A stretch of 64,000 nucleotides of DNA, taken from positions 62,001 to 126,000 of the forward strand of contig CAMYJA010000003.1 of assembly GCA_947258705.1 (NCBI GenBank), in the 5' to 3' direction. The notes under the pieces were generated by a model, which was not told the origin of the DNA, did not search any database, and saw only the letters and a list, made by a program, of their open reading frames with translations. Made by a program: the position numbers and the translations under genes. Shown piece after piece: positions 1-64,000 of this stretch (positions within the stretch are counted from its first letter, which is position 1; each line of letters begins with the position of its first letter). Source of the stretch: an uncultured Hyphomicrobiaceae bacterium (lineage in GTDB: Bacteria; Pseudomonadota; Alphaproteobacteria; Rhizobiales; CAMYJA01).

Positions 1-570
1 AACGGTACAAATCCCGTTCTGACAATACTTGAAGACGAAACGCCCCATGAAACACATCGTTACCCGCCGGAAGGTATCATTTTCGGCGACAAGCTGTGGC
101 GCGCCTATTATCACAGCCACCAGACGCCGGAGAATGACCCAGATGAGCATGGGCATTTTCATATTTTCACGCGTTTCGATGAGGACGGCAGCGATTGGAC
201 TCATGTCGCGGGGCTGAGTGTCGATCAGTTCGGACAGCCGCTCGATTGGTTTATGGCAAACAAATGGGTGGTCAGCGGGGCCTGGCATTCGGCGGAATTC
301 CTCAGTCGCAATCTGACAACGCCGGGAGTGTCGTCCGACGCAAATCCTGTCGGTCACTGGATAGCGGCGATGCTCGGAACGTTCCGAGACGAAATCGACC
401 AAATGCTCATTGAGCGGGACCGTTTTGTCGCGCAACACACCAACACGTCAGACCGGAACGATGTCTTTGAGGACAGATCGATCTGGAGACTGGCCAGGCA
501 TAAAATCGACCTTCATTCCAAGCTGAATAACATGCTCGTCCATGAACAAGACGGCAGTGCCGCTCACTAG
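1..570 (+). CDS. Uncharacterised protein, 3' part only
   Basis: The reading frame is open from the first base of the window, so the N-terminus lies outside it. About 189 residues are visible. The early part is rich in His, Trp and Tyr (LWRAYYHSH, EHGHFHIFTRF, THVAGLS), followed by WVVSGAWHSAEF and a helical, charged C-terminal third. There is no signal peptide or membrane segment in the visible part. The pattern resembles an uncharacterised family that I recall as DUF6969; this is from memory and unverified. The clustered histidines could bind a metal, which is inference only. It ends 30 bases before the secreted rhodanese gene, in the same direction, and is probably co-transcribed with it. 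Confidence 0.75.
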   Translation, partial: NGTNPVLTILEDETPHETHRYPPEGIIFGDKLWRAYYHSHQTPENDPDEHGHFHIFTRFDEDGSDWTHVAGLSVDQFGQPLDWFMANKWVVSGAWHSAEFLSRNLTTPGVSSDANPVGHWIAAMLGTFRDEIDQMLIERDRFVAQHTNTSDRNDVFEDRSIWRLARHKIDLHSKLNNMLVHEQDGSAAH

Positions 571-600
571 ATTCGGGGATAACTCACAAGGAGAGAAAAA

Positions 601-1578
601 ATGAAACGCATATTATTTTTGCTGACGGCTATGTCCATTGGCATGGTCACCAGCGGCGCCGTTGCCGGTTCGCTTCCCGGGCCCGTTGTCGAGACGGACT
701 GGCTCAAGTCCAATCTGGAGAATGTCGTCATTCTCGATATCAGATCGGACCTAAAGAGCTTCGCAGCCAAACCGGTTTTCAAAAAGAACAAGAAGACTGG
801 CAAGAATGTGCTTGTCCGCGTTGGCGGGCACATCAAGAATGCGCGTCTCGTCAACTACAGAAAAATACGCGGCAAACGCAAGATCGACGGCAGGGAAGTA
901 ACCCGCATGATAATCCCCCGGACGGATTTTGAAGCCCTCATTCAAAAAGCAGGCATCAATAAAGGCGATGTCGTGGTTGTCGTCTCAAAGGGTTTGTCGA
1001 CGGGCGACATGACAGCAGCCACCCGTATTTTCTGGCAAATGAAATATTATGGGCATGATGATATAGCGATTCTGAATGGCGGCCTGGCGCAATGGCTCGT
1101 GGACGGGAACGAGGTAAGCACGGGGCTCGAGGCGTATGCCAAAGGAAATTGGGTTGCAACGACGGAGAGAAAAAATCTTCTCGCAACGAGCGCGCAGATT
1201 CAGGATGCGGCTGCCAGCGGAAAATACGAAATTATCGATAACCGTCCCATTGATCAATATTTAGGCGTTTGGCACAAATCCTATGTCTATAAGCCCGGGC
1301 ACATTCCGGGAGCGCGCATCTTCCCAGTGGAGTTGATGATGCGGTCAACGCCACCGGTAAAATTTCTGCCGCCGGATGAGCTTAGAAAGCTCATGATCGC
1401 AATGCGGATCGATCCCAAGGCTCCGGCAGTCAACTACTGCAACAGCGGACATCTCGCCTCGGGCGGCTGGTTTGTCATGCATGAGATTCTCGGCAACAAA
1501 AACGTCAGCCTTTATGACGGCTCGATGCATCAGTGGACGCTGGAGAAACGCCCAACGGAGGTAATGATACTCCATTGA
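601..1578 (+). CDS. Secreted two-domain rhodanese (sulfurtransferase)
   Basis: The 325-residue protein has a signal peptide (MKRILFLLTA..., cleavage probably near residue 23) followed by two rhodanese-like domains, roughly residues 30-175 and 195-320. The second domain carries the active-site loop with Cys280 (NYCNSGH). The first has Ser-Lys at the matching place (VVVVSKGLS), as is usual in tandem sulfurtransferases where only the C-terminal domain is catalytic. The expected role is transfer of sulfane sulfur from a donor such as thiosulfate to a thiophilic acceptor in the periplasm. The start is supported by AGGAGAG at 589-595. A stem-loop follows, then a cytochrome b561-type gene, so the protein may act beside a redox partner. 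The donor and acceptor cannot be read from sequence. Confidence 0.85.
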   Translation: MKRILFLLTAMSIGMVTSGAVAGSLPGPVVETDWLKSNLENVVILDIRSDLKSFAAKPVFKKNKKTGKNVLVRVGGHIKNARLVNYRKIRGKRKIDGREVTRMIIPRTDFEALIQKAGINKGDVVVVVSKGLSTGDMTAATRIFWQMKYYGHDDIAILNGGLAQWLVDGNEVSTGLEAYAKGNWVATTERKNLLATSAQIQDAAASGKYEIIDNRPIDQYLGVWHKSYVYKPGHIPGARIFPVELMMRSTPPVKFLPPDELRKLMIAMRIDPKAPAVNYCNSGHLASGGWFVMHEILGNKNVSLYDGSMHQWTLEKRPTEVMILH

Positions 1579-1603
1579 GTTGACCGCCTGAATGTGAAGC
1601 TAC

Positions 1604-1640
1604 AGATCCGGGAGCGCTCAGTCCGAGCGCCCCCGGATCT
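1604..1640 (+). other. Strong stem-loop between rhodanese and cytochrome b genes
   Basis: AGATCCGGG (1604-1612) pairs with CCCGGATCT (1632-1640) and GCGCTC (1614-1619) pairs with GAGCGC (1625-1630), with a 5-base loop and one bulged base on each arm. No T-run follows on either strand. The stem ends 17 bases before the next start codon (1658). A processing or stabilising element, or a partial terminator that separates expression of the two genes, is more likely than a classical intrinsic terminator. Confidence 0.6.
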
Positions 1641-1657
1641 GAGATCGAGAGATAACA

Positions 1658-2308
1658 ATGGTGACAGAAGCTGTTGATGGCGCTGCCGACGAGGTAGTTG
1701 TGTGGGATCCGCTGGTACGGATATTTCACTGGTCGCTGGCACTCGCCTTTGTGATTGCCTATTTTACCGACGATGATGTGTTGGCCCTGCATGTCTGGTC
1801 TGGATATGCGGTTGGGGGGCTTTTGTTTTTCAGAGTCGTTTGGGGATTCATCGGACCCAAACATGCCCGTTTTACGGACTTTGTTTTTGGTCCCGTCACG
1901 GTCTTGAAATATACCCATGACGCCGTCATGTTCCGCGCGAAACGCTATATAGGACATAACCCGGCCGGTGGTCTGATGATTATGATGCTGCTTGCCTTCC
2001 TTATGGCGACCGTCTGGTCGGGTTTGGAGTTGCACGCCGTTGAAAACAATGCCGGACCATTGGCGTCATCATCGTTATCGCTCGCAGCGAGCGCATTGGC
2101 GGATGACGATGACGATGATGATCGCGGCCGGAAAGAGGATAGTAATTCCGATTTCTGGGAGGACGTACACGAAGTGCTGTCAAATATGACACTTGCACTT
2201 GTACTGCTGCATATCGCGGGCGTTGTTTTTTCCAGCCTGGCCCACCGCGAAAACCTCGTTCGCTCCATGATTACGGGCCGGAAGCGCCCACTCGAAGGTG
2301 CTGATTGA
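1658..2308 (+). CDS. Cytochrome b561-type membrane protein with Asp-rich loop
   Basis: The 216-residue integral membrane protein resembles the b-type cytochrome subunits of the Ni/Fe-hydrogenase and cytochrome b561 group. It begins with the typical VWDPLVRIFHWSLA, where His24 is a likely haem ligand. It continues with LHVWSGYA and a transmembrane helix near residues 45-65, then helices at about 110-128 and 175-195 with a late histidine in LLHIAG. Such proteins pass electrons between quinol and a periplasmic redox partner. Unusual is an acidic stretch of seven aspartates at about residues 149-155, in the loop before the last helix. It sits downstream of a periplasmic sulfurtransferase, so the two could exchange electrons; that is inference. 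Confidence 0.82.
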   Translation: MVTEAVDGAADEVVVWDPLVRIFHWSLALAFVIAYFTDDDVLALHVWSGYAVGGLLFFRVVWGFIGPKHARFTDFVFGPVTVLKYTHDAVMFRAKRYIGHNPAGGLMIMMLLAFLMATVWSGLELHAVENNAGPLASSSLSLAASALADDDDDDDRGRKEDSNSDFWEDVHEVLSNMTLALVLLHIAGVVFSSLAHRENLVRSMITGRKRPLEGAD

Positions 2309-2334
2309 ACGGGGAGAAATAAGGAGGACGGATC

Positions 2335-2721
2335 ATGGATGCTTCGATTTTTCTGGCCCGGCTTATCGGCCCGATGTTTGTGGTTGTCGGCATCGGCGTC
2401 TTGCTGAACGCCTCATATTACGTCGATATGCTGAAGCGGTTTCTGGAGAATAAAGAACTCTATTATTTCTCCGGCACACTGGCGCTGCTGGTCGGAATTG
2501 CCATTGTTCAGTTTCATAATATCTGGGTGGCCGATTGGCGTGTCGTGATAACGCTCATCGGCTGGGCTTCCATCTTCAAGGGCATTGCCCGCATCCTGCT
2601 GCCAAAAATGGGATCGAGATTTCTTCTGAATTTGAGCGCTCCCGATTCACTCCTCTATGCGAGTTCATTTTTCATCGTCGCAGCCGGTATTTGGCTGAGT
2701 TACAAGGGATATGCCGTTTAG
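2335..2721 (+). CDS. Small four-helix membrane protein, unknown function
   Basis: The 128-residue protein has four predicted transmembrane segments, at about residues 7-27, 44-60, 67-87 and 105-124, and short loops. The start is supported by AAGGAGGA at 2321-2328. It starts 26 bases after the cytochrome b gene, which suggests co-transcription. No cofactor-binding motif is visible. It could be an accessory subunit of the preceding cytochrome, but nothing in the sequence proves this and I do not recognise the family. Confidence 0.75.
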   Translation: MDASIFLARLIGPMFVVVGIGVLLNASYYVDMLKRFLENKELYYFSGTLALLVGIAIVQFHNIWVADWRVVITLIGWASIFKGIARILLPKMGSRFLLNLSAPDSLLYASSFFIVAAGIWLSYKGYAV

Positions 2722-2828
2722 CGGGCGAATTTCCTCACCCAGCACCGCTTGCCATTCGCGGGCAGCAGCCTCTCAAATCAAAACCGGACAGCGTTTGGCA
2801 GCCCCCCCTGGACGCCCTGGTCCCTGCA

Positions 2829-5546
2829 CTAGAGCTTCAGTCTGCGGACTATGAGTTTTTCGGCCTCAACCAGGAGAAAAACGCCGAGGGTACAAAGCCC
2901 TATCAGGCCCCATGCTTCGAGGCTGATCGGTGTGGTGTGAAACAACGCGTTCATGATGGGAAGGCTGGTGAAGAGAAACTGCAATATGACAACGATGGCA
3001 ATCGCGCCAAGCACAAATTGATTGCCGGTCAGGCCCGACCAGTTCATGCAGGTTTCTCTCAAACGCCGGCAATTGAACAGATTGCCAATTTCGCCAGCGA
3101 CAAGCGCGTTGACGGCGGCGGTCCGCGCCGCATCAATACCCGCGCCGGTTGATTGCACCCAGTTGAACAGTCCGAAGGCGCAAAAGAGAAGAAGGACGGA
3201 CATAAAGACAACTCTCCAGATCAGATAGCGGGAAAGAATGGGTGCTTTGGGGTCCCTTGGCGGCCGATCCATTACGCTCCCTTCTTCCGGCTCAAAGGCG
3301 AGGGCAAGGCCGAGCGTCGTCGCCGTCACCATGTTTATCCAGAGAATCTGGACCGGCGCCACAGGCAATGGAAGCCCAAGCAGTACCGCAACGATGACGG
3401 TCGCCGCTTCGCCGACACTGGTGGGCAGGACGAATAGAATTGTTTTTACAAGATTGTCGTAAATACCGCGTCCAACCCTTATGGCCTCCACAATCGACGC
3501 AAAATTGTCGTCGATGAGCACCATCTCCGAGGCCTCCCGTGCCGCATCGGTCCCTTTGCGGCCCATGGCGATACCGATGTCGGCCCGCTTGAGGGCGGGT
3601 GCGTCATTGACTCCGTCACCGGTTACGGCGACCACTTCTCCGGACGCTTGCAGCGTCTCGACGATGCGGAGTTTATGTTTGGGCGTGGTGCGTGCAAAAA
3701 TATCCGTACCACGAACAAGAGCGTTGAACGGGGTCTCGTCCCGAGGCCCGACAGCGTCAAGTTCAGCGCCGGTCACCGCCTTTTCTTCATGGCCGAGATT
3801 GAAGTGCTTTCCGATTGCCTTTGCGGTGGCTACATGGTCGCCGGTAATCATGTTGACGTCGATGCCGGCGGAACGGCATGTCGCGATTGCATCGATGGCC
3901 TCGGGACGTGGCGGGTCGATCAGCCCGAAAAGCGCGAGCAGCGTGAAACCGCCATCCATTTTGTCGATATCAAGCTCTGCGCGGTCCTTCGGAACCTCGC
4001 GATGGGCTATTGCCAGAACGCGTTGCGCTTCGGAGGTCAGCTCTTCAATCCGGGCATGCCAAAAGGGCTTGTCCAGTGGCATTGTCTCTGTTCCGTGCTG
4101 CTGGGCGTCGCACATGTCGAAAATACGTTCGGGCGCTCCTTTTACGAAAACGTATTTCTTTTCATCCGGCGTACGGTTCATTGTCGCCATGAATTTATGG
4201 CTTGAATCAAAGGGGATGAGATCTATGCGCTGCCAGGCTCTTCGCTCGTCAGCGACATCGACACCCGCTTTTATGGCCAACGCCAATAATGCGCCATCGG
4301 TCGGGCTGCCTTCGAGCTTCCATTCTCCCTCGATTTTCGTCAGCTCCGCATCGTTGCAAAGAACGGCCGCCCTGGCCGCGAGCATCAAATCCGCATGATC
4401 CGCTGGAGTGATGGTGTCATCGCCGGTTATGAATTTTCCGCGTGGCTCGTATCCGTGACCTGTAACATTGAAGCCATGCGTGCCGGTCACTACCGACTGG
4501 ATCATGAGTTCATTGCGGGTAAGCGTGCCGGTTTTATCGGAACAGATCACAGTAACGGAGCCCAGGGTTTCGACGGCCGGAAGCCTGCGGACGATGGCCT
4601 TGCGGCGCGCCATACGCGTGACGCCGAGGGCCAGCGTTATCGACATTACGGCCGGGAGCCCTTCCGGGATCGCCGCCACTGCCAATCCGACCGCGGCCAA
4701 AAACATTTCGTCGAAGGCAAAGCCCTGAACCAGGGTGCCCAGCGCGAAGGTCAGAACGGACAGGAGCAGTATGGCTGCCGTCAGCCATCTGCCAAAAAAA
4801 GACATTTGCCGCAATAAAGGCGTATCGACGCTTTCGACATGCAACAGGAGGGATCCGATCTGTCCGATTTCGGACCTGTCTCCCGTGGCCGTAACGACGC
4901 CTTTTCCGGAACCGTAAGTCACAAGTGTGCCGGCATGGGCCATGCTGGAGCGGTCTCCCAGTGCGGCATTCAGGTTGACCGGTTCGGGCGTTTTCTCGAC
5001 CTGGTCGGATTCGCCCGTCAGTATGGCTTCCTGGAGTTGCAGTCCATGAGCCCTGACAATGCGTAAATCCGCGGGTACACGATCTCCGGCGCCGAGGATA
5101 ACGATATCCCCCGGAACCAGTTTTTCGGCATCGACCGTTGCGCGGGATCCGTTTCTCACGACATGGGCGTCAATCGACAATGTCGCCCGCACGGATCTCA
5201 GAGCGTCTTCTGCGCGTCCTTCCTGAATAAAGCCGATCAAGGCATTAATCAGCACGACCCCGAGGATCACCCCGGTATCGATCCAATGCGCGAGGAGTGC
5301 GGTCGTGACGGCCGAGGCAAGAAGCACATAAAGCAGAATATTGTTGAATTGATCGAGGAAACGCTGCCAGGCGGGGCGCAGTTGCGGCGGCTCTATCCTG
5401 TTGGGTCCGAACGATCTGCGGCGAATGATGATTTCGGCCTCTGACAGCCCCGTATCCAGCGATACCTGGTGACTTTGCAGAACATCCTCAACGGCATCGG
5501 CATGTGGCGCCGGCGACAGACTAATGGGTGTCGTTTCCGCTTCCAT
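2829..5546 (-). CDS. P2-type cation-transporting ATPase
   Basis: The 905-residue P-type ATPase belongs to the Ca/Na/Mg-type (P2) group. In order it shows an N-terminal cation ATPase domain, the actuator motif LTGES, the ion-binding PEGLP in membrane helix 4 (about residues 294-298), the phosphorylation motif DKTGTLT (Asp about 337), the nucleotide-binding KGAPE, the hinge TGDGVNDAP, and six C-terminal helices. The start chosen is the ATG at 5546, because GGGAGG lies 7 bases upstream; an in-frame upstream ATG at 5603 lacks such a site. Its ion cannot be assigned firmly, but Ca2+ is the first guess. A one-mismatch FNR-like box lies 57 bases upstream, which suggests induction when oxygen is low. 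Confidence 0.9.
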   Translation of the reverse strand: MEAETTPISLSPAPHADAVEDVLQSHQVSLDTGLSEAEIIIRRRSFGPNRIEPPQLRPAWQRFLDQFNNILLYVLLASAVTTALLAHWIDTGVILGVVLINALIGFIQEGRAEDALRSVRATLSIDAHVVRNGSRATVDAEKLVPGDIVILGAGDRVPADLRIVRAHGLQLQEAILTGESDQVEKTPEPVNLNAALGDRSSMAHAGTLVTYGSGKGVVTATGDRSEIGQIGSLLLHVESVDTPLLRQMSFFGRWLTAAILLLSVLTFALGTLVQGFAFDEMFLAAVGLAVAAIPEGLPAVMSITLALGVTRMARRKAIVRRLPAVETLGSVTVICSDKTGTLTRNELMIQSVVTGTHGFNVTGHGYEPRGKFITGDDTITPADHADLMLAARAAVLCNDAELTKIEGEWKLEGSPTDGALLALAIKAGVDVADERRAWQRIDLIPFDSSHKFMATMNRTPDEKKYVFVKGAPERIFDMCDAQQHGTETMPLDKPFWHARIEELTSEAQRVLAIAHREVPKDRAELDIDKMDGGFTLLALFGLIDPPRPEAIDAIATCRSAGIDVNMITGDHVATAKAIGKHFNLGHEEKAVTGAELDAVGPRDETPFNALVRGTDIFARTTPKHKLRIVETLQASGEVVAVTGDGVNDAPALKRADIGIAMGRKGTDAAREASEMVLIDDNFASIVEAIRVGRGIYDNLVKTILFVLPTSVGEAATVIVAVLLGLPLPVAPVQILWINMVTATTLGLALAFEPEEGSVMDRPPRDPKAPILSRYLIWRVVFMSVLLLFCAFGLFNWVQSTGAGIDAARTAAVNALVAGEIGNLFNCRRLRETCMNWSGLTGNQFVLGAIAIVVILQFLFTSLPIMNALFHTTPISLEAWGLIGLCTLGVFLLVEAEKLIVRRLKL

Positions 5547-5602
5547 GCTGCAACCTCCCTTGACCGTGTTCATTACATTGGCTGACCATTCCGGCAACAA
5601 CA

Positions 5603-5616
5603 TTGATTTGTAACAA
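5603..5616. promoter_or_regulatory. Possible FNR/FixK box (one mismatch)
   Basis: TTGAT-ttgt-AACAA matches the FNR-type consensus TTGAY-N4-RTCAA with one mismatch. It lies 57 bases upstream of the chosen start of the minus-strand P2-type ATPase and 155 bases before the plus-strand membrane protein. Confidence 0.4.
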
Positions 5617-5770
5617 GGACCGCACCATTTTCATTGTACATCCTGCATTACCCACTCCGGCGCTCCAGCCAGACCGGGGGGGTGTGGGAAATCTCTGAAA
5701 GCATCGGCTGAAGGGATGTTATATTGCAATCGTGGCCGGGAAAATCCCCGCCGGTAAACAGGAGTGTGGT

Positions 5771-6199
5771 ATGGGATATTTTGGAAAGTTTCTTGCGTTC
5801 CTGATGAAAGAAGGATCCGCAGCCATATTGGCAGTCGCATTGGTCGTGTTTTTCTTTTTCTACAACGACTACACGCCGCCATCCGGTCATGAGAGCACGG
5901 CCGTCTTCATTGCAGCGGCCATTCTTATCTTTTATGGATTTTTACAGGGCCTCGCGGCGGTGTTCCAATATGCCGGCGTGGACACGCGGCCCATGGTCGA
6001 CCTGTTCTTCTCCTTACTTCCGGCCCTTGTCTGTCTTTATACGCTTGTGCAGTATTTTATCGGGGATACGGAACTCTCGAAGTTTCACCTCGAGGTTCTC
6101 GTTCTGGCGCTTCTCGTTATCGGGCACGATCTGGTGATCAATACCAAATTCGTCATGAAAATAAACAGACTGGCCAGCGACTTTGTCAGCATGAGGTGA
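5771..6199 (+). CDS. Four-helix membrane protein, unknown
   Basis: The 142-residue protein has a hydrophobic segment at about residues 17-33 and further helices at about 46-64, 74-95 and 106-122. It has charged ends and no cysteines or histidine clusters. The start at 5771 is preferred over the longer frame from 5732, because AGGAG at 5760-5764 is well spaced before it and the upstream extension is not hydrophobic. It is divergent from the P-type ATPase and shares its upstream region. I do not recognise the family. The phosphate-starvation-inducible PsiE-like group is a possible relative by size and topology, but unverified. Confidence 0.65.
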   Translation: MGYFGKFLAFLMKEGSAAILAVALVVFFFFYNDYTPPSGHESTAVFIAAAILIFYGFLQGLAAVFQYAGVDTRPMVDLFFSLLPALVCLYTLVQYFIGDTELSKFHLEVLVLALLVIGHDLVINTKFVMKINRLASDFVSMR

Positions 6200-6248
6200 C
6201 GCGACGAACGGAATACAATTTCGCGCTCATTTGCGATCCCGCTTAGGG

Positions 6249-6833
6249 CTAGTCCCGGCCTGTCTCCTCGTCCCAGCTCTCTGACAGATTCCGCCAGGCG
6301 TCCGCGTCGCCATAGTTGAGAAAATTATGATAACCGGAATGTGTGGAGTTGGCATGGCTGGCATGTTTTATCGGACACCAATATTCTTCCGTCCTCCCCG
6401 CAATGTCGCGTGTGAAGGCAATAACCCCGTTGGCGTATCCGCAATAGATACAGTTTAATTTTTCGAGTCCGTTCAAATAGGCCAGCTTATGCCTGTCGAG
6501 GATGATATATTCCGACCTCGGCAGACGCGGAATTTCCCACAAGCGAAAGCAGACGGCCTGAAAGATGGACACTGACAAATCGAGAAGGGCGATGGGGAGG
6601 ATCATCGCGTATACAAATGGCGCACTCAGAATAGAAGAAATTCTTGAAGCCTTGATATAGGCCAGCAAACTCGATTTCAATTTGCGGTGTTGTTCGAGTG
6701 CGGCGCGTTCGAAAACCACCTTTTTTTGCTGCAGCGTATAGCTGAACCTTTTTCTCTGATCGTCTATATCGGTTTCCAGCTCGTCCTCGAATTGCTTCAG
6801 CTCCTCGATCATCCTGGTTATGGCTTCGATCAT
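6249..6833 (-). CDS. Membrane-anchored protein with C-terminal cysteine motif
   Basis: The protein has 194 residues. Residues 1-60 are highly charged and helical, probably a coiled coil. One or two hydrophobic segments follow at about 65-100. The C-terminal domain contains NCIYCGYANG and YWCPIKHA, giving CxxC plus a further Cys-Pro and a His that could bind a metal. ATG 6833 is chosen for the GGGAGG nine bases upstream; the frame also extends upstream to 6911 without a comparable site. It resembles a recurrent uncharacterised protein of proteobacteria, but I cannot name the family. It is divergent from the ABC permease, with a one-mismatch FNR-like box between the two genes. Confidence 0.7.
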   Translation of the reverse strand: MIEAITRMIEELKQFEDELETDIDDQRKRFSYTLQQKKVVFERAALEQHRKLKSSLLAYIKASRISSILSAPFVYAMILPIALLDLSVSIFQAVCFRLWEIPRLPRSEYIILDRHKLAYLNGLEKLNCIYCGYANGVIAFTRDIAGRTEEYWCPIKHASHANSTHSGYHNFLNYGDADAWRNLSESWDEETGRD

Positions 6834-6928
6834 TCTACAGGCCCTCCCTTTCAGGACTAAGCCTGATGCGGCATCTATTAAAAACACTATTTCAGGCCCC
6901 ACCGTTAACATATGAGGCGGAACAATGT

Positions 6929-6942
6929 TTGATCCTTGTCAT
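6929..6942. promoter_or_regulatory. Possible FNR/FixK box (one mismatch)
   Basis: TTGAT-cctt-GTCAT differs from TTGAY-N4-RTCAA at the last base. It lies between divergent genes: about 100 bases from the start at 6833 on the minus strand and about 155 bases from the ABC permease start at 7091. Confidence 0.4.
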
Positions 6943-7090
6943 GGTTCGTGCGCGTGAATTACCATATTTAATATGATTATTGCAGGTGACGATTGGCCGT
7001 GGTTCCGGCGTTTTGGATAGAAAATCCGGTGTCAGGAGTTGAGTTTCCGCATATGACAATGAGCACCTCGTCAAACAGAAACCGGCCGGT

Positions 7091-9454
7091 ATGAAGATAC
7101 TTGATTTAAAACTCACTCGAGATCTAAGGCGCATTTGGGCGCAGTCTCTTGCCATAGCACTTGTCATGGCGGCCGGTGTCTCCGTACTCATCCTGGCATT
7201 CGGGGCCTCCCGATCGCTTTACGAGACAAGGGCCGCCTATTACGACCGCTACCGCTTTGCCGATATATTTGCCGTTGCCAAGCGGGCTCCCGACTATCTG
7301 AAAACTGAAATTTCCAGGATCAACGGGGTATCCGCTGTCCAGACGCGCATCATCAGTTCGTCGCTTCTCGATGTTCCGGGTCTGGCGCGCCCCGCCACCG
7401 GACAGATACTGTCACTGCCGAAAACCGGTCCTCCGGTTCTCAATGGGCTTTTCATGCGCACCGGCCGCCTGCCCGACCCGGACCGCGAAGACGAAATCAT
7501 CGTCAATGAGAGCTTTGCCACGGCCAATAAGCTAACCGTCGGCTCGCAAATCAAGGCGATCCTGAACAATCGCAAGAGAAAGCTTGTCATTGTCGGCATA
7601 GCACTCTCGCCCGAATTCATCTATGCGCTCGGACCCGGCGACCTCGTTCCCGACGACCGGCGCTTCGGCATAATCTGGATGACATATGCCGCGGCGGCTG
7701 CGGCATACGACCTTGACGGAGCGTTTAACAGCGTCACGCTCACGATGCGTCGGGGGGCTTCGGATGAGGAAATCATCAGCAGGCTCGACCGATTACTCGA
7801 ACCCTATGGCGGCAGAGGCGCTTATCCGCGAAAGGATCACAATTCGCACGCGTTTATCGACGCCGAACTGAAACAGCTGCAAGCCATGGCATTCGTTATT
7901 CCACCCATATTTCTCGCTGTCGCGGCTTTTCTCATCAATATGGTGATGGGGCGGCTCATTGTGATGGAGCGCGAGCAGATCGGACTTTTCAAGGCGGTCG
8001 GATACAGCAATGCAAGCATCGTCGCCCATTACGTCAAATTTGTCATCATGATTGCAGCGGTGGGCGTGATCATCGGTTTTGCCGGCGGTATCTGGATGGG
8101 ACGCGGATTGACCCACCTATATGGCGACTTCTTCCATTTTCCATTTCTTGTGTTTAGAAATTCAGCGGATGTCTTCGTGATCGCTTCGCTTGTTTCGGTT
8201 GCCGCAGCTATTCTGGGCGCTGTCCGGTCGGTTGCTTCCACGGTCGCCTTGTCACCCGCAGTCGCCATGTCGCCACCGGCACCCCCACGCTTCAGACGCA
8301 TTTTTGCGGAACGGTTTGGGTTTTTCCGTCAGCTTCCCCAGTCTCTGAAAATGGTTTACCGCCACATATCGCGCTGGCCGTTGAGGGCGGCGTTCACGAC
8401 GCTCGGGATTTCTCTCTCGACCGCGCTTCTCGTCCTCTCCAGTTTTGGCGAAGACTCGATAGATTTCATGATCGACGTCACCTATTTTCAGACTTTTCGC
8501 CAGGACGCAATGGTCGAATTCGTCGAGTTCAAGCCCAAACGGATCAGGGAGGAATTTGCCGGAATACCGGGCGTGCTGGTGCGCGAACCTCACCGAAATG
8601 TGGCGACCACGATCCGCTTTGGCAACCGCAAGAAGCGCATAGCAATCACAGGTTTTGAAACAGGCGCCGATTTGAGAAAAATACTCACACCCGATCTTCA
8701 GTCGATGGCGCTGCCGGAGAGCGGTATCGTCTTGACGGAGGCTTTGGCCAGGCAGCTCAAGGCAGGACGGGGCGATTATGTGGATCTCGAGATTATGGAG
8801 GGCCGGCGTAGAAACCTGCGTATACCCGTCGCCGGATTGTCGCAGGGCTATCTCGGGCTGGGCGCATATATGCATCTCGATACGCTGAACCGCCATCTCG
8901 GCGACGGCGATGTCATTTCCGGGGTCAGTCTGGCGCTCGATTCGAAACACAAGGATACTTTTTACAGCAGCATGAAGGTGCTGCCGGGTGTCGGTGCGAT
9001 CTCCTTTCTCAAGGATTCGCTTGCAAACTTCCGTGAAACGCTGGCGGAAAACCTGCTTATCATGCTGGCTGTCTACCTCATTCTGGCGATTACCATCACC
9101 TTTGGCGTCGTCTATAACAGCGCCAGAATTCAGTTGTCCGAGCGGGGGCGCGAACTCGCCAGCCTGCGTGTTCTGGGTTTCACCCAGGCGGAAGTCTCCC
9201 GTATTTTCCTGTCGGAACTCGCCGTACTTGTCCTGCTCGCCATACCGCTCGGCTGCTTCATCGGTTATTGGTTCACCTATTCGATGATCGCGAACCTCGA
9301 AAGCGACCTTTACCGTATCCCGTTCGTTATCAAAACCGAGACTTATGGAGAAGCGGCCCTGATCACATTGGCGGCCGCTTTTGTCTCGGCAATGATTGTC
9401 AGACGCCGTATATATAACCTTGACCTTATCTCGGTCCTTAAAACACGAGAGTGA
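7091..9454 (+). CDS. ABC exporter permease with two FtsX cores
   Basis: The 787-residue protein has the YbbP-like layout. There is one N-terminal transmembrane helix (about 16-38), a large periplasmic domain, and three helices with an FtsX core (about 262-395). The pattern then repeats: one helix (about 435-455), a second periplasmic domain, and three C-terminal helices (about 650-775). Motifs include SLAIALVMAAG near the N-terminus and ELASLRVLGFT at the coupling helix of the second core. It is clearly paralogous to the permease at 45792-48152. Unlike that locus, no ATPase gene lies beside it. The HlyD-like adaptor gene overlaps its 3' end. It probably extrudes a hydrophobic substrate from the membrane with the adaptor; the substrate is unknown. 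Confidence 0.87.
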   Translation: MKILDLKLTRDLRRIWAQSLAIALVMAAGVSVLILAFGASRSLYETRAAYYDRYRFADIFAVAKRAPDYLKTEISRINGVSAVQTRIISSSLLDVPGLARPATGQILSLPKTGPPVLNGLFMRTGRLPDPDREDEIIVNESFATANKLTVGSQIKAILNNRKRKLVIVGIALSPEFIYALGPGDLVPDDRRFGIIWMTYAAAAAAYDLDGAFNSVTLTMRRGASDEEIISRLDRLLEPYGGRGAYPRKDHNSHAFIDAELKQLQAMAFVIPPIFLAVAAFLINMVMGRLIVMEREQIGLFKAVGYSNASIVAHYVKFVIMIAAVGVIIGFAGGIWMGRGLTHLYGDFFHFPFLVFRNSADVFVIASLVSVAAAILGAVRSVASTVALSPAVAMSPPAPPRFRRIFAERFGFFRQLPQSLKMVYRHISRWPLRAAFTTLGISLSTALLVLSSFGEDSIDFMIDVTYFQTFRQDAMVEFVEFKPKRIREEFAGIPGVLVREPHRNVATTIRFGNRKKRIAITGFETGADLRKILTPDLQSMALPESGIVLTEALARQLKAGRGDYVDLEIMEGRRRNLRIPVAGLSQGYLGLGAYMHLDTLNRHLGDGDVISGVSLALDSKHKDTFYSSMKVLPGVGAISFLKDSLANFRETLAENLLIMLAVYLILAITITFGVVYNSARIQLSERGRELASLRVLGFTQAEVSRIFLSELAVLVLLAIPLGCFIGYWFTYSMIANLESDLYRIPFVIKTETYGEAALITLAAAFVSAMIVRRRIYNLDLISVLKTRE

Positions 9455-10677
9455 GTGAGATGCCCGAATTCAGCAAAAGACAACTCACAATCGCAGCGCT
9501 AACGGTGCTTGTATTTGCCGGTCTCTATTTCATTTTCCGGACGCCTCCCATCCCTGTCGACACCGCCACTATCGAAAAAGCGAAAATGGCGGTAACGGTC
9601 GATGAAGAAGGCGTAACCAAGGTGAAGGAAATATTCATGGTTTCCGCACCGGTCGCCGGCCGTCTGAAACGATCACTTCTCAAGGTCGGCGATAAAGTGA
9701 CCGAAAACAAAACTCTGGTTGCTACTATCGAGCCGGCGGCTCCATCCTTTCTGGATGAACGTTCGCGCAGTGCGGCTCAGGCATCCGTCAATGCCGCGAA
9801 ATCGGCCGCGGTGCTTAGCGAGGCGCGGGTCTCCCAGGCCGAGGCAGAACTTCAATTTGCCCGGCAGGACCTCAAACGGGCCAGCAAACTCGCGGCGCGC
9901 AAAACGATTTCAGTGCGCGCACTGGATCAGGCCCGCATGAACGAGAAAATAAAGGATGCCTCGCTCAAATCGGCGAAAGCGGAGCTTCAAGTCAGCATTG
10001 AAAAACTGGCGAGCGCACGCGCAAATCTGATTGAACCCAGCATGGAGTCTCAATCATCGTCTGCATCCTGTTGCGTGAAAATCATGGCCCCGACGTCCGG
10101 CCGGGTGCTGAAATTGATCAAGCAAAGTCAGCAAATCGTTCATTCGGGGGAAACGATACTCGAAATCGGCGATCCGGTGGATCTGGAGATTGTCGTCGAC
10201 CTGCTTTCGTCCGATGCGACCAAGGTGAAAGCGGGCATGACGGCCATGGTTGAAGGCTGGGGCGGGGAAACCGTTCTGCGTGCCCGGGTGCGGCGGGTTG
10301 AGCCGACGGGTTTCAAGAAAATTTCCGCGCTCGGGATCGAGGAGCAACGCGTGAATGTCCGCCTCGATTTCGAAGATCAGTTCAAACGCTGGGCGACATT
10401 GGGCCATGATTTCAGGGTTTTTGTCCGTATTGAGATCTGGCAAAAGGACGGTGTTCTTCAATTACCCTTAAGCGCACTTTTCAGGGACAAGGATACATGG
10501 GCCGTGTTTGTCATGGAAGACGGAAAGGCGAGGCAGAGGGTCATCGAGATAGACCACCGAAATCAACGGACCGCCGAAATCACAAAAGGACTGCGTGAAG
10601 GAGAAAAAGTGGTCCTTCATCCAAACAACCAGATTGAGGATGGTGTCGCGATCATGGAACGGCAGGAACTGCGTTAG
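9451..10677 (+). CDS. HlyD/RND-type periplasmic adaptor
   Basis: The 408-residue protein has one N-terminal membrane anchor (about residues 11-28). A split lipoyl-like domain begins at VSAPVAGRL, followed by an alpha-helical hairpin (about 95-195, rich in Ala, Lys and Gln) and the returning lipoyl half at IMAPTSGRVL. Beta-barrel and membrane-proximal domains form the C-terminus. The family links an inner-membrane pump to an outer-membrane channel or to the periplasm. The start is GTG 9451, overlapping the permease stop by four bases, or ATG 9460. A paired partner exists at 48159-49565. No outer-membrane TolC-type gene is seen in the window. Confidence 0.87.
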   Translation: MSEMPEFSKRQLTIAALTVLVFAGLYFIFRTPPIPVDTATIEKAKMAVTVDEEGVTKVKEIFMVSAPVAGRLKRSLLKVGDKVTENKTLVATIEPAAPSFLDERSRSAAQASVNAAKSAAVLSEARVSQAEAELQFARQDLKRASKLAARKTISVRALDQARMNEKIKDASLKSAKAELQVSIEKLASARANLIEPSMESQSSSASCCVKIMAPTSGRVLKLIKQSQQIVHSGETILEIGDPVDLEIVVDLLSSDATKVKAGMTAMVEGWGGETVLRARVRRVEPTGFKKISALGIEEQRVNVRLDFEDQFKRWATLGHDFRVFVRIEIWQKDGVLQLPLSALFRDKDTWAVFVMEDGKARQRVIEIDHRNQRTAEITKGLREGEKVVLHPNNQIEDGVAIMERQELR

Positions 10678-10688
10678 ACCGCGCCTGT

Positions 10689-11744
10689 CTATCGCAGCGC
10701 ATATAGTGCGAACAGCGATAAAAGGTAGACCACAAGAACCGCGAATGAATCATAGCCCATCCCTAAAATCTTGCGCCTTGACCTGATCACGAGGCCGATC
10801 ATGAAAATAGCCGTTACGACAAGACCGGCGGTCAGAGCGTAAATCGCGCTTTTATCGGCCGAAAGGAGAATCGGTCCGGACCGATAGATGATATCGGCGG
10901 GCAAAATGAGTACGACCATGATCAGATTGCTTCCGAATATGTTGGATATGGCCATGGTGTAGGCACCGAGTCTGACGGCCATTATGGTGGTACTGAGTTC
11001 TGGCAGGGAGGTTGCGGCCGCGAGAAGGGTGACGCCGATAAAACTCGCCCCCAATCCGGTTTGTGCGGCGAGCGTTTCGGCAAGGTAAACCATCAGAACG
11101 CCGAGCACCAGGATCGTACCGATGCTAATCACGAGACCTTTGACGAGGTAGGCATCGCTCACCTCCTTGACCCAGCTCAACGAAAGTGTCGAGCCTGAGC
11201 GTTTCGGTTTATCCGCTATCTGCACTGGAACCCATGCGCCTTTTGCGTCCTGCGCCCTTAACAGAAGAACGGACATGGCATAAATGGCGGCCAGAAATCC
11301 GGAGCCAATACCGATCGAGAGGAACAGATGCCTTTCGCCCATGGAAAGTATGGCCAGGAGAAGTGAAAGGAGAAGGATGAGGAGAATGCCTTCAAGAAGT
11401 ACGGTTGGCTTCCTCGGATAATAAGTCAATGGCGCGTGGGAGGCGACAAGATCGGCGATTGCCAGAACGGCGGTTTGCAGCACGATCCCGCCAAACATGT
11501 TGTTGAGTACGAGGGCAGCATTGTCCTCGAACGCGGCCGTGACCGTCGTCACGAGCTCCGGCAATTCGGTCACACCCGCGAGAAAAACGAAACCGATAAG
11601 GGCTTTACTCAATTTCTTCCGATCAGACATTTCATCGGCGAAAATCGTCAATTTGGTGCCGGCGTTCCATATGCCTGCCGAAAGCAGAGCGAATATCAAT
11701 AAATTGACGCCCAGGTGAAACTGGTTGAAGTCAATCAGGTTCAT
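10689..11744 (-). CDS. Sodium/calcium exchanger family antiporter
   Basis: The 351-residue membrane protein has two repeated halves. Each carries an alpha-repeat of the CaCA superfamily: GVTELPELVTTV in the N-terminal half and AAATSLPELSTTI in the C-terminal half, where the acidic residue takes part in ion binding. About ten to eleven helices are present. The likely reaction is efflux of Ca2+ or another cation in exchange for Na+ or H+. ATG 11744 is used because GGCAGG lies 8 bases upstream; a GTG three codons earlier is the alternative. The gene converges with the adaptor gene, leaving only 11 bases between them. Confidence 0.87.
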   Translation of the reverse strand: MNLIDFNQFHLGVNLLIFALLSAGIWNAGTKLTIFADEMSDRKKLSKALIGFVFLAGVTELPELVTTVTAAFEDNAALVLNNMFGGIVLQTAVLAIADLVASHAPLTYYPRKPTVLLEGILLILLLSLLLAILSMGERHLFLSIGIGSGFLAAIYAMSVLLLRAQDAKGAWVPVQIADKPKRSGSTLSLSWVKEVSDAYLVKGLVISIGTILVLGVLMVYLAETLAAQTGLGASFIGVTLLAAATSLPELSTTIMAVRLGAYTMAISNIFGSNLIMVVLILPADIIYRSGPILLSADKSAIYALTAGLVVTAIFMIGLVIRSRRKILGMGYDSFAVLVVYLLSLFALYALR

Positions 11745-11814
11745 GTGGCACACCTGCCTTCATAAAGATCCACTTTCGCCGCCGGCGCGGCGGCGGAATT
11801 TGGGCGCGGGGAAT

Positions 11815-13080
11815 TTAAAAATAATCGCTTAACAAAAAGACCGCGCTTATCAAAAACCCGGCAAAGGGTACCCATTTTCCAACGACGAACGTGCCGGGCG
11901 GGGCGGGCACGTTATCCATCTTTATCTTGAAAAGCGCCATGTTCACGAGCGCGAAAACGGTCAAAGTGACCCGGGACGTCATTTCTGCAAGTCCTTCGAG
12001 GGGAAATGAAGTTGCAAGCACCAGGATGACGAAAACGATCAGTCCGGTGGCCATCAACGGCGTACGCGTAACCGGATTCACCCGTGAAAAAATTTGCGGC
12101 AGGTTTTTCTGGCGCGACAGGCCATAGATTACCCGTGATCCCATGATCATCTGGACGATCACGCCATTCAGCGTTGCAAGAATGGCGACCGCACTGATCC
12201 ATGCGGGGGAGCCGCCCGTGGCATGGGTGTAGACGTCATTGAGCGGCGCCTTGGATGCTCCCAGTATATCCAACGGCACGATCAGAACGCTGACGGTCAC
12301 CACCAGAAAGTAAATCAAGGTGGATATGATCAGGGTCAGGAATATCGCTTTGGGCAATGTCTTTTCCGGCTCTTTGACCTCCTCCGCGACATTGACGAGA
12401 TCCTCAAATCCGACAAAGGCGAAAAAGGCCAGAAGTCCCGCGCTCGTGATCGCGGACCAGTGGTTGATATCGAATGTCATTGGAAAAACTTCAGGTACTC
12501 GTGCGATTATTTCCGGCTTGGCGATAATCCCGCTAAAGGCGATGATCAGAAGGGCGGCGATTTCCGTCAGGGTGAGAATGGCGGCAAAGGTAACTGATTC
12601 AAGAATGCCCCAGGATGCTATCGCACCCATCAGAAGAATGACCGCAACGACGATGAAGGTTTCCGGAAGATCAAGAAAATACCGGATATATCCGGCACTT
12701 CCAATACAGATGGCCGAGGCGGAAATCGATCCGGCGGACACAACAAGCAGCCCCACGAATACAGCCAGAAGATCCGACTTGAAACCGGACCTGACGTAAG
12801 CGGCCTCCCCTGCGCTCACCGGCAACCGTCCGGTCAGTTCCGCGAATGAACATGCCGAAAATGCCATTATAACAGAGGCCATGATGAATGAAACGGGCGC
12901 ATACATGCCCGCACGGGCAGCCGTTGCGCCAATCAGCACATAAATCCCGGCGCCAATCGTGACACCAAGCCCATAGAGAACAACAAGCGGTAGAGTGAGC
13001 GTTCGTCGAAGCTCACCATGCGCGAGTTCCCTTTCCGCCTCATTTTCGACAAGGCGGTCCTCATTTTTCATTTCGTCCAA
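11815..13080 (-). CDS. APC-family amino-acid permease
   Basis: The 421-residue protein has about twelve helices. It starts TLPLVVLYGLGVTIGAGIYVLIG, the glycine-rich unwound helix 1 of APC-superfamily transporters, and contains FFAFVGFEDLVNVAEEVKEP, the conserved helix 6 region and loop. The substrate is probably an amino acid or polyamine and cannot be told from sequence. The start is uncertain: TTG 13080 has GGGAG six bases upstream, while ATG 13071 is nine bases further in with weaker spacing. It is divergent from the VIT-type transporter, and an exact FNR-type box lies between them. Confidence 0.85.
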   Translation of the reverse strand: MDEMKNEDRLVENEAERELAHGELRRTLTLPLVVLYGLGVTIGAGIYVLIGATAARAGMYAPVSFIMASVIMAFSACSFAELTGRLPVSAGEAAYVRSGFKSDLLAVFVGLLVVSAGSISASAICIGSAGYIRYFLDLPETFIVVAVILLMGAIASWGILESVTFAAILTLTEIAALLIIAFSGIIAKPEIIARVPEVFPMTFDINHWSAITSAGLLAFFAFVGFEDLVNVAEEVKEPEKTLPKAIFLTLIISTLIYFLVVTVSVLIVPLDILGASKAPLNDVYTHATGGSPAWISAVAILATLNGVIVQMIMGSRVIYGLSRQKNLPQIFSRVNPVTRTPLMATGLIVFVILVLATSFPLEGLAEMTSRVTLTVFALVNMALFKIKMDNVPAPPGTFVVGKWVPFAGFLISAVFLLSDYF

Positions 13081-13136
13081 AATGAACTCCCGTCTAACAA
13101 TGCCGTATCATGTTAACGCCGTGCCAAAGCCGGACA

Positions 13137-13150
13137 TTGACCGAGGTCAA
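13137..13150. promoter_or_regulatory. FNR/FixK box
   Basis: TTGAC-cgag-GTCAA is an exact, perfectly palindromic match to the FNR/FixK consensus. The centre is about 88 bases before the VIT1/CCC1-type gene (13232) and about 63 bases from the divergent permease start (13080). Confidence 0.72.
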
Positions 13151-13231
13151 TTACTGACCGACCATAAGGGTATCAACTTGGAGCAGCTCAGCGAAAGCTT
13201 TTCCGAAAATTCGTGAAAGGACTTCAGCCTC

Positions 13232-13960
13232 ATGCCGATGACGACCCTGGAGCATGATCACAGCATCGACGCCATACGCGAGCGCCTCGCCGCGCCGCTC
13301 AAACCGTCCTATCTCAAGGACTGGATTTATGGCGGGATCGACGGGACGGTCACCACCTTCGCCGTCGTAGCGGGTGTTATCGGCGCCGAGCTTGGAACAA
13401 AAGTCATCCTGATCCTGGGCCTGGCCAATCTTCTGGCCGACGGTTTTTCAATGGCTGCGAGTAATTATACCGGCTCACGAGCAGAACAGGACGACTATGA
13501 GCGGATAAAGGAAATCGAACGAAGCCACATCAGGGACGTTCCGGAAGGTGAGCGCGAAGAACTCAGGCAAATCCTCGCGGGGAAGGGACTGCAGGGGGAT
13601 ACGCTCGAAGAAGCCGTGGAAATCATCAGTTCCGACCAGGATTGCTGGATCGATATCATGCTGGTTGAGGAATATGGCCTGAGTAAAATCCCGGGATCTC
13701 CCTTCAAGGCCGCATTGAGTACATTTGCGTCGTTTTTCCTTTGCGGCGCCATTCCGCTTCTGTCTTTTCTTCTGGGCCTGTCGAATGCATTTGAAGTCTC
13801 GATAGTGCTCACCGGCATCGTGTTTTTTGCCATCGGCTCGCTGAAATCGAGCTGGTCATTGAAGGCGTGGTGGTATTCGGGGCTGGAAACCCTGTTAATC
13901 GGCAGCATCGCCGCCTCGGTCGCATATTTTGCGGGTGTTTTTCTCAAACAGTATGTTTAA
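13232..13960 (+). CDS. VIT1/CCC1-type Fe/Mn transporter
   Basis: The 242-residue protein has the VIT1/CCC1 family pattern. Helix 1 contains DWIYGGIDGTVTTFAVVAGV with the conserved Asp. Helix 2 contains LANLLADGFSMAASNY. A charged cytosolic stretch rich in Glu follows (about residues 90-150, the metal-binding region in the plant protein), then three C-terminal helices. Known members move Fe2+ or Mn2+ out of the cytosol by proton antiport. The start has GAAAGGA about ten bases upstream. An exact FNR-type box upstream predicts expression at low oxygen, when ferrous iron is abundant. Confidence 0.88.
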   Translation: MPMTTLEHDHSIDAIRERLAAPLKPSYLKDWIYGGIDGTVTTFAVVAGVIGAELGTKVILILGLANLLADGFSMAASNYTGSRAEQDDYERIKEIERSHIRDVPEGEREELRQILAGKGLQGDTLEEAVEIISSDQDCWIDIMLVEEYGLSKIPGSPFKAALSTFASFFLCGAIPLLSFLLGLSNAFEVSIVLTGIVFFAIGSLKSSWSLKAWWYSGLETLLIGSIAASVAYFAGVFLKQYV

Positions 13961-13973
13961 CCCTTGCATGCTG

Positions 13974-15512
13974 CTAAAGGCCAAGTGCGTTGCACGCTCT
14001 TTTCAGCACGGCGTCCGGATCTCCCCCTGCGTCGACCGTGGTCCAGTCGTCCGGCTCCGTCTTGACCATCAGCTGGCTTTCCACCACCTCGGTGTCCGCG
14101 TCGGACGCGTCAAACTGCCGTGCCGCCACGCGCTCAAGAAGCTTGTCTTTCCTGGCCTGAAGCCACAGGGTTTTGCAATCTATCGGCCGGTTTTTCGTCA
14201 GCCTGGAAAATTGCCGTCTGTGTTCGGGCGATAAAAACACTGCATCAACGATAACCGAATGGCCCGCGTCCAATATGCGCGCCGCCTTATCGAATAGCCG
14301 GTTATAGACCTCGGTCGAATATTTCTCTGCATAGCATTCGGGACCAAGTTTTACCTCCGGCGCTACGCCGAAAAGCGTTTTCCGTTCGACGTCGCTGCGC
14401 AGATGCACCGCACCGGGGGCCGGCAATATTTGCGGGCTTAACGCCCGCGCGAGTGTTGATTTTCCTGTCCCGGAAATGCCTCCGACCAAAAGCAATACCG
14501 GATCAGGCGGTTTGAGGAACTCCTGGGCCACTGCAAAATATTCGCGAATTTCGCTTACATTTCCGGCTGCGGACTCCGGATCGGCATAGGGCAGGCGATC
14601 GATACCGACCATGGCTCTGATGGCGGCGCGGCAGGAGAAAAAAAGAGGCAGCAGGCCCAGGCCGGACAGGTTTTCCTCGTCCCCCAGAGATCTCAGATAT
14701 TCATTGAGCAGATGGCATGCCTGTGCTTCCAGGCCATGAAACCGAAGGTCCATCAGCAAAAACGCCAGATCGTAAAGAATATCGATTGTCGCGATGTCGT
14801 CATCGAATTCGATAGCATCGAACAGGGTCGGAATCTCGTTTATCAGGACGATATTCTGCAAATGCATATCGCCGTGACAACGCCGTATATATCTCTTTTG
14901 TCCACGGTCGACCAAAAGGGGCTTTTTTTCTTCAGCGGCGCGATGGAGGTTGCTTACATAGGCTTGCGCCGCTTCACCGGTCAGAACTTCGGGGGCGCCG
15001 GCAAAGGAGTGGCCGAGTGAATCGATAATTCGCGCCATTTTGCGGTATCCCTGAGAAGTCTCCTCTGCCGCCGCTTCACGGTGAAATTCCGCAATCCGGT
15101 CGGCCAGCAAATGAACGCGCTCATTCGATAGCCCGCCCGTCTTCGCAATGTGCGAAAAAAGGGCGTCCTGGTCGAAACGGCGCATTCTCACCAGCCATTC
15201 GACCGGGGATCCATTCTCGCCCTGGCCGCCAAGAGCGAGCTGGCCGTCAGCTGTGCGGACGACAGGCACCACATCGATATAAATATCAGGCGCGGTCAGG
15301 CGATTTATCTCGACTTCGCGTTGGCACATATCGTGTCTTTTCGGGAGTGTCGAATAGTCGAGATATCCAAGCTTTACCGACCGCTTGACCTTATAAGCGA
15401 AATCGCCGGCCAGGAAGATGACCGCACCATGGGTGTCAAGACGCTCGACCGCACCCACATCCCCCGGATAGGCAGCCGGCTCGTTTAAAAACCTGAATAT
15501 TTCTTCCTGCAT
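13974..15512 (-). CDS. Kinase-like / P-loop ATPase fusion protein
   Basis: The 512-residue protein has two parts. Residues 1-320 resemble the aminoglycoside phosphotransferase/choline-kinase fold, with the catalytic-loop motif RRCHGDMHLQN and a following IEFDDD metal-binding motif. Residues about 335-512 form a P-loop kinase-like domain with the Walker A motif GGISGTGKST, similar to gluconate- or zeta-toxin-type small kinases. This two-domain protein is widespread in proteobacteria, and its substrate is unknown to me. The gene converges with the VIT-type gene 13 bases away. The divergent promoter region contains an exact FNR-type box, so it may share the low-oxygen regulation of its neighbours. 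Confidence 0.83.
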   Translation of the reverse strand: MQEEIFRFLNEPAAYPGDVGAVERLDTHGAVIFLAGDFAYKVKRSVKLGYLDYSTLPKRHDMCQREVEINRLTAPDIYIDVVPVVRTADGQLALGGQGENGSPVEWLVRMRRFDQDALFSHIAKTGGLSNERVHLLADRIAEFHREAAAEETSQGYRKMARIIDSLGHSFAGAPEVLTGEAAQAYVSNLHRAAEEKKPLLVDRGQKRYIRRCHGDMHLQNIVLINEIPTLFDAIEFDDDIATIDILYDLAFLLMDLRFHGLEAQACHLLNEYLRSLGDEENLSGLGLLPLFFSCRAAIRAMVGIDRLPYADPESAAGNVSEIREYFAVAQEFLKPPDPVLLLVGGISGTGKSTLARALSPQILPAPGAVHLRSDVERKTLFGVAPEVKLGPECYAEKYSTEVYNRLFDKAARILDAGHSVIVDAVFLSPEHRRQFSRLTKNRPIDCKTLWLQARKDKLLERVAARQFDASDADTEVVESQLMVKTEPDDWTTVDAGGDPDAVLKRACNALGL

Positions 15513-15569
15513 GGATCATGTCCCGCATATGGGCAATTGTGAAACTCGCCCATTGTCGATCTCCGTTCC

Positions 15570-15583
15570 TTGACCTCGATCAA
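15570..15583. promoter_or_regulatory. FNR/FixK box
   Basis: TTGAC-ctcg-ATCAA matches the consensus exactly. The centre lies about 101 bases before the host-attachment-type gene (15678) and about 64 bases from the divergent start at 15512. Confidence 0.7.
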
Positions 15584-15677
15584 AGTGTCTGTGCGCATTT
15601 TGCTGTTCAATTAAGCATTATCAATGGTGATGTGAATACGGGCGACAGGGCCCCAGTGGACGCAAGTGAGGTCTCAA

Positions 15678-16127
15678 ATGAAAGCGAAGAAAACATGGAT
15701 CGTTATAACCGATGGGGCCAGGTCCAGAATCCTGTTCAATGACGGTCCGGGAACGGGCGTGGCGGAAGTTGAAGGCACGGATGTTCGCGCCCCTCACCCA
15801 TCCGACCGCGACATTATCTCGGACCGGCCCGGCCGCGTCTATGAGTCGGCTACCGTCGGTCAGCATTCACTCGAGACAGGCTCAAGCCCCAAACGGCTGA
15901 ACAAAATCGAATTTGTCAAAAACCTTGCCGGTTTCCTGCAAACGGAAATGGCCAAGAAAAGCTTCGACCGGATCATTGTCGCCGCCGCGCCCAAATCGCT
16001 CGGTGATCTCAGGGCATCGCTTTCAAAAGACGTGAAAGAGGTGGTGATCGGCGAATTGGCGAAAGACCTCACGCAAATCCCGGATGAGGAAATCCCGGAT
16101 CATCTGGAGGGCTTGCTTGTCCTGTGA
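15678..16127 (+). CDS. Host-attachment-protein family (baeRF-like) protein
   Basis: The 149-residue soluble protein starts KKTWIVITDGARSRIL and contains FDRIIVAAAPKSLGDLR and a C-terminal IPDHL. This is the pattern of the family annotated as 'protein required for attachment to host cells', which is related to archaeal release-factor-like domains. The annotated name comes from one experimental system, so the real role here is unknown. The start is ATG 15678, with GTGAGG six bases upstream; an in-frame GTG at 15666 is less likely. An exact FNR-type box precedes it, and an Hsp20 gene with the same kind of box follows. A stress function at low oxygen is the best inference. Confidence 0.83.
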   Translation: MKAKKTWIVITDGARSRILFNDGPGTGVAEVEGTDVRAPHPSDRDIISDRPGRVYESATVGQHSLETGSSPKRLNKIEFVKNLAGFLQTEMAKKSFDRIIVAAAPKSLGDLRASLSKDVKEVVIGELAKDLTQIPDEEIPDHLEGLLVL

Positions 16128-16132
16128 GGGCT

Positions 16133-16146
16133 TTGATTTGTGTCAA
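16133..16146. promoter_or_regulatory. FNR/FixK box upstream of hsp20
   Basis: TTGAT-ttgt-GTCAA is an exact match centred about 88 bases before the Hsp20 start. A TATAAC (16174-16179) lies downstream. This places the box near -40 to -47 of the inferred transcription start, the position of an activator touching RNA polymerase. Confidence 0.72.
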
Positions 16147-16227
16147 TGACGCCCTCATCATGAGATCTATTGTTATAACTATAGAGGGGAGGGGCGAGTT
16201 GGTTGTTACACAAAATTGGAGGTTGAA

Positions 16228-16719
16228 ATGAGTGCAAGATCACCACTGCCCGTGTCCAAGGATCAGGACAATGGAAGCCGCGATATTTTTGGGTCGCTGC
16301 ATGACCGGATTGACCGGGTCTTCGAGGATTTCACGCGAGGGTTTTCTTTACCATCCACATTATCGCATTCGGGGTCCAGGGCGTTTGGCATGGCGCCGAG
16401 AGTCGATGTGAGTGAAGACGAGAACAAACTTACGGTCAGCCTTGAGCTCCCCGGCGTCGAGGAGAAAGACGTAAACATAACGCTTGCGGATAACGTCCTC
16501 ACGATCAAGGGCGAGAAAAAATCGGAGATCGAGGAAAAGAAGAAGGACTATCACCTGGTTGAACGGGAATATGGCCGATTTCAAAGGTCGATAAGACTTC
16601 CCTATGAGGTGGAGACTGACCAAGTCAGCGCCCATTACGACAAGGGTGTCCTCGAGATTTCATTGCCGAAGTCTGAAGACATCAAAAAGAAGGCGAAGAC
16701 GATCAAGATTCAAACCTAG
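16228..16719 (+). CDS. Hsp20/alpha-crystallin small heat-shock protein
   Basis: The 163-residue protein has a variable N-terminal arm and an alpha-crystallin domain at about residues 50-150. The domain begins PRVDVSEDENKLTVSLELPG and contains the closing strand motif GVLEISLPK. It works as an ATP-independent holdase chaperone in the cytoplasm. ATG 16228 follows GGAGG with 5-base spacing; the upstream TTG at 16216 is rejected. The FNR-type box upstream suggests oxygen-linked induction, and no clear sigma-32 promoter was seen. Confidence 0.92.
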   Translation: MSARSPLPVSKDQDNGSRDIFGSLHDRIDRVFEDFTRGFSLPSTLSHSGSRAFGMAPRVDVSEDENKLTVSLELPGVEEKDVNITLADNVLTIKGEKKSEIEEKKKDYHLVEREYGRFQRSIRLPYEVETDQVSAHYDKGVLEISLPKSEDIKKKAKTIKIQT

Positions 16720-16840
16720 TTTGCAACGAAAAAATGGCCCCCATGGTCAAGCGCTCTCCAGTCCTTCCATGGTTGCGCGCGTGGCCAGCGCGGGGCCAAA
16801 ATGAATTTGACTACGGCCTTACACATATGTGGAGCGGATC

Positions 16841-17677
16841 ATGTCCTTTAAAACAATCGTAGTATATCTGCCTGGCCCCGATATGGCTGACGTTCTGCTG
16901 AAAACGGCCATACCCGTCGCCACCAGGTACGATGCGCATCTCATATGTCTCCATGTCATCCCCGAACTCGAATTTTTTCAACCCGTCGGCATGTATATTG
17001 ATGGCGGTTTCATCGAAGCCCAGAGGAAATCCCTGAGGAAGGAAGCGAATGAAATCGAAGAGGTCGTGAAGAAATGGTCGGAGCCGGACAATTCCAGAAT
17101 TGAATGGCGCTGCCTGACCGCGACAAACGGGCAAGCGATCGACTACATCATCGATCAATCGTTCTATGCCGATCTGGTGATCGCCGAGCAAAGACCAGCG
17201 ATGGACGCTCTCGATTCAAGGGCCGACCTGCCGGTTCAGATTTCCCTTCAGGGAGGGCGCCCTGTTCTGGCTGTTCCTGAAGGGTGTACATTTGACGGCG
17301 TCGCCGACCGTGCGATGGTTGCCTGGAATCCCGGCAAGTCGTCGTCGCGGGCGCTGTTCGAATCCATTCCCCTCCTGAGAAATGCCAAGGATGTCACGCT
17401 TCATACAGTTAATCCCCCCAAGGTGGAGGATGGTCTGCCGCCCGCGCAAAACATGGCGCTCAGCCTCAGCCGTCACGACATTCATGCCGAAACGACGACC
17501 GGTACCACTGGCCGTCAGACGGTTGGAGAGGCAATACTCGATCAAGCGGCCCAGCTCGATAGCGATTTGCTCGTCATGGGCTGCTACGGGCATTCGAGAT
17601 ATCGCGAAATCGTTTTTGGCGGCGTCACAAAGCACGTGCTCCACAACACGAAAATTCCTCTATTTCTCGCTCATTGA
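16841..17677 (+). CDS. Universal stress protein, tandem UspA domains
   Basis: The 278-residue protein holds two Usp folds. The first (about residues 1-145) starts MSFKTIVVYLPG. The second (about 155-278) ends with VMGCYGHSRYREIVFGG, matching the ATP-binding pattern GxxGxxxxxxxxGS only loosely. Double UspA proteins of this kind are common in alphaproteobacterial low-oxygen regulons. ATG 16841 is used because GGAG lies six bases upstream; GTG 16829 is the longer alternative. It lies 121 bases after hsp20 with an imperfect GC-rich inverted repeat between them, so read-through from the hsp20 promoter is possible but not certain. Confidence 0.88.
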   Translation: MSFKTIVVYLPGPDMADVLLKTAIPVATRYDAHLICLHVIPELEFFQPVGMYIDGGFIEAQRKSLRKEANEIEEVVKKWSEPDNSRIEWRCLTATNGQAIDYIIDQSFYADLVIAEQRPAMDALDSRADLPVQISLQGGRPVLAVPEGCTFDGVADRAMVAWNPGKSSSRALFESIPLLRNAKDVTLHTVNPPKVEDGLPPAQNMALSLSRHDIHAETTTGTTGRQTVGEAILDQAAQLDSDLLVMGCYGHSRYREIVFGGVTKHVLHNTKIPLFLAH

Positions 17678-17692
17678 TAACGGAGAATAAAT

Positions 17693-18076
17693 ATGACTCT
17701 TTCCAAGATCAGGCTGGAACTCGCCCGCGATCATGATTTTCCCGATGGCAGCAATCATCACGGTTACGAGTTTGTCGCTCCCCTTGACAAGGATGACCAT
17801 ATCGATCCGCAGGAGTGGAAGGAAAAAGGAAGCCAATGCTATGTGAAGCGCTTTTGGGGCGATGAGGAAGACGAAGTCGGCCATCTGATACGCAAACCAG
17901 GCGGCAACTGGGCTTTCCATTATGACATTCATGGCGATCAGGATGACGACGAAACGGGATACCGGTTTGCATCTCATGCCTTCAGAATCGGAGACTATGT
18001 CTCGATTAACGAGCATGACGATGTGTTGAGAACTTTTCGCGTCGTATCGGTACAGGATGCGGTTGAGCACGTTTAG
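17693..18076 (+). CDS. Conserved-looking soluble protein, unknown
   Basis: The 127-residue acidic soluble protein has no signal peptide or membrane segment. It is rich in Asp, His and aromatic residues (SNHHGYEFVAPLD, FWGDEEDEVGHL) and ends RIGDYVSINEHDDVLRTFRVVSV. It starts 15 bases after the universal stress protein with AACGGAG upstream, so both are probably one transcript. I do not recognise a named domain. Coupling to the stress protein suggests a role in the same response. Confidence 0.75.
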   Translation: MTLSKIRLELARDHDFPDGSNHHGYEFVAPLDKDDHIDPQEWKEKGSQCYVKRFWGDEEDEVGHLIRKPGGNWAFHYDIHGDQDDDETGYRFASHAFRIGDYVSINEHDDVLRTFRVVSVQDAVEHV

Positions 18077-18470
18077 GCGAAGGCCGGCGTTCGCTCAATT
18101 GCCCTGCAAGTCCACCGTCCGTACTCACTGCGCATTGCCAATCACCCTTTCGTAAGAAAAACGCATCGCAGCGACCGCGACGTTGGATGAAAGCGACGCC
18201 CCGAAGAACGCACAGAGGATGGCGGCGGCGAAATTGACACGATGGCTTATGAAGTGCGAGGTAAAATACCCGGTTGAGAATACCCCGCCTGAAGGATCAT
18301 GACATGATGTCACGCCGCACCATGGTGAGAGGCTTTGCATTGATGTGTGACGGAACATAATTTGGCGGGATATTTCCCGGCAGACGCCTTTACTTGACAT
18401 AGCGCAAAGACTGGATCTCTATAGTTCTTGATAGTCGGGCCCTGGGTATAATTAATTGATGAGGTAGGGA
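18077..18470. other. Gap: no supported gene
   Basis: This stretch of 394 bases has no convincing coding sequence. A 91-codon minus-strand frame (18125-18400) has a hydrophobic centre but no good ribosome site and no recognisable family. TTGAC-atag-CGCAA at 18394-18407 resembles an FNR box with two mismatches in the second half-site; its TTGACA could equally be a -35 element for the DUF2189 gene. Confidence 0.5.
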
Positions 18471-19283
18471 ATGTCAGATAGCGATACTTCCACATCGAAT
18501 GATAGGCCGCTCTCGCAAATACCGATGGAAATTATCGAGCTCAACCATGTTGGCACCGACGCGCCATGGCGCTGGTTGAAAAAGGGCTGGCGTGACATGT
18601 GGTCCGTTCCGATGATCAGTCTCGCTTACGGGGCGGGATTTGCGCTCCTCTCCGTAGTTATCGTGGCGGGGCTCCTTGGTTTTGGCTGGCAGTCGCTGGT
18701 CATTGCTTTGTGGGGATTGTTTCTGCTCCTCGGTCCGATGCTGGCTGTCGGACTTTATGAAGCAAGCCGCAGACTGGAAAGCGGGGAGAAAATCGAATTT
18801 ACCGATGTCGTCACGGTCGGCGTGCGTTCGCGCGGCCAGCTGGCCTTCATGGGCGTCCTCCTGATGCTGCTCTCTCTCGTCTGGGTACTCATCGCATTTA
18901 TACTCTTCATGATTTTCTTCGGTGTTGGACCCCTGCCGCCGATCACCGAGTTCATTTCTCATTTGCTGCTGACGAAACAAGGCATTTCGTTTCTCACCAT
19001 CGGAACCCTGGCCGGAGCAATTCTTGCCCTTGCGGTTTTTGCCTTGTCGGCGATTTCCGTTCCTCTTCTGATGGTGCGCGATATCGATGTCGTGACCGCA
19101 TCCATGACCAGCGCTCGCGCAATACGTGAAAACCCGAAAGCGATGCTTCTCTGGGCCGTGCTTATTGTGGCGTTGACCGCTCTTGGTGTTGCAGGTGCAT
19201 TTCTCGGATTGATCATCACGTTCCCGCTCATCGGTCATGCAACCTGGCATGCCTACCGGGAAATAGTCGAGGGCGAAAGCTAG
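18471..19283 (+). CDS. DUF2189 family membrane protein
   Basis: The 270-residue integral membrane protein has about six helices. The N-terminal cytosolic segment reads APWRWLKKGWRDMW, and helix 2 is followed by GPMLAVGLYEASRRLE, both typical of DUF2189 proteins often found beside cytochrome oxidase genes. The function is unknown. A start GTG or ATG near 18471 follows GATGAGGTAGGGA. It converges with ccoS, 17 bases away. A weak FNR-like motif lies about 70 bases upstream. Confidence 0.82.
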   Translation: MSDSDTSTSNDRPLSQIPMEIIELNHVGTDAPWRWLKKGWRDMWSVPMISLAYGAGFALLSVVIVAGLLGFGWQSLVIALWGLFLLLGPMLAVGLYEASRRLESGEKIEFTDVVTVGVRSRGQLAFMGVLLMLLSLVWVLIAFILFMIFFGVGPLPPITEFISHLLLTKQGISFLTIGTLAGAILALAVFALSAISVPLLMVRDIDVVTASMTSARAIRENPKAMLLWAVLIVALTALGVAGAFLGLIITFPLIGHATWHAYREIVEGES

Positions 19284-19300
19284 GCGCTGACCCGGCCCTC

Positions 19301-19492
19301 TTAGTTTTGATCAATTCCGTTTTCATCCGGCCGGGGTTGATCCGGGCCTTCGAGATCATCGTCTTCGAGAATGCGGTAGGCCGCGCCATCAAGATCGTCG
19401 AACTGGCCGGATTTGAGCGACCAGATAAAAGCGCCAAGGCCGACAAGGCCGAGGAAGAGCGCCGCAGGTATCAGCCATGCGAGTGCGGTCAT
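19301..19492 (-). CDS. ccoS: CcoS, cbb3 oxidase assembly protein
   Basis: The 63-residue protein has one N-terminal membrane helix (about 4-25) and the CcoS signature IWSLKSGQFDDLDGAAYRIL. CcoS is needed to insert haem and copper into the cbb3-type oxidase in other bacteria. Its ATG overlaps the ccoI stop by four bases, so translation is probably coupled. It is the last gene of the ccoGHIS assembly operon. Confidence 0.93.
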   Translation of the reverse strand: MTALAWLIPAALFLGLVGLGAFIWSLKSGQFDDLDGAAYRILEDDDLEGPDQPRPDENGIDQN

Positions 19493-21735
19493 GCCGACAG
19501 ACCCCTATTATCAATATACAGCCTCAACGCATTGGCTGTGACGGCAATGGACGATGCGGACATTGCGATGGCGGCGACAAGCGGCGTGACATAGCCCGCC
19601 ATGGCCAGAGGTATGCAAACGGCATTATAGCCGGCCGCCAATGCAAAATTCTGCAGCGACAGCCGCCGCGCCTTGCGCGCGACATCGATCAGCTCGATGA
19701 CCGGTGCCAGAAGCCTGCCTTGCAAAATGACATCTGCGGCGGTCTTTGAGATATCCGCTGCCGACGACGGCGCCAGCGAGGCGTATCCCGCGCTCAATGC
19801 CGGGGCGTCATTCAATCCGTCGCCGACCATAAGAACATGATGCCCCTGTTTTTGGAGTTCGTTGAGCCGGGCGATTTTATCATCGGGTTTCATGCCCCCT
19901 GACCATCGCTCGATCCCGATCTTTTGGGCTGTCGCTTGGGCAATCTCCACCGCGTCGCCCGACATCAGTTCGGTTCCGATATGTTCTGACCGCAGGTTGT
20001 TAACGGTCTCGCCGGCATCGCTGCGAAGCGGATCCTGAAAGTCAAAAGATACGGGTTCGCGTCCCGGGCCCGTCAGCCAGAGGTGGCCCGCATCCGCGCC
20101 CCGGTCCGGCGATGGATGGGCGTCTTCAATACCGCACCAGGACCGGGAGCCCAGCCGCCATTCCCCCTCCGGAGTCTTTTGGGACAGCCCGAAACCGGAA
20201 TGTTCGCTGATCCCGGAACCGGGCTTGATGGCGCCGAGACGCTTCTCGGCCGCACGCATGATTGCCCGCGAATAGGGGTGGCGGCTGGTCGCTGCCAGTG
20301 TTGCCGCGTGACGCAACGCCTCATCATCCAGCTGATCTCCGTTTTGCAATTCGGGCTCTCCCAGCGTCAAAGTTCCGGTCTTGTCGAATGCCACATAGTC
20401 GATCTCCGCGAGGCGCTCCAATCCGTCACCGGATTTCAACAGGAGACCTCGTGCAAACAGATTACTCGCCGCCGCCACCTGTACGGCCGGTACGGCCAGC
20501 GCCAAAGCGCATGGACAGGTGATAATCAGGACGGAAATGGCGGTTGTAAGAGACTGCTCCCAGCCTGAACCGATTGCGATCCAGCCCAGAAATGTCAGAG
20601 CTCCAATGATGTGAATCCCGGGGGCGTAGATTTTGGCGGCCCTGTCGGCGAGGCGAACGTAACGCCCGCGCGCCTGCTCGGCCGTTTCCATTAGTTTGGC
20701 AATTTCAGCCAAAACAGTGTTTTCTTCGGTGGCCGTTACCGCAAGTCTGAGCGGTCCTGAATGGTTCACCGTTCCCGCGTAGACATGATCGTTCGGCGCC
20801 ACCGTTCGTGGCCGGGATTCGCCGGTCAACAGGCTTTCGTCGATGGCGCTGTGGCCTTCGATTACCTCGCCATCGACAGGGATCGCCTCACCGCTCGCTA
20901 TGAGAACGGCCATGCCCGGTCTGAGGTCTTTCGTAGCCACGCGCTCAACCGTACCGTCGTCCGCTATTGCACTGGCATAGTTCGCCTTGAGTTTGAGCAG
21001 GTTTTGCGCGGCGCTATGGGCTTTCGAGCGCATGCGCTGGTCGAGGTAGCGGCCGATGAGAAGAAAAAAGATGAGCGTGACGCTGGCATCGAAATAAACA
21101 TATTCGCCGCCCCGATAGGTCTGCACAAGGCTCATGCCCGTGGCGAGAATGATCGCAAGCGAAATCGGAACGTCCATATTGAGACCGCGGGCCATGATCG
21201 CGTATTTCGCAGAGCTGAAAAACGGCCGCCCGGCATAGGCGATTACCGGAATAGCGATGAGCGCGGACAACCAGTGCAGGAGCTTCATCAACGCAGCATC
21301 CATATCGCTCGCCAGGCCGGCCCAGACGGCCACTGAGAGGAGCATGATATTTGCGGCCGCAAATCCGGCGACACCCAGGCGGCGTAACAGATCCTGATCG
21401 TCTTTTTCAGAGGCGACCGCATCTTCCTTGAGCTGATTGGCATCGAAGCCAATTTTCTCCAACGCGGCTTTTATGAAGTCCGGCGTGAGATTTCCTGCGT
21501 CGAACTCGAGCCGCACACGCTTGGTGGAGAGGTTTGCGCGCACATGGTGAATGCCAGGAACATCGATGAGCTCACGTTCGATTTTCCGCATGCAGCCGCC
21601 GCAATTCATATTATCGATTGCGAATTCTACGCTTTGGTTTTCGGTTACGGGCATTTCGCGCGAGGAACTCTCAAATTGAAAATCTCTCTGCTCTAGCGGT
21701 GTCGCACCGTGAATTATCTGGTTTGCGTCAGCCAT
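19489..21735 (-). CDS. ccoI: CcoI, Cu+-exporting P1B-type ATPase for cbb3 assembly
   Basis: The 748-residue protein has an N-terminal heavy-metal-associated domain with MNCGGC (Cys45, Cys48), eight predicted helices, the copper-site motif CPC at about 407-409, and the phosphorylation motif DKTGTLT with Asp about 451. GDGLNDAP lies near the C-terminus. CcoI (FixI) delivers copper across the inner membrane for the CuB site of the cbb3 oxidase. The start overlaps the ccoH stop by 22 bases. All expected catalytic motifs are intact. Confidence 0.94.
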   Translation of the reverse strand: MADANQIIHGATPLEQRDFQFESSSREMPVTENQSVEFAIDNMNCGGCMRKIERELIDVPGIHHVRANLSTKRVRLEFDAGNLTPDFIKAALEKIGFDANQLKEDAVASEKDDQDLLRRLGVAGFAAANIMLLSVAVWAGLASDMDAALMKLLHWLSALIAIPVIAYAGRPFFSSAKYAIMARGLNMDVPISLAIILATGMSLVQTYRGGEYVYFDASVTLIFFLLIGRYLDQRMRSKAHSAAQNLLKLKANYASAIADDGTVERVATKDLRPGMAVLIASGEAIPVDGEVIEGHSAIDESLLTGESRPRTVAPNDHVYAGTVNHSGPLRLAVTATEENTVLAEIAKLMETAEQARGRYVRLADRAAKIYAPGIHIIGALTFLGWIAIGSGWEQSLTTAISVLIITCPCALALAVPAVQVAAASNLFARGLLLKSGDGLERLAEIDYVAFDKTGTLTLGEPELQNGDQLDDEALRHAATLAATSRHPYSRAIMRAAEKRLGAIKPGSGISEHSGFGLSQKTPEGEWRLGSRSWCGIEDAHPSPDRGADAGHLWLTGPGREPVSFDFQDPLRSDAGETVNNLRSEHIGTELMSGDAVEIAQATAQKIGIERWSGGMKPDDKIARLNELQKQGHHVLMVGDGLNDAPALSAGYASLAPSSAADISKTAADVILQGRLLAPVIELIDVARKARRLSLQNFALAAGYNAVCIPLAMAGYVTPLVAAIAMSASSIAVTANALRLYIDNRGLSA

Positions 21736-22226
21736 ATCCGCTTCTTCATTCTGTAGACGATTTTTCCGGGCTCATCCCATTGCTGCCTCGCATTTATTGT
21801 CAGTGTCCAATTGCCCGCTTGAATATCTTTCATAGGGGCGATGTAGATGCCTTGTTTCGTTTCTGAAAACTCCAGTGAGGTGTCGTACCGGTCGCTCGCG
21901 GGCCGGGACAGTTTCGACGACAGGTTCAATCCGGTCACGGGCTTGCCGTTTCTGGCGGAAATGACCAACGTCAGAGACCGTTGATCGGGTGATGTGATGA
22001 CGGAATTCGTCCAGCCCAGCCGGTTCTGTCTCGCTTCCTCATCAAGACGCTCATTGTACTTCAGACCCTTCCGGTAGGCGTCCTCGGTTGACAGGCCGTT
22101 GAAAGTGGAGATTGCAAAATAGAGAAAGATGCCATTGACCAGCAACATCACTCCGAAAAACACCCCCAGGAACAGGGCCATGTGCCGCCCCTGAAAACCG
22201 TCCGGAAAAAATTTCGATCGGGTCAT
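21714..22226 (-). CDS. ccoH: CcoH/FixH assembly protein
   Basis: The 170-residue protein has one N-terminal helix (about 17-38, GRHMALFLGVFFGVMLLVNG) and a periplasmic domain ending NARQQWDEPGKIVYRMKKRIWL. This is the FixH family pattern. CcoH is a stable partner of cbb3 assembly intermediates. The ATG overlaps the ccoG stop as ATGA, which supports coupled translation. Confidence 0.93.
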   Translation of the reverse strand: MTRSKFFPDGFQGRHMALFLGVFFGVMLLVNGIFLYFAISTFNGLSTEDAYRKGLKYNERLDEEARQNRLGWTNSVITSPDQRSLTLVISARNGKPVTGLNLSSKLSRPASDRYDTSLEFSETKQGIYIAPMKDIQAGNWTLTINARQQWDEPGKIVYRMKKRIWLTQTR

Positions 22227-23710
22227 GGTTTTTGTCTCCGGAAATTCGTGCCGCGCCGTACGCGTGTGTTGTCCCTTATATCCGTCACGACAAAGTTGAA
22301 ATCGGTCGTCTCGCTTTTGAGTTTGTCCAGTTCGGAATATGGAACTTTGAGATATATGCGCAAAATTCGAAGATCATCGGACGGGACAGCGATTAGCTTA
22401 CCATCCGCATCTTCTATTCCGACAACCGATATAACCGGATCGGGCAGTCCCTCGGCTTCAATTCGGAACATGCGGGTCTGATAAAGCTTGTTCAGGATTT
22501 TTATCGTATAGCCGTTTCGAACGCTGCCGTCGGATAAAAGCACATAAAGCGGATTGCGGTCGCGCAAAACATTTACGTCGAGCACCGATTTCGACATGAG
22601 CCCATAGGCCATGAGTAACGATACCAGCAAAAAGAGGACGCTATAAAGGATTGTTCTGGGGCGTATTAATCGTAAATCCGAACGAACCTCATCCACGTCC
22701 CCCTCTATATTGCTATAGGTGTCGTAGGTAATGAGATTTTGCGGGCGGCCGATTTTATCCATGATGCCGTTGCAGGCATCGATGCACAGGGCGCACTGGA
22801 TGCATTCCAGTTGCGCCCCCTCCCTGATGTCGATGCCCATGGGGCAAACCACAACGCATTGCTTGCAGTCGATGCAGTCGCCTCTATCGTCCCAGCTCTC
22901 GCCTTTCTTGTGCGGCCCGCGCGGTTCGCCGCGATTCTGGCGATAGGTAACGAGGAGGGAATCACGGTCGAAAAGCGCGCCCTGGATCCGCGGCCAGGGA
23001 CACATATATGTGCAGACCTGTTCGCGGGCCAGGCCGCCGAGGAGATAGGTGGTTCCGGTGAAAATCCCGAGAAAAAGATAAGCGATGGTGGGGGCTTCGA
23101 AATTGAGAAACTCACCTAAGAGCGTCGGCGCATCGCGGAAATAGAAAACCAGCACGCCCCCGGTGGCGATCGAGATCACCACCCAGCTTATGTGGGTAAG
23201 TGTTTTTTTCCAGATTTTCTCAAAGGTCCATGGTGATTTGTCGAGCCGCATGCGGGCATTGCGGTCACCCTGCCAAAAGCGCTCGACCGCAACCATCAGG
23301 TCGGTCCAGACCGTTTGCGGGCAGGCATAACCGCACCAGACCCGTCCAGCGAGGGCTGTAACAAGAAACAGCAACAGGGACGCGAGGACGAGCAGGCCGG
23401 TAACGTAATAAAACTCCTGCGCCCAGATTTCCAGACCGAAGAAGAGTATTCTCTGATTGGTAAAATCGATCAGGAAGGCCTGATCGGGGAGATTTGCGCC
23501 ACGATCCCAGCGGATCCAGGGCAGAATGTAATAAACGCCCAGTGTGAGCGCCATTACCAGCCACTTCAAATTGCGGAAGTCGCCTTTGACCCGTTTTGGA
23601 TAAATTGCCTGCCGGCTGGCATATAGCTGCCGTGTCTGTTCGGCGTTAACCGCCGCTACATCGTGACGCTCTATGCCCGGGGCGACTTCTCTCGTGTGCG
23701 CTTCTGCCAT
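22223..23710 (-). CDS. ccoG: CcoG/FixG, polyferredoxin-type assembly factor
   Basis: The 495-residue protein has about five helices. The iron-sulfur segment includes CGYACPQTVW, then CIDCKQCVVVCPMGIDIR and CIQCALCIDACNGIM, two 4Fe-4S ferredoxin motifs. A C-terminal Ig-like domain follows. CcoG is reported to reduce Cu2+ for cbb3 assembly. It heads the assembly operon, 69 bases downstream of the ccoP stop, so read-through from ccoNOQP is possible. Confidence 0.94.
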   Translation of the reverse strand: MAEAHTREVAPGIERHDVAAVNAEQTRQLYASRQAIYPKRVKGDFRNLKWLVMALTLGVYYILPWIRWDRGANLPDQAFLIDFTNQRILFFGLEIWAQEFYYVTGLLVLASLLLFLVTALAGRVWCGYACPQTVWTDLMVAVERFWQGDRNARMRLDKSPWTFEKIWKKTLTHISWVVISIATGGVLVFYFRDAPTLLGEFLNFEAPTIAYLFLGIFTGTTYLLGGLAREQVCTYMCPWPRIQGALFDRDSLLVTYRQNRGEPRGPHKKGESWDDRGDCIDCKQCVVVCPMGIDIREGAQLECIQCALCIDACNGIMDKIGRPQNLITYDTYSNIEGDVDEVRSDLRLIRPRTILYSVLFLLVSLLMAYGLMSKSVLDVNVLRDRNPLYVLLSDGSVRNGYTIKILNKLYQTRMFRIEAEGLPDPVISVVGIEDADGKLIAVPSDDLRILRIYLKVPYSELDKLKSETTDFNFVVTDIRDNTRVRRGTNFRRQKP

Positions 23711-23779
23711 GTTAGTTCATTCTCTGACGAACCGTTCAATTCCGGTGGCGAACCGTGAACAGAAAAGCTTGCCAACAGG

Positions 23780-24649
23780 TTATTGTCCACCACCGAGTGA
23801 ATGAACGAAAAGGGTCAACTGCTTGATGAGCGTATCGTCAAGCCTGCCGTCCCAATGCGGCATTACGCCACCCCGACCGGTGCGTATGGATGTCTCGACA
23901 TCCTCCTGGCGCGATCCAAACAGCCATAAGGCATCTTTGAGATTTGGCGCACCGAGCGCCGCAATTCCTGAACCGTCCTCGCCGTGACAGGTCGAGCAGT
24001 GGTCTGCGTATACTGCTTTTCCGCGGGCGATCGAAGCCGCGTCGCCGGGCCTGCCCGAAAGCGAAAGAACGAAATTTGCGGCATCCTTGATCTGTCCCGG
24101 CTCGAGTATTTCATCGGCACCGAATTTCGGCATGTCGCTCAGGCGGGTATCGTCATGTGTCGTGCGGATGCCATAGCGTATGGTTTCGTAAATTGCCGAA
24201 AGGGAGCCGCCCCACAGCCAGTCGTCATCATTGAGATTGGGATATCCTCTCGTTCCCTCGGCGCCGCGTCCATGACATGGCGCGCAATTGTCGGCAAATG
24301 CGGTTCTGCCGCCGGCAAGGGCGAAGCGCATGAGTTCCGGATTGCCCCTGATGTCGTCGAGCTCGGAAGCCTCGATGGCGGTGAGGAATTTTGCCTGCGC
24401 GGCCTTGCCCGCCGCCAGATCGGCCTTCACCGCCTGGCGCTGGCTGTAACCCCAGATTCCTTTCGTATAGCCCGTCATCGTCGGCCATGCGGGGTAGACT
24501 ATCCAGTAGAGAACGCTCCAGATGACGCAGACATAAAACGTCCACAACCACCATCTGGGCAGCGGATTATTGAGCTCCTTGATCCCGTCCCATTCATGAC
24601 CGGTGGTTTCAACACCAGTGACGTCATCGATTTCGGTTTTTTCGGCCAT
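23780..24649 (-). CDS. ccoP: CcoP, dihaem cytochrome c subunit of cbb3 oxidase
   Basis: The 289-residue protein has an N-terminal helix (about 33-53) and two cytochrome c domains with haem motifs CAPCH (Cys122, Cys125, His126) and CSTCH (Cys218, Cys221, His222). It accepts electrons from soluble cytochromes for the oxidase. Its ATG overlaps the ccoQ stop as TAATG. Length and order match other alphaproteobacterial CcoP proteins. Confidence 0.95.
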   Translation of the reverse strand: MAEKTEIDDVTGVETTGHEWDGIKELNNPLPRWWLWTFYVCVIWSVLYWIVYPAWPTMTGYTKGIWGYSQRQAVKADLAAGKAAQAKFLTAIEASELDDIRGNPELMRFALAGGRTAFADNCAPCHGRGAEGTRGYPNLNDDDWLWGGSLSAIYETIRYGIRTTHDDTRLSDMPKFGADEILEPGQIKDAANFVLSLSGRPGDAASIARGKAVYADHCSTCHGEDGSGIAALGAPNLKDALWLFGSRQEDVETSIRTGRGGVMPHWDGRLDDTLIKQLTLFVHSLGGGQ

Positions 24650-24825
24650 TAGATCTTCCTACTGATATGTTCGTCAGGATCATCCTCAAGTGGAATTTTC
24701 GCCGCGTGATCAAAGTACTTTCTGTTCGATGGGCGCAAGGCATAGATCAGAACAGCTACAAAAAGACCGATGAAAAGCGCCAGAGCGGTGTATTGAGACA
24801 GCAATGTGACTGTTTGGTAATCCAT
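24649..24825 (-). CDS. ccoQ: CcoQ, small cbb3 oxidase subunit
   Basis: This 58-residue frame, easily missed by length cut-offs, begins MDYQTVTLLSQYTALALFIG. It has one membrane helix (about 10-30), then the typical RPSNRKYFDHAAKIPLEDD and a charged tail. This is the CcoQ/FixQ pattern. CcoQ stabilises the cbb3 complex. It sits between ccoO and ccoP in the expected order, ends in a TAATG overlap with ccoP, and starts 13 bases after ccoO. Confidence 0.93.
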   Translation of the reverse strand: MDYQTVTLLSQYTALALFIGLFVAVLIYALRPSNRKYFDHAAKIPLEDDPDEHISRKI

Positions 24826-24838
24826 AATTGTCTTGTCC

Positions 24839-25561
24839 CTATCTCAGGTTCGGTCCCGTCGCATCGAATTTGGTGAAATCGACAAGCGTACCCAGCATTT
24901 GAAGGTAGGCGACGAGCGCATCAAGCTCCGTAATATCACTAGAGCTCTGATCGAATTTCCTCACCTGAGCCTTGGGGTATCTCTTGGCGAACGCCTCCAG
25001 GCCGTCCGCATCGGGATTGACCTGGATTTCAAGATCGGCCTCGGCGCTGGCGATCATCTCATCCGTGTAAGGAACGCCAACCGTCCGGTTCGTTTTCAGA
25101 TGTCCTTGAATTGAGCTGTAATCGAGCTTTGCAGAAAGAAACGGATATCCCGGCATTATCGACTCCGGCACAACGGCGCGCGGGTTTTTCATATGCTCGA
25201 CATGCCAGCTATCGGAATACTTTCCTCCGACTCGCGCAAGATCTGGGCCGGTGCGCTTCGATCCCCACTGAAAGGGGTGGTCGTACATACTTTCCGCAGC
25301 CAGGCTGTAATGACCGTATCGCTCGACTTCATCCTTTAGTGAGCGGATCATCTGGCTGTGACAGTTATAGCAGCCCTCGCGGATGTAAATATCGCGGCCG
25401 GCCAGCTCAAGCGGTGTATAGGGGCGCATCCCTTTAACCTTTTCGATGGTGGAGTTCAGCCAGTAAAGCGGCGCAATTTCAACGAGACCGCCTATGGCAA
25501 CGACGATTAAAATTCCGACGAGCAGGTTGATTGAGTTCTTCTCGAAAACGTCATGGTTCAT
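24839..25561 (-). CDS. ccoO: CcoO, monohaem cytochrome c subunit of cbb3 oxidase
   Basis: The 240-residue protein has an N-terminal anchor helix (about 12-32) and one haem c motif CYNCH (Cys64, Cys67, His68). FixO-family landmarks include [16 protein letters not shown] and [15 protein letters not shown]. It passes electrons from CcoP to the catalytic subunit. It lies 12 bases after ccoN in a single transcription unit. Confidence 0.95.
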
Positions 25562-25573
25562 CGTCCGGCCTCC

Positions 25574-27208
25574 TTATTCCGCAGCTACGGGTTGCGGGCC
25601 CGTGTCCAGACCGGGTGCCGCCGCAGAGGACGGCTGGTCTTCTTCGTCGACCAGCGCGTCGCCACGCACCGTCCGCCAGACATTGTAGGCCATGATGAAA
25701 GAGCCGATGACAAACAACAGCCCGCCCGTTGCACGGATCAGATAGGGGATGTGCAACGCTTCCACGGTTTCAGCGAATGAATATTGCAGGAAGCCGAGTG
25801 CATCATAGGCCCGCCACATCAGCCCCTGAACAATGCCGCCAACCCACATCGAGGTTATGTAGAGAAGTATGCCGATTGTCGCGATCCAGAAATGCCATTC
25901 GATCAGCTTGAGCGAGTACATTCCCTTGCGGTTCCAGAGCCATGGCACCAGGCAGTAAATCGCGCCGAAAGACACCATGCCAACCCATCCGAGCGCGCCC
26001 GAATGAACATGGCCGATCGTCCAGTCCGTATAATGCGACAGGGAGTTGACGGCTTTGACGGACATCAACGGCCCCTCAAATGTCGACATGCCGTAAAAGG
26101 CGACCGAAACGACAAGCAGTCTCACCACCGGGTCGGTTCTCAACCGGTCCCAGGCGCCCGACAATGTCATGAGGCCGTTGATCATGCCGCCCCAGGAGGG
26201 CATCCAGAGCATGATTGAAAAAGTTGCGCCAAGGGTTTGCGCCCAATCGGGCAGGGCCGTGTAATGAAGATGGTGCGGGCCGGCCCAGATATAGAGAAAA
26301 ATAAGCGACCAGAAATGCACGATCGATAGCCGGTACGAATAGACCGGCCTCTCGACACGCTTGGGGATGAAGTAATACATGATGCCGAGAAAACCCGCCG
26401 TCAGAAAAAATCCGACCGCATTGTGCCCATACCACCACTGGGTCATGGCATCCTGCACACCCGAATAAATGATGTAGCTTCGCGTGCCCGTCCAGGATAC
26501 GGGCAGGGTCATGTTGTTGACGAGATGAAGCATGGCCACCGTGACGATGAAGGCCAGGAAAAACCAGTTGGCCACATAAATATGAGGCTCGCGGCGTTTC
26601 ATCAGTGTGCCGAGGAAAACCAGCAGATAGGCCACCCAGACGATTGTCAGCCAGATATCCACATACCATTCAGGCTCGGCATATTCCTTGCCCTGAGTGA
26701 CGCCCAGCAGATATCCAGTGGCAGCCAGCACGACAAACAACTGAAAGCCCCATACGACGAACCATGGCGACCAAACGCCCGCCAACCGCGCCCGGGATGT
26801 CCGCTGTACGCAGTAAAATGACGTCGCCAACAGTACGTTTCCGCCAAAGGCGAAAATAACCGCAGAAGTGTGCAAGGGACGAAGCCGGCCGAAGTTCGTC
26901 CACGGAAGATCGAAGTTCAACACCGGGAACGCCAATTGCCATGCGATCACATCGCCAACGAGAAAACCGGCTATTCCCCAGAACACCGCCGCAATTGTCG
27001 CAACTTTAATCGGGCCATCGAAATATTTTGTCTGATCTCTCAGGTCGGCGTCATCGCGCCGTCGAATAACCGCCCAGCCTGCAATGAGAGCCGACAGGAG
27101 AAGAAGGGTGGCATGGAACGCCATTACCTTGTCTTCGGTGGCGACGATCAAAACCAAACCGAGTGCAGCGCAAATCGCCGCACCAGCGAGTGCTAGTGAA
27201 TTAGCCAT
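25574..27208 (-). CDS. ccoN: CcoN, catalytic subunit of cbb3-type cytochrome c oxidase
   Basis: The 544-residue haem-copper oxidase subunit I of the C family has about twelve to thirteen helices. Seen motifs are [15 protein letters not shown] (haem ligand His), [14 protein letters not shown] (CuB His, with the family's crosslinked Tyr expected later), [14 protein letters not shown] (two CuB His) and [12 protein letters not shown] (haem ligands). It reduces oxygen to water at high affinity and pumps protons. The start is ATG 27208 or the GTG five codons upstream (27223); the ribosome site is weak for both. An exact FNR box lies about 107 bases upstream. Confidence 0.96.
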
Positions 27209-27308
27209 TATTGTCAGTCCCACTCCGTCTTGTTTTGCCGTTCATCTCAAGTGAAGTTGCTTCTAGCACCATCATCAACCCCTATAGCCGGATTAGAATC
27301 CGCGCAGT

Positions 27309-27322
27309 TTGATCTGTGTCAA
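27309..27322. promoter_or_regulatory. FNR/FixK box controlling ccoNOQP
   Basis: TTGAT-ctgt-GTCAA is an exact consensus match in the divergent region between ccoN (start 27208) and the hemerythrin-like gene (start 27418). Control of cbb3 genes by FNR or FixK proteins is well established in alphaproteobacteria. By position the box could drive both transcripts. Confidence 0.8.
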
Positions 27323-27417
27323 TTTCCAAAGGGCAATGAGCCGATATTGTTTGTGGAAATTTAGCACAGATAACAACGGAATGCAGAACTCAGACCGTAT
27401 GGGGCGATGACTGCGTG

Positions 27418-28008
27418 ATGGACGTGAATATGCAGCGAAATTCGGATGATACTATCGCCGATCCCATAAAACTCATTGAGGAAGATCACGCTTGGCAACT
27501 TCTCTTATGCGATGCGTTGGAAAAAATTGCAGATTCACTGCCGAACAATATCGATAAAAGATTGATAGCGACCACCGGGGAAGCATTGCGAAAGGTCGTG
27601 CCCCTGCATAACCGCATGGAAGAAAAGGCTTTATTCCCCATCCTCGCGAAAAGAGCCGGCCAGACAAAAGAGATCTCGGACACTTTTCTCCTCCTTTGCC
27701 GGGAACATGAAACCGATGAGGCATTCGCCTGTGAGATCGCAGACGAGCTCGATCAATTTATCTGCAGAGGCGCTCAAAAAAATCCAGAGATGATGGGCTA
27801 TATGCTGCGTGGACTTTTTGTATCCCTGCGCCGGCATATCAATTGGGAAAACCAAACCGTGCTTCCGCTCGCCAGGAATATTCTCAAATTAGACGATCGG
27901 GAAGAGTTGCGCGAGTGGATGCGGACGCATCCCGAAGTATTGCGTTGCAGACGGCTTTTAAAAAACGTGGGGACATGTCTCGGTTACCAGACCTGTCCAT
28001 ATCTCTAA
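27418..28008 (+). CDS. Hemerythrin-like HHE-domain protein
   Basis: The protein has about 196 residues and a four-helix hemerythrin pattern: EEDHAWQLLLCD, PLHNRMEEKALFP, CREHETDEAF and RRHINWENQTVLP. These supply His and Glu residues in the spacing expected for a di-iron site. Relatives sense or scavenge oxygen or nitric oxide, or repair iron-sulfur centres. The tail contains cysteines (LRCRRLL, GTCLGYQTCPYL), which is unusual and could form a redox or metal site. It is divergent from ccoN, shares the FNR box, and lies 44 bases upstream of hemN. The exact start is unsure (GTG 27415 or ATG 27430 are possible). Confidence 0.82.
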   Translation: MDVNMQRNSDDTIADPIKLIEEDHAWQLLLCDALEKIADSLPNNIDKRLIATTGEALRKVVPLHNRMEEKALFPILAKRAGQTKEISDTFLLLCREHETDEAFACEIADELDQFICRGAQKNPEMMGYMLRGLFVSLRRHINWENQTVLPLARNILKLDDREELREWMRTHPEVLRCRRLLKNVGTCLGYQTCPYL

Positions 28009-28052
28009 ACCGGCAATCAGGTAATGCCGTCCAACAGTCAAGCGCGGAAATT

Positions 28053-29414
28053 ATGATCGATCATCAGAAGAAGAAACTTATAGAGAAATTCGCGGTACCA
28101 GTGCCGCGTTACACCAGCTATCCGACTGCACCGCATTTTTCCGACAACATCGACAGTATAGATTTCGCGGACAATTTATTGGCCTTGCGTTCCGGTGCCC
28201 GGTTATCGCTCTATATGCATATCCCGTTCTGCGACACGCTTTGCTGGTTCTGTGGCTGCAACACCAAAATGGTGAAGCGCTACGATCCGATCGCTAAATA
28301 TCTGCCGTTGTTGATTAAAGAAATCGAGAATGTCTCCTGCCTTTTGCCATTCGATCACACGGTGCGTCACATTCACTGGGGCGGCGGGTCGCCCAACATT
28401 CTCAATGAAGACGATATCGGAAGGCTCTCGGATGCAACGAGGGCTGCTTTCCAAATTGGGGAAGACGCCGAATTTGCGGTTGAAATCGACCCCAGGGACC
28501 TTCGGGATACGCAGATCGCAGCCTTTGCCGATGCAGGCGTCACACGTATCAGCGTGGGCGTTCAGGATTTCTCGGAAAAAGTGCAATGGGCAATAAACCG
28601 TATTCAGAGCTTTGAAGAAACGGAACGGGCCATCACGAAGTTCCGTGAAAAGGGCGTCCGGTCGATAAATATGGACCTTATCTATGGCCTGCCCTTCCAG
28701 ACGAAGCAAAGCGTCGCGGATTCCATTGAAAAAGTGCTTCTTATTTCACCCGACCGCATCGCGCTTTTCGGATATGCCCATCTGCCCAAGAGAATAAAGC
28801 ATCAGGCCATGATCGATGATGATGCCCTGCCCGATATATTCGAGAGATATGAGCAAGCCGAGACGCTTGCCCGGTACCTGATCAACGCGGGATATGTCCG
28901 CATCGGACTTGATCATTTCGCAAAACCGACGGACCCCATGGCTGCAAGTAAGGCCGACGGCATTTTGCGGCGGAATTTCCAGGGGTATACGACGGACAAG
29001 GCCGATGCTCTCATAGGATTGGGGGCTTCGGCGATCAGCCAGTTCGATGGTGCATATTTCCAGAATGCCGTGCCGACCGCACAATATCTCAAAGCCATCG
29101 AGGAAGAGGGGCTGGCGACGCGGCGGGGTTATGTGCTGTCGAAGGAGGACATGGTCCGGCGTGACGCCATCGAACAGATCATGTGCAACCTCGAGCTTTC
29201 CGAAAACCGCCTGAAGGCGATATTCGGTGAGCACGCAAATCCGGTTTTGAGCGAAGTGACGACATTATTGGATTCCGATGACGAACGGCTCTTGCGGCGA
29301 ACGGATGACGGCTTCAAGGTGAAGGAAAAAGGCCAACCGTTTCTGCGGTCCATATGCGCCCATTTCGATACCTATCTTGCCGCGGCAAAAGCGGTTCACT
29401 CGACCGGCGTGTAA
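28053..29414 (+). CDS. hemN: Oxygen-independent coproporphyrinogen III dehydrogenase
   Basis: The 453-residue radical-SAM enzyme converts coproporphyrinogen III to protoporphyrinogen IX without oxygen, supplying haem for cbb3 oxidase when oxygen is low. It has PVPRYTSYPTAPHFS at the N-terminus and the cluster motif CDTLCWFCGC (Cys60, Cys64, Cys67 plus Cys69), followed by HWGGGSPN. ATG 28053 gives the normal family N-terminus; the frame is open further upstream into the preceding gene, which I reject because the extra residues match nothing. It sits between ccoN-linked genes and fnrL. Confidence 0.94.
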   Translation: MIDHQKKKLIEKFAVPVPRYTSYPTAPHFSDNIDSIDFADNLLALRSGARLSLYMHIPFCDTLCWFCGCNTKMVKRYDPIAKYLPLLIKEIENVSCLLPFDHTVRHIHWGGGSPNILNEDDIGRLSDATRAAFQIGEDAEFAVEIDPRDLRDTQIAAFADAGVTRISVGVQDFSEKVQWAINRIQSFEETERAITKFREKGVRSINMDLIYGLPFQTKQSVADSIEKVLLISPDRIALFGYAHLPKRIKHQAMIDDDALPDIFERYEQAETLARYLINAGYVRIGLDHFAKPTDPMAASKADGILRRNFQGYTTDKADALIGLGASAISQFDGAYFQNAVPTAQYLKAIEEEGLATRRGYVLSKEDMVRRDAIEQIMCNLELSENRLKAIFGEHANPVLSEVTTLLDSDDERLLRRTDDGFKVKEKGQPFLRSICAHFDTYLAAAKAVHSTGV

Positions 29415-29427
29415 TATCCGATATAGA

Positions 29428-30165
29428 CTATTGGACGTCCTGATTGGCCATGGCTTCAAGCGCGTCCATATCGCTGATAATTATGTGACGCTGATCGCGG
29501 ACGTCTATTGCACCGCATTTTTTCAGCTTGGTCATCTGACGGCTGACGGTCTCGATCGTAAGGCCGAGATAATCGGCAATATCAGCCCGCGGGAGCGGCA
29601 GGTCGAAACTTGTCTCCTTGTAAGGCGACGAATGCTCGCATCCGATCATGGCCGTGCGTTTGGCAATGAGGAGAAGAAGGCTTGCGACTTTTTCTTCAGC
29701 CGATTTGCGGCCGAGGAGAAACATCCAATCCCGGGCTGAATCGAGTTCATCAAGCGTATGCTCGAACAGTCGGTGCTCGAGCCCTTTGAATTTTTCCAGC
29801 AGTTTCTCGAAATCCCTATGCGGGAAGCAACAAAGTTCCGTCTCCGTCACCGCCTCGGCAAAATAAGGATTTTTTTCCGCGTATACGCGGCCCAGGAAAT
29901 CGGGCGGGAACAGCAGTCCTATGATTGACTGCCGGCCGTCTTCCGACGTCTTGTTGAGCTTGACCACCCCGGTGACAATGTTGCAGAAATATTCGACCGG
30001 CATCTCATCGGACATGATCACCTGGCCGCGTTGGCAATTTTTCCGCTTGGTGATCTTGCCCAGCTCAGCGATTTCTTCAGCTGAGAGCGCGCCGCAGATA
30101 CCATCATGACGCACCACACAAGTATCGCAGTGATTCTTTTTGTCAGGGCTTGAATCAAAAGACAA
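29428..30165 (-). CDS. fnrL: FnrL-type Crp/Fnr transcription regulator
   Basis: The 245-residue protein has an N-terminal cysteine cluster CDTCVVRHDGIC (Cys13, Cys16, Cys24) and an internal Cys112/Cys113, giving the four ligands expected for an oxygen-labile 4Fe-4S centre. A cyclic-nucleotide-like beta roll and a dimer helix follow. The C-terminal winged helix has the recognition motif ETVSRQ (Glu205, Ser208, Arg209), which in FNR reads TTGAT half-sites. It is therefore the likely regulator of the boxes at 13137, 15570, 16133 and 27309. It converges with hemN, 13 bases away. No exact box is seen at its own promoter. Confidence 0.92.
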   Translation of the reverse strand: MSFDSSPDKKNHCDTCVVRHDGICGALSAEEIAELGKITKRKNCQRGQVIMSDEMPVEYFCNIVTGVVKLNKTSEDGRQSIIGLLFPPDFLGRVYAEKNPYFAEAVTETELCCFPHRDFEKLLEKFKGLEHRLFEHTLDELDSARDWMFLLGRKSAEEKVASLLLLIAKRTAMIGCEHSSPYKETSFDLPLPRADIADYLGLTIETVSRQMTKLKKCGAIDVRDQRHIIISDMDALEAMANQDVQ

Positions 30166-30628
30166 AACACTGTCCCGTTTGAGTTGTTTGATCGATTTTA
30201 TATTTACAGCAATCCTAAAGGTTTGCGGACTTACTGCAAGACCCGATTTCAGTAAGAAAGTGCGGCAGGACGGCCATTTTTCGGAGATTTCCGGTATCGA
30301 TTTGACGGTTTGTTACGATTGCGGCCCCACCCTGCTTGTGCTTGATGAATAGGTGGGCAACTGGAAACGCAAGGCGATGGCGGTGCTTCACAGGGCCAGG
30401 GGTGCGGACGTGTTCGGCTGTTTCGTCGATGACGACACCCAGCGCAACCTGACGGATTTAAATTTCAAGGATCATGATATTGTCGGGGTGGATAAGGCAG
30501 GCAATGAAAAGCCGGGCATGGATCCATTTGCCCGCAATTGACCATATTCGATACTTAAATAATGACCGGATTACCCGGGAACATTGGGAGGTTTTGTTCG
30601 TGAAACATTTTTGGCATGAGGTAAATAT
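30166..30628. other. Gap with two doubtful short frames
   Basis: This 463-base stretch lies between fnrL and a small secreted protein. Two short plus-strand frames abut in the same direction: one ends at 30352 (DLTVCYDCGPTLLVLDE) and the next runs 30353-30541 from GTG (62 codons, ending PGMDPFARN). Their composition looks protein-like, but no family is recognised. They could be pieces of a decayed gene. TTGATCGAT near 30188 is only half of an FNR box. Confidence 0.4.
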
Positions 30629-30943
30629 ATGAGCACTTTATTCAGACATTTTTTCATCGTCGCGCTTTTTGCGGCGTTTTCGATGCCGCTTCTGATGACC
30701 GGAGAGGCACAGGCCAGAACCTGCAAGAGCTATTACAATTCCGGTATCGGGAAAGTGACGATAACAAAAACCGGAGCCCGGCTTTCCGCCCGTTCCGCCT
30801 GGCGAAAGAAAGTCAGAAAGCTTCACGGCGGGAAATGGGGAAGCTGGACGATCGCGGCGAACAAGCATTATGACTGGTGCTACAGAAACAGTAACAATAA
30901 ATGGAAGTGCAAGGCGCTGGCGCGTGCGTGCAGACCCTTCTAA
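30629..30943 (+). CDS. Small secreted cysteine-containing protein, unknown
   Basis: The 104-residue protein has a clear signal peptide (hydrophobic to about residue 25, AQA-R cleavage near 29). The mature part is about 75 residues, basic, with four cysteines (TCKSYY, DWCYRN, WKCKA, RACRPF) that could make two disulfides, and Trp-rich spacing. A moderate ribosome site (ATGAGGT) precedes the start. A perfect terminator lies 55 bases downstream, so it is a complete single-gene unit. I do not recognise the family. Confidence 0.75.
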   Translation: MSTLFRHFFIVALFAAFSMPLLMTGEAQARTCKSYYNSGIGKVTITKTGARLSARSAWRKKVRKLHGGKWGSWTIAANKHYDWCYRNSNNKWKCKALARACRPF

Positions 30944-30998
30944 GCGATCTTGCCACCGTTCCGAACGGGAACGATCTCAGGTTAAAAAGATAATTTTC

Positions 30999-31023
30999 AG
31001 GGGCCCCTGCCGGGGCCCCTTTT
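30999..31023 (+). terminator. Rho-independent terminator
   Basis: AGGGGCCCC (30999-31007) pairs perfectly with GGGGCCCCT (31012-31020) around the loop TGCC, followed by TTT. It ends the transcript of the small secreted protein. Confidence 0.85.
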
Positions 31024-31144
31024 ATCTGTGCCGCTTATGCGGCCTCTCTATGGTGCGTAAACATATGGGGCCCAAACTTCCTGAACGCCGCTCGCACTCG
31101 CGCCAGCCTGTCGCCACCGAACATTGCGCCTGAATTCCCGACGC

Positions 31145-31963
31145 TCATCCCACTGCCTCGAAAGGCGTCTGATCCCTTCGGATATTCTGGTGCGCGGGCA
31201 CGATCTCCACCCGCGTGACCGGATTTTCAAGTTCTGAATAATCGTGGACATGGTAGGCCACCGCGTCAGCCTCCCGGCCGAAATATTCTCCCTTTCGCAA
31301 ATCAAGGGCCACGCTCGTCATGCTCGATCCCAATACGCCGCCAATTGTTCCCGATGTATTGCGGTGAATGTGACCGCAAATGATGCGAACCCGCCCCTCA
31401 TGACCGGCGACGATTTGTCCGAATTTTTCAGTCATTGCCCGGTCCTCGAATTGAAACTGATAAGGTTCCGGTGCTTCGAGTGCATCATATGGCGGGTGGT
31501 GCATGACGATAAGCGCCGGCTTGTCCGGGGTATTGCGATTTTCTTCAAGCGCGTTTTTCAGAAAATCTGCCCGTGCCTGGCAAAAATGACCGAGACCGCT
31601 TGTCTCCGATGTCGTATCAAGAGCAATCAGCTGAACAGGATGCTCTTTAATCGTGTAACAAAAATGTGGGGAGCTATCCGTAATCGGAAATTGCGCGCCA
31701 AACAATTCTCGCATGTGAGTGCTGTCATCGCGATTTCCCGGTATGAAGTAGAGCGGCACCTTGAGTGCGCTCATGATGTCCATTGCCATCGCGTATTCGG
31801 AGGCTAAATCGTCGTGAGTTAGATCGCCCGTATGGACAACGATATCAGGCGCTGGCTGTAACGCATTAATATGCGCAATACAGGCACGAAGATTGGCACA
31901 ACGGGCTTCCGCCGTTTCACCGGTCGCGGTGAGATGGCTATCTGAAATTTGAGCTATTATCAT
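31145..31963 (-). CDS. Class III cyclic-nucleotide-type phosphodiesterase (CpdA-like)
   Basis: The 272-residue cytoplasmic calcineurin-like phosphoesterase has all five metal-site motifs in order: DSH near the N-terminus (AQISDSHL), GDLTHDD, GNRDD, MHHPPYD and GHIHRN. The layout fits the CpdA/Rv0805 group, which hydrolyses 3',5'-cyclic AMP, but related enzymes act on other phosphodiesters. The length is typical. It is a single gene facing the terminator of the small secreted protein. It could link cAMP level to the Crp/Fnr regulators, which is inference. Confidence 0.85.
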   Translation of the reverse strand: MIIAQISDSHLTATGETAEARCANLRACIAHINALQPAPDIVVHTGDLTHDDLASEYAMAMDIMSALKVPLYFIPGNRDDSTHMRELFGAQFPITDSSPHFCYTIKEHPVQLIALDTTSETSGLGHFCQARADFLKNALEENRNTPDKPALIVMHHPPYDALEAPEPYQFQFEDRAMTEKFGQIVAGHEGRVRIICGHIHRNTSGTIGGVLGSSMTSVALDLRKGEYFGREADAVAYHVHDYSELENPVTRVEIVPAHQNIRRDQTPFEAVG

Positions 31964-32252
31964 AATGAGCGGTCTATAGCAGATTCACCGGGTTGTGCCA
32001 GCCCCGCCGGTTGGCTTTGGCCGATCGTTATTTTCAAGTGATGAAGGCAATGCAGGGCCGGGCACGGTCCCGTTCCCATGCAATTCAACTTTATGGATAT
32101 AGTGGCCCCCTATTTTTTCGCAACCCGGCTGACCCGGATATTACTAGCGCCGGGGCAGGTATTAGCGATATTAAGATTTCCGGGCTTGCCAAGTTCGGAC
32201 ACGTTCCACAACGAGAAATGTACTCAGGTCTTATCATGCAGAGGTCATGCAA

Positions 32253-32618
32253 ATGAGCGATAACTCTCCTTCCCTCAATGATTTAACCAGGCGACTAATC
32301 GCTTTTCGCGACGCACGGGACTGGAAGCAATTCCATTCTCTGAAAGATCTCATTTTGTCTTTGAACCTTGAGGCTTCCGAGATGCTGGAGCTTACGCAGT
32401 GGAAAAAGGATGACGTTTTTGAGAATTCAATCAAGGACCCTGACATCGGCGGCGCCTTGGCGGAAGAGTGTGCGGATGTGCTGCTCTATCTTTTGATGAT
32501 CGCGGAACGGTCGGGGATCGACCTCTTGCAGGCTGCGTCCGCCAAGATCGATAAGAACGAGATTAAGTATCCGGTTGAGAAATCGCGCGGCAACGCTCGC
32601 AAATATACCGATATCTGA
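32253..32618 (+). CDS. MazG-like nucleotide pyrophosphohydrolase
   Basis: The 121-residue protein matches the small all-alpha NTP pyrophosphatase family (RS21-C6/dCTPase type). NLEASEMLEL supplies ExxE and EECADVLLYLLMI supplies the EExxD motif that binds Mg2+. It probably hydrolyses non-canonical or excess dNTPs to monophosphates. ATG 32253 follows GAGG by eight bases; ATG 32247 is also possible. A standalone gene. Confidence 0.85.
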   Translation: MSDNSPSLNDLTRRLIAFRDARDWKQFHSLKDLILSLNLEASEMLELTQWKKDDVFENSIKDPDIGGALAEECADVLLYLLMIAERSGIDLLQAASAKIDKNEIKYPVEKSRGNARKYTDI

Positions 32619-32772
32619 ATACGGTTTCATTCGACAGAAATATCTGCGATATCCGGGCGGCAGTTTTTACCGCCTCGTTTTCCCGGCATCCGAACATGAC
32701 CGCGCCATCCGGCAAACGCATAAATAGCGGCGATCCTCAGACATGCTCAAATGCACGACCGGCTGCTATCCA

Positions 32773-33966
32773 TCATCCATCCAGCCCCTGATAATAGTCC
32801 ATCAGGATCTGGGCGACTTCGGGTCTTGAGAATTCGGGCGGCGGCGCTTCGCCATTGCCGAGCATCTCGCGCACGCGCGTTCCCGAAAGAAGAACGAAAT
32901 CCTCTTTGGTATGATCCGGCGCCTCGCGCATCATCACGACCTTGTCGAGCTTCTTCGAATAGGCTGTGTGATCCGCCTTGAAAATTTCGATCTCCAGCGC
33001 ATCGTCAGGGATCGTATCGAAAATCTCCTGAGCGCCGAAGTCGGAGTAATAGTCGCCCACGCCGGCATGGTCGCGGCCGACGATGAGATGGTTGGCGCCC
33101 ATGTTCTGACGGAACACGGCATGGAGTACGGCTTCGCGTGGACCTGCATAGAGCATGTCGAAGCCATAGCCGGAGATCATGACGCTGTTCGGCGGGAAAT
33201 AGAGTTCCACCATCTTGCGTATTGAACTGTCGCGCACGGGTGCCGGGATGTCGCCCGGCTTCAGTTTGCCCAGCAACATGTGAATGACCAGCCCGTCAGC
33301 CCCCAGACGGTCCATGGCCATATGGCACAGCTCCTCATGGGCGCGGTGCATGGGATTGCGGGTCTGGAAGGCAACTACGTTCTTCCAGCCGCGTTCGGTG
33401 ATTTCATTGCGGATCTCGACTGCCGTGCGGAAGGTGTCGGGGAATTCGTGCTGGAAATAGCTAAGATCAAGCACCTTCACCGGACCGGACAGCGCGGTTT
33501 TTCCCTGACCGTTGAATTCAGCCACGCCCGGATGCTCCGTATCGGTCGTGCCGTAGACGTGCCGGGTCATCTCCTCCATCTCGGCATCGGAAAACTCTTC
33601 GATGGCCTCGACATCCATGACCGCCATAATGGGATGGTCTTCCATATTGGGATCGCGCAAAGCGATCGTGTCGCCCTCGCGGATATGATGGGCTCCTGCG
33701 CTGTCGATCAGGTTGAGTACGGGCGTTGGCCAGAACAGGCCCGAGGTCGTATGCATGTCGCGCGCGACGGACAGGGCGTCCGCTTTGTTCATGTAGCCGG
33801 TCAGCGGGTTGAAATAGCCGCCTCCCATCATCACCGCGTTGGCCGCCGTGGCGGAACTCACGACGATATTGCCGAGCTCGGAAGCTTCACGTTTCAGCTT
33901 TTCATTTTCTGCGGGGTCGTAGACGAATAGCGGATTCAGCTCATCGGATCCATGCGGTTTGATCAT
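32773..33966 (-). CDS. sat: Sulfate adenylyltransferase (ATP sulfurylase)
   Basis: The 397-residue protein matches the homo-oligomeric dissimilatory-type enzyme. It shows the nucleotide-binding QTRNPMHRAHE (about residues 200-210) and GRDHAGVG (about 300), with FVLLSGTRVREML near the end. There is no fused APS kinase. In sulfur oxidisers it makes ATP and sulfate from APS and pyrophosphate; it can also run in the assimilatory direction. It is divergent from aprMBA across a 764-base gap, which supports the oxidative role. A three-codon basic start (MIKPHG) follows TTACAGGGA. Confidence 0.93.
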   Translation of the reverse strand: MIKPHGSDELNPLFVYDPAENEKLKREASELGNIVVSSATAANAVMMGGGYFNPLTGYMNKADALSVARDMHTTSGLFWPTPVLNLIDSAGAHHIREGDTIALRDPNMEDHPIMAVMDVEAIEEFSDAEMEEMTRHVYGTTDTEHPGVAEFNGQGKTALSGPVKVLDLSYFQHEFPDTFRTAVEIRNEITERGWKNVVAFQTRNPMHRAHEELCHMAMDRLGADGLVIHMLLGKLKPGDIPAPVRDSSIRKMVELYFPPNSVMISGYGFDMLYAGPREAVLHAVFRQNMGANHLIVGRDHAGVGDYYSDFGAQEIFDTIPDDALEIEIFKADHTAYSKKLDKVVMMREAPDHTKEDFVLLSGTRVREMLGNGEAPPPEFSRPEVAQILMDYYQGLDG

Positions 33967-34730
33967 TGTTTTTCCATCCCTGTAAGTTCTCGTGTTAGCG
34001 CCTCACAGCGCTTGCATTCGATTAATTTCGACTTCTTATATCCTGCCAGTTGCAAATATTCAAAAATTTGAATGTCTCTGCATAAAAGATATGTCCCCGC
34101 AAGTTGGCGATGGATGAACGAAGTTAAAGTCGGATATTCTCGCGGGGTGTGTAAAACACATTCGAGCGAATGGCAAACAATAGGCTCGGGGGTGCACAGG
34201 TTCGCATGACCGGTGGCAGGGATTCCGGCTGGCGAAACCGGAGAGCCTCGGAGGGGCGGGAATATCAGCCGAAACGGCTAATTGGACAACCCGAAAGCCA
34301 GAAACACGCAATCGCTGGACCAGTCCGTCTCCTTGTTGTTCGCCCTATCGAACAAATATCCGTCATGAACATATTAGCGGCGGTCGGCAGGTCATTGCCG
34401 CCCGCCACCGCATCGATATGTTTGACCGCATTTCGAAGTGGCGAAAATCCGCTTGAGCGCTGATCGCGTCGCGGCAAAATCGACCGGGGACGAAAGGTCG
34501 ACAGGCATATCGGAGGGGGGTGATTCCGCACCCTTATTCAATATCTACATTCAAACATGCGCATAAATGCTTGTGAATAAAATCAATTTCCGCTAGCTAT
34601 GGACCGCAAATAATGTTCGCTAGCTGCGATCTTTATTGACCGCGCTGCAAGCACAGCTATGCCAAATCAAATTGACCGTCTTTCAAAACTAAAAAAAGAG
34701 ACGAAAATTTTAGGGTAGGAGACCTGACTA
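33967..34730. other. Long intergenic region between sat and aprM
   Basis: This region spans 764 bases without a convincing gene. Overlapping frames on both strands (34170-34463 plus, 34265-34531 minus) lack family resemblance and ribosome sites. The last 170 bases are A+T-rich and probably hold the aprMBA promoter. Two copies of CGCTAGCT occur at 34591-34598 and 34618-34625, each containing the palindrome GCTAGC. A long untranslated leader or small RNA is possible but not shown. Confidence 0.55.
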
Positions 34731-35576
34731 ATGTTCACGCACAATCCATTCACAGAGCTTTCGGCGTTCATACCCCCCATGGTGATGCAAATATATGTCA
34801 TCGCGATGGCGGTTCTGGTCGTGGGCGGTACTCTCATTGACACTATGCACAAGAAAAGCGCCAAATGGTTCTTCGAAAATGCCGAAGAGGCCAAGAAGAG
34901 CGCAACCAAGACGGTTAGCACCGGGGATGCGGTCGCGATTGCCGGCCAAACGCTTGCCAATGAAATTTTATTGTCTGCCGAATTCTGCAATCAAAAGCGC
35001 AGACTTTCCCACCTCTTGACCATGTATGGCTTCCTTCTGTTCATTATCAGCACAGCCATCATGGTATTCTTCTACCCAACTGACGGTGCTGCAACGCCCA
35101 CATATCTGCCGGTTCTCTGGCATGTGGGAGCGCTGATGCTCGCCATTGGCGGTTACTGGTTCTGGTTTTTCATTCGGGTGGATGTCGCTGCGGAAGGGGT
35201 CAAGTTTTATCATCTCGTGCGCGCTGACCTGTTCATTCTCTCGCTTCTTGCAACTGCGACCTTCGCGTTGATCTGGTCCTATCTGCAGTGGACGGGTGGT
35301 ACCCCGATATGGGAAACTGTGTTTCTTGCTCTTTTCATCCTGTCCAGCACGGTTCTGTTCGGCGGGGTGTTGTGGTCGAAATTCGCACATATGTTCTTCA
35401 AGCCCGCTGCTGCTTTCCAAAAACGGATGACCAAGGCAGATGGGTCAGCGGAGAATTTGCCAACGATAGGCCGCGATGATCCCGAGCAGCGGAAAAGACA
35501 TTCCATGGAGCTTTTGCAAGATGCCCCAATGGATATGGGACTTGGTATCAAGCGCGAGCAGCCACGCCACTACTAA
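34731..35576 (+). CDS. aprM: AprM, membrane anchor of APS reductase
   Basis: The 281-residue protein has about five membrane helices (near 18-35, 97-115, 125-148, 165-190 and 200-222). It has a hydrophilic N-terminal loop rich in Lys and Glu and a cytosolic tail. Its position directly before aprBA identifies it as AprM, the proposed membrane link that lets APS reductase exchange electrons with the quinone pool in sulfur oxidisers lacking the Qmo complex. Start ATG 34731 follows GTAGGAG. A-T-rich codon use differs from the sat gene. Confidence 0.85.
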   Translation: MFTHNPFTELSAFIPPMVMQIYVIAMAVLVVGGTLIDTMHKKSAKWFFENAEEAKKSATKTVSTGDAVAIAGQTLANEILLSAEFCNQKRRLSHLLTMYGFLLFIISTAIMVFFYPTDGAATPTYLPVLWHVGALMLAIGGYWFWFFIRVDVAAEGVKFYHLVRADLFILSLLATATFALIWSYLQWTGGTPIWETVFLALFILSSTVLFGGVLWSKFAHMFFKPAAAFQKRMTKADGSAENLPTIGRDDPEQRKRHSMELLQDAPMDMGLGIKREQPRHY

Positions 35577-35643
35577 TAAATCAAACTGAAAGCTTCTAGA
35601 AACTCAACTAACAAGCTTCTTTCCAACATGTGAGGAAACGACT

Positions 35644-36123
35644 ATGCCTACTTTCGTCTATATGACCAGATGCGATGGTTGTGGAGAGTGCGTCGACATT
35701 TGTCCGTCCGACATCATGCACATCGATAAAACCTATCGGCGTGCCTACAATATTGAACCCGATATGTGCTGGGAGTGCTACTCCTGCGTCAAGGCCTGTC
35801 CGCATAATGCCATTGATGCCCGCGGCTATGCCGACTTTGCACCACTTGGCTCCAGCGTTCGCGTTGTACGCGATGAGCAAAAAGGCACAATCGCCTGGAA
35901 AATCAAATTCAGAAACGGGACGGTCAAGGATTTCCTGTCCCCAATTACCACCAAACCCTGGGGCACTTGTATTCCCCAGCTGGCGGATGAAGCAGAACCC
36001 AGCAAGGAAATGCGTGACGGCGAATTGTTGTTTAACGAGCCCAAATATGTCCGTTTGGACGAAGGCGAATTGCATACCCTGGAATCCAATGGTCTCAAGT
36101 TGAAAGAAGGGGTGTATTACTGA
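35644..36123 (+). CDS. aprB: Adenylylsulfate reductase beta subunit
   Basis: The 159-residue iron-sulfur protein has two 4Fe-4S motifs: CDGCGECVDIC (Cys10, 13, 16, 20) and CWECYSCVKAC (Cys42, 45, 48, 52). The C-terminal tail that wraps AprA in known structures is present. It relays electrons between AprA and the membrane partner. Its stop overlaps the aprA start (ATTACTGATGG), which is translational coupling. Spacing to aprM is 67 bases. Confidence 0.95.
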   Translation: MPTFVYMTRCDGCGECVDICPSDIMHIDKTYRRAYNIEPDMCWECYSCVKACPHNAIDARGYADFAPLGSSVRVVRDEQKGTIAWKIKFRNGTVKDFLSPITTKPWGTCIPQLADEAEPSKEMRDGELLFNEPKYVRLDEGELHTLESNGLKLKEGVYY

Positions 36124-38012
36124 TGGCTTATAAAACAATCATCGAAGACAACATCGATATTCTCGTTGCAGGCGCCGGCCTTGGCGGCACTGGTGCAGCA
36201 TGGGAAGCGCGGTACTGGGGCAAGAACAAGAAAATCGTTATTGCCGAGAAAGCCAATATTGATCGCTCAGGTGCTGTTGCCCAGGGCCTTTACGCCATTA
36301 ACTGTTACATGGGCACACGTTGGGGCGAAAATAATCCGGAAGATCATGTGCGCTATGCACGTATGGACCTCATGGGAATGGTGCGTGAAGATCTCGCCTT
36401 CGACATGGCCCGTCATGTTGACAGCGCCGTGCATCAGTTCGAAGAATGGGGTCTGCCCATCATGAAAGATCCCGATACGGGAACCTATCTACGTGAGGGC
36501 CGCTGGCAGATCATGATTCATGGTGAGAGCTACAAGCCCATCGTTGCCGAAGCTGCTAAAAAATCAGCAGATAAGGTGTTCAACCGTATCTGCGTCACTC
36601 ACCTCTTGATGGACGATGCCAAGGAAAACCGGGTTGCCGGTGCAGTTGGCTTCAACGTCCGTACCGGTAATTACCATGTATTCAAATCCAAGACCGTAAT
36701 TTGTGGTGCTGGTGGTGCTTCCAATATCTTTAAGCCGCGTTCAGTCGGTGAAGGTGCGGGCCGTGTTTGGTACGCCCCTTGGTCCTCTGGTTCAGCATAT
36801 GGTCTCATGATCGAAGCCGGCGCCAAGATGACGCAAATGGAAAACCGCATCGTGCTCGCCAGGTTTAAGGACGGTTATGGTCCCGTTGGTGCCTACTTCC
36901 TTCACCTCAAGACCTACACACAAAATTGCCTGGGCGAAGAATACGAATCGAACTGGTTTCCCGAGCTCTCAAAAATGGTCGGCAAGGCTTACCTGGATAC
37001 GGAAGGTCAGCATCTATCTCACAAACCAATTCCAACCTGCTTGCGTAACCATGCATTTATCAATGAAGTAAATGCTGGTCGTGGCCCCATCCATATGGTC
37101 ACCATGCATTCATTCCAGGATCCCCATCTCGAGGAGGTTGGCTGGGAAAACTTCCTAGGCATGACCGTTGGTCAGGCTGTCCTTTGGGCGGCAACCGATG
37201 TGGATCCCAAATATGAAAATCCAGAACTGACCACATCCGAACCTTATGTCATGGGTTCGCATGCAACCGGCTGTGGCGGTTGGGCAAGTGGACCGGAAGA
37301 CCTTTCTCCCCCTGAATATTTCTGGGGCTATAACCGTATGATGACGGTTGAAGGTTTGTTCGGTGCCGGTGACGCAGTCGGCGGAACACCACACGCCTTC
37401 TCTTCAGGTTCGTTCACAGAGGGGCGTCTCGCCGCCAAAGCAGCCTGTAAATATATTGATGATGGCAAGGCCGAAGGCATCCGTGTTTCAGACAAGCAGA
37501 TTGAAGACCGAAAGGCCGAAATCTACAAGCCAATGGAACATTACAAGCTTTACCGCAATGAAATCGTGGCTGGTGATGTTAACCCTCACTATATCAATCC
37601 ACGTCAGGGTCTCGACCGTTTGCAGAAACTGATGGATGAGTATTGTGCGGGTGTGACCGTCAATTACATGACCAACGAAAAATTGCTGCAAATCGGTCTC
37701 AAGAAGCTCAAGATCATGGAAGAAGACCTTGAAAGCCTGGCTGCCAAGGATATTCATGAATTGCTGCGCGCTTGGGAGCTGAAGCATCGCCACCGGACAT
37801 CCGAGTGCGTCATGCAACATACATTGTTCCGCAAGGAAACTCGTTGGCCTGGCTATTATTATCGTGGCGACGCAATGAAGCTGGACGACGATAACTGGCA
37901 TGTTTTGACAGTTTCACGCCGCGATCCTAAAACCGGTGAATATACAATGGAGAAAGCGCCATTGTATCATCTGGTTGAAGAAGAAAACGCGAAAGTTGAA
38001 GCTGCAGAATAA
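36123..38012 (+). CDS. aprA: Adenylylsulfate reductase alpha subunit
   Basis: The 629-residue flavoprotein starts with the FAD-binding DILVAGAGLGGTGAAWEARYWG and contains the family's RSGAVAQGLYAINCYMG and HRTSECVMQHTLFR segments. It converts sulfite plus AMP to APS in oxidisers, or the reverse in sulfate reducers. AprM and divergent sat favour oxidation here. Three 60-base lines counted by hand (from 36121, 37021 and 37501) give 40-47% G+C, against 62% for a sat line at 33241. This base-composition break suggests acquisition of the apr genes. Confidence 0.95.
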   Translation: MAYKTIIEDNIDILVAGAGLGGTGAAWEARYWGKNKKIVIAEKANIDRSGAVAQGLYAINCYMGTRWGENNPEDHVRYARMDLMGMVREDLAFDMARHVDSAVHQFEEWGLPIMKDPDTGTYLREGRWQIMIHGESYKPIVAEAAKKSADKVFNRICVTHLLMDDAKENRVAGAVGFNVRTGNYHVFKSKTVICGAGGASNIFKPRSVGEGAGRVWYAPWSSGSAYGLMIEAGAKMTQMENRIVLARFKDGYGPVGAYFLHLKTYTQNCLGEEYESNWFPELSKMVGKAYLDTEGQHLSHKPIPTCLRNHAFINEVNAGRGPIHMVTMHSFQDPHLEEVGWENFLGMTVGQAVLWAATDVDPKYENPELTTSEPYVMGSHATGCGGWASGPEDLSPPEYFWGYNRMMTVEGLFGAGDAVGGTPHAFSSGSFTEGRLAAKAACKYIDDGKAEGIRVSDKQIEDRKAEIYKPMEHYKLYRNEIVAGDVNPHYINPRQGLDRLQKLMDEYCAGVTVNYMTNEKLLQIGLKKLKIMEEDLESLAAKDIHELLRAWELKHRHRTSECVMQHTLFRKETRWPGYYYRGDAMKLDDDNWHVLTVSRRDPKTGEYTMEKAPLYHLVEEENAKVEAAE

Positions 38013-38032
38013 TAGTTCTGAAGCTGGAAAAT

Positions 38033-38069
38033 GACCAAACAGGAATTTAGTTTAAACTCCTGTTTGGTC
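38033..38069 (+). terminator. Intrinsic terminator-like hairpin after aprA
   Basis: GACCAAACAGGA (38033-38044) pairs without mismatch with TCCTGTTTGGTC (38058-38069), a 12-bp stem with a 13-base A/T-rich loop. A T-containing but interrupted tract follows. It probably ends most aprMBA transcripts. Confidence 0.75.
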
Positions 38070-38134
38070 GCTTTATCTGATTTTCTGGCTGTGCAACCAG
38101 GGGTATCATTATCACTGAAACTATAGAAATACCC

Positions 38135-38485
38135 ATGAATATTATCGAAAAAACCGATGATGAAATATTGTCAATCGCGACGCCGCTATGGGCTCATCTT
38201 GTCGAAAATTCCAACGCAGGCCAATATGGAGAGTTCGTCAAGAATTTTTCACGGTCTCTGGTTCAGGGATTAAACGAAATCGAAGTCGGTAAGCAGTTTG
38301 CAAGAAGCGAGCTAACCAGAAACCTGGCTGACGATCCGGATTTTCTTGGTATCATTCGTCGCGGAGAGCACGTAACGGTCCTCTACCGGCAACGCAGCAC
38401 CAGTCAAAAAGGCGAATGGCTCGGGCGTCTGGTCCTCGGTTATGAAGGTGAAGAGGTCAAGATTTTTGGGGCATCTATATTCTGA
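38135..38485 (+). CDS. Small soluble protein downstream of aprA, unknown
   Basis: The 116-residue protein has no signal peptide, membrane segment or cysteine. It contains WAHLVENSNAGQYGEF, followed by a helical middle and a beta-rich end (VTVLYRQRST, LVLGYEGEEVKIFGA). The start is at ATG 38135, with a weak ribosome site. It lies after the aprA terminator hairpin, so it may be read by run-through or from its own promoter. I do not recognise it. Placement between aprA and a prolyl isomerase suggests an accessory sulfur function, which is untested. Confidence 0.7.
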   Translation: MNIIEKTDDEILSIATPLWAHLVENSNAGQYGEFVKNFSRSLVQGLNEIEVGKQFARSELTRNLADDPDFLGIIRRGEHVTVLYRQRSTSQKGEWLGRLVLGYEGEEVKIFGASIF

Positions 38486-38605
38486 GCCAAAGCATTTTCA
38501 GAAAAAGTGAATAGCGGTTTTTCGGTTCGAAAATGCGTAAAATAATGAAGTAGAGTGGGATCAGAGACCCTAATTAGAATAATCCTGCTCTAATACAGGT
38601 TTGAT

Positions 38606-39115
38606 ATGAGTGACACTATCCAGGACGACAAATTAGTCGAACTCAACTACAAGGTGATCGACCAGAAGTCGGGTCATATATTGACAACTGTCGAGTTTCC
38701 CCTGGGCTATGTGCACGGCCATAGTGATGTGTTGGGGGCCGCGGTTACCGAAAGGCTCGAAGGCAAGAGCGAGGGAGATATTATCGAGGTGCCTGTTGAT
38801 TGCGACCTGCTTTACGGTCCCCGCGACGAGAGCCTTGTTTTTACCGATCACATCGAGAACGTGCCAAAAGAATATCGGGAAATCGGCACCACGATTGTGG
38901 CCGAAAACGAAAAAGGCGAGCCGCGGAATTTTATCGTAACCAGGATGGACGACAAAACCCTGACGGTCGATGGCAATAACCCGCTTTGCGGCAGAAAAGT
39001 TATATTTAAACTCGAAATACTAACCGTACGAGATGCGACAATTGAGGAGATTGAGGCAGGCGGAACAGTCGTCCCGGAGGCGAATGTCAGTGATGCGCTG
39101 AAAGTGCCTGTCTGA
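38606..39115 (+). CDS. SlyD-like FKBP-type prolyl isomerase
   Basis: The 169-residue protein carries the SlyD-type FKBP layout. There is an N-terminal strand LVELNYKVIDQKSG, the FKBP core with GYVHGHSDVLGAAV, an inserted flap (about residues 70-130), and the closing segment DGNNPLCGRKVIFKLEIL. It has no His/Cys-rich metal tail, unlike E. coli SlyD. It catalyses cis-trans isomerisation of prolyl bonds or chaperones folding. Relatives near sulfur-oxidation genes are known to me in a general way. Here it could help mature the apr proteins; that is inference. Confidence 0.85.
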   Translation: MSDTIQDDKLVELNYKVIDQKSGHILTTVEFPLGYVHGHSDVLGAAVTERLEGKSEGDIIEVPVDCDLLYGPRDESLVFTDHIENVPKEYREIGTTIVAENEKGEPRNFIVTRMDDKTLTVDGNNPLCGRKVIFKLEILTVRDATIEEIEAGGTVVPEANVSDALKVPV

Positions 39116-39247
39116 AGAAAATTGAGTTTGACTGGAGAGTATTTTTCCAGGGTTTGAAAATGAACACATGTCGGAATGGCTTCAAATTGCAATAGCATGC
39201 AGCGGCTGTCCCGGCTCAATAACAACCTGATAGAAAGAGGTGATAAT

Positions 39248-39406
39248 ATGGGAAAAGTAGATCCGAAAGCTAAAATAGCTGATTCAAAAACGCGCTTTTT
39301 TACGACCCGTCAGATGGAGCCAAATGAAAAAGGGTATGTTGGCTACGAGACCATCTGGGAACCGTTCCACAAAGAAGTCGAATACACCACTCCCAAAAAG
39401 CCGTAA
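39248..39406 (+). CDS. Very small protein (52 aa) after slyD-like gene, unknown
   Basis: The 52-residue hydrophilic protein starts MGKVDPKAKIADSKTRFF and ends EYTTPKKP. The start is well supported by AGAGGTGATAAT just before ATG 39248. A longer frame begins at 39176 but has no ribosome site. It has no cysteine or signal peptide. The last of the same-strand genes behind aprMBA. It is not recognised, but the good ribosome site and clean ends argue that it is translated. Confidence 0.6.
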   Translation: MGKVDPKAKIADSKTRFFTTRQMEPNEKGYVGYETIWEPFHKEVEYTTPKKP

Positions 39407-39656
39407 GCTGCGCAGCCGCACGACCTTTCAGGTTGTTGCGGCCCCAGTAGCTGTTTTTGATTTCCCGGGTGGTTCCGTATCTCGGCCGCGACACCGGCCC
39501 CGGCTCCGGGAAGGATGCCGCCATTCAGCGCAACATGATCGCCTCCGACAAGCTGAAGACTTACGCCAGGGCTTTAGCTCCTTCAACATGTGTTGATATT
39601 CGGTTCGGGTTTGGAGGTTTCGAGCAATCCCCCAGGTACGATCAGCGACGAGATAA

Positions 39657-40478
39657 CTAATCAGGCCGCGCAAAGGTCAGCGACGCCCAAAAGCTGGACC
39701 AGTCTGCCTTGATGTCCGGTGCCGGCTCGAACATGTAGACCGCGCTCAGCAGGAAGTTGCCGCCGGCGGCGGCCGCGATACGCACCCGACCCTCTCGATC
39801 GGTGACATAACGGCGCGGCTCGTTCGGTCGCCTGCTATCGAAGACCTTGACGGTACTACCGGCCAGGGGTTTGCCGCGCAAAAGCAAACGCACGGGCAAG
39901 GCCGCGCCGGCAGGAAGTGAGTATGGGTTGCGCTCTGCGATTAATTCAAGCGGCAATCCAACAGCACTATCATGTCCACCGCCGCGGCCGGCCGAAACGA
40001 GCATTTTCGCACAACGTATGTAGGTTTCCTTCGTGCCGGTTTTGCCAAGACCACGTGCAAGATGACGCGGCAGGATATTTTCAAGGCCCTCGTCGCTCAG
40101 GTAATTCGTGAATTTTTCCCAGGTCTCGAAAGTCAATTTTTCCGCTTTGCTCTGATAAGCGATGACCGCCATGCCAGGCATGGAAAGCTTCACCCGGGCC
40201 GCCGGATCATCCCCAAGGACGCCCTCAACCTTGCGCAAATCCTTGCCGTCCTTGATCACGAAGCGTGTAAACAAGTCGCTGATGAACGGCAGGGAGTTGC
40301 CTTTGAAAAACTGTCCGTTCCTTAATGTGATGGCGATTGTCGCATCGGTTTGAGGCGCGTAATCAGACGCCTCCAGCCAAAATTCATGCGCATCGGCCTG
40401 GTGAGGGGCAGCGGTGTGCGTGAACGCTGCAAGCACCAACGCAGCTGCAATCCTTCGATAAACTTGTTTTGAATTCAT
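39657..40478 (-). CDS. Secreted DUF4198 protein
   Basis: The protein has about 273 residues from ATG 40478. The signal peptide runs to about residue 31 (...QADA-HEFW), and the mature N-terminus starts with His, as is typical of DUF4198. A beta-rich domain with AHEFWLEASDYAP, YRVTDREGRVR-like and GGNFLLSAVY segments follows. DUF4198 proteins are often linked to Ni/Co uptake systems, where the N-terminal His may bind metal. The frame stays open upstream to 40532; GGAGGTG lies 18 bases before the ATG. It is divergent from the HupE/UreJ gene, 114 bases apart. Confidence 0.8.
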   Translation of the reverse strand: MNSKQVYRRIAAALVLAAFTHTAAPHQADAHEFWLEASDYAPQTDATIAITLRNGQFFKGNSLPFISDLFTRFVIKDGKDLRKVEGVLGDDPAARVKLSMPGMAVIAYQSKAEKLTFETWEKFTNYLSDEGLENILPRHLARGLGKTGTKETYIRCAKMLVSAGRGGGHDSAVGLPLELIAERNPYSLPAGAALPVRLLLRGKPLAGSTVKVFDSRRPNEPRRYVTDREGRVRIAAAAGGNFLLSAVYMFEPAPDIKADWSSFWASLTFARPD

Positions 40479-40592
40479 CAAACCGTATTTTTTCCCACCT
40501 CCAGAACAAACAGGGCATACTCGAATACACAAACCCCACGCCGATTGAAAGGCCGGGCATCAGTTATATCGAATGGCGGAGAATTGGCTAAA

Positions 40593-41723
40593 ATGAGACT
40601 ATATCTGATCCTGAGCATTTTGATTGCCGGGATTCTAACACAGCCAGGCAAGGTGCGTGCCCATGAAATACGTCCGGCTGTCGTTACGGTGACGGTTGGT
40701 GCCGATCAACGCTATGAGATTGATCTGCGCGTCAATCTCGAGGCTTTGATCGCGGAAATAGGGAGCCAGCACAACGATACCGACCGCTCACCTAGCGCCA
40801 AGCATTATAACGAACTTCGGGCCCTGCCTGCGGATGAGTTGAGCGCACGATTCACCGCGTTTGCCCCCAAATGGCTTCAGGGGGTGGACCTTCGGTTCGA
40901 CGATAATCCTGTGAAGCTGCGGATTTCATCGATTGCCATTCCACCGCCCGGCGATCTGGCGCTCGCGCGTATCACCACGGTCCGTCTTACGGGACAGATA
41001 CCCGCCCGTGCAAAATCCCTGCGCTGGTCTTACGCCGCACAGTTCGGCAATAATGTATTGCGAGTCAGACGCCCGGGCGATGACAAACCAATAACCAGTT
41101 GGCTGCAAGACGGCACCCCGAGTGAGCGAATTCCGTTGAGCGGAAAAACCGTTCAAACGACCTGGGATGTCCTGCGTGACTATGCCGTTATCGGCTATTT
41201 GCACATCATTCCCAGGGGGCTTGATCACATTCTTTTTGTGCTCGGGCTCTATCTTCTGAGTTCGCGGCTCGGTCCCCTGCTTTGGCAGGTCACGGCCTTC
41301 ACGATCGCCCACTCCATTACGTTGGCGCTTGGCCTTTACGGCATTGTGCAGATTTCACCAGCCATCGTTGAGCCCCTGATAGCCCTGTCCATCGTTTATG
41401 TGGCGGTTGAAAATATCATGACCTCGCGGCTGAGCCCATGGCGTGTCGTTATCGTATTCGGTTTCGGTCTGCTTCACGGTCTTGGTTTCGCGGGCATTCT
41501 TCGGGAAATCGGCCTCTCGCAGCCGGATTTTGTGCTGGGTCTCATCGGTTTCAACGTCGGCGTGGAGTTCGGTCAGCTATCGGTTATAGCCCTGGCCTGG
41601 CTGGCGTTCGGTTTCTGGTTCGGCAATCGTTCCTGGTACCGGTGGCGCATCGTCCTGCCGGCATCCGCCGCTATCGCAGCAGTCGGAGCGTATTGGTCGG
41701 TCGAGCGCCTCTTCCTTGCCTAG
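40593..41723 (+). CDS. HupE/UreJ-type membrane protein with periplasmic domain
   Basis: The 376-residue protein has a signal peptide (to about residue 25, VRAHEIRP) and a soluble domain of about 190 residues. Six helices then form the HupE/UreJ-like region, with HIIPRGLDHILFVLGLYLL, TIAHSITLALGLYG and GFGLLHGLGFAG. The His residues in those helices are the usual metal-binding sites. Relatives are proposed nickel or cobalt permeases. Such N-terminally extended forms are common in proteobacteria and their substrate is unproved. Pairing with the divergent DUF4198 gene and the nearby bufferin cluster suggests a metal-handling block. Confidence 0.84.
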   Translation: MRLYLILSILIAGILTQPGKVRAHEIRPAVVTVTVGADQRYEIDLRVNLEALIAEIGSQHNDTDRSPSAKHYNELRALPADELSARFTAFAPKWLQGVDLRFDDNPVKLRISSIAIPPPGDLALARITTVRLTGQIPARAKSLRWSYAAQFGNNVLRVRRPGDDKPITSWLQDGTPSERIPLSGKTVQTTWDVLRDYAVIGYLHIIPRGLDHILFVLGLYLLSSRLGPLLWQVTAFTIAHSITLALGLYGIVQISPAIVEPLIALSIVYVAVENIMTSRLSPWRVVIVFGFGLLHGLGFAGILREIGLSQPDFVLGLIGFNVGVEFGQLSVIALAWLAFGFWFGNRSWYRWRIVLPASAAIAAVGAYWSVERLFLA

Positions 41724-41827
41724 ATCGTTTCGGTTTAGAACGCGCGTGGCAGACGACACCTTAGGGCCGCCGTCCCCGCCCTTGTTTAACTGGTGGCACC
41801 TCACCTGCCGCAATGGACCGGCGCTCT

Positions 41828-42598
41828 TCAGGCGGCCAGCATTTGGCCTTCAATCCAGCCTTTAAGATATCCTGCGACGCGCATCGAGGCTTCGTCCTCA
41901 TCGGCATAGGTCGCGCTCAACTCATTGAGGCCCGCGAAATTCACGCCCCTGGACATTTCATCCCACAGCATCGCTTCCTCATAATCCATGCTCCGATACA
42001 TGGAGCTAAGGTCCCGGCGGAATACAATGACCCGGTCGGGCTCGTCGAGAACCTCGATTGCAGGCGGAGTCGTTTCGTCGTCGAGCGCCTGCCAGATGTC
42101 CTGCACATTTGTTGCGAGGTCGAGCCGGGTCGTGCTGGGGTGCGGTGCGAAGTTGAGGTCGGGCCAGTTTTCGGGCTCCACGGAGGCGAGGTCTTCCAGC
42201 GTCATGAATTCCGCGTCGGCGGCGTCAAAGGCCTTGTTGAGCGCCCATTCGAACGACGCCATGTCGCCCAGAACAGGCGCATTGCTAAAAGGCTCGTGCG
42301 TTTTCAGGAATTCCGGCAGGCGATCGCCATAATGCCGCGCATTGGGCGAGTGCGACACGGTATTTGCGATATAGGCCCGGACCATTATCTCAAACTGATC
42401 GTCGCCCAAAAGCAAACCCAGTTTTTCATAATCATTTTCGATAAATTCGATCAGCCGGAGACCATAGGCGTTCTGATATACGCCCAGCAGGACTTCACGC
42501 TGTTCCTTGTCCGATGAATTGATTTCGTCGAGAACTTCCGTCTCGCCCTGAAGCACGGCGCGCTGAAATTCGTCCTGTAATTCTTTCAGGCTGATCAT
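41828..42598 (-). CDS. bufC: BufC-like DUF2063 protein
   Basis: The 256-residue soluble protein has an N-terminal DUF2063 domain (ELQDEFQRAVLQGE, VYQNAYGLRLIEFIENDYEKL and HYGDRLPEFL, about residues 5-105) and a C-terminal domain of mixed character. In described bufferin clusters this is the partner of the MNIO enzyme, probably a recognition subunit that brings the precursor peptide. Start ATG overlaps the bufB stop by four bases. It is the last gene of the unit. Confidence 0.85.
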   Translation of the reverse strand: MISLKELQDEFQRAVLQGETEVLDEINSSDKEQREVLLGVYQNAYGLRLIEFIENDYEKLGLLLGDDQFEIMVRAYIANTVSHSPNARHYGDRLPEFLKTHEPFSNAPVLGDMASFEWALNKAFDAADAEFMTLEDLASVEPENWPDLNFAPHPSTTRLDLATNVQDIWQALDDETTPPAIEVLDEPDRVIVFRRDLSSMYRSMDYEEAMLWDEMSRGVNFAGLNELSATYADEDEASMRVAGYLKGWIEGQMLAA

Positions 42599-43455
42599 TG
42601 GGTCGCGGCCATTGCGATTTCCGGCAGGGTTTTGGCGCCAATATCCCGGGCGATGCGCAGCTCCGCCTCAAGGTCTTCGAGCGGAGGAATATTGTCGTCG
42701 CGTTCGAGCAAGGTGGAAACAGGACCAAAAATCTTGAGCGCCTTGGCATATAGCTCCCAGACCTCATCGCAGACATCGTGATCATGGGTGTCGATAATGT
42801 AGGTGTCGTTATGCTCGTGGCCGGCAAGGTGAAACTGGACCACACGTTCCGGAGGCACGCCGTTTAAAAAATCCATCGGGTCGAAGCCGTGATTGAAAGC
42901 GCTGACAAAGACATTGTTCACATCCAGCAAAAGCCAGCAATCGGCACGGTTGGCGAGTTCGGTGATAAACTCCCACTCGGTCATTTCAGAGCTCTTGAAC
43001 GTGACGTAGGAAGAGACGTTTTCGAGCGTGATCCGGCGTTCGAGAAAGTCCTGAACCCGCTTGACCCGCTCGACGATGTGATCGAGCGCTTCTTCGGTAT
43101 AGGGCACGGGCAGGAGATCGTGAAGATTGATCCCGTGAACGCCGGTCCAGCACAGATGGTCGGAAATCCATTTGGGCTCGATGCGCCTGGCGAGCGCCTT
43201 GAGGTCTTTGAGATAGTCCATATTGAGGGGGGCGGTGGAGGCTATCGAGAGCGAGACGCCGTGCTGGACGAGGGGAAAACGCTCGGCGATGCGGTCGAGA
43301 TTATATAGCGGCCGGCCGCCTTCGACCATGTAATTCTCGGCGATTATCTCGAACCAGTCGACATCCGGTTCGCCATCGAGAATATCTGAATAATGGTCGG
43401 GCCTGAGGCCAAGACCAAATCCAAGGAATTCCGGTTTTTGCAGCTGTTCATCCAT
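42595..43455 (-). CDS. bufB: BufB-like DUF692/MNIO peptide-modifying enzyme
   Basis: The 286-residue TIM-barrel-like protein belongs to DUF692, now called multinuclear non-haem iron-dependent oxidative enzymes. Metal-ligand motifs are visible in order: WFEIIAENYM, VQHGVSLSI, ISDHLCW, TLENVSSY, LLDVNNVFVSAFNHG, and QFHLAGHEH plus DTHDHDV. In known bufferins the enzyme turns cysteines of the precursor into thiooxazole-type groups that bind copper. Here the substrate is presumably the BufA-like product of 43578-43865. Iron and oxygen needs are known for the family, not shown here. Confidence 0.9.
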   Translation of the reverse strand: MDEQLQKPEFLGFGLGLRPDHYSDILDGEPDVDWFEIIAENYMVEGGRPLYNLDRIAERFPLVQHGVSLSIASTAPLNMDYLKDLKALARRIEPKWISDHLCWTGVHGINLHDLLPVPYTEEALDHIVERVKRVQDFLERRITLENVSSYVTFKSSEMTEWEFITELANRADCWLLLDVNNVFVSAFNHGFDPMDFLNGVPPERVVQFHLAGHEHNDTYIIDTHDHDVCDEVWELYAKALKIFGPVSTLLERDDNIPPLEDLEAELRIARDIGAKTLPEIAMAATQ

Positions 43456-43528
43456 ATCATACGGATAGCATTAATTTCAGGGCTCTCACAGACCATAGGT
43501 AGTTAATGGGATTGGTATTTCAAGACAG

Positions 43529-43555
43529 AAAAACCCGCCGACCGAAGCCGGCGGG
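43529..43555 (-). terminator. Terminator between bufA-like gene and bufBC
   Basis: CCCGCCG (43534-43540) pairs with CGGCGGG (43549-43555). Read on the minus strand, the stem is followed directly by five T residues (43533-43529). It lies 22 bases after the precursor stop and 74 bases before bufB, so it should make the precursor message more abundant than that of the enzymes. Confidence 0.82.
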
Positions 43556-43577
43556 CTGTTCATTAATGAAAAGGAGA

Positions 43578-43865
43578 TTAGCCCTTCTTTTCAGCCTTTT
43601 CAGTCGTACGGCCACCGATCGCCTTGCATGCTTCGGCCGATACGGAAACAAATCCCTGGCCCTTACAGGCGTTCTGGCCCTTGCAGGCGTTGCTCGCCGT
43701 TTTGCAGGCTGTGTTGCCTTTGCAAGCGGTAACGCCAAAGCAATGGACATTACTGTTTTTGGCCTTGTGTGCGGCGGCCTTTGCAGGTGTTAATGCTGCT
43801 CCACTTATAAGAAATGCTGCTGCTGAAGCGGCGAGAATAGCACCTGACTTTTTGTTCAATTTCAT
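43578..43865 (-). CDS. bufA: BufA-type bufferin precursor (RiPP)
   Basis: The 95-residue protein has a signal peptide (to about residue 30, LTPAKA-A), then a short linker and a cysteine-repeat core. Cys42, 48, 54, 61, 67 and 80 are spaced 6-6-7-6-13, and five of them lie in ACK tripeptides (TACKGNT, TACKTASN, NACKGQN, NACKGQG, EACKAIGG). This is the pattern of the small periplasmic bufferin precursors (DUF2282/BufA2 type). ATG 43865 is chosen because GGAGG lies ten bases upstream; the frame is open to 43961 without a site. The mature product probably binds copper in the periplasm. Confidence 0.88.
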   Translation of the reverse strand: MKLNKKSGAILAASAAAFLISGAALTPAKAAAHKAKNSNVHCFGVTACKGNTACKTASNACKGQNACKGQGFVSVSAEACKAIGGRTTEKAEKKG

Positions 43866-44099
43866 TTTGGAATATCCTCCAATAATTGGTTGGGGTTTCT
43901 TAGTGATAGTCGCTGTGACGATTGCCACGAACAAGTTACCTAAATCAAATATGGATCGCAATCATGAAACATCTCATCACAATCGTGTGAGCCTCCTAAG
44001 TCATTGACTTATTTTCTTGGTTTCCTTGGCTGAAAATCAGTTCCCTTACGGAAAAACAGCATGTATTTCCGGCGTCACGGCCCATCAATTTATGGCGCT

Positions 44100-44660
44100 T
44101 TAAAGTATGCGTGCGAACAGTAGCGCTCCCATGCAGCGCCCGATTGTCAGTCTGAAGGGTATTCCTACGGGATTATCCGCCGTTACTTTTACCAGGTGCC
44201 TGTCATAATTGTAATCTCTGAAATTATGCCAACCGGCCAATCTCAGATTGCGGCTGATCGTGGCGGTGGGCAGACAGCTGGCAAACCGTCTCCAGGACCC
44301 GGGCCGGAACTCGTCCGGCGGCTCGCGCAATTCCCGGTCCGCCCGGTCGCGTTCGTCGCGCTCCTGGTCACCATCCTTTAACGACCTGCGCTCGTCATCC
44401 CCATAACCGTCATATTCGGGTTTCTTCCCATTGGCGTATGGCTCAGGCTCGGGAGCGAATTCCCGCTGTGCGCGCTTGTCATCGAAATCATCATCGAGCG
44501 GTGCCAGATTGGAGCCGCCGCCCTTGGGAACTTCAAATCCGAAAGAAAATGATGGAAAATTAAACTGGTATCTGTCTGTCCCGCTATCGGCCTCGGCGGC
44601 TGCGGTTCCTGCAAGGATGAATATTGCCAATGCAGCACTTGTCATTCGATTTGTGTTCAT
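44100..44660 (-). CDS. Secreted charged protein upstream of buf genes, unknown
   Basis: The 186-residue protein has a signal peptide (about 1-23, AEA-D). An acidic and then mixed-charge low-complexity middle follows (DDDFDDKRAQ, DGDQERDERDRADRE). The C-terminal part of about 60 residues has two cysteines (RFASCLP, IGRCMG) and ends in a hydrophobic segment. The start is well supported by GGAGGTG before ATG 44660. It precedes the buf genes on the same strand, with 234 bases between. I do not recognise the family. A structural or binding protein is possible. Confidence 0.65.
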   Translation of the reverse strand: MNTNRMTSAALAIFILAGTAAAEADSGTDRYQFNFPSFSFGFEVPKGGGSNLAPLDDDFDDKRAQREFAPEPEPYANGKKPEYDGYGDDERRSLKDGDQERDERDRADRELREPPDEFRPGSWRRFASCLPTATISRNLRLAGWHNFRDYNYDRHLVKVTADNPVGIPFRLTIGRCMGALLFARIL

Positions 44661-45068
44661 GTCACCACCTCCGCGGAAAGTGTTGTCCTCAAAAGCCGTT
44701 TGCCTGAAAGGCCTCGGACCAGGTCTTCCGGGCATTTCTCCAACGACCGGGGCCTATTGAGCCCGGCGCGCCTTTTCAAAGATAATTATAGGATAAAAAT
44801 AGCGGCGGCGGCAAAACATATGAGACACTGAGCAAATAGCGGAAAATACTCAGGCTACGCCATGGATATCCCATATACCCGCCCCGGCCGGCCCGGGCGG
44901 GGACGGGCCGGCCCGGGACGGCCGGGGGTCCACCCGATTAATCATATTGCCAAGAGGCGGGGGCTGCGTCGAAATAGCTCTATGGCCGGGTTGTGAAAAT
45001 GCTAAAGTTACAACAGTCAATTTATTGAAAGAACTCCAGAATCTGGAATTCCCGAAGGAACGTCGGTA
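44661..45068. other. Gap with G+C-rich direct repeat
   Basis: This 408-base non-coding stretch lies between divergent genes. GGCCGGCCCGGG occurs twice, at 44886-44897 and 44906-44917, inside an almost pure G+C tract (44878-44930), next to A/T-rich sequence at 44777-44805. Each copy contains the palindrome GGCCGGCC. No gene is supported. It presumably holds promoters for the secreted protein gene and the ABC exporter. Confidence 0.6.
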
Positions 45069-45776
45069 ATGGTCGAACAGGTTTTCAGGACGCGCGGGGT
45101 CACCAAGGTTTATGAAACCGGTGAGCAGCAAGTCCACGCCCTAAGAGGCATCGATCTTGATATTGCGGAAGGGGAGATGATCGTCCTGCTCGGTCCCTCG
45201 GGTTCCGGGAAATCGACTTTGCTCAATATTTTGGGCGGTCTTGACAAGGCGAGCAGCGGCGAAGTCTATTTCCACGACCGCGATCTCTCCAAGCTTTCGG
45301 AAAACGATCTCACACTTTACCGGCGCCACAATGTGGGATTTGTGTTTCAGTTCTATAATCTGATCCCGAGCCTGACAGCCCGGGAAAATGTGGCGCTGGT
45401 CACGGAAATTTCGGACGACCCCATGACGCCGGAGGAGGCTCTCGATGTTGTCGGTCTGGCGCCGCGGCTCGACCATTTCCCGTCACAGCTTTCAGGCGGC
45501 GAGCAGCAGCGGGTCGCAATCGCGCGGGCAATCGCCAAGAAGCCTGGGGTTCTGCTCTGCGACGAACCGACGGGGGCGCTCGATTCAAAGACGGGCATTA
45601 AAGTCCTGAGCACCCTGACGAATGTCAATGAGGAGCTGGGGACGACCACTGCGCTCATCACGCATAATATGGATATCGGAAACATCTCAGATCGTGTGAT
45701 CAGTTTTCGCGACGGACAGGTGGTCGATCGCCGTAAAAATAAAAAGCGTCTCCGCCCGGAAGAAGTCCATTGGTAA
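45069..45776 (+). CDS. ABC exporter ATP-binding protein (LolD/MacB/YbbA type)
   Basis: The 235-residue ATPase has Walker [10 protein letters not shown] (about residues 41-49), signature [14 protein letters not shown] (about 140-153) and Walker [13 protein letters not shown], followed by the switch His in ALITHN. The family powers FtsX-type permeases that act by mechanotransmission rather than classic transport. It starts the exporter set, 15 bases before the permease. By paralogy it may also serve the ATPase-less permease at 7091-9454, though that is inference. All catalytic motifs are intact. Confidence 0.93.
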
Positions 45777-45791
45777 GCGTTTAGAGTGTAA

Positions 45792-48152
45792 ATGGTAATT
45801 CTCGACAAAAAACTCGTTCGAAATTTCAAGGCCATGTGGAGCCAGGCGCTGGCTATCGCACTTGTCATCTCGGCTGGTACGGCATCGCTCATTCTGGCGG
45901 GGGGATCGTATCGATCGCTGCTTGAAACGCGGGACATCTATTACGAGCGCTACCGCTTCGCCCATGTGTTTGCCGATGTCCGCCGGGCCCCGAACAGCCT
46001 TGCGCAGCGGGTTCGGGAAATAGAAGGTGTCGCGCTGGTCGAGACACGGATCAAGGGGCGTGCGCTTCTCGATATCGACGGTCTTGCGCGGCCGGCAAAC
46101 GGCCTTCTCATCAGTCTCCCGCAAGGCAAGGCACCGGAGATAAACGGCGTTCATCTGCGCAAGGGACGGCTACCGGATCCCAGGCGGAAAGAAGAAGTGA
46201 TCGTCAATGAGAGCTTTGCCAAGGCGCAAAATTTTTCAGGGGGCGATTCTTTCAGCGCAATTATCAACGGCAAAAAGCGCAGGCTTGTTATTGTCGGAAT
46301 AGCGCTGTCTCCGGAATTCGTCTATGCGCGACAAGGCGAATCCATGCCTGACCCCAAGCAGTACGGGGTGATCTGGATGAACAGCGATTTTCTCGCGGCA
46401 TCGTTCGACATGAAGGGCGCGTTCAATTCCATCAGCGTGAAATTGCGCCGCAATACGTCGGTCGAGGGCACGATCGACAAGCTCGACGAACTTTTGGAGC
46501 CTTATGGCGGATCGGGCCTTATTTCCCGAAAACGCCAGCCGTCGCACGCGTTTATCGAAGCCATGCTGAATGTACTCAGAACAATGACCTTCATATCGCC
46601 GCCCATATTCCTGGCCGTTGCCGCCTATCTCATCAATATTACATTGGCGCGGCTAATAACGATCGAACGGATTCAGATCGGCCTGCTGAAGGCGCTTGGG
46701 TTCCAGACGCGTGCGATCGTCCTGCATTATCTCAAGCTCGTAAGCATCATAGCCGTTATCGGAATTCTCATCGGTTTTGTGGCGGGGATATATCTCGGCC
46801 ACTGGATGACGGCGTTTTATTCAACGTTTTATCATTTTCCATTCTTCGTATTTCTCACACCGCCCGACCTTTTCATTATTGCCGCATTGGCCAGCTTCAG
46901 CGCCGCGGTCCTGGGAACTGTCTACGCCATCCGAAATATCATCGACCTGCCGCCCGCGGTCGCAATGGCCCCCAGCGCTCCCACTCAATACAAGGGAACG
47001 GGTAAATTCCATCATGTTCTGTCGAGCTATTTTTCGAACATGATGATGATGATCATACGCCATCTTCTGCGTTTTCCGCTGCGGTCGGGCCTGACCCTGC
47101 TAGGCGTCGCTCTGTCGATCATGCTTCTTGTCGGCTCGCTCGTTTTCAACAATGCCATCGACCGCATGGTGGACGTGACCTATTTCCAGATGCTGCGGGC
47201 ATCGGCCAATATGCAGTTCACCAAAATACAACCGCTCAAGGTGATCTATGAAGTCGAAAGACTACCCGGCGTCCTGAAGGTTGAGCCCCGCAGGATCGTT
47301 CCCGTTTCACTGAGGCACAAGAATTTAAGCCGGCGACTTAATGTTACCGGCCTGCCGAGCGACAGCAGGCTCATTCGGCTCGTCGACAGGAAGAACCGGC
47401 CTATCGCTATTCCGGAATACGGTCTCGCGCTGACGGAAAAACTTGCCCAGGTTCTCAATGTGGGCATCGGCGGCCGGGTCGAGGTGCATTCAAAAGTCGG
47501 CAAGCGCCGCACCATGGAAATTCCGGTTTCCGCCATACTGCAAGGCTATATCGGCATGTTCGCATTTATCGATTTGGGGCGGCTTAATGAATTGCTCGGA
47601 GACGGGGCGGGGATCAATGCCGTCGACATCGATATCGACGAAGGCGAAAAGCTGGCCTTATTTGAAAAGGTCAAACAGCTCCCAAGCATCGCCAATATTT
47701 CATCCGTTCAGGACACGATCGGAAATTTTCGCAAAACCCTGGCGCGAAACATTCTCGTCATGGCCGCGATCTTCGTCGCGCTTTCGGTCACGATCGATAT
47801 CGGCGTGATTTACAATAGTGCGCGCATCCACCTTTCAGAGCGCGGCCGCGAGCTGGCCAGTCTGCGCGTGATCGGATTTACGCAAAGGGAAGTGGCCAGA
47901 ATATTGCTTGGCGAGTTTGCTATCATTGTCGCGCTGGCGATCCCCTTGGGATGTGTTTTGGGAAAGTATTATACGTCATATCTCCTGGGCAGCATGGAGA
48001 ACGAAATTTACCGCATTCCCGTTTATGTTGACACCCAGATCTACGTCTATGCTTCAATGATTGCAGTTGGGGCGGCAATCGCTTCTTCGTTTCTCGTAAG
48101 CCGGTTGTTGGTTACGATGGATATCGTTGAGATGCTAAAATCCAGGGAGTAG
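45792..48152 (+). CDS. ABC exporter permease with two FtsX cores
   Basis: The 786-residue protein repeats the pattern of the permease at 7091-9454. There is an N-terminal helix (ALAIALVISAG), a periplasmic domain, three helices with FtsX core 1 (about 265-395), a helix near 435, a second periplasmic domain, and three C-terminal helices with ELASLRVIGFT at the coupling loop. By topology it resembles YbbP-type permeases rather than MacB, which is about 650 residues including its ATPase domain. It probably lifts a lipid-like substrate from the membrane. It is part of one transcription unit with the ATPase and adaptor. Confidence 0.9.
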   Translation: MVILDKKLVRNFKAMWSQALAIALVISAGTASLILAGGSYRSLLETRDIYYERYRFAHVFADVRRAPNSLAQRVREIEGVALVETRIKGRALLDIDGLARPANGLLISLPQGKAPEINGVHLRKGRLPDPRRKEEVIVNESFAKAQNFSGGDSFSAIINGKKRRLVIVGIALSPEFVYARQGESMPDPKQYGVIWMNSDFLAASFDMKGAFNSISVKLRRNTSVEGTIDKLDELLEPYGGSGLISRKRQPSHAFIEAMLNVLRTMTFISPPIFLAVAAYLINITLARLITIERIQIGLLKALGFQTRAIVLHYLKLVSIIAVIGILIGFVAGIYLGHWMTAFYSTFYHFPFFVFLTPPDLFIIAALASFSAAVLGTVYAIRNIIDLPPAVAMAPSAPTQYKGTGKFHHVLSSYFSNMMMMIIRHLLRFPLRSGLTLLGVALSIMLLVGSLVFNNAIDRMVDVTYFQMLRASANMQFTKIQPLKVIYEVERLPGVLKVEPRRIVPVSLRHKNLSRRLNVTGLPSDSRLIRLVDRKNRPIAIPEYGLALTEKLAQVLNVGIGGRVEVHSKVGKRRTMEIPVSAILQGYIGMFAFIDLGRLNELLGDGAGINAVDIDIDEGEKLALFEKVKQLPSIANISSVQDTIGNFRKTLARNILVMAAIFVALSVTIDIGVIYNSARIHLSERGRELASLRVIGFTQREVARILLGEFAIIVALAIPLGCVLGKYYTSYLLGSMENEIYRIPVYVDTQIYVYASMIAVGAAIASSFLVSRLLVTMDIVEMLKSRE

Positions 48153-48158
48153 TCTTTA

Positions 48159-49565
48159 GTGCTTCGGAGTAAATATTTTTGGCGTTCTGTCGGCATTGTG
48201 TTGTCGATTGTCTTCTTTTTCTGGGCGATTTGGCCCCGGCCGGAATATGTGGAAATTGCTAAAATTTCGGAGGGCGTTTTCGAAGAAACGATCGATGAAG
48301 ACGGCGTCACGCGCATCAAGGATATATATACGGTTGCGGCCCCGGTCACAGGTCGGCTTTTGCGCAGTGACCTCAAGGTCGGGCAAAATGTCGTAAAAGC
48401 GAAAACCGTTCTCGCGCGAATTCAACCGGCCGAGCCCGCGTTCCTCGATATCTCCAATTTGAAAACCGCCGAGGCCAATGTCGAAAGCGCGCGGGCGGCC
48501 ATTGTGCTGGCAGAATCCAATCTCGCGCAGGCGAAAGAACGCTTGCGTTTTACCAAGGACGAGGTAAAAAGAGCCAATCGCGAGAAGCGGAGAGGCCGGC
48601 TTAAAAAAGCACATGTCGATCGTGCAAAATTTGACCGGAATCTGGCGCGGGAAGCCGTCAATGTTGCGAAAGCCAAATTGACGATCGCTCAGGAAGACTT
48701 TAAAAAAGCCCAGGCGCGGCTGATGCGTCCCGGCGTCAGCAAACAATCAGACGAAATGGTCGATTCCGGCGAGGTCCGCGAAACAGCGAGCACTGCTGTA
48801 GAGCCCGACAAAGCCGCGCCCAAGAATGACAAGAAAACAGGATCGGACAAAAAAGACGGTTCGGAAACCGCAACCGCCAAAGCCGATCCGAAGGATGAGA
48901 AAAAAACAAACGAAGATGGCGAGGCGCCAAGCAAAACCGCCACAGAATCCTGGATTTACAACGTTTCTTCACCGGTCGATGGTCAGGTTCTGACCATATT
49001 ACAGGGAAACGAACTCACCATTCCAGCAGGCACGCCCTTGTTGAGAATCGGTGATCCGTCCCAGCTTGAAATCGTTGTCGACCTGCTATCGCGTGACGCT
49101 GTCAGGGTGCGGGTCGGGGCGAAGGCCTATATCGAGCAATGGGGCGGCGAGGGCACGCTGCATGCGGAAGTCGCGAGCATTGAACCCACCGGATTTCCCA
49201 AGGTGTCGGCCCTTGGTATTGTCGAACAGCGCGTGAAGGTGGTTCTGGAGATCAAGGATGGACGTGAAAAGTGGGAACGGCTCGGCCATGACTACCATGT
49301 TCAGGTTCGCATAGTCGTCTGGCGGAATGAAAACACAGTTACCGTGCCTGTTGCAGCTTTGTTCCGTCGAGGAGATGGCTGGGCAGTTTTCCGGGCACGT
49401 TACGGTAGAGCCACGCTCACCAATGTGGAGATCGGGCATAGAAACAGGGAGCAAGCGGAGGTCATAAAGGGCCTCAGCGCGGGCGACGAGGTGATCATCT
49501 ATCCCAGCGACAAGGTAATCGACGGCGTTCTGGTGGATGATCGAGACAATCAGGAAACCGGATAA
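48159..49565 (+). CDS. HlyD/RND-type adaptor with charged linker insertion
   Basis: The 468-residue protein has a membrane anchor (about residues 7-25), a lipoyl half at VAAPVTGRL, an alpha-hairpin (about 95-190), a second lipoyl half at VSSPVDGQVL (about 270), and barrel domains ending SAGDEVIIYPSDKV. It matches the adaptor at 9451-10677 over most of its length, but carries an extra Lys/Asp/Glu-rich low-complexity stretch at about residues 200-260, between the hairpin and the second lipoyl half. It starts from GTG 48159, six bases after the permease stop. Function: periplasmic arm of the exporter beside the polyketide synthase. Confidence 0.88.
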   Translation: MLRSKYFWRSVGIVLSIVFFFWAIWPRPEYVEIAKISEGVFEETIDEDGVTRIKDIYTVAAPVTGRLLRSDLKVGQNVVKAKTVLARIQPAEPAFLDISNLKTAEANVESARAAIVLAESNLAQAKERLRFTKDEVKRANREKRRGRLKKAHVDRAKFDRNLAREAVNVAKAKLTIAQEDFKKAQARLMRPGVSKQSDEMVDSGEVRETASTAVEPDKAAPKNDKKTGSDKKDGSETATAKADPKDEKKTNEDGEAPSKTATESWIYNVSSPVDGQVLTILQGNELTIPAGTPLLRIGDPSQLEIVVDLLSRDAVRVRVGAKAYIEQWGGEGTLHAEVASIEPTGFPKVSALGIVEQRVKVVLEIKDGREKWERLGHDYHVQVRIVVWRNENTVTVPVAALFRRGDGWAVFRARYGRATLTNVEIGHRNREQAEVIKGLSAGDEVIIYPSDKVIDGVLVDDRDNQETG

Positions 49566-49661
49566 ACGTTCGCTTTTGGTATGAGATTTGCTGTGTGAAG
49601 CATGTGTTTCAATTCGATACCGCCTAAGGATGAGGTGGTTGAACTATCGTCATGGATACGG

Positions 49662-49689
49662 TTTGTCGATTGCAAGTCTATGATATAAT
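49662..49689 (+). promoter_or_regulatory. Probable promoter of the polyketide synthase gene
   Basis: TATAAT (49684-49689) is a perfect -10 element. TTTGTC (49662-49667) sits 16 bases upstream as a weak -35. The inferred start of transcription near 49696 leaves a leader of about 30 bases before the GTG at 49726. The gap of 160 bases from the exporter genes supports a separate promoter. Confidence 0.5.
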
Positions 49690-49725
49690 TCGATATTGTG
49701 TTCTGCGTAATTTTTGAGGGTTGTT

Positions 49726-52700
49726 GTGAGTACGGACAAAGTAAAGTTTATTCAGAGTGATCGCCCGTTTTATGAGCCGATTGCAATTGTCGGGATCGGC
49801 TGCCGATATCCCGGCGGCAGTACGGATCCGGAGAGCTTCTGGAATTTCCTGTGCGATAATGGCAACGGTATTTCGGAAGTTCCGGAAGACCGCTGGAACA
49901 AGGAAACATATTACGACGACAATCCGGATAATACTCAGGCCGCGACAACGAAATGGGGTGGCTTCATCGACAAAATCGATGAGTTCGATTCCTCGTTTTT
50001 CGATATCTCTCCCCGTGAAGCGACCTCCATGGATCCTCAGCAGCGGATATTGCTCGAGCTGACATATGAAGCGATCCAGGACGCCAACATGACCATTGCC
50101 GATGTCAGCAATTCTGTCACCGGCGTGTTCACAGGCGTCACAATGTCCGACTATCAGACGCTTCAGGAGTATGGCGGCCGGAACGACGAGATCTATGCCG
50201 GCACGGGTTATATCATGTGCATTATCGCAAACCGTGTTTCGCACAGGTTCAATCTCAAGGGCCCCAGCTATGTGGTGGATACCGCATGCTCGTCCTCGCT
50301 TGTTGCTTTCGATCAAGCCTGCCGAAGCATCAATTCCGGCGAGTGCGAAATGGCATTCGCGGCCGGCGTCAATATCATTTTACAGCCCTTCCCCTTTATT
50401 GTGTTTTCCAAGGCGAACATGCTTTCGCCGACCGGTCTTTCGGCCGCGTTTGACGCGCGAGCAAACGGCTTTGTCAGGGGCGAAGGCGCAGGTGTCGTCG
50501 TTCTCAAACCGCTTTCCAAGGCGATTGCCGATGGCGACAGGATTTATTCCGTGGTGCGCGGCAGCCTGATCAATCAGGATGGACGCACGACAACATTGAC
50601 GGCGCCCAACCAGAAATCACAAATTTCGATGATGAAACGGCTGTGCGGGATGGCGGAAGTCGATCCTAAAACGGTCAGCTATGTGGAGGCTCACGGAACA
50701 GGGACGCCGATTGGCGATCCGATAGAGGCTGGTGCCATCGGCCGCGTATTCGGTAAGCCGCGTCTCGGCGATCCGGTCAATATCGGCTCGGTAAAAACCA
50801 ATATCGGGCATCTTGAATCGGGTGCCGGAATTGCAGGTATCATCAAGACCGCGCTCGTTCTGCATAAGGGCGAGATCCCGCCCAACAGAAATTTCGAAAC
50901 ACCCAATCCAAATATTGCCTTCGACGCGCTAAATATTCGCGTGCCCACAAGTGTGACACCGCTTGCGGAAATCGACGGTCGGCAGATCGCGATTACGAAT
51001 TCATTCGGATATGGCGGCACGAATGCCACTGCAGTGATGGAGAGCTACCGCGAGGCTGCGCATTCAGCGCCGAACGGGGTGACCTCATCCCTTTCCAATG
51101 GCTGCACGACCGGTGTTGCGCAAGCTCATGTCAAATTGAACGGACATCATGAGCCGCATACTTCTCCGGTCATCGTTCCGCTATCGGCCGCATCGGAAAC
51201 TTCGCTCAGTGCCTATGCCGGCGTGTTGAAGGAGGCGATTGAAGAGGGCGGCGCGCTTGCAACCGAACCTCTTTCATGCATTGCGTCGGCTTTGGCATTT
51301 CAAAGGGACGCCTTCGGTCAACGTGCCGTGGTTCATGCCGAAAATCATAACGACCTTGCGAAAAAACTCGCGCTTCTGGCAGAGGGAGAAGAGTGGCCGC
51401 TTGAAGACCGATATGAGCTGTCGCCGATTCAGACCGGCCATACGGTTGCCAGGAGAAAGCTGGTCTTCACCTATACCGGTCAGGGCAGCCAGTGGTGGGC
51501 AATGGGGCGCCGGCTGCTTCAGGAAAATGCCGTATACCGCAAGGCGCTTGAAGAATTCGACGCCTTGTTCAAACCGCTTGCCGGCTGGTCGGTCGTCGAG
51601 GCCATGGAGGCCAATGAAGATGCTTCCCAGGTCAATGATTCCGTCGTCGCCCAACCGACGATCATCGCCGTCGAAATCGGCCTGACCGCGCTCTGGAAGC
51701 ATTACGGCATCGAACCCGACTATGTCCTCGGTCACAGCCTGGGCGAAATCTCCGCGGCCCATGCCTCGGGGGCGCTGTCGCTCGAAGATACGGTCAAGCT
51801 CATCCATCACCGCAGTCAAACCCGCAAGCATTTGCGGCATAAGGGTGCGATTGCCGCAATCGGTCTTAACGCCGAGGAAATCAGGTCTTATCTGCCGGAT
51901 GACGGCAAGGTCGACATTGCCGCAATCAACGGCCCGGGAATGGTTTCGATCAGTGGCGATATCGATCTCATTGAGGAGATCGTCGAGGAAATCCATGACG
52001 ATCGCGGCGAAGACATTCTCGCGCGCGTGTTGAAATCCGACACCGCCTGGCATTCCTATCATCTCGATCATCTGGAGGAATGGTTCAGGGACGGTATCGC
52101 ATCCATACAATGGCGCAACCCGACCATTCCATTTATCTCCAGCGTTACCGGGCAGCTCGAAGTGCGTCTCGATTCCGATTACTGGTGGTCAAACCTTCGG
52201 GCGCCGGTCAAATATATGCAGGCGGTCGAGTTCGCAACCGAGCTTGGAGCAAATATATTTCTCGAGCTTGGACCGCATCAGGTGCTGTCCGGCCTGACCG
52301 CCGGCAGTGCATCCGCCTGTGGCCGTCCCGCGAAAATCATTAATTCGCTGCACAGGAAACAGGACGATTTCGCTTCGATCACATCGGCGCTCGGCTCACT
52401 GTTCATCTCCGGTCTGCCGGTGAGGTGGGAAAGCGTCTGCGGCGTCCCGGAGGGAAAGCTCAGACTGCCGAAATATCAATGGAGCAAAAGCAAATACTGG
52501 CGGATCCCGGAAGAATCGAACAGCTATCTTTTTGGGGATATTGTTCACCCGTTTCTTGGACGGCGCAGCACCGATCCAAATCCCAGCTGGTCGGCGGAGA
52601 TCAATACGCATTCTTATAAATATCTAGCCGAGCATACGATCCAGGGCGAGGTTTTGTTTCCTGCAGCGGCCTATGTGGAAATGCATCTGGCCGCCGCCCG

Positions 52701-55700
52701 CGCTCATCTGGGCGCCGGCATCATCGAGCTTGAAAATATCAAGTTCCACGATGCGCTCTTTATCGACAAGGATGCGGATATCATGCTGCACACCGTTGTC
52801 GATCCGGAGCAGAATGTTTCGAGGATCTACAGCCGGGTCCGCGATGCTGCCCCGGACTGGATTCTGCGCAGTGAATCGGTGATCCGCATACGCGATGATA
52901 TCGAGCCGCCGGAAGCGGTATTGTTCGATGAAGCCGGCATGGAAACCGATCCAATCCCCGCCATTGATTTCTATGATGACCCCAATGACAATACGTTTTG
53001 GGACTTTGGGCCATGCTTCAAGAATGTGACGAGAGCCTGGTATGAGCGGGCCGGCGCCTCTTCCGAAATCAAGGTCTATAAGGATCTAAACGATCAGCTC
53101 GGTGACTATTTCGCCCATCCGGCGGTGTTTGATTCCTGCCTGCATATTATCGATCCGGCAGGTCACAAATTCTGGCGCATGGAGGATAAAAAAGCGCAAT
53201 ATGACGACAAGGATGTCTACCTTCCGGTCGGCTTCCGGAAAGTCCGGTATTATGCTCCTCTCAATGTAGACAAGCTATATACGACCTCTGCCTATGAAAA
53301 ATGCGGCCGGGAGATCGCCGGCGGCCTCTATCATGTCCGGGATGAAGCGGGCCGGCCGCTGATGATGATGGAAGGGATGGAGTTTCAAAAAATATCCCGG
53401 CGCAAAATGACCCAGGCCGGCGATGTTATTCCGGCTGAATCTTATATAGAAACCTTTCAAAACCAACCGCTTGAAATTCAAGACGAGGATGGCGAAGATG
53501 CCCGGCCGGATGCAAGCGGCGACTGGCTGATATTCGCCGATGACAATGGGCGGACCCAGGCTCTTGCAGATGCTCTCAAATCATATGGCGCCACTGCGAA
53601 GATTGTCAGCGGCGACATATTCGACAATCCGGCCCCGGAAGCAACCCGGGACAGCGATGTCGAGATGAATACGGATGCGCCTCTGCCCGTGTCGGAGCGT
53701 GCAGATGAAGGCGGATTGCAAACCGGGCTACAGCTTCTTCTCGAAAACTTTCTTGCCCAAAGCAAGAGGCCTCGCGGCATCATATTCGCCCGCAGCCTGT
53801 CGCGAGACGGCCTTGCGGATGATGCCGATACAAAAGACGTGCTCGATCAGGTGGAAACGGATGTTCTGGCCCTCTTCCAGCTTGGCCAGGCGCTCGACGC
53901 TGTCGGTCATCGAGAGCATTTTCCCGATATCTGGCTGGCAACGCGCATGGCGCGGCATATCGAGGAGGACGGCGCACCCGATGTCAACGGCCTTTCGCAG
54001 GCGCCTCTCGTTTCCATGATACGAACGATTGCGAACGAGTGTTCGGCCTACAGAATGTCACAGATCGATTTAGACGACGAGGCGCTCGCGTCGCCGGATC
54101 CAGTCGTCCGCTCCATGCTGCTTGACGAGGAGGAAACGGAAGTCGTGTTCCGCGGCGACCAGCGGTTCGTCTCGCGCATCGAGCGGCGCACTTTCGAACA
54201 ATTGCCCGCGCAAAAAGTCGCCGTGACTCCCGATGACGACCGCAATTACGTGGTGACGATGAATACGCCGGGGCTGATCGACAGCGTGGAGCTGCGCGAG
54301 GAGACGCCGCCACAAGCCGGCCCCGACGACGCTGTCATTAAAATCAAGGCTGTTGGGCTGAATTTCCGCGATGTCATGGCGGTAACAGGATTGCTGCCGC
54401 GCGAGGCGGAGGAAGAGGCGTGGCTTAATCTCGGTCTCGAATATGGAGCGGTTATCGAAAGCGTAGGCGAAAATGTAACCGGGGTGAAGGCGGGCGACCG
54501 TGTCATGGGCATGGGAAGGCGCTGCCTGCAGAAAAGAATGACCGTTCCCGGGGATCAGCTTTCCGTTCTGCCCGATCACATTTCATACGAACAGGCCGCC
54601 ACGATTCCATCGGTGTTCGTTACCGCGCATTATGCGCTCAATCATGTCGGCAATCTGAAAAAAGGCGACCGGGTGCTCATTCATGTGGCGACCGGCGGTG
54701 TCGGGCTGGCCGCTATTCAACTGGCCCGCCTCGCCGGCGCCGAGATCTTCGCCACCGCCGGGTCGGAAGAGAAACGCCAATATCTGCGCGATCTCGGCAT
54801 TGAACACGTGATGAGTTCGCGAACACTCGAATTCGCCGACCAGATCATGGACATTACCCAGGGACGTGGCGTCGATGTCGTGCTCAATTCATTGCCCGAC
54901 GACTACATTACCAAGGGGCTCGAAATTCTCGCACCTTATGGACGCTTTCTCGAAATCGGAAAGCGCGATGTTTACGCGGACAGTTCCGTCGGCATGCGGG
55001 CCTTGAGGAAGAATATCACCTTCGCGGTGCTCGATCTTGCCGCACTAGGCCTCGAGCGCCCCGACTATATGAAAACCCTTGTGGAAGAACTTAACGATCT
55101 GATCCATTCGGGAAAACTCGAACCGCTTCCTCATACCGATTTTAGCGTTTCCAATGTCACGGACGCGTTCCGGTTCATGTCCAAAGCCAGGCATATCGGC
55201 AAGGTCGTCGTTAAGTTTGACGAAGCTGAAACTCCCATCGCCTTGTCCCGCGAACATGATTTCCGTCTCAGCCCGTCAGCCAGCTATCTTCTGACCGGCG
55301 GCACGCGGGGATTCGGGCTTACCATCGCCGAATGGATGAGCGGTTGCGGTGCGGGAAAACTCGTTCTGGCGTCACGGTCGGGAATTGTTGTCGAAGACGA
55401 CATGCCCAAGGTCGAAGCCATGGAGGCGCGCGGGACCAAGGTTGAAATCATCTCCCTCGATGTGACCGATGGCGATAGTGTGGAAGCCGAAATCACCCGC
55501 CTGAGCAAAAATGAAATGCCGCTCAAAGGCATTGTTCACAGCGCGGCCGTGCTCGACGACGGCCTTCTCTCCCAGCTCACTCCGGAACGGATGGTCAATG
55601 TTATCCGTCCGAAAGTGGCGGGTGCCTGGAATATTCATCGTGCCCTGGCAAATGACGGGCCCGAACTTGATTTTCTCGTCAGCTTTTCTTCCACATCGCA

Positions 55701-57780
55701 GCTTGTCGGCTCTGCTGGACAATGCAATTACGTTGCGGCGAATGGCTTTCTCGATGCCTTTTCGCAATACCGCCATGCGCGCGGACTGCCTGCATTCACG
55801 GTCGATTGGGGCGCTTTGAAGGATTCGGGAATGGTCGCGCGCAATGAGGCGCTTGAGAGCTATCTCGAGAGTGCGGGCATTATCGCGCTCGGCAATGACG
55901 AAGCCATGAGCGGTCTGGAACAGATGATGCGGCTTGACCTGTCGACGCTTGTTTATGCGGCGATCAACTGGCCGCAGGTCGGCCGTGTGTTGCTTGCGCA
56001 TCGCAAGCACCCGAGGGTGGCTTTCCTCATGGCGAGCAATGCCGGCGGTACCGGGCGTATTCGAATGGAGTTGCTATCAACGCCGCAGGAAGGCTGGAAC
56101 GCGCTCCTGGAGGAATATTTCCAGGAAGAAATCGGACGCGTTCTGAAAGTCGAGGCGAGTTCGGTGCCTCTCGACAAGCCTTTGACGGAGATCGGTCTTG
56201 ATTCTCTCTCGTCGTTCGAGCTCAAGAACCGTATCGACGCCGAGCTGGAGATTGACATACCGGTCAGCAAGTTTCTCCAGACCCCGACGATCGACGGCCT
56301 GACCGGTGTCATTGTCGAATGTTTTGTCGAGGAAATGCGCGCGCTCGAGGCGGCCGCTGACAGCACTGACCAGGAACAGGCCGGTGCCGATGGATCAATG
56401 GCAACCGACGATCATTCCGCGGGATCTTCCGAACGGTTCGTCCCTTCTGAACGGCAACTCGAATTACTGGCGATCGGCGCGGGCAAAATGACCTCCCCTG
56501 CCGCCAGAAAGGCGCTTTCGCTTTCTTATGTCATTGAAATTTCACCCGGACTCGAGAGCGATCGGCTGCGGGCTGCAATATCTCATGTTGCCGGCAACAC
56601 GCTGGCGCTCAGACTGAAATTGAGCCTTGAAAAATCGCCCGATAACATGCCGTTTGCACGCGACGGCGTTCCCCGGCTCGTCGAACATGACGCCTGGCCG
56701 GATGAATTATCCAAGCTTGATCTCGAGCAGGGCGAACTCGTGCGCCTTGACCACGCGAGCAAGCCTGATGGCGGGTCAATACTCGGCCTTACCGCCCATG
56801 CAAGCGCCAGCGACGAGTATTCGCTGCCCCTTATCGTACGCGAGATTCTCTCATCCTATGCGATTGAGACAAATGGTACGCCAATGGGCGCGACCAATGG
56901 CGTGGCTGGCGCTCACGACAAGAGCGAAAAGGATCTTTTGAAAATTCTCAGGGCAAGGCAGTTCGACGAGCAGTCTCCCCGTTCGCACAAGGATCGCGCC
57001 TTCTGGTATGAAGTGCTGGAGGGCGATTATGAGCCTCTCAACTTCGGAGCGCGCGCCCTTGCCCCGGCTCCCGTCGGCATGGGCCGCAATCAGGGTGACG
57101 CAGCCCTACACGCCTTCGATGTGGATTTATCCACCCTGCAATCGAGACCGGCAATCGAAAGAGAAGCCGTGTTGCTTACGGCATTTGCCCGCGCGGTTTC
57201 CGCCGCTACGGGTCAGGACAACTTCCTGATCGACCGTGTGGACCGGGGCCGGCTGCACGGGAATTACTGTCAATTGATCGGTCCGATCATGGATGAAATC
57301 CTTGTCCCTTATCGCGCATCGCCCGAGGAGGGTATCCAGTCCACTCTGGACCGCGTAAAGCGTGATTTGGAACTGGCTGTCAAACACAGGGACTTTTCTC
57401 TGGAGAGCTGCGAAACTCATTTTCCGGCGCTTTTGAGAGAGGCGGGGCTGCGGCCGTCGCAGGTCTCGTTCAGCTATATCGATGCGGAAAGCGATTTGAA
57501 TTCGGTACTCGGCTTAGACGACCGTAAATTCAAGTGCGGCCGTTTCGAGGTCAAACCCGTTGCCCGTTCGGGCGTATATGGATGTCTCAACGATCTCTCC
57601 CTGATCGCAGCATATAAAGGCGCAGGCAGCCGGGTCCGCATTCAGTATGACGCGAGTAATGTGTCCGGGGAACTCGTCGAACGGATCGGTCGGGATTTTC
57701 AAGAACATTTGAGAACTCTGGCTGGAACGCCGGCACATTCCGTCGGATTTGAACTGGCGGTCGGCGGTCCGGCTTCATAG
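49726..57780 (+). CDS. Fully reducing type I polyketide synthase with C-terminal condensation-like domain
   Basis: The protein has 2684 residues. KS, about 10-440: Cys188 in DTACSSS, His323 in EAHGTGT, His362 in NIGHLES. AT, about 560-880: Ser671 in GHSLGE. DH, about 935-1215: His970 in HTIQGEVLFP, Asp1136. ER, about 1510-1825: nucleotide motif VATGGVGLAA near 1654. KR, about 1850-2035: GGTRGFG near 1858, Tyr2002. ACP: Ser2160 in IGLDSLS. All are intact. The last 450 residues resemble a condensation/acyltransferase domain, but its active motif reads HASASDE (2358-2364) where HHxxxDG is expected. No thioesterase is fused and no methyltransferase motif was seen. GTG 49726 follows GAGGG at good spacing. 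It should build a saturated chain, probably by iterative use of one module; chain length cannot be predicted. Confidence 0.93.
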   Translation: MSTDKVKFIQSDRPFYEPIAIVGIGCRYPGGSTDPESFWNFLCDNGNGISEVPEDRWNKETYYDDNPDNTQAATTKWGGFIDKIDEFDSSFFDISPREATSMDPQQRILLELTYEAIQDANMTIADVSNSVTGVFTGVTMSDYQTLQEYGGRNDEIYAGTGYIMCIIANRVSHRFNLKGPSYVVDTACSSSLVAFDQACRSINSGECEMAFAAGVNIILQPFPFIVFSKANMLSPTGLSAAFDARANGFVRGEGAGVVVLKPLSKAIADGDRIYSVVRGSLINQDGRTTTLTAPNQKSQISMMKRLCGMAEVDPKTVSYVEAHGTGTPIGDPIEAGAIGRVFGKPRLGDPVNIGSVKTNIGHLESGAGIAGIIKTALVLHKGEIPPNRNFETPNPNIAFDALNIRVPTSVTPLAEIDGRQIAITNSFGYGGTNATAVMESYREAAHSAPNGVTSSLSNGCTTGVAQAHVKLNGHHEPHTSPVIVPLSAASETSLSAYAGVLKEAIEEGGALATEPLSCIASALAFQRDAFGQRAVVHAENHNDLAKKLALLAEGEEWPLEDRYELSPIQTGHTVARRKLVFTYTGQGSQWWAMGRRLLQENAVYRKALEEFDALFKPLAGWSVVEAMEANEDASQVNDSVVAQPTIIAVEIGLTALWKHYGIEPDYVLGHSLGEISAAHASGALSLEDTVKLIHHRSQTRKHLRHKGAIAAIGLNAEEIRSYLPDDGKVDIAAINGPGMVSISGDIDLIEEIVEEIHDDRGEDILARVLKSDTAWHSYHLDHLEEWFRDGIASIQWRNPTIPFISSVTGQLEVRLDSDYWWSNLRAPVKYMQAVEFATELGANIFLELGPHQVLSGLTAGSASACGRPAKIINSLHRKQDDFASITSALGSLFISGLPVRWESVCGVPEGKLRLPKYQWSKSKYWRIPEESNSYLFGDIVHPFLGRRSTDPNPSWSAEINTHSYKYLAEHTIQGEVLFPAAAYVEMHLAAARAHLGAGIIELENIKFHDALFIDKDADIMLHTVVDPEQNVSRIYSRVRDAAPDWILRSESVIRIRDDIEPPEAVLFDEAGMETDPIPAIDFYDDPNDNTFWDFGPCFKNVTRAWYERAGASSEIKVYKDLNDQLGDYFAHPAVFDSCLHIIDPAGHKFWRMEDKKAQYDDKDVYLPVGFRKVRYYAPLNVDKLYTTSAYEKCGREIAGGLYHVRDEAGRPLMMMEGMEFQKISRRKMTQAGDVIPAESYIETFQNQPLEIQDEDGEDARPDASGDWLIFADDNGRTQALADALKSYGATAKIVSGDIFDNPAPEATRDSDVEMNTDAPLPVSERADEGGLQTGLQLLLENFLAQSKRPRGIIFARSLSRDGLADDADTKDVLDQVETDVLALFQLGQALDAVGHREHFPDIWLATRMARHIEEDGAPDVNGLSQAPLVSMIRTIANECSAYRMSQIDLDDEALASPDPVVRSMLLDEEETEVVFRGDQRFVSRIERRTFEQLPAQKVAVTPDDDRNYVVTMNTPGLIDSVELREETPPQAGPDDAVIKIKAVGLNFRDVMAVTGLLPREAEEEAWLNLGLEYGAVIESVGENVTGVKAGDRVMGMGRRCLQKRMTVPGDQLSVLPDHISYEQAATIPSVFVTAHYALNHVGNLKKGDRVLIHVATGGVGLAAIQLARLAGAEIFATAGSEEKRQYLRDLGIEHVMSSRTLEFADQIMDITQGRGVDVVLNSLPDDYITKGLEILAPYGRFLEIGKRDVYADSSVGMRALRKNITFAVLDLAALGLERPDYMKTLVEELNDLIHSGKLEPLPHTDFSVSNVTDAFRFMSKARHIGKVVVKFDEAETPIALSREHDFRLSPSASYLLTGGTRGFGLTIAEWMSGCGAGKLVLASRSGIVVEDDMPKVEAMEARGTKVEIISLDVTDGDSVEAEITRLSKNEMPLKGIVHSAAVLDDGLLSQLTPERMVNVIRPKVAGAWNIHRALANDGPELDFLVSFSSTSQLVGSAGQCNYVAANGFLDAFSQYRHARGLPAFTVDWGALKDSGMVARNEALESYLESAGIIALGNDEAMSGLEQMMRLDLSTLVYAAINWPQVGRVLLAHRKHPRVAFLMASNAGGTGRIRMELLSTPQEGWNALLEEYFQEEIGRVLKVEASSVPLDKPLTEIGLDSLSSFELKNRIDAELEIDIPVSKFLQTPTIDGLTGVIVECFVEEMRALEAAADSTDQEQAGADGSMATDDHSAGSSERFVPSERQLELLAIGAGKMTSPAARKALSLSYVIEISPGLESDRLRAAISHVAGNTLALRLKLSLEKSPDNMPFARDGVPRLVEHDAWPDELSKLDLEQGELVRLDHASKPDGGSILGLTAHASASDEYSLPLIVREILSSYAIETNGTPMGATNGVAGAHDKSEKDLLKILRARQFDEQSPRSHKDRAFWYEVLEGDYEPLNFGARALAPAPVGMGRNQGDAALHAFDVDLSTLQSRPAIEREAVLLTAFARAVSAATGQDNFLIDRVDRGRLHGNYCQLIGPIMDEILVPYRASPEEGIQSTLDRVKRDLELAVKHRDFSLESCETHFPALLREAGLRPSQVSFSYIDAESDLNSVLGLDDRKFKCGRFEVKPVARSGVYGCLNDLSLIAAYKGAGSRVRIQYDASNVSGELVERIGRDFQEHLRTLAGTPAHSVGFELAVGGPAS

Positions 57781-57890
57781 GGATCCGCTGAAAAGCCGGG
57801 CATCTCAGCGGCACACACATAGACGAGGCGGTATTGGCCGTTTTTTAACGAGGCGGCCGGCATGTCGCATAGAGGCGGGAGTGTGTTCAT

Positions 57891-58649
57891 TTGAAAAAGT
57901 TCGATTCAAACGGTGTGCGCCTCGCGTATATCGATCAAGGTACGGGTGACGCCGTTCTACTGATCCACGGGTTTTGTACAAATCTCGAATATAACTGGAT
58001 CAGAAACGGTTGGGTCGATGAACTCATCAAGTCGGGCTTTCGCGTTGTCGGTCTGGACAATCGCGGGCATGGCCGTAGCAAAAAGCTCTATGATCCGAGC
58101 GATTATGCGCTCGACGACATGGCTGCTGACGAGTTCAGACTGCTTGAGCTTCTCGACATCGAGCGTGTTCATGTCATTGGCTACAGTCTGGGCGCGCGTA
58201 TCGCAACGGTTTTTGCGTTGAACTATCCCGAACGGATTCGCACACTGACATTGGGCGGGCTTGGCGATTTGAATGCGGTCCAGGGCCTGTCCAGCGGCGG
58301 ATCGGTGTTGCGCGCGCTCGAAGCGCCGTCGATTGAATACGCACTCGACTTCGCGGCGCGAAGCGTGCGGGTGTTCGCGGAATCCACCGGTAGTAATTTG
58401 AAGGCCATGGCGGCCTGTTTGAAAAAGGGCGGCACCGAGACCATCCCTAAGGAAAAATATGCCCAGATCAAGGTTCCGGTGCTGGTTGCCCTTGGCGATT
58501 CCGATGTCATTGCCGGATCTGCCGAGAAGCTTGCCGCACTGATACCCAATGGCGAGGCCCTGATCATCGAAGGGCTTGGCCATCTCAATGCTATGGCGAA
58601 TGACGAGTTTATTATCGGCGCCAGGGCGTTTATCGAGCGGCACAGCTGA
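57891..58649 (+). CDS. Alpha/beta hydrolase next to PKS
   Basis: The 252-residue alpha/beta-hydrolase-fold protein has the oxyanion segment LLIHGFCTN, the nucleophile elbow GYSLGA (Ser near residue 104), a late acid in LVALGDSDVI, and His in EGLGHLNA. There is no signal peptide. It starts from TTG 57891 with GGAG nine bases upstream. As the PKS has no thioesterase domain, this enzyme is the leading candidate to release the finished chain by hydrolysis or transesterification. That role is inferred from position and fold, not from a specific motif. Confidence 0.87.
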   Translation: MKKFDSNGVRLAYIDQGTGDAVLLIHGFCTNLEYNWIRNGWVDELIKSGFRVVGLDNRGHGRSKKLYDPSDYALDDMAADEFRLLELLDIERVHVIGYSLGARIATVFALNYPERIRTLTLGGLGDLNAVQGLSSGGSVLRALEAPSIEYALDFAARSVRVFAESTGSNLKAMAACLKKGGTETIPKEKYAQIKVPVLVALGDSDVIAGSAEKLAALIPNGEALIIEGLGHLNAMANDEFIIGARAFIERHS

Positions 58650-58694
58650 TCGTCCCTGTGATGAAAGTCATGATGACCGGCTTCAACCGCATCT

Positions 58695-59444
58695 GTGATT
58701 TTCTTTTTTTGCGGAGTGAAACTTCCATTGGAACGTCTGCAATCAATTGATCGTCCGCAGGGGGCCGAAGTTCATTTCTGGCTTTTCGGGCTGGATAAGC
58801 TCAAGGGACAGCTTCCGACATTGCGTTCCCTGCTCGCGCCCGAAGAATGCGCCCGGGAAAAATCCATCCTGACGGATGAGGACAAGGACCGCTTTGTCTG
58901 CGCGCGTGGAGTTTTGCGCCAATTGCTTTCACGCTATCTCGATATGGATGCACGCCTTATCGAAATTTCCGCGGATATTTCAAACAAGCCGCATCTGGCG
59001 CCAACGCCGGGCGGGGAGGATGTTTCGTTCAACCTTTCCCATAGCGGCGACTATATCGCCCTGGCTTTCGCAAGCGCCGGGCGGTCGGTGGGAATCGATA
59101 TCGAAGTTGCGCGTTCATTGCAGAATGTCGAGCGGCTGGCGGCCGACATTCTTTCTGAGCCCGAGAAAGACGCGTTCGAGAAGCTCCATGGTGCTGCGCA
59201 AAGCCGGTATCTTCTTTCGGTCTGGACCAGGAAGGAAGCCGCTCTGAAGGCATCGGGGTCGGTGAGATCGATATCCCCGGCCGATTTTTGCGCGGGTGCC
59301 GGTCCTGGACGTTCGAGCGTATGTCTCGCGGGGGGCGAACGCTATGCCGTCCGGTCGCATGATGCAGCCGAGGCGCTTCATTGCGCGCTCGCCTTGTCGG
59401 GACCGGATCTGGAGATCACGGAAATATCCGGCGGTCCAGGCTGA
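58695..59444 (+). CDS. Sfp-type 4'-phosphopantetheinyl transferase
   Basis: The protein has about 249 residues. Visible motifs are VSFNLSHSGDYIALA (P1b/P2 region), VGIDIE (Mg2+-binding Asp and Glu) and WTRKEAALKA (P3). It moves the phosphopantetheine arm of CoA to Ser2160 of the PKS acyl-carrier domain and perhaps to other carriers. The start is uncertain: GTG 58695 lacks a good ribosome site, and a GTG or TTG about 7-12 codons later is possible. It is the last gene of the PKS set and converges with the DUF3108 gene. Confidence 0.92.
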   Translation: MIFFFCGVKLPLERLQSIDRPQGAEVHFWLFGLDKLKGQLPTLRSLLAPEECAREKSILTDEDKDRFVCARGVLRQLLSRYLDMDARLIEISADISNKPHLAPTPGGEDVSFNLSHSGDYIALAFASAGRSVGIDIEVARSLQNVERLAADILSEPEKDAFEKLHGAAQSRYLLSVWTRKEAALKASGSVRSISPADFCAGAGPGRSSVCLAGGERYAVRSHDAAEALHCALALSGPDLEITEISGGPG

Positions 59445-59457
59445 CGTGGCCATGAGC

Positions 59458-60312
59458 TCAATTGAGCATTGAGATGACTTTATTCTGCGCGGTCGTGATT
59501 TCCATATAGACGGAACGGATTCCAACGCGTCCGAACGGCGTCGAAAGGGAGACATAATAAGGCGCGTAGTATGAATCATAGCCATCGACAGGGATCAGGT
59601 AGACTTCGATTCCCTTGTTTGCCGCCATATATTTATTGGTGCTGTAACCCGGATCATGCCCGGCTATCGGTTTCCAGCGGGCTGAGCATACATGCGCCTT
59701 GCCCCTATAGGCCCCGCGCCCCTGTGATTTCATGATCTGCGTGCGCTTGGGTTTCAGCTCGACATCGAAGCGTAGTTTTCCGTCAAACACCTTGAAATAT
59801 TGATTGCAGGGCGACCCACTCCTCGTCTTCAAAAGCGTTGGCGCTAGGAACGCGCTCAAAGGATCGATAACGCCTTTCAAATGCCCCGGGCGGAGCTTGA
59901 TGTTCTCGGGCGGGTATTTGTATTTGGGAGTTGTTTTCAGGCTTCTCGCATTACCGCCGGAAAAAGCCATGGCATATTGTTGTTTCTTGCCGCCATTGGT
60001 AAAGGCGAGTTTGAAGTTTGACGGACGTATTCCCGCCGATGTAATTTGACCGGAATTGTTGGAAACCCATTTCCAGTCGAAACTCGCTATGCCGCCGAAA
60101 AGAGAGACGTGCGTCAGGCTTTTCATTTGAAAACTGGTGCCGTTGGTCTTGGCCAGATATTTGAGCGTGCCAAGATTGAACCCGGCGAATTTAATGGAAT
60201 AGACAGTCGATACTTTCGAGAACGGCGTTCTGCTCCGGGCATCGGCAGCACCGATCGTCAGACACAGGATAAGAGCTGCGGCAAGCGGGGGGGATATTTT
60301 TGTTACAGACAT
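59458..60312 (-). CDS. DUF3108 secreted protein
   Basis: The 284-residue protein has a signal peptide (to about residue 25, ADA-RS) and a beta-rich DUF3108 domain, with VYSIKFAGFNLGTLKY at the start and YYVSLSTPFGRVGIRSVYMEI at the end. The mature part has two cysteines (GSPCNQYF, AHVCSARW). DUF3108 proteins are periplasmic and may bind lipids or hydrophobic molecules by structural similarity, but their function is unproved. It converges with the phosphopantetheinyl transferase gene, only 13 bases apart. Confidence 0.85.
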   Translation of the reverse strand: MSVTKISPPLAAALILCLTIGAADARSRTPFSKVSTVYSIKFAGFNLGTLKYLAKTNGTSFQMKSLTHVSLFGGIASFDWKWVSNNSGQITSAGIRPSNFKLAFTNGGKKQQYAMAFSGGNARSLKTTPKYKYPPENIKLRPGHLKGVIDPLSAFLAPTLLKTRSGSPCNQYFKVFDGKLRFDVELKPKRTQIMKSQGRGAYRGKAHVCSARWKPIAGHDPGYSTNKYMAANKGIEVYLIPVDGYDSYYAPYYVSLSTPFGRVGIRSVYMEITTAQNKVISMLN

Positions 60313-60660
60313 TTCGCGACCTTCAATCTTTGCAAAGATGGCGATGTGGGGGTATTGGGCTTGGGATCACAATCGACATATTATAACAGCAGTTCATTCA
60401 ATCCCGCCACTCTCGGGCGGGAAAATTCAATTATTGTTAATGCAGCTTTGGGGCGGAGTTGAGATGAAAAGTTTAATTTTTCAACCAATTGCGGCCAGTC
60501 CGGCGGTCCTTTCCGCCCCCGGGACCGGACGGAAGTTTTCGGTTTCGTTTTTTCAAGTACGCCAGCCCGGAAAAAAGACGCACCGCCCGTTCAACATGCG
60601 CCATGGCGGACGGGCGGGCAGTAAACGTGCGATCCGTTGATACGCGGCAACTCATCCCAT
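60313..60660. other. Gap: no supported gene
   Basis: These 348 bases lie between the DUF3108 start and the bactofilin stop. Short frames occur in several directions without family resemblance. CCCGCC (60403-60408) pairs with GGCGGG (60416-60421), but no T-run follows on either strand, so it is not called a terminator. Confidence 0.5.
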
Positions 60661-61200
60661 CTATCCTGCCGGCTTGAGGGTAACGGGCGCCTGCCCGGTT
60701 TTAACATGATCCTGTTTGACGCCGGACATGTTTTCATGCCGCTTCGAACGACCCTCGAAAATCGCGCCATCCTCTATGGTCAGCGATCGATGGTGAATTA
60801 CGCCTTCGACATGTGAGTCCGGCCGTAACATGACTTGCTCGGCCCTGATGTTTCCGGATACCTCGCCTTCAATCACGACGCGTTCCCCGGACACTTCGCC
60901 CAGAACCTTGCCGTCTTTGCAGACCGTGACGTCAATGCCGCTGATATCGCCGAGGATTTCACCATCCACCTGAACGGATCCCTTGGAGATAATCTTGAGA
61001 TCCTTGCCCAGGATGGTGAGATCATTGCTGATGATCGAGATCGTCTGCCCCTGCTCCTGTCCGGATTCATCTTTTCGTTCCCGATGATGAGCTGGCGCTT
61101 CCACCGGCATGGCGGATTGCGTCTCGTCAGACGCAATGTCCGCCTGCGAAATATTTGTGTGCTGACTTTTAGGCATGGTGCTGTGGTTACGCTTGAACAT
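60661..61200 (-). CDS. Bactofilin family cytoskeletal protein
   Basis: The 179-residue protein has a disordered N-terminal tail (about 1-55), then the bactofilin core of right-handed beta-helix repeats (SIISNDLTILGKDL, GDISGIDVTVCKDGKVLGEVSG, EGEVSGNIRAEQVML), and a basic C-terminal tail. Bactofilins form filaments that scaffold envelope enzymes and shape cells. The tail may bind the membrane or partners. A single gene. Confidence 0.9.
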   Translation of the reverse strand: MFKRNHSTMPKSQHTNISQADIASDETQSAMPVEAPAHHRERKDESGQEQGQTISIISNDLTILGKDLKIISKGSVQVDGEILGDISGIDVTVCKDGKVLGEVSGERVVIEGEVSGNIRAEQVMLRPDSHVEGVIHHRSLTIEDGAIFEGRSKRHENMSGVKQDHVKTGQAPVTLKPAG

Positions 61201-61464
61201 AAAACCCCCGAAGGATTATAATCCAGCAGCCCGATCCGAATTTAAAGCACTGCTTCGTGCCGACAATGTGTCCACAATTTCAGGGTGCATGGATCCAGGG
61301 CCCAAGGATGGATCCTGAGGGGCATGAATGGATCCAGGGGGCATGAATGGAGCAAGGCGCTGAGCCTTATTTTATAGGATGTGATCCGCTGTCAGGGGTG
61401 TAAACCCTGCATATTTGATTTCCGGACCCGCCTTTCCCGAGGCGGGAAGACGGCCATACCGCCT
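61201..61464. other. Intergenic region with short direct repeats
   Basis: These 264 non-coding bases lie between the bactofilin and comM genes. GGGGCATGAATGGA occurs at 61319-61332 and 61338-61351 (period 19). ATGGATCC occurs three times between 61289 and 61335. It looks like a small decayed tandem array. No promoter is evident, as bactofilin and comM both lie on the minus strand and face away from or into this gap. Confidence 0.55.
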
Positions 61465-62997
61465 TCAGGCGGCAAGCCGGTCGTGCAGCGTTTCTCCGCG
61501 ATACGACAATGCCTCGGCGATTTGCGCCCTGCCGACCCGTTCTTGATTTTGCAGATCGGCCAGTGTGCGTGCAATGCGCAATGTCCGGTGATAGCCCCGC
61601 GCTGTAAGGCGCATCAATTCGGCGGCTTCACGCAAAAGAGACAGGCCATCGGCATCGGGCGCGGCAATTGTCTCGAGTATTTTTCCGGAGCATTCGGAAT
61701 TGGTCCATGTTCCGGTCTCACCGTGTTCAAGGAAGCGGTCTCGCTGAATTTTTCGGGCGCGTGTCACGCGGGTGCGCACGGCGGCGCTGTCTTCGGAGGG
61801 TGGCGGCAGAATCAGGTCGGCTGCCGTCACGGCAGGCACTTCGATCTGAATATCGATGCGGTCAAGGAGGGGGCCCGAAATGCGGGACTGATAGCGCTCG
61901 GTGCAATTGCGGCCGCGACCGCAGGCATAGCCGGGCTCGAACGCCTTGCCGCATTTACACGGATTCATGGCTGCCACAAGCTGGATGCGCGATGGATATG
62001 TTGTGCGGTGATTGGCGCGGGCGATGATCGTCTCGCCGCTTTCGAGGGGCTGACGGAGCGCATCGAGGACCTGGGGCGTGAATTCGGGCAGTTCGTCGAG
62101 AAACAACACGCCGAGATGGGCCAGGGCGACTTCTCCCGGGCGCGGACGCGAGCCACCACCGACAAGCGCTGCCATGCTGGCGGAATGGTGCGGTGCCCGA
62201 AAAGGTCTTTGACGGCCGATGCGTCCCTGGGCGAGCTCGCCGGCAAGGCTCTGAATCTGGCTTACCTCCAGCATCTCTCCGGGTTCAAGCGGCGGCAGTA
62301 TGGAGGGGAGACTGGAAGCCAGCATGGACTTGCCCGACCCCGGCGGTCCGATCATCAATAGGTTATGGCCGCCGGCGGCGGAGAGTTCGAGAGCGCGCTT
62401 GGCGGTTTCCTGACCCTTGATTTCCATGAGATCGGGGGCATTGCAGATTTCCTCGTCAACTGCCGGCTTCGGGCGAGACAGGCTTTGGCTTCCCTTGAAA
62501 TGATTTGTGAGGGAGAGGAGATGGGGCGCGGCGAGGATGGACATGTCTTCGGAGGCCCAGGCAGCCTCGGCGCCGCAGGATTGCGGGCAGATCAAACCCT
62601 TCGATCTGGAATTGGCTCCAATGGCCGCGGGCAGGGCGCCGGGAACATGGCTGATGGCGCCATCCAGGGAGAGCTCGCCGATAACGGCGTAGTCGTCGAC
62701 CGCGTCCTGGGCGACCGCGCCGCAGGCAATCATCAGCGCCAGGGCGATCGGTAAATCGAAATGACTGCCTTCCTTGGGAAGGTCGGCGGGCGCGAGATTG
62801 ATGGAAATGTGTTTGTAGGGAAGTCCGAGCCCGATGGCATGAAGCGCCGCGCGGACCCGCTCGCGGCTTTCGGCAACCGCCTTGTCTGGCAGGCCGACGA
62901 TCGAGAAGGCCTGAAGGCCCGGACTGATCTGGACCTGAACTTTGACGGGCCGCGCTTCAATTCCGTCAAAAGCAAGTGTTTCGACTTCTCCATACAT
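61465..62997 (-). CDS. comM: ComM/YifB Mg-chelatase-like AAA+ ATPase
   Basis: The 510-residue protein has an N-terminal Lon-protease-S5-like domain (about 1-130) and an AAA+ core with Walker A IGPPGSGKS (about 217-225) and Walker B GVLFLDELPEF. A C-terminal Mg-chelatase helical domain contains AAELMRLTARGYHRTLRIARTLADL. In other bacteria ComM is a hexameric helicase that drives branch migration during natural transformation. The complete family length is present. A single gene. Confidence 0.93.
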   Translation of the reverse strand: MYGEVETLAFDGIEARPVKVQVQISPGLQAFSIVGLPDKAVAESRERVRAALHAIGLGLPYKHISINLAPADLPKEGSHFDLPIALALMIACGAVAQDAVDDYAVIGELSLDGAISHVPGALPAAIGANSRSKGLICPQSCGAEAAWASEDMSILAAPHLLSLTNHFKGSQSLSRPKPAVDEEICNAPDLMEIKGQETAKRALELSAAGGHNLLMIGPPGSGKSMLASSLPSILPPLEPGEMLEVSQIQSLAGELAQGRIGRQRPFRAPHHSASMAALVGGGSRPRPGEVALAHLGVLFLDELPEFTPQVLDALRQPLESGETIIARANHRTTYPSRIQLVAAMNPCKCGKAFEPGYACGRGRNCTERYQSRISGPLLDRIDIQIEVPAVTAADLILPPPSEDSAAVRTRVTRARKIQRDRFLEHGETGTWTNSECSGKILETIAAPDADGLSLLREAAELMRLTARGYHRTLRIARTLADLQNQERVGRAQIAEALSYRGETLHDRLAA

Positions 62998-63202
62998 GTT
63001 CTGGGCGCTTTCTCTTGTCTATACTCGGGCAGCATAGAAGAGAGAGCACAACAGCGCAAGAACAAAAATGGAACAAATGGTTTATTCTTGTTGTTCTGTG
63101 GATTAACTGTGACACTTTATTTTTTTAGCCGTCCGCGTCTCACACCCGCGTCTGCGGCCCGCGTCTCCGGCCCCCCCTGGGCAGGCCAGATCAGGACCGG
63201 AC

Positions 63203-63232
63203 AAAAAAGAACCGCCCCCGGTGAGGGGCGGC
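63203..63232 (-). terminator. Intrinsic terminator after the cold-shock gene
   Basis: CCGCCCC (63212-63218) pairs with GGGGCGG (63225-63231) around a 6-base loop. On the minus strand the stem is followed by a T-rich run (63211-63203, including six T). It lies 66 bases past the cold-shock stop. Confidence 0.82.
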
Positions 63233-63297
63233 TCTGAAATTCTATTGTCGTCCCGCGGCGATGCTGACAATGTCAGGCCAGGCCGCAACAACAGGTA

Positions 63298-63507
63298 TTA
63301 ACCGGCCTGGATATTGGCGACAGCTGTTTTGCCGCTGCGGCTGTCGACTTCGGTGTCGAAAGACACCTTTTGGCCTTCGGTCAGGCTGCTCATGCCGGCG
63401 CGTTCAAGCGCGGTCGCGTGAACAAACACATCCGAGCCGCCATCGTCCGGCGCTATGAAGCCGTAACCTTTTTGTTCGTTATAGAATTTTACTGTACCGT
63501 TCGTCAT
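63298..63507 (-). CDS. cspA: Cold-shock domain protein (CspA type)
   Basis: The 69-residue protein is a single OB-fold. The RNA-binding motifs RNP1 (KGYGFIAP) and RNP2 (VFVHATAL) are both complete. It starts [12 protein letters not shown]. Such proteins bind single-stranded nucleic acid and act as RNA chaperones. ATG 63507 gives the normal N-terminus; the frame stays open upstream to 63567 but the extra part is not family-like. The gap of 217 bases before the start, on the minus strand, could hold a long structured leader as in other cold-shock messages. Confidence 0.94.
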
Positions 63508-63724
63508 GGAATTCCCTTTTTCTGATCCACAATTGGTTTTGAGCCGACGAATGCAGCATTTGCGCACGCCAACTCTTGATTATCGAATTTTGGTGGGGTT
63601 CTGAACGTGCGCTTGGGAGTTCCAAGTCGTAGTGGCCCGGTTGTCCGGCCAAAGTCGATAACTGCATATAGGTTGTTTCGACACGAAGTGCAAGTTTGGT
63701 TTCGCCGGTCCCGCTTGCCCAACC

Positions 63725-64000
63725 TCACCCTTTCGCCTTCACCTTCTCCTCGATAACGTCCCAGATCATTCGGGCTATGTCGTTGCCGCCAAACCTCCTG
63801 ACTTCGCGTATGCCTGTGGGCGAGGTGACGTTGATTTCAGTCAGATAATCGCCGATGACGTCGATGCCGGTGAAAATGAGCCCCCGCTTTTTCAGCTCCG
63901 GCTTGAGGCGTTCGCAGATTTCACGGTCGCGATCATTGAGCTCGATCGCTTCCGGCCTGCCGCCGATATGCATGTTCGAGCGGGTCTCCTCCTCGGCGGG
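63725..64000 (-). CDS. gshB: Glutathione synthetase, C-terminal part
   Basis: About 91 C-terminal residues are visible, read from the window end. They begin [17 protein letters not shown] and include [25 protein letters not shown], the ATP-grasp Mg2+-binding region (EINVTSP) and glycine-rich loop of prokaryotic GshB. The enzyme joins gamma-glutamylcysteine and glycine using ATP. The N-terminal two-thirds lie beyond base 64000. The gene order gshB then cold shock on the same strand, with 217 bases between, shows no sign of a shared operon. Confidence 0.93.

Follow-up and report, generated by a model that had tools for sequence, protein, structure and literature searches.

Genes of the bufferin-2 locus

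The window, by which we mean the whole analysed stretch of 64,000 nucleotides, carries on its minus strand a cluster of three genes in the order bufA-bufB-bufC, with an MNIO and a DUF2063 partner. The first gene, bufA2 (43578..43865, start ATG 43865-43863, stop 43580-43578), codes for a bufferin-2 peptide precursor of 95 amino acids whose cysteines stand at positions 42, 48, 54, 61, 67 and 80, and an SD-like GGAGG can be read 10 bases before its ATG (43876..43880, minus strand). The second gene, bufB (42595..43455, minus strand), codes for an MNIO (DUF692) maturase of 286 amino acids and overlaps by 4 bases with bufC (41828..42598, minus strand), which encodes a partner protein of 256 amino acids with DUF2063 and an RRE-like part (PME type 1). 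Neither a copper-responsive regulator nor a DoxX gene was recognised at the bufA2BC locus.

All three proteins score above the cut-offs of their models: the precursor reaches 91.8 bits against the NCBIfam BufA2 model (NF050166, cut-off 60), BufB 384.8 bits against the NCBIfam BufB model (NF050167, cut-off 310) and 386 bits against PF05114 (cut-off 25), and BufC 64.6 bits against PF09836 (DUF2063, cut-off 27.2). BufB also matches PDB 3BWW (E 2.5e-52). The AF2 model of BufC (mean pLDDT 91.6) was aligned by Foldseek to the PME1 structure 3DEE, which combines DUF2063 and RRE (E 3.8e-07), and to the TglHI complex 8HCI (E 8.1e-06), with a weak match to the RRE protein TbiB1; BufC is a DUF2063 plus RRE-fold partner. 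Because the BufA2, BufB and DUF2063 models and the fold of the partner all match, the bufferin cluster of precursor, DUF692/MNIO enzyme and DUF2063 protein proposed in the preliminary description is confirmed, and its subtype is Buf2. The Pfam profile search gave no PF10048 (DUF2282) match for the precursor, which places it outside Buf1, and a methanobactin identity of BufB was rejected, the MbnB model giving only 62.7 bits against a cut-off of 325. Judged by these sequence matches, the cluster is very probably a Buf2/BufA2 ('Cys-Lys captophorin') bufferin-2 biosynthesis operon, with a copper-peptide as its predicted product.

Cysteine pattern and enzyme signature

The six cysteines of BufA2 are spaced 6-6-7-6-13 and follow an N-terminus with KK, a hydrophobic stretch and an AKA-type site, in which a putative Sec cleavage can be read by eye between MKLNKKSGAILAASAAAFLISGAALTPAKA and AAHK. 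The precursor was modelled with low confidence (mean pLDDT 63), and a fold search of the model against the PDB returned no match. We compared the spacing in 115 matched reading frames from 96 loci, where the window's own gene is counted twice (L001, L003). Exactly the same spacing occurs in 79 of the 115 frames, which makes it the commonest among the relatives, and 6-6-7-6-14 in a further 21; the remaining frames are mostly four-Cys Buf1 peptides or forms whose lipoprotein-like N-terminus holds an extra Cys. Since about 100 relatives repeat the same pattern, its origin by chance is far excluded. The spacing of 6-6-7-6-13/14 is thus diagnostic of Buf2, and the regular repeat which the preliminary description had singled out is the norm of the family in both its spacing and its CK motifs; a special repeat architecture in this genome is ruled out.

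The ACK tripeptide occurs five times in the window peptide, as had been described, and stands at Cys2 to Cys6. Among 99 distinct cores, however, lysine follows Cys2 in 99, Cys3 in 80, Cys4 in 92 and Cys5 in 99, but Cys6 in just 22; behind Cys1 stands Met, Val, Tyr or Phe in most cases. Therefore the fifth ACK is a coincidence of the window sequence. The alignment of homologue cores that had been proposed thus finds the six-Cys spacing near-invariant and CK kept at Cys2-5 only; besides the six cysteines, K49, G50, G63, N65, A66, K68, G69 and G71 are invariant in an alignment of 58 sequences. Because lysine is conserved after Cys2-5 only, these four central cysteines are the likely modification sites. 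The earlier suggestion of several equivalent sites holds for at most these four, since Cys1 has no motif and the lysine after Cys6 is not conserved.

The enzyme shows a corresponding signature. Its motif ERDDN has Asp253 in the catalytic-base position and Asp254 in the Cys-Lys signature position. An Asp after the catalytic-base Asp has been described for MNIOs of Cys-Lys precursors (BufB2-Asp251); Lys-Cys enzymes have Phe in this position, and in DUF2282 enzymes it is not conserved (PMC13097082). In our alignment Asp is found at position 254 in 72 of 80 Buf2 enzymes against 1 of 26 Buf1 enzymes; Asp254 fits the published signature and marks BufB as a probable Cys-Lys-type MNIO. The metal-ligand-type residues E36, N41, H65, H100, D113, E145, D178, H209, D222, H224, E251 and D253 are invariant or nearly so in the enzymes of both families.

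The operon is an ordinary representative of bufferin-2, a family described before. It resembles Buf2/BufA2 (NF050166, 'Buf_6/12Cys'; Caulobacter vibrioides bufferin 2) in the six-Cys spacing, the CK motifs, the putative Sec-type N-terminus, the ABC order, BufB and the DUF2063 partner, and differs from it in single residues, such as the Lys after Cys6, and in having no DoxX gene at the locus. Buf1/DUF2282 bufferins have the same type of maturase and partner, but four cysteines spaced 11-7/8-21 and mostly Asn, Ser or Ala in place of Asp254. The Lys-Cys captophorins fontiphorin, oxazolin (HvfA), gonophorin and bulbicupramide (MmrA) likewise combine an MNIO with a DUF2063/RRE partner and give a thiooxazole product; however, their repeats carry Lys before Cys (EGKCG) and their enzymes Phe in the position of Asp254 (FonB Phe250, with FonB numbering transferred to BufB by motif rather than by superposition; ERDFN in 3BWW). 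In methanobactins (MbnABC) an MNIO also acts on Cys and copper is chelated, but the precursor has no signal peptide, the partner is another one and the product is an oxazolone-thioamide.

Intergenic hairpin and further bufferin genes

bufA2 and bufB are separated by 122 bases, and in this gap, 20 bases behind the stop of bufA2, sequence folding gives a terminator-like hairpin (43522..43557, minus strand), AGCCCGCCGGC-UUCG-GUCGGCGGGUU. Its GC-rich stem of 11 bp is closed by a UUCG loop, and its tail is U-rich. The 75 nt after the window bufA2 fold with a z of -4.0 against dinucleotide shuffles. In relatives the same interval has a mean z of -2.98 (n=94, 65 of them below -2), compared with -0.33 for the 75 bases after bufC (n=69) and -1.34 after bufA1 (n=26). 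Removal of similar sequences, which corrects for relatedness in part, left 55 non-redundant Buf2 genes, a few of which precede a tandem bufA2 and not bufB; behind 49 of the 55 there is a hairpin that reaches at least -12 kcal/mol, and a T-rich stretch stands behind 19 of these 49 hairpins. The hairpin thus recurs in most Buf2 operons without conservation of sequence. Two bufferin surveys make no mention of it and it is apparently unreported; no known RNA family or riboswitch was found in window 38000-46000. Its likeliest role would be partial termination or protection of a 3' end, leading to more precursor than enzyme, and this suggests how the peptide could be made in excess over its enzymes. 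Such an arrangement is often seen where an operon begins with a small, abundantly expressed gene.

Family and pattern searches also covered the genome of the window, where two MNIO genes were found, the window bufB and the bufB1 of a full bufA1-bufB1-bufC1-doxX locus on another contig (L002:1048-3561, contig C4 of G000). The only PF10048 match in the genome likewise lies on another contig, and the host carries both bufferin families, Buf1 and Buf2. On a third contig stands a second bufA2 (bufA2b; L004, G000:C9:67324-67545, minus strand) of 90 amino acids with no adjoining MNIO gene and a spacing of 6-6-7-6-13, identical to that of the window BufA2; stand-alone bufA2 genes are reported to be common (PMC12452194). 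This second precursor is probably matured in trans by the window BufBC. We give even chances to the combined proposal that the sequence-independent hairpin sets the ratio of precursor to enzyme throughout Buf2, either by partly terminating transcription or by stabilising mRNA, and that the window BufBC matures the unlinked second BufA2 in trans.

Among 80 named loci, 71 have bufB, and in 68 of those bufA2, bufB and bufC lie on the same strand. Tandem bufA2 genes occur in 15 of the 80, and nine loci, some of them examined as short stretches, have bufA2 without a Buf2-type bufB. BufA2 exceeds the cut-off in 10 of 61 genomes of the same order and an MNIO is found in 39 of them, the window genome included. 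Window 32773-38012, ~4-11 kb from the cluster, contains genes for sulfate adenylyltransferase and the alpha subunit of adenylyl-sulfate reductase (AprA), which suggest a sulfur-oxidising alphaproteobacterium as host. An alphaproteobacterium with sulfur-oxidation-type genes is one more host for a family counted in thousands.

Predicted maturation, metal target and neighbourhood

By analogy with characterised relatives, the thiooxazole chemistry, Sec export and copper binding may be expected at this locus as well. We propose that the BufA2 precursor would be synthesised in the cytoplasm, and that BufC, with its DUF2063 and RRE parts, would hold it and offer it to BufB, an iron enzyme. This enzyme would then oxidise central cysteines to 5-thiooxazoles, each losing 4 H, and its most likely targets are the four CK-type residues Cys2-Cys5. 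The modified peptide would leave by Sec, bind copper in the periplasm and buffer copper excess, and the bufA2-bufB hairpin would probably ensure that there is more precursor than enzyme. A 2025 survey left the Buf2 modification structurally unidentified (PMC12452194).

One could argue that the ACK at Cys2-Cys6 makes the window peptide a five- to six-site chelator, with all five ACK cysteines or even all six modified, since no repeat Cys is left unmodified in other MNIO-PME1 systems (seven in fontiphorin, six in bulbicupramide; PMC13097082, PMC12538549). However, the Asp of the Cys-Lys enzymes is proposed to contact the Lys of the motif (PMC13097082), a residue that is infrequent after Cys6 and lacking after Cys1, and in Buf1 the central cysteines are modified while the first and the last form a disulphide (PMC12452194). 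We thus consider such a chelator unlikely. By their CK context four cysteines, Cys2-Cys5, are the likely sites of modification. Cys1 and Cys6 would most likely escape it and pair in a disulphide, in the way reported for the outer cysteines of Buf1.

The same operon and chemistry could also serve another metal or an oxidant, such as gold, mercury, silver or sulfur stress. The name first given to related operons was gig (gold-induced), fusions with MerC are known (PMC12452194), a Microbulbifer homologue is not expressed under copper stress (PMC12538549), and the host resembles a sulfur oxidiser by the sulfate adenylyltransferase and AprA genes near the cluster. Nevertheless, nothing like the window's own neighbours stands beside other Buf2 operons, and the bufferins that have been characterised bind copper and give protection from it (PMC12452194), which makes a target other than copper rather improbable. 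A copper-buffering role of the window locus is what we infer from these characterised bufferins.

The preliminary description had taken the copper demand of a neighbouring cbb3 oxidase region and CcoI as an argument for copper handling. These genes are real (19489-27223, with the cbb3 oxidase genes at ~21.7-27.2 kb and the CcoI-type ATPase at 19489-21735), but they lie ~14-20 kb from bufA2BC with unrelated genes between, and in Caulobacter CcoI/FixI serves oxidase assembly and is dispensable for copper resistance (PMC12617631). Therefore they add nothing to the copper case, and we dropped the link, as distant co-location was its sole basis.

A perfect palindrome, TAAGTCATTGACTTA (TAAGTCA-A-TGACTTA), lies at window 43997-44011, ~130-146 bases upstream of bufA2. 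It has one more site in the genome, with a mismatch, and is absent at other bufferin genes, and was thus ruled out as a copper-regulator site. A search for a common upstream motif of bufA2, bufA2b and bufA1 gave only matches of chance length.

Beside the cluster, window 39657-41723 holds a divergent pair of genes, one for a DUF4198 protein and the other for a membrane protein of the HupE/UreJ_2 type, which may together serve metal uptake; the hupE-like, DUF4198 and orf211 neighbours had no match in any relative's Buf2 locus. On the other side, window 45069-58649 contains an ABC transporter ATPase, an FtsX-type permease and an HlyD-like gene, followed by a protein of 2688 amino acids, which on visual inspection resembles a type I polyketide synthase, and by a hydrolase. 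A similar permease/HlyD-like pair is also present at window 7091-10677.
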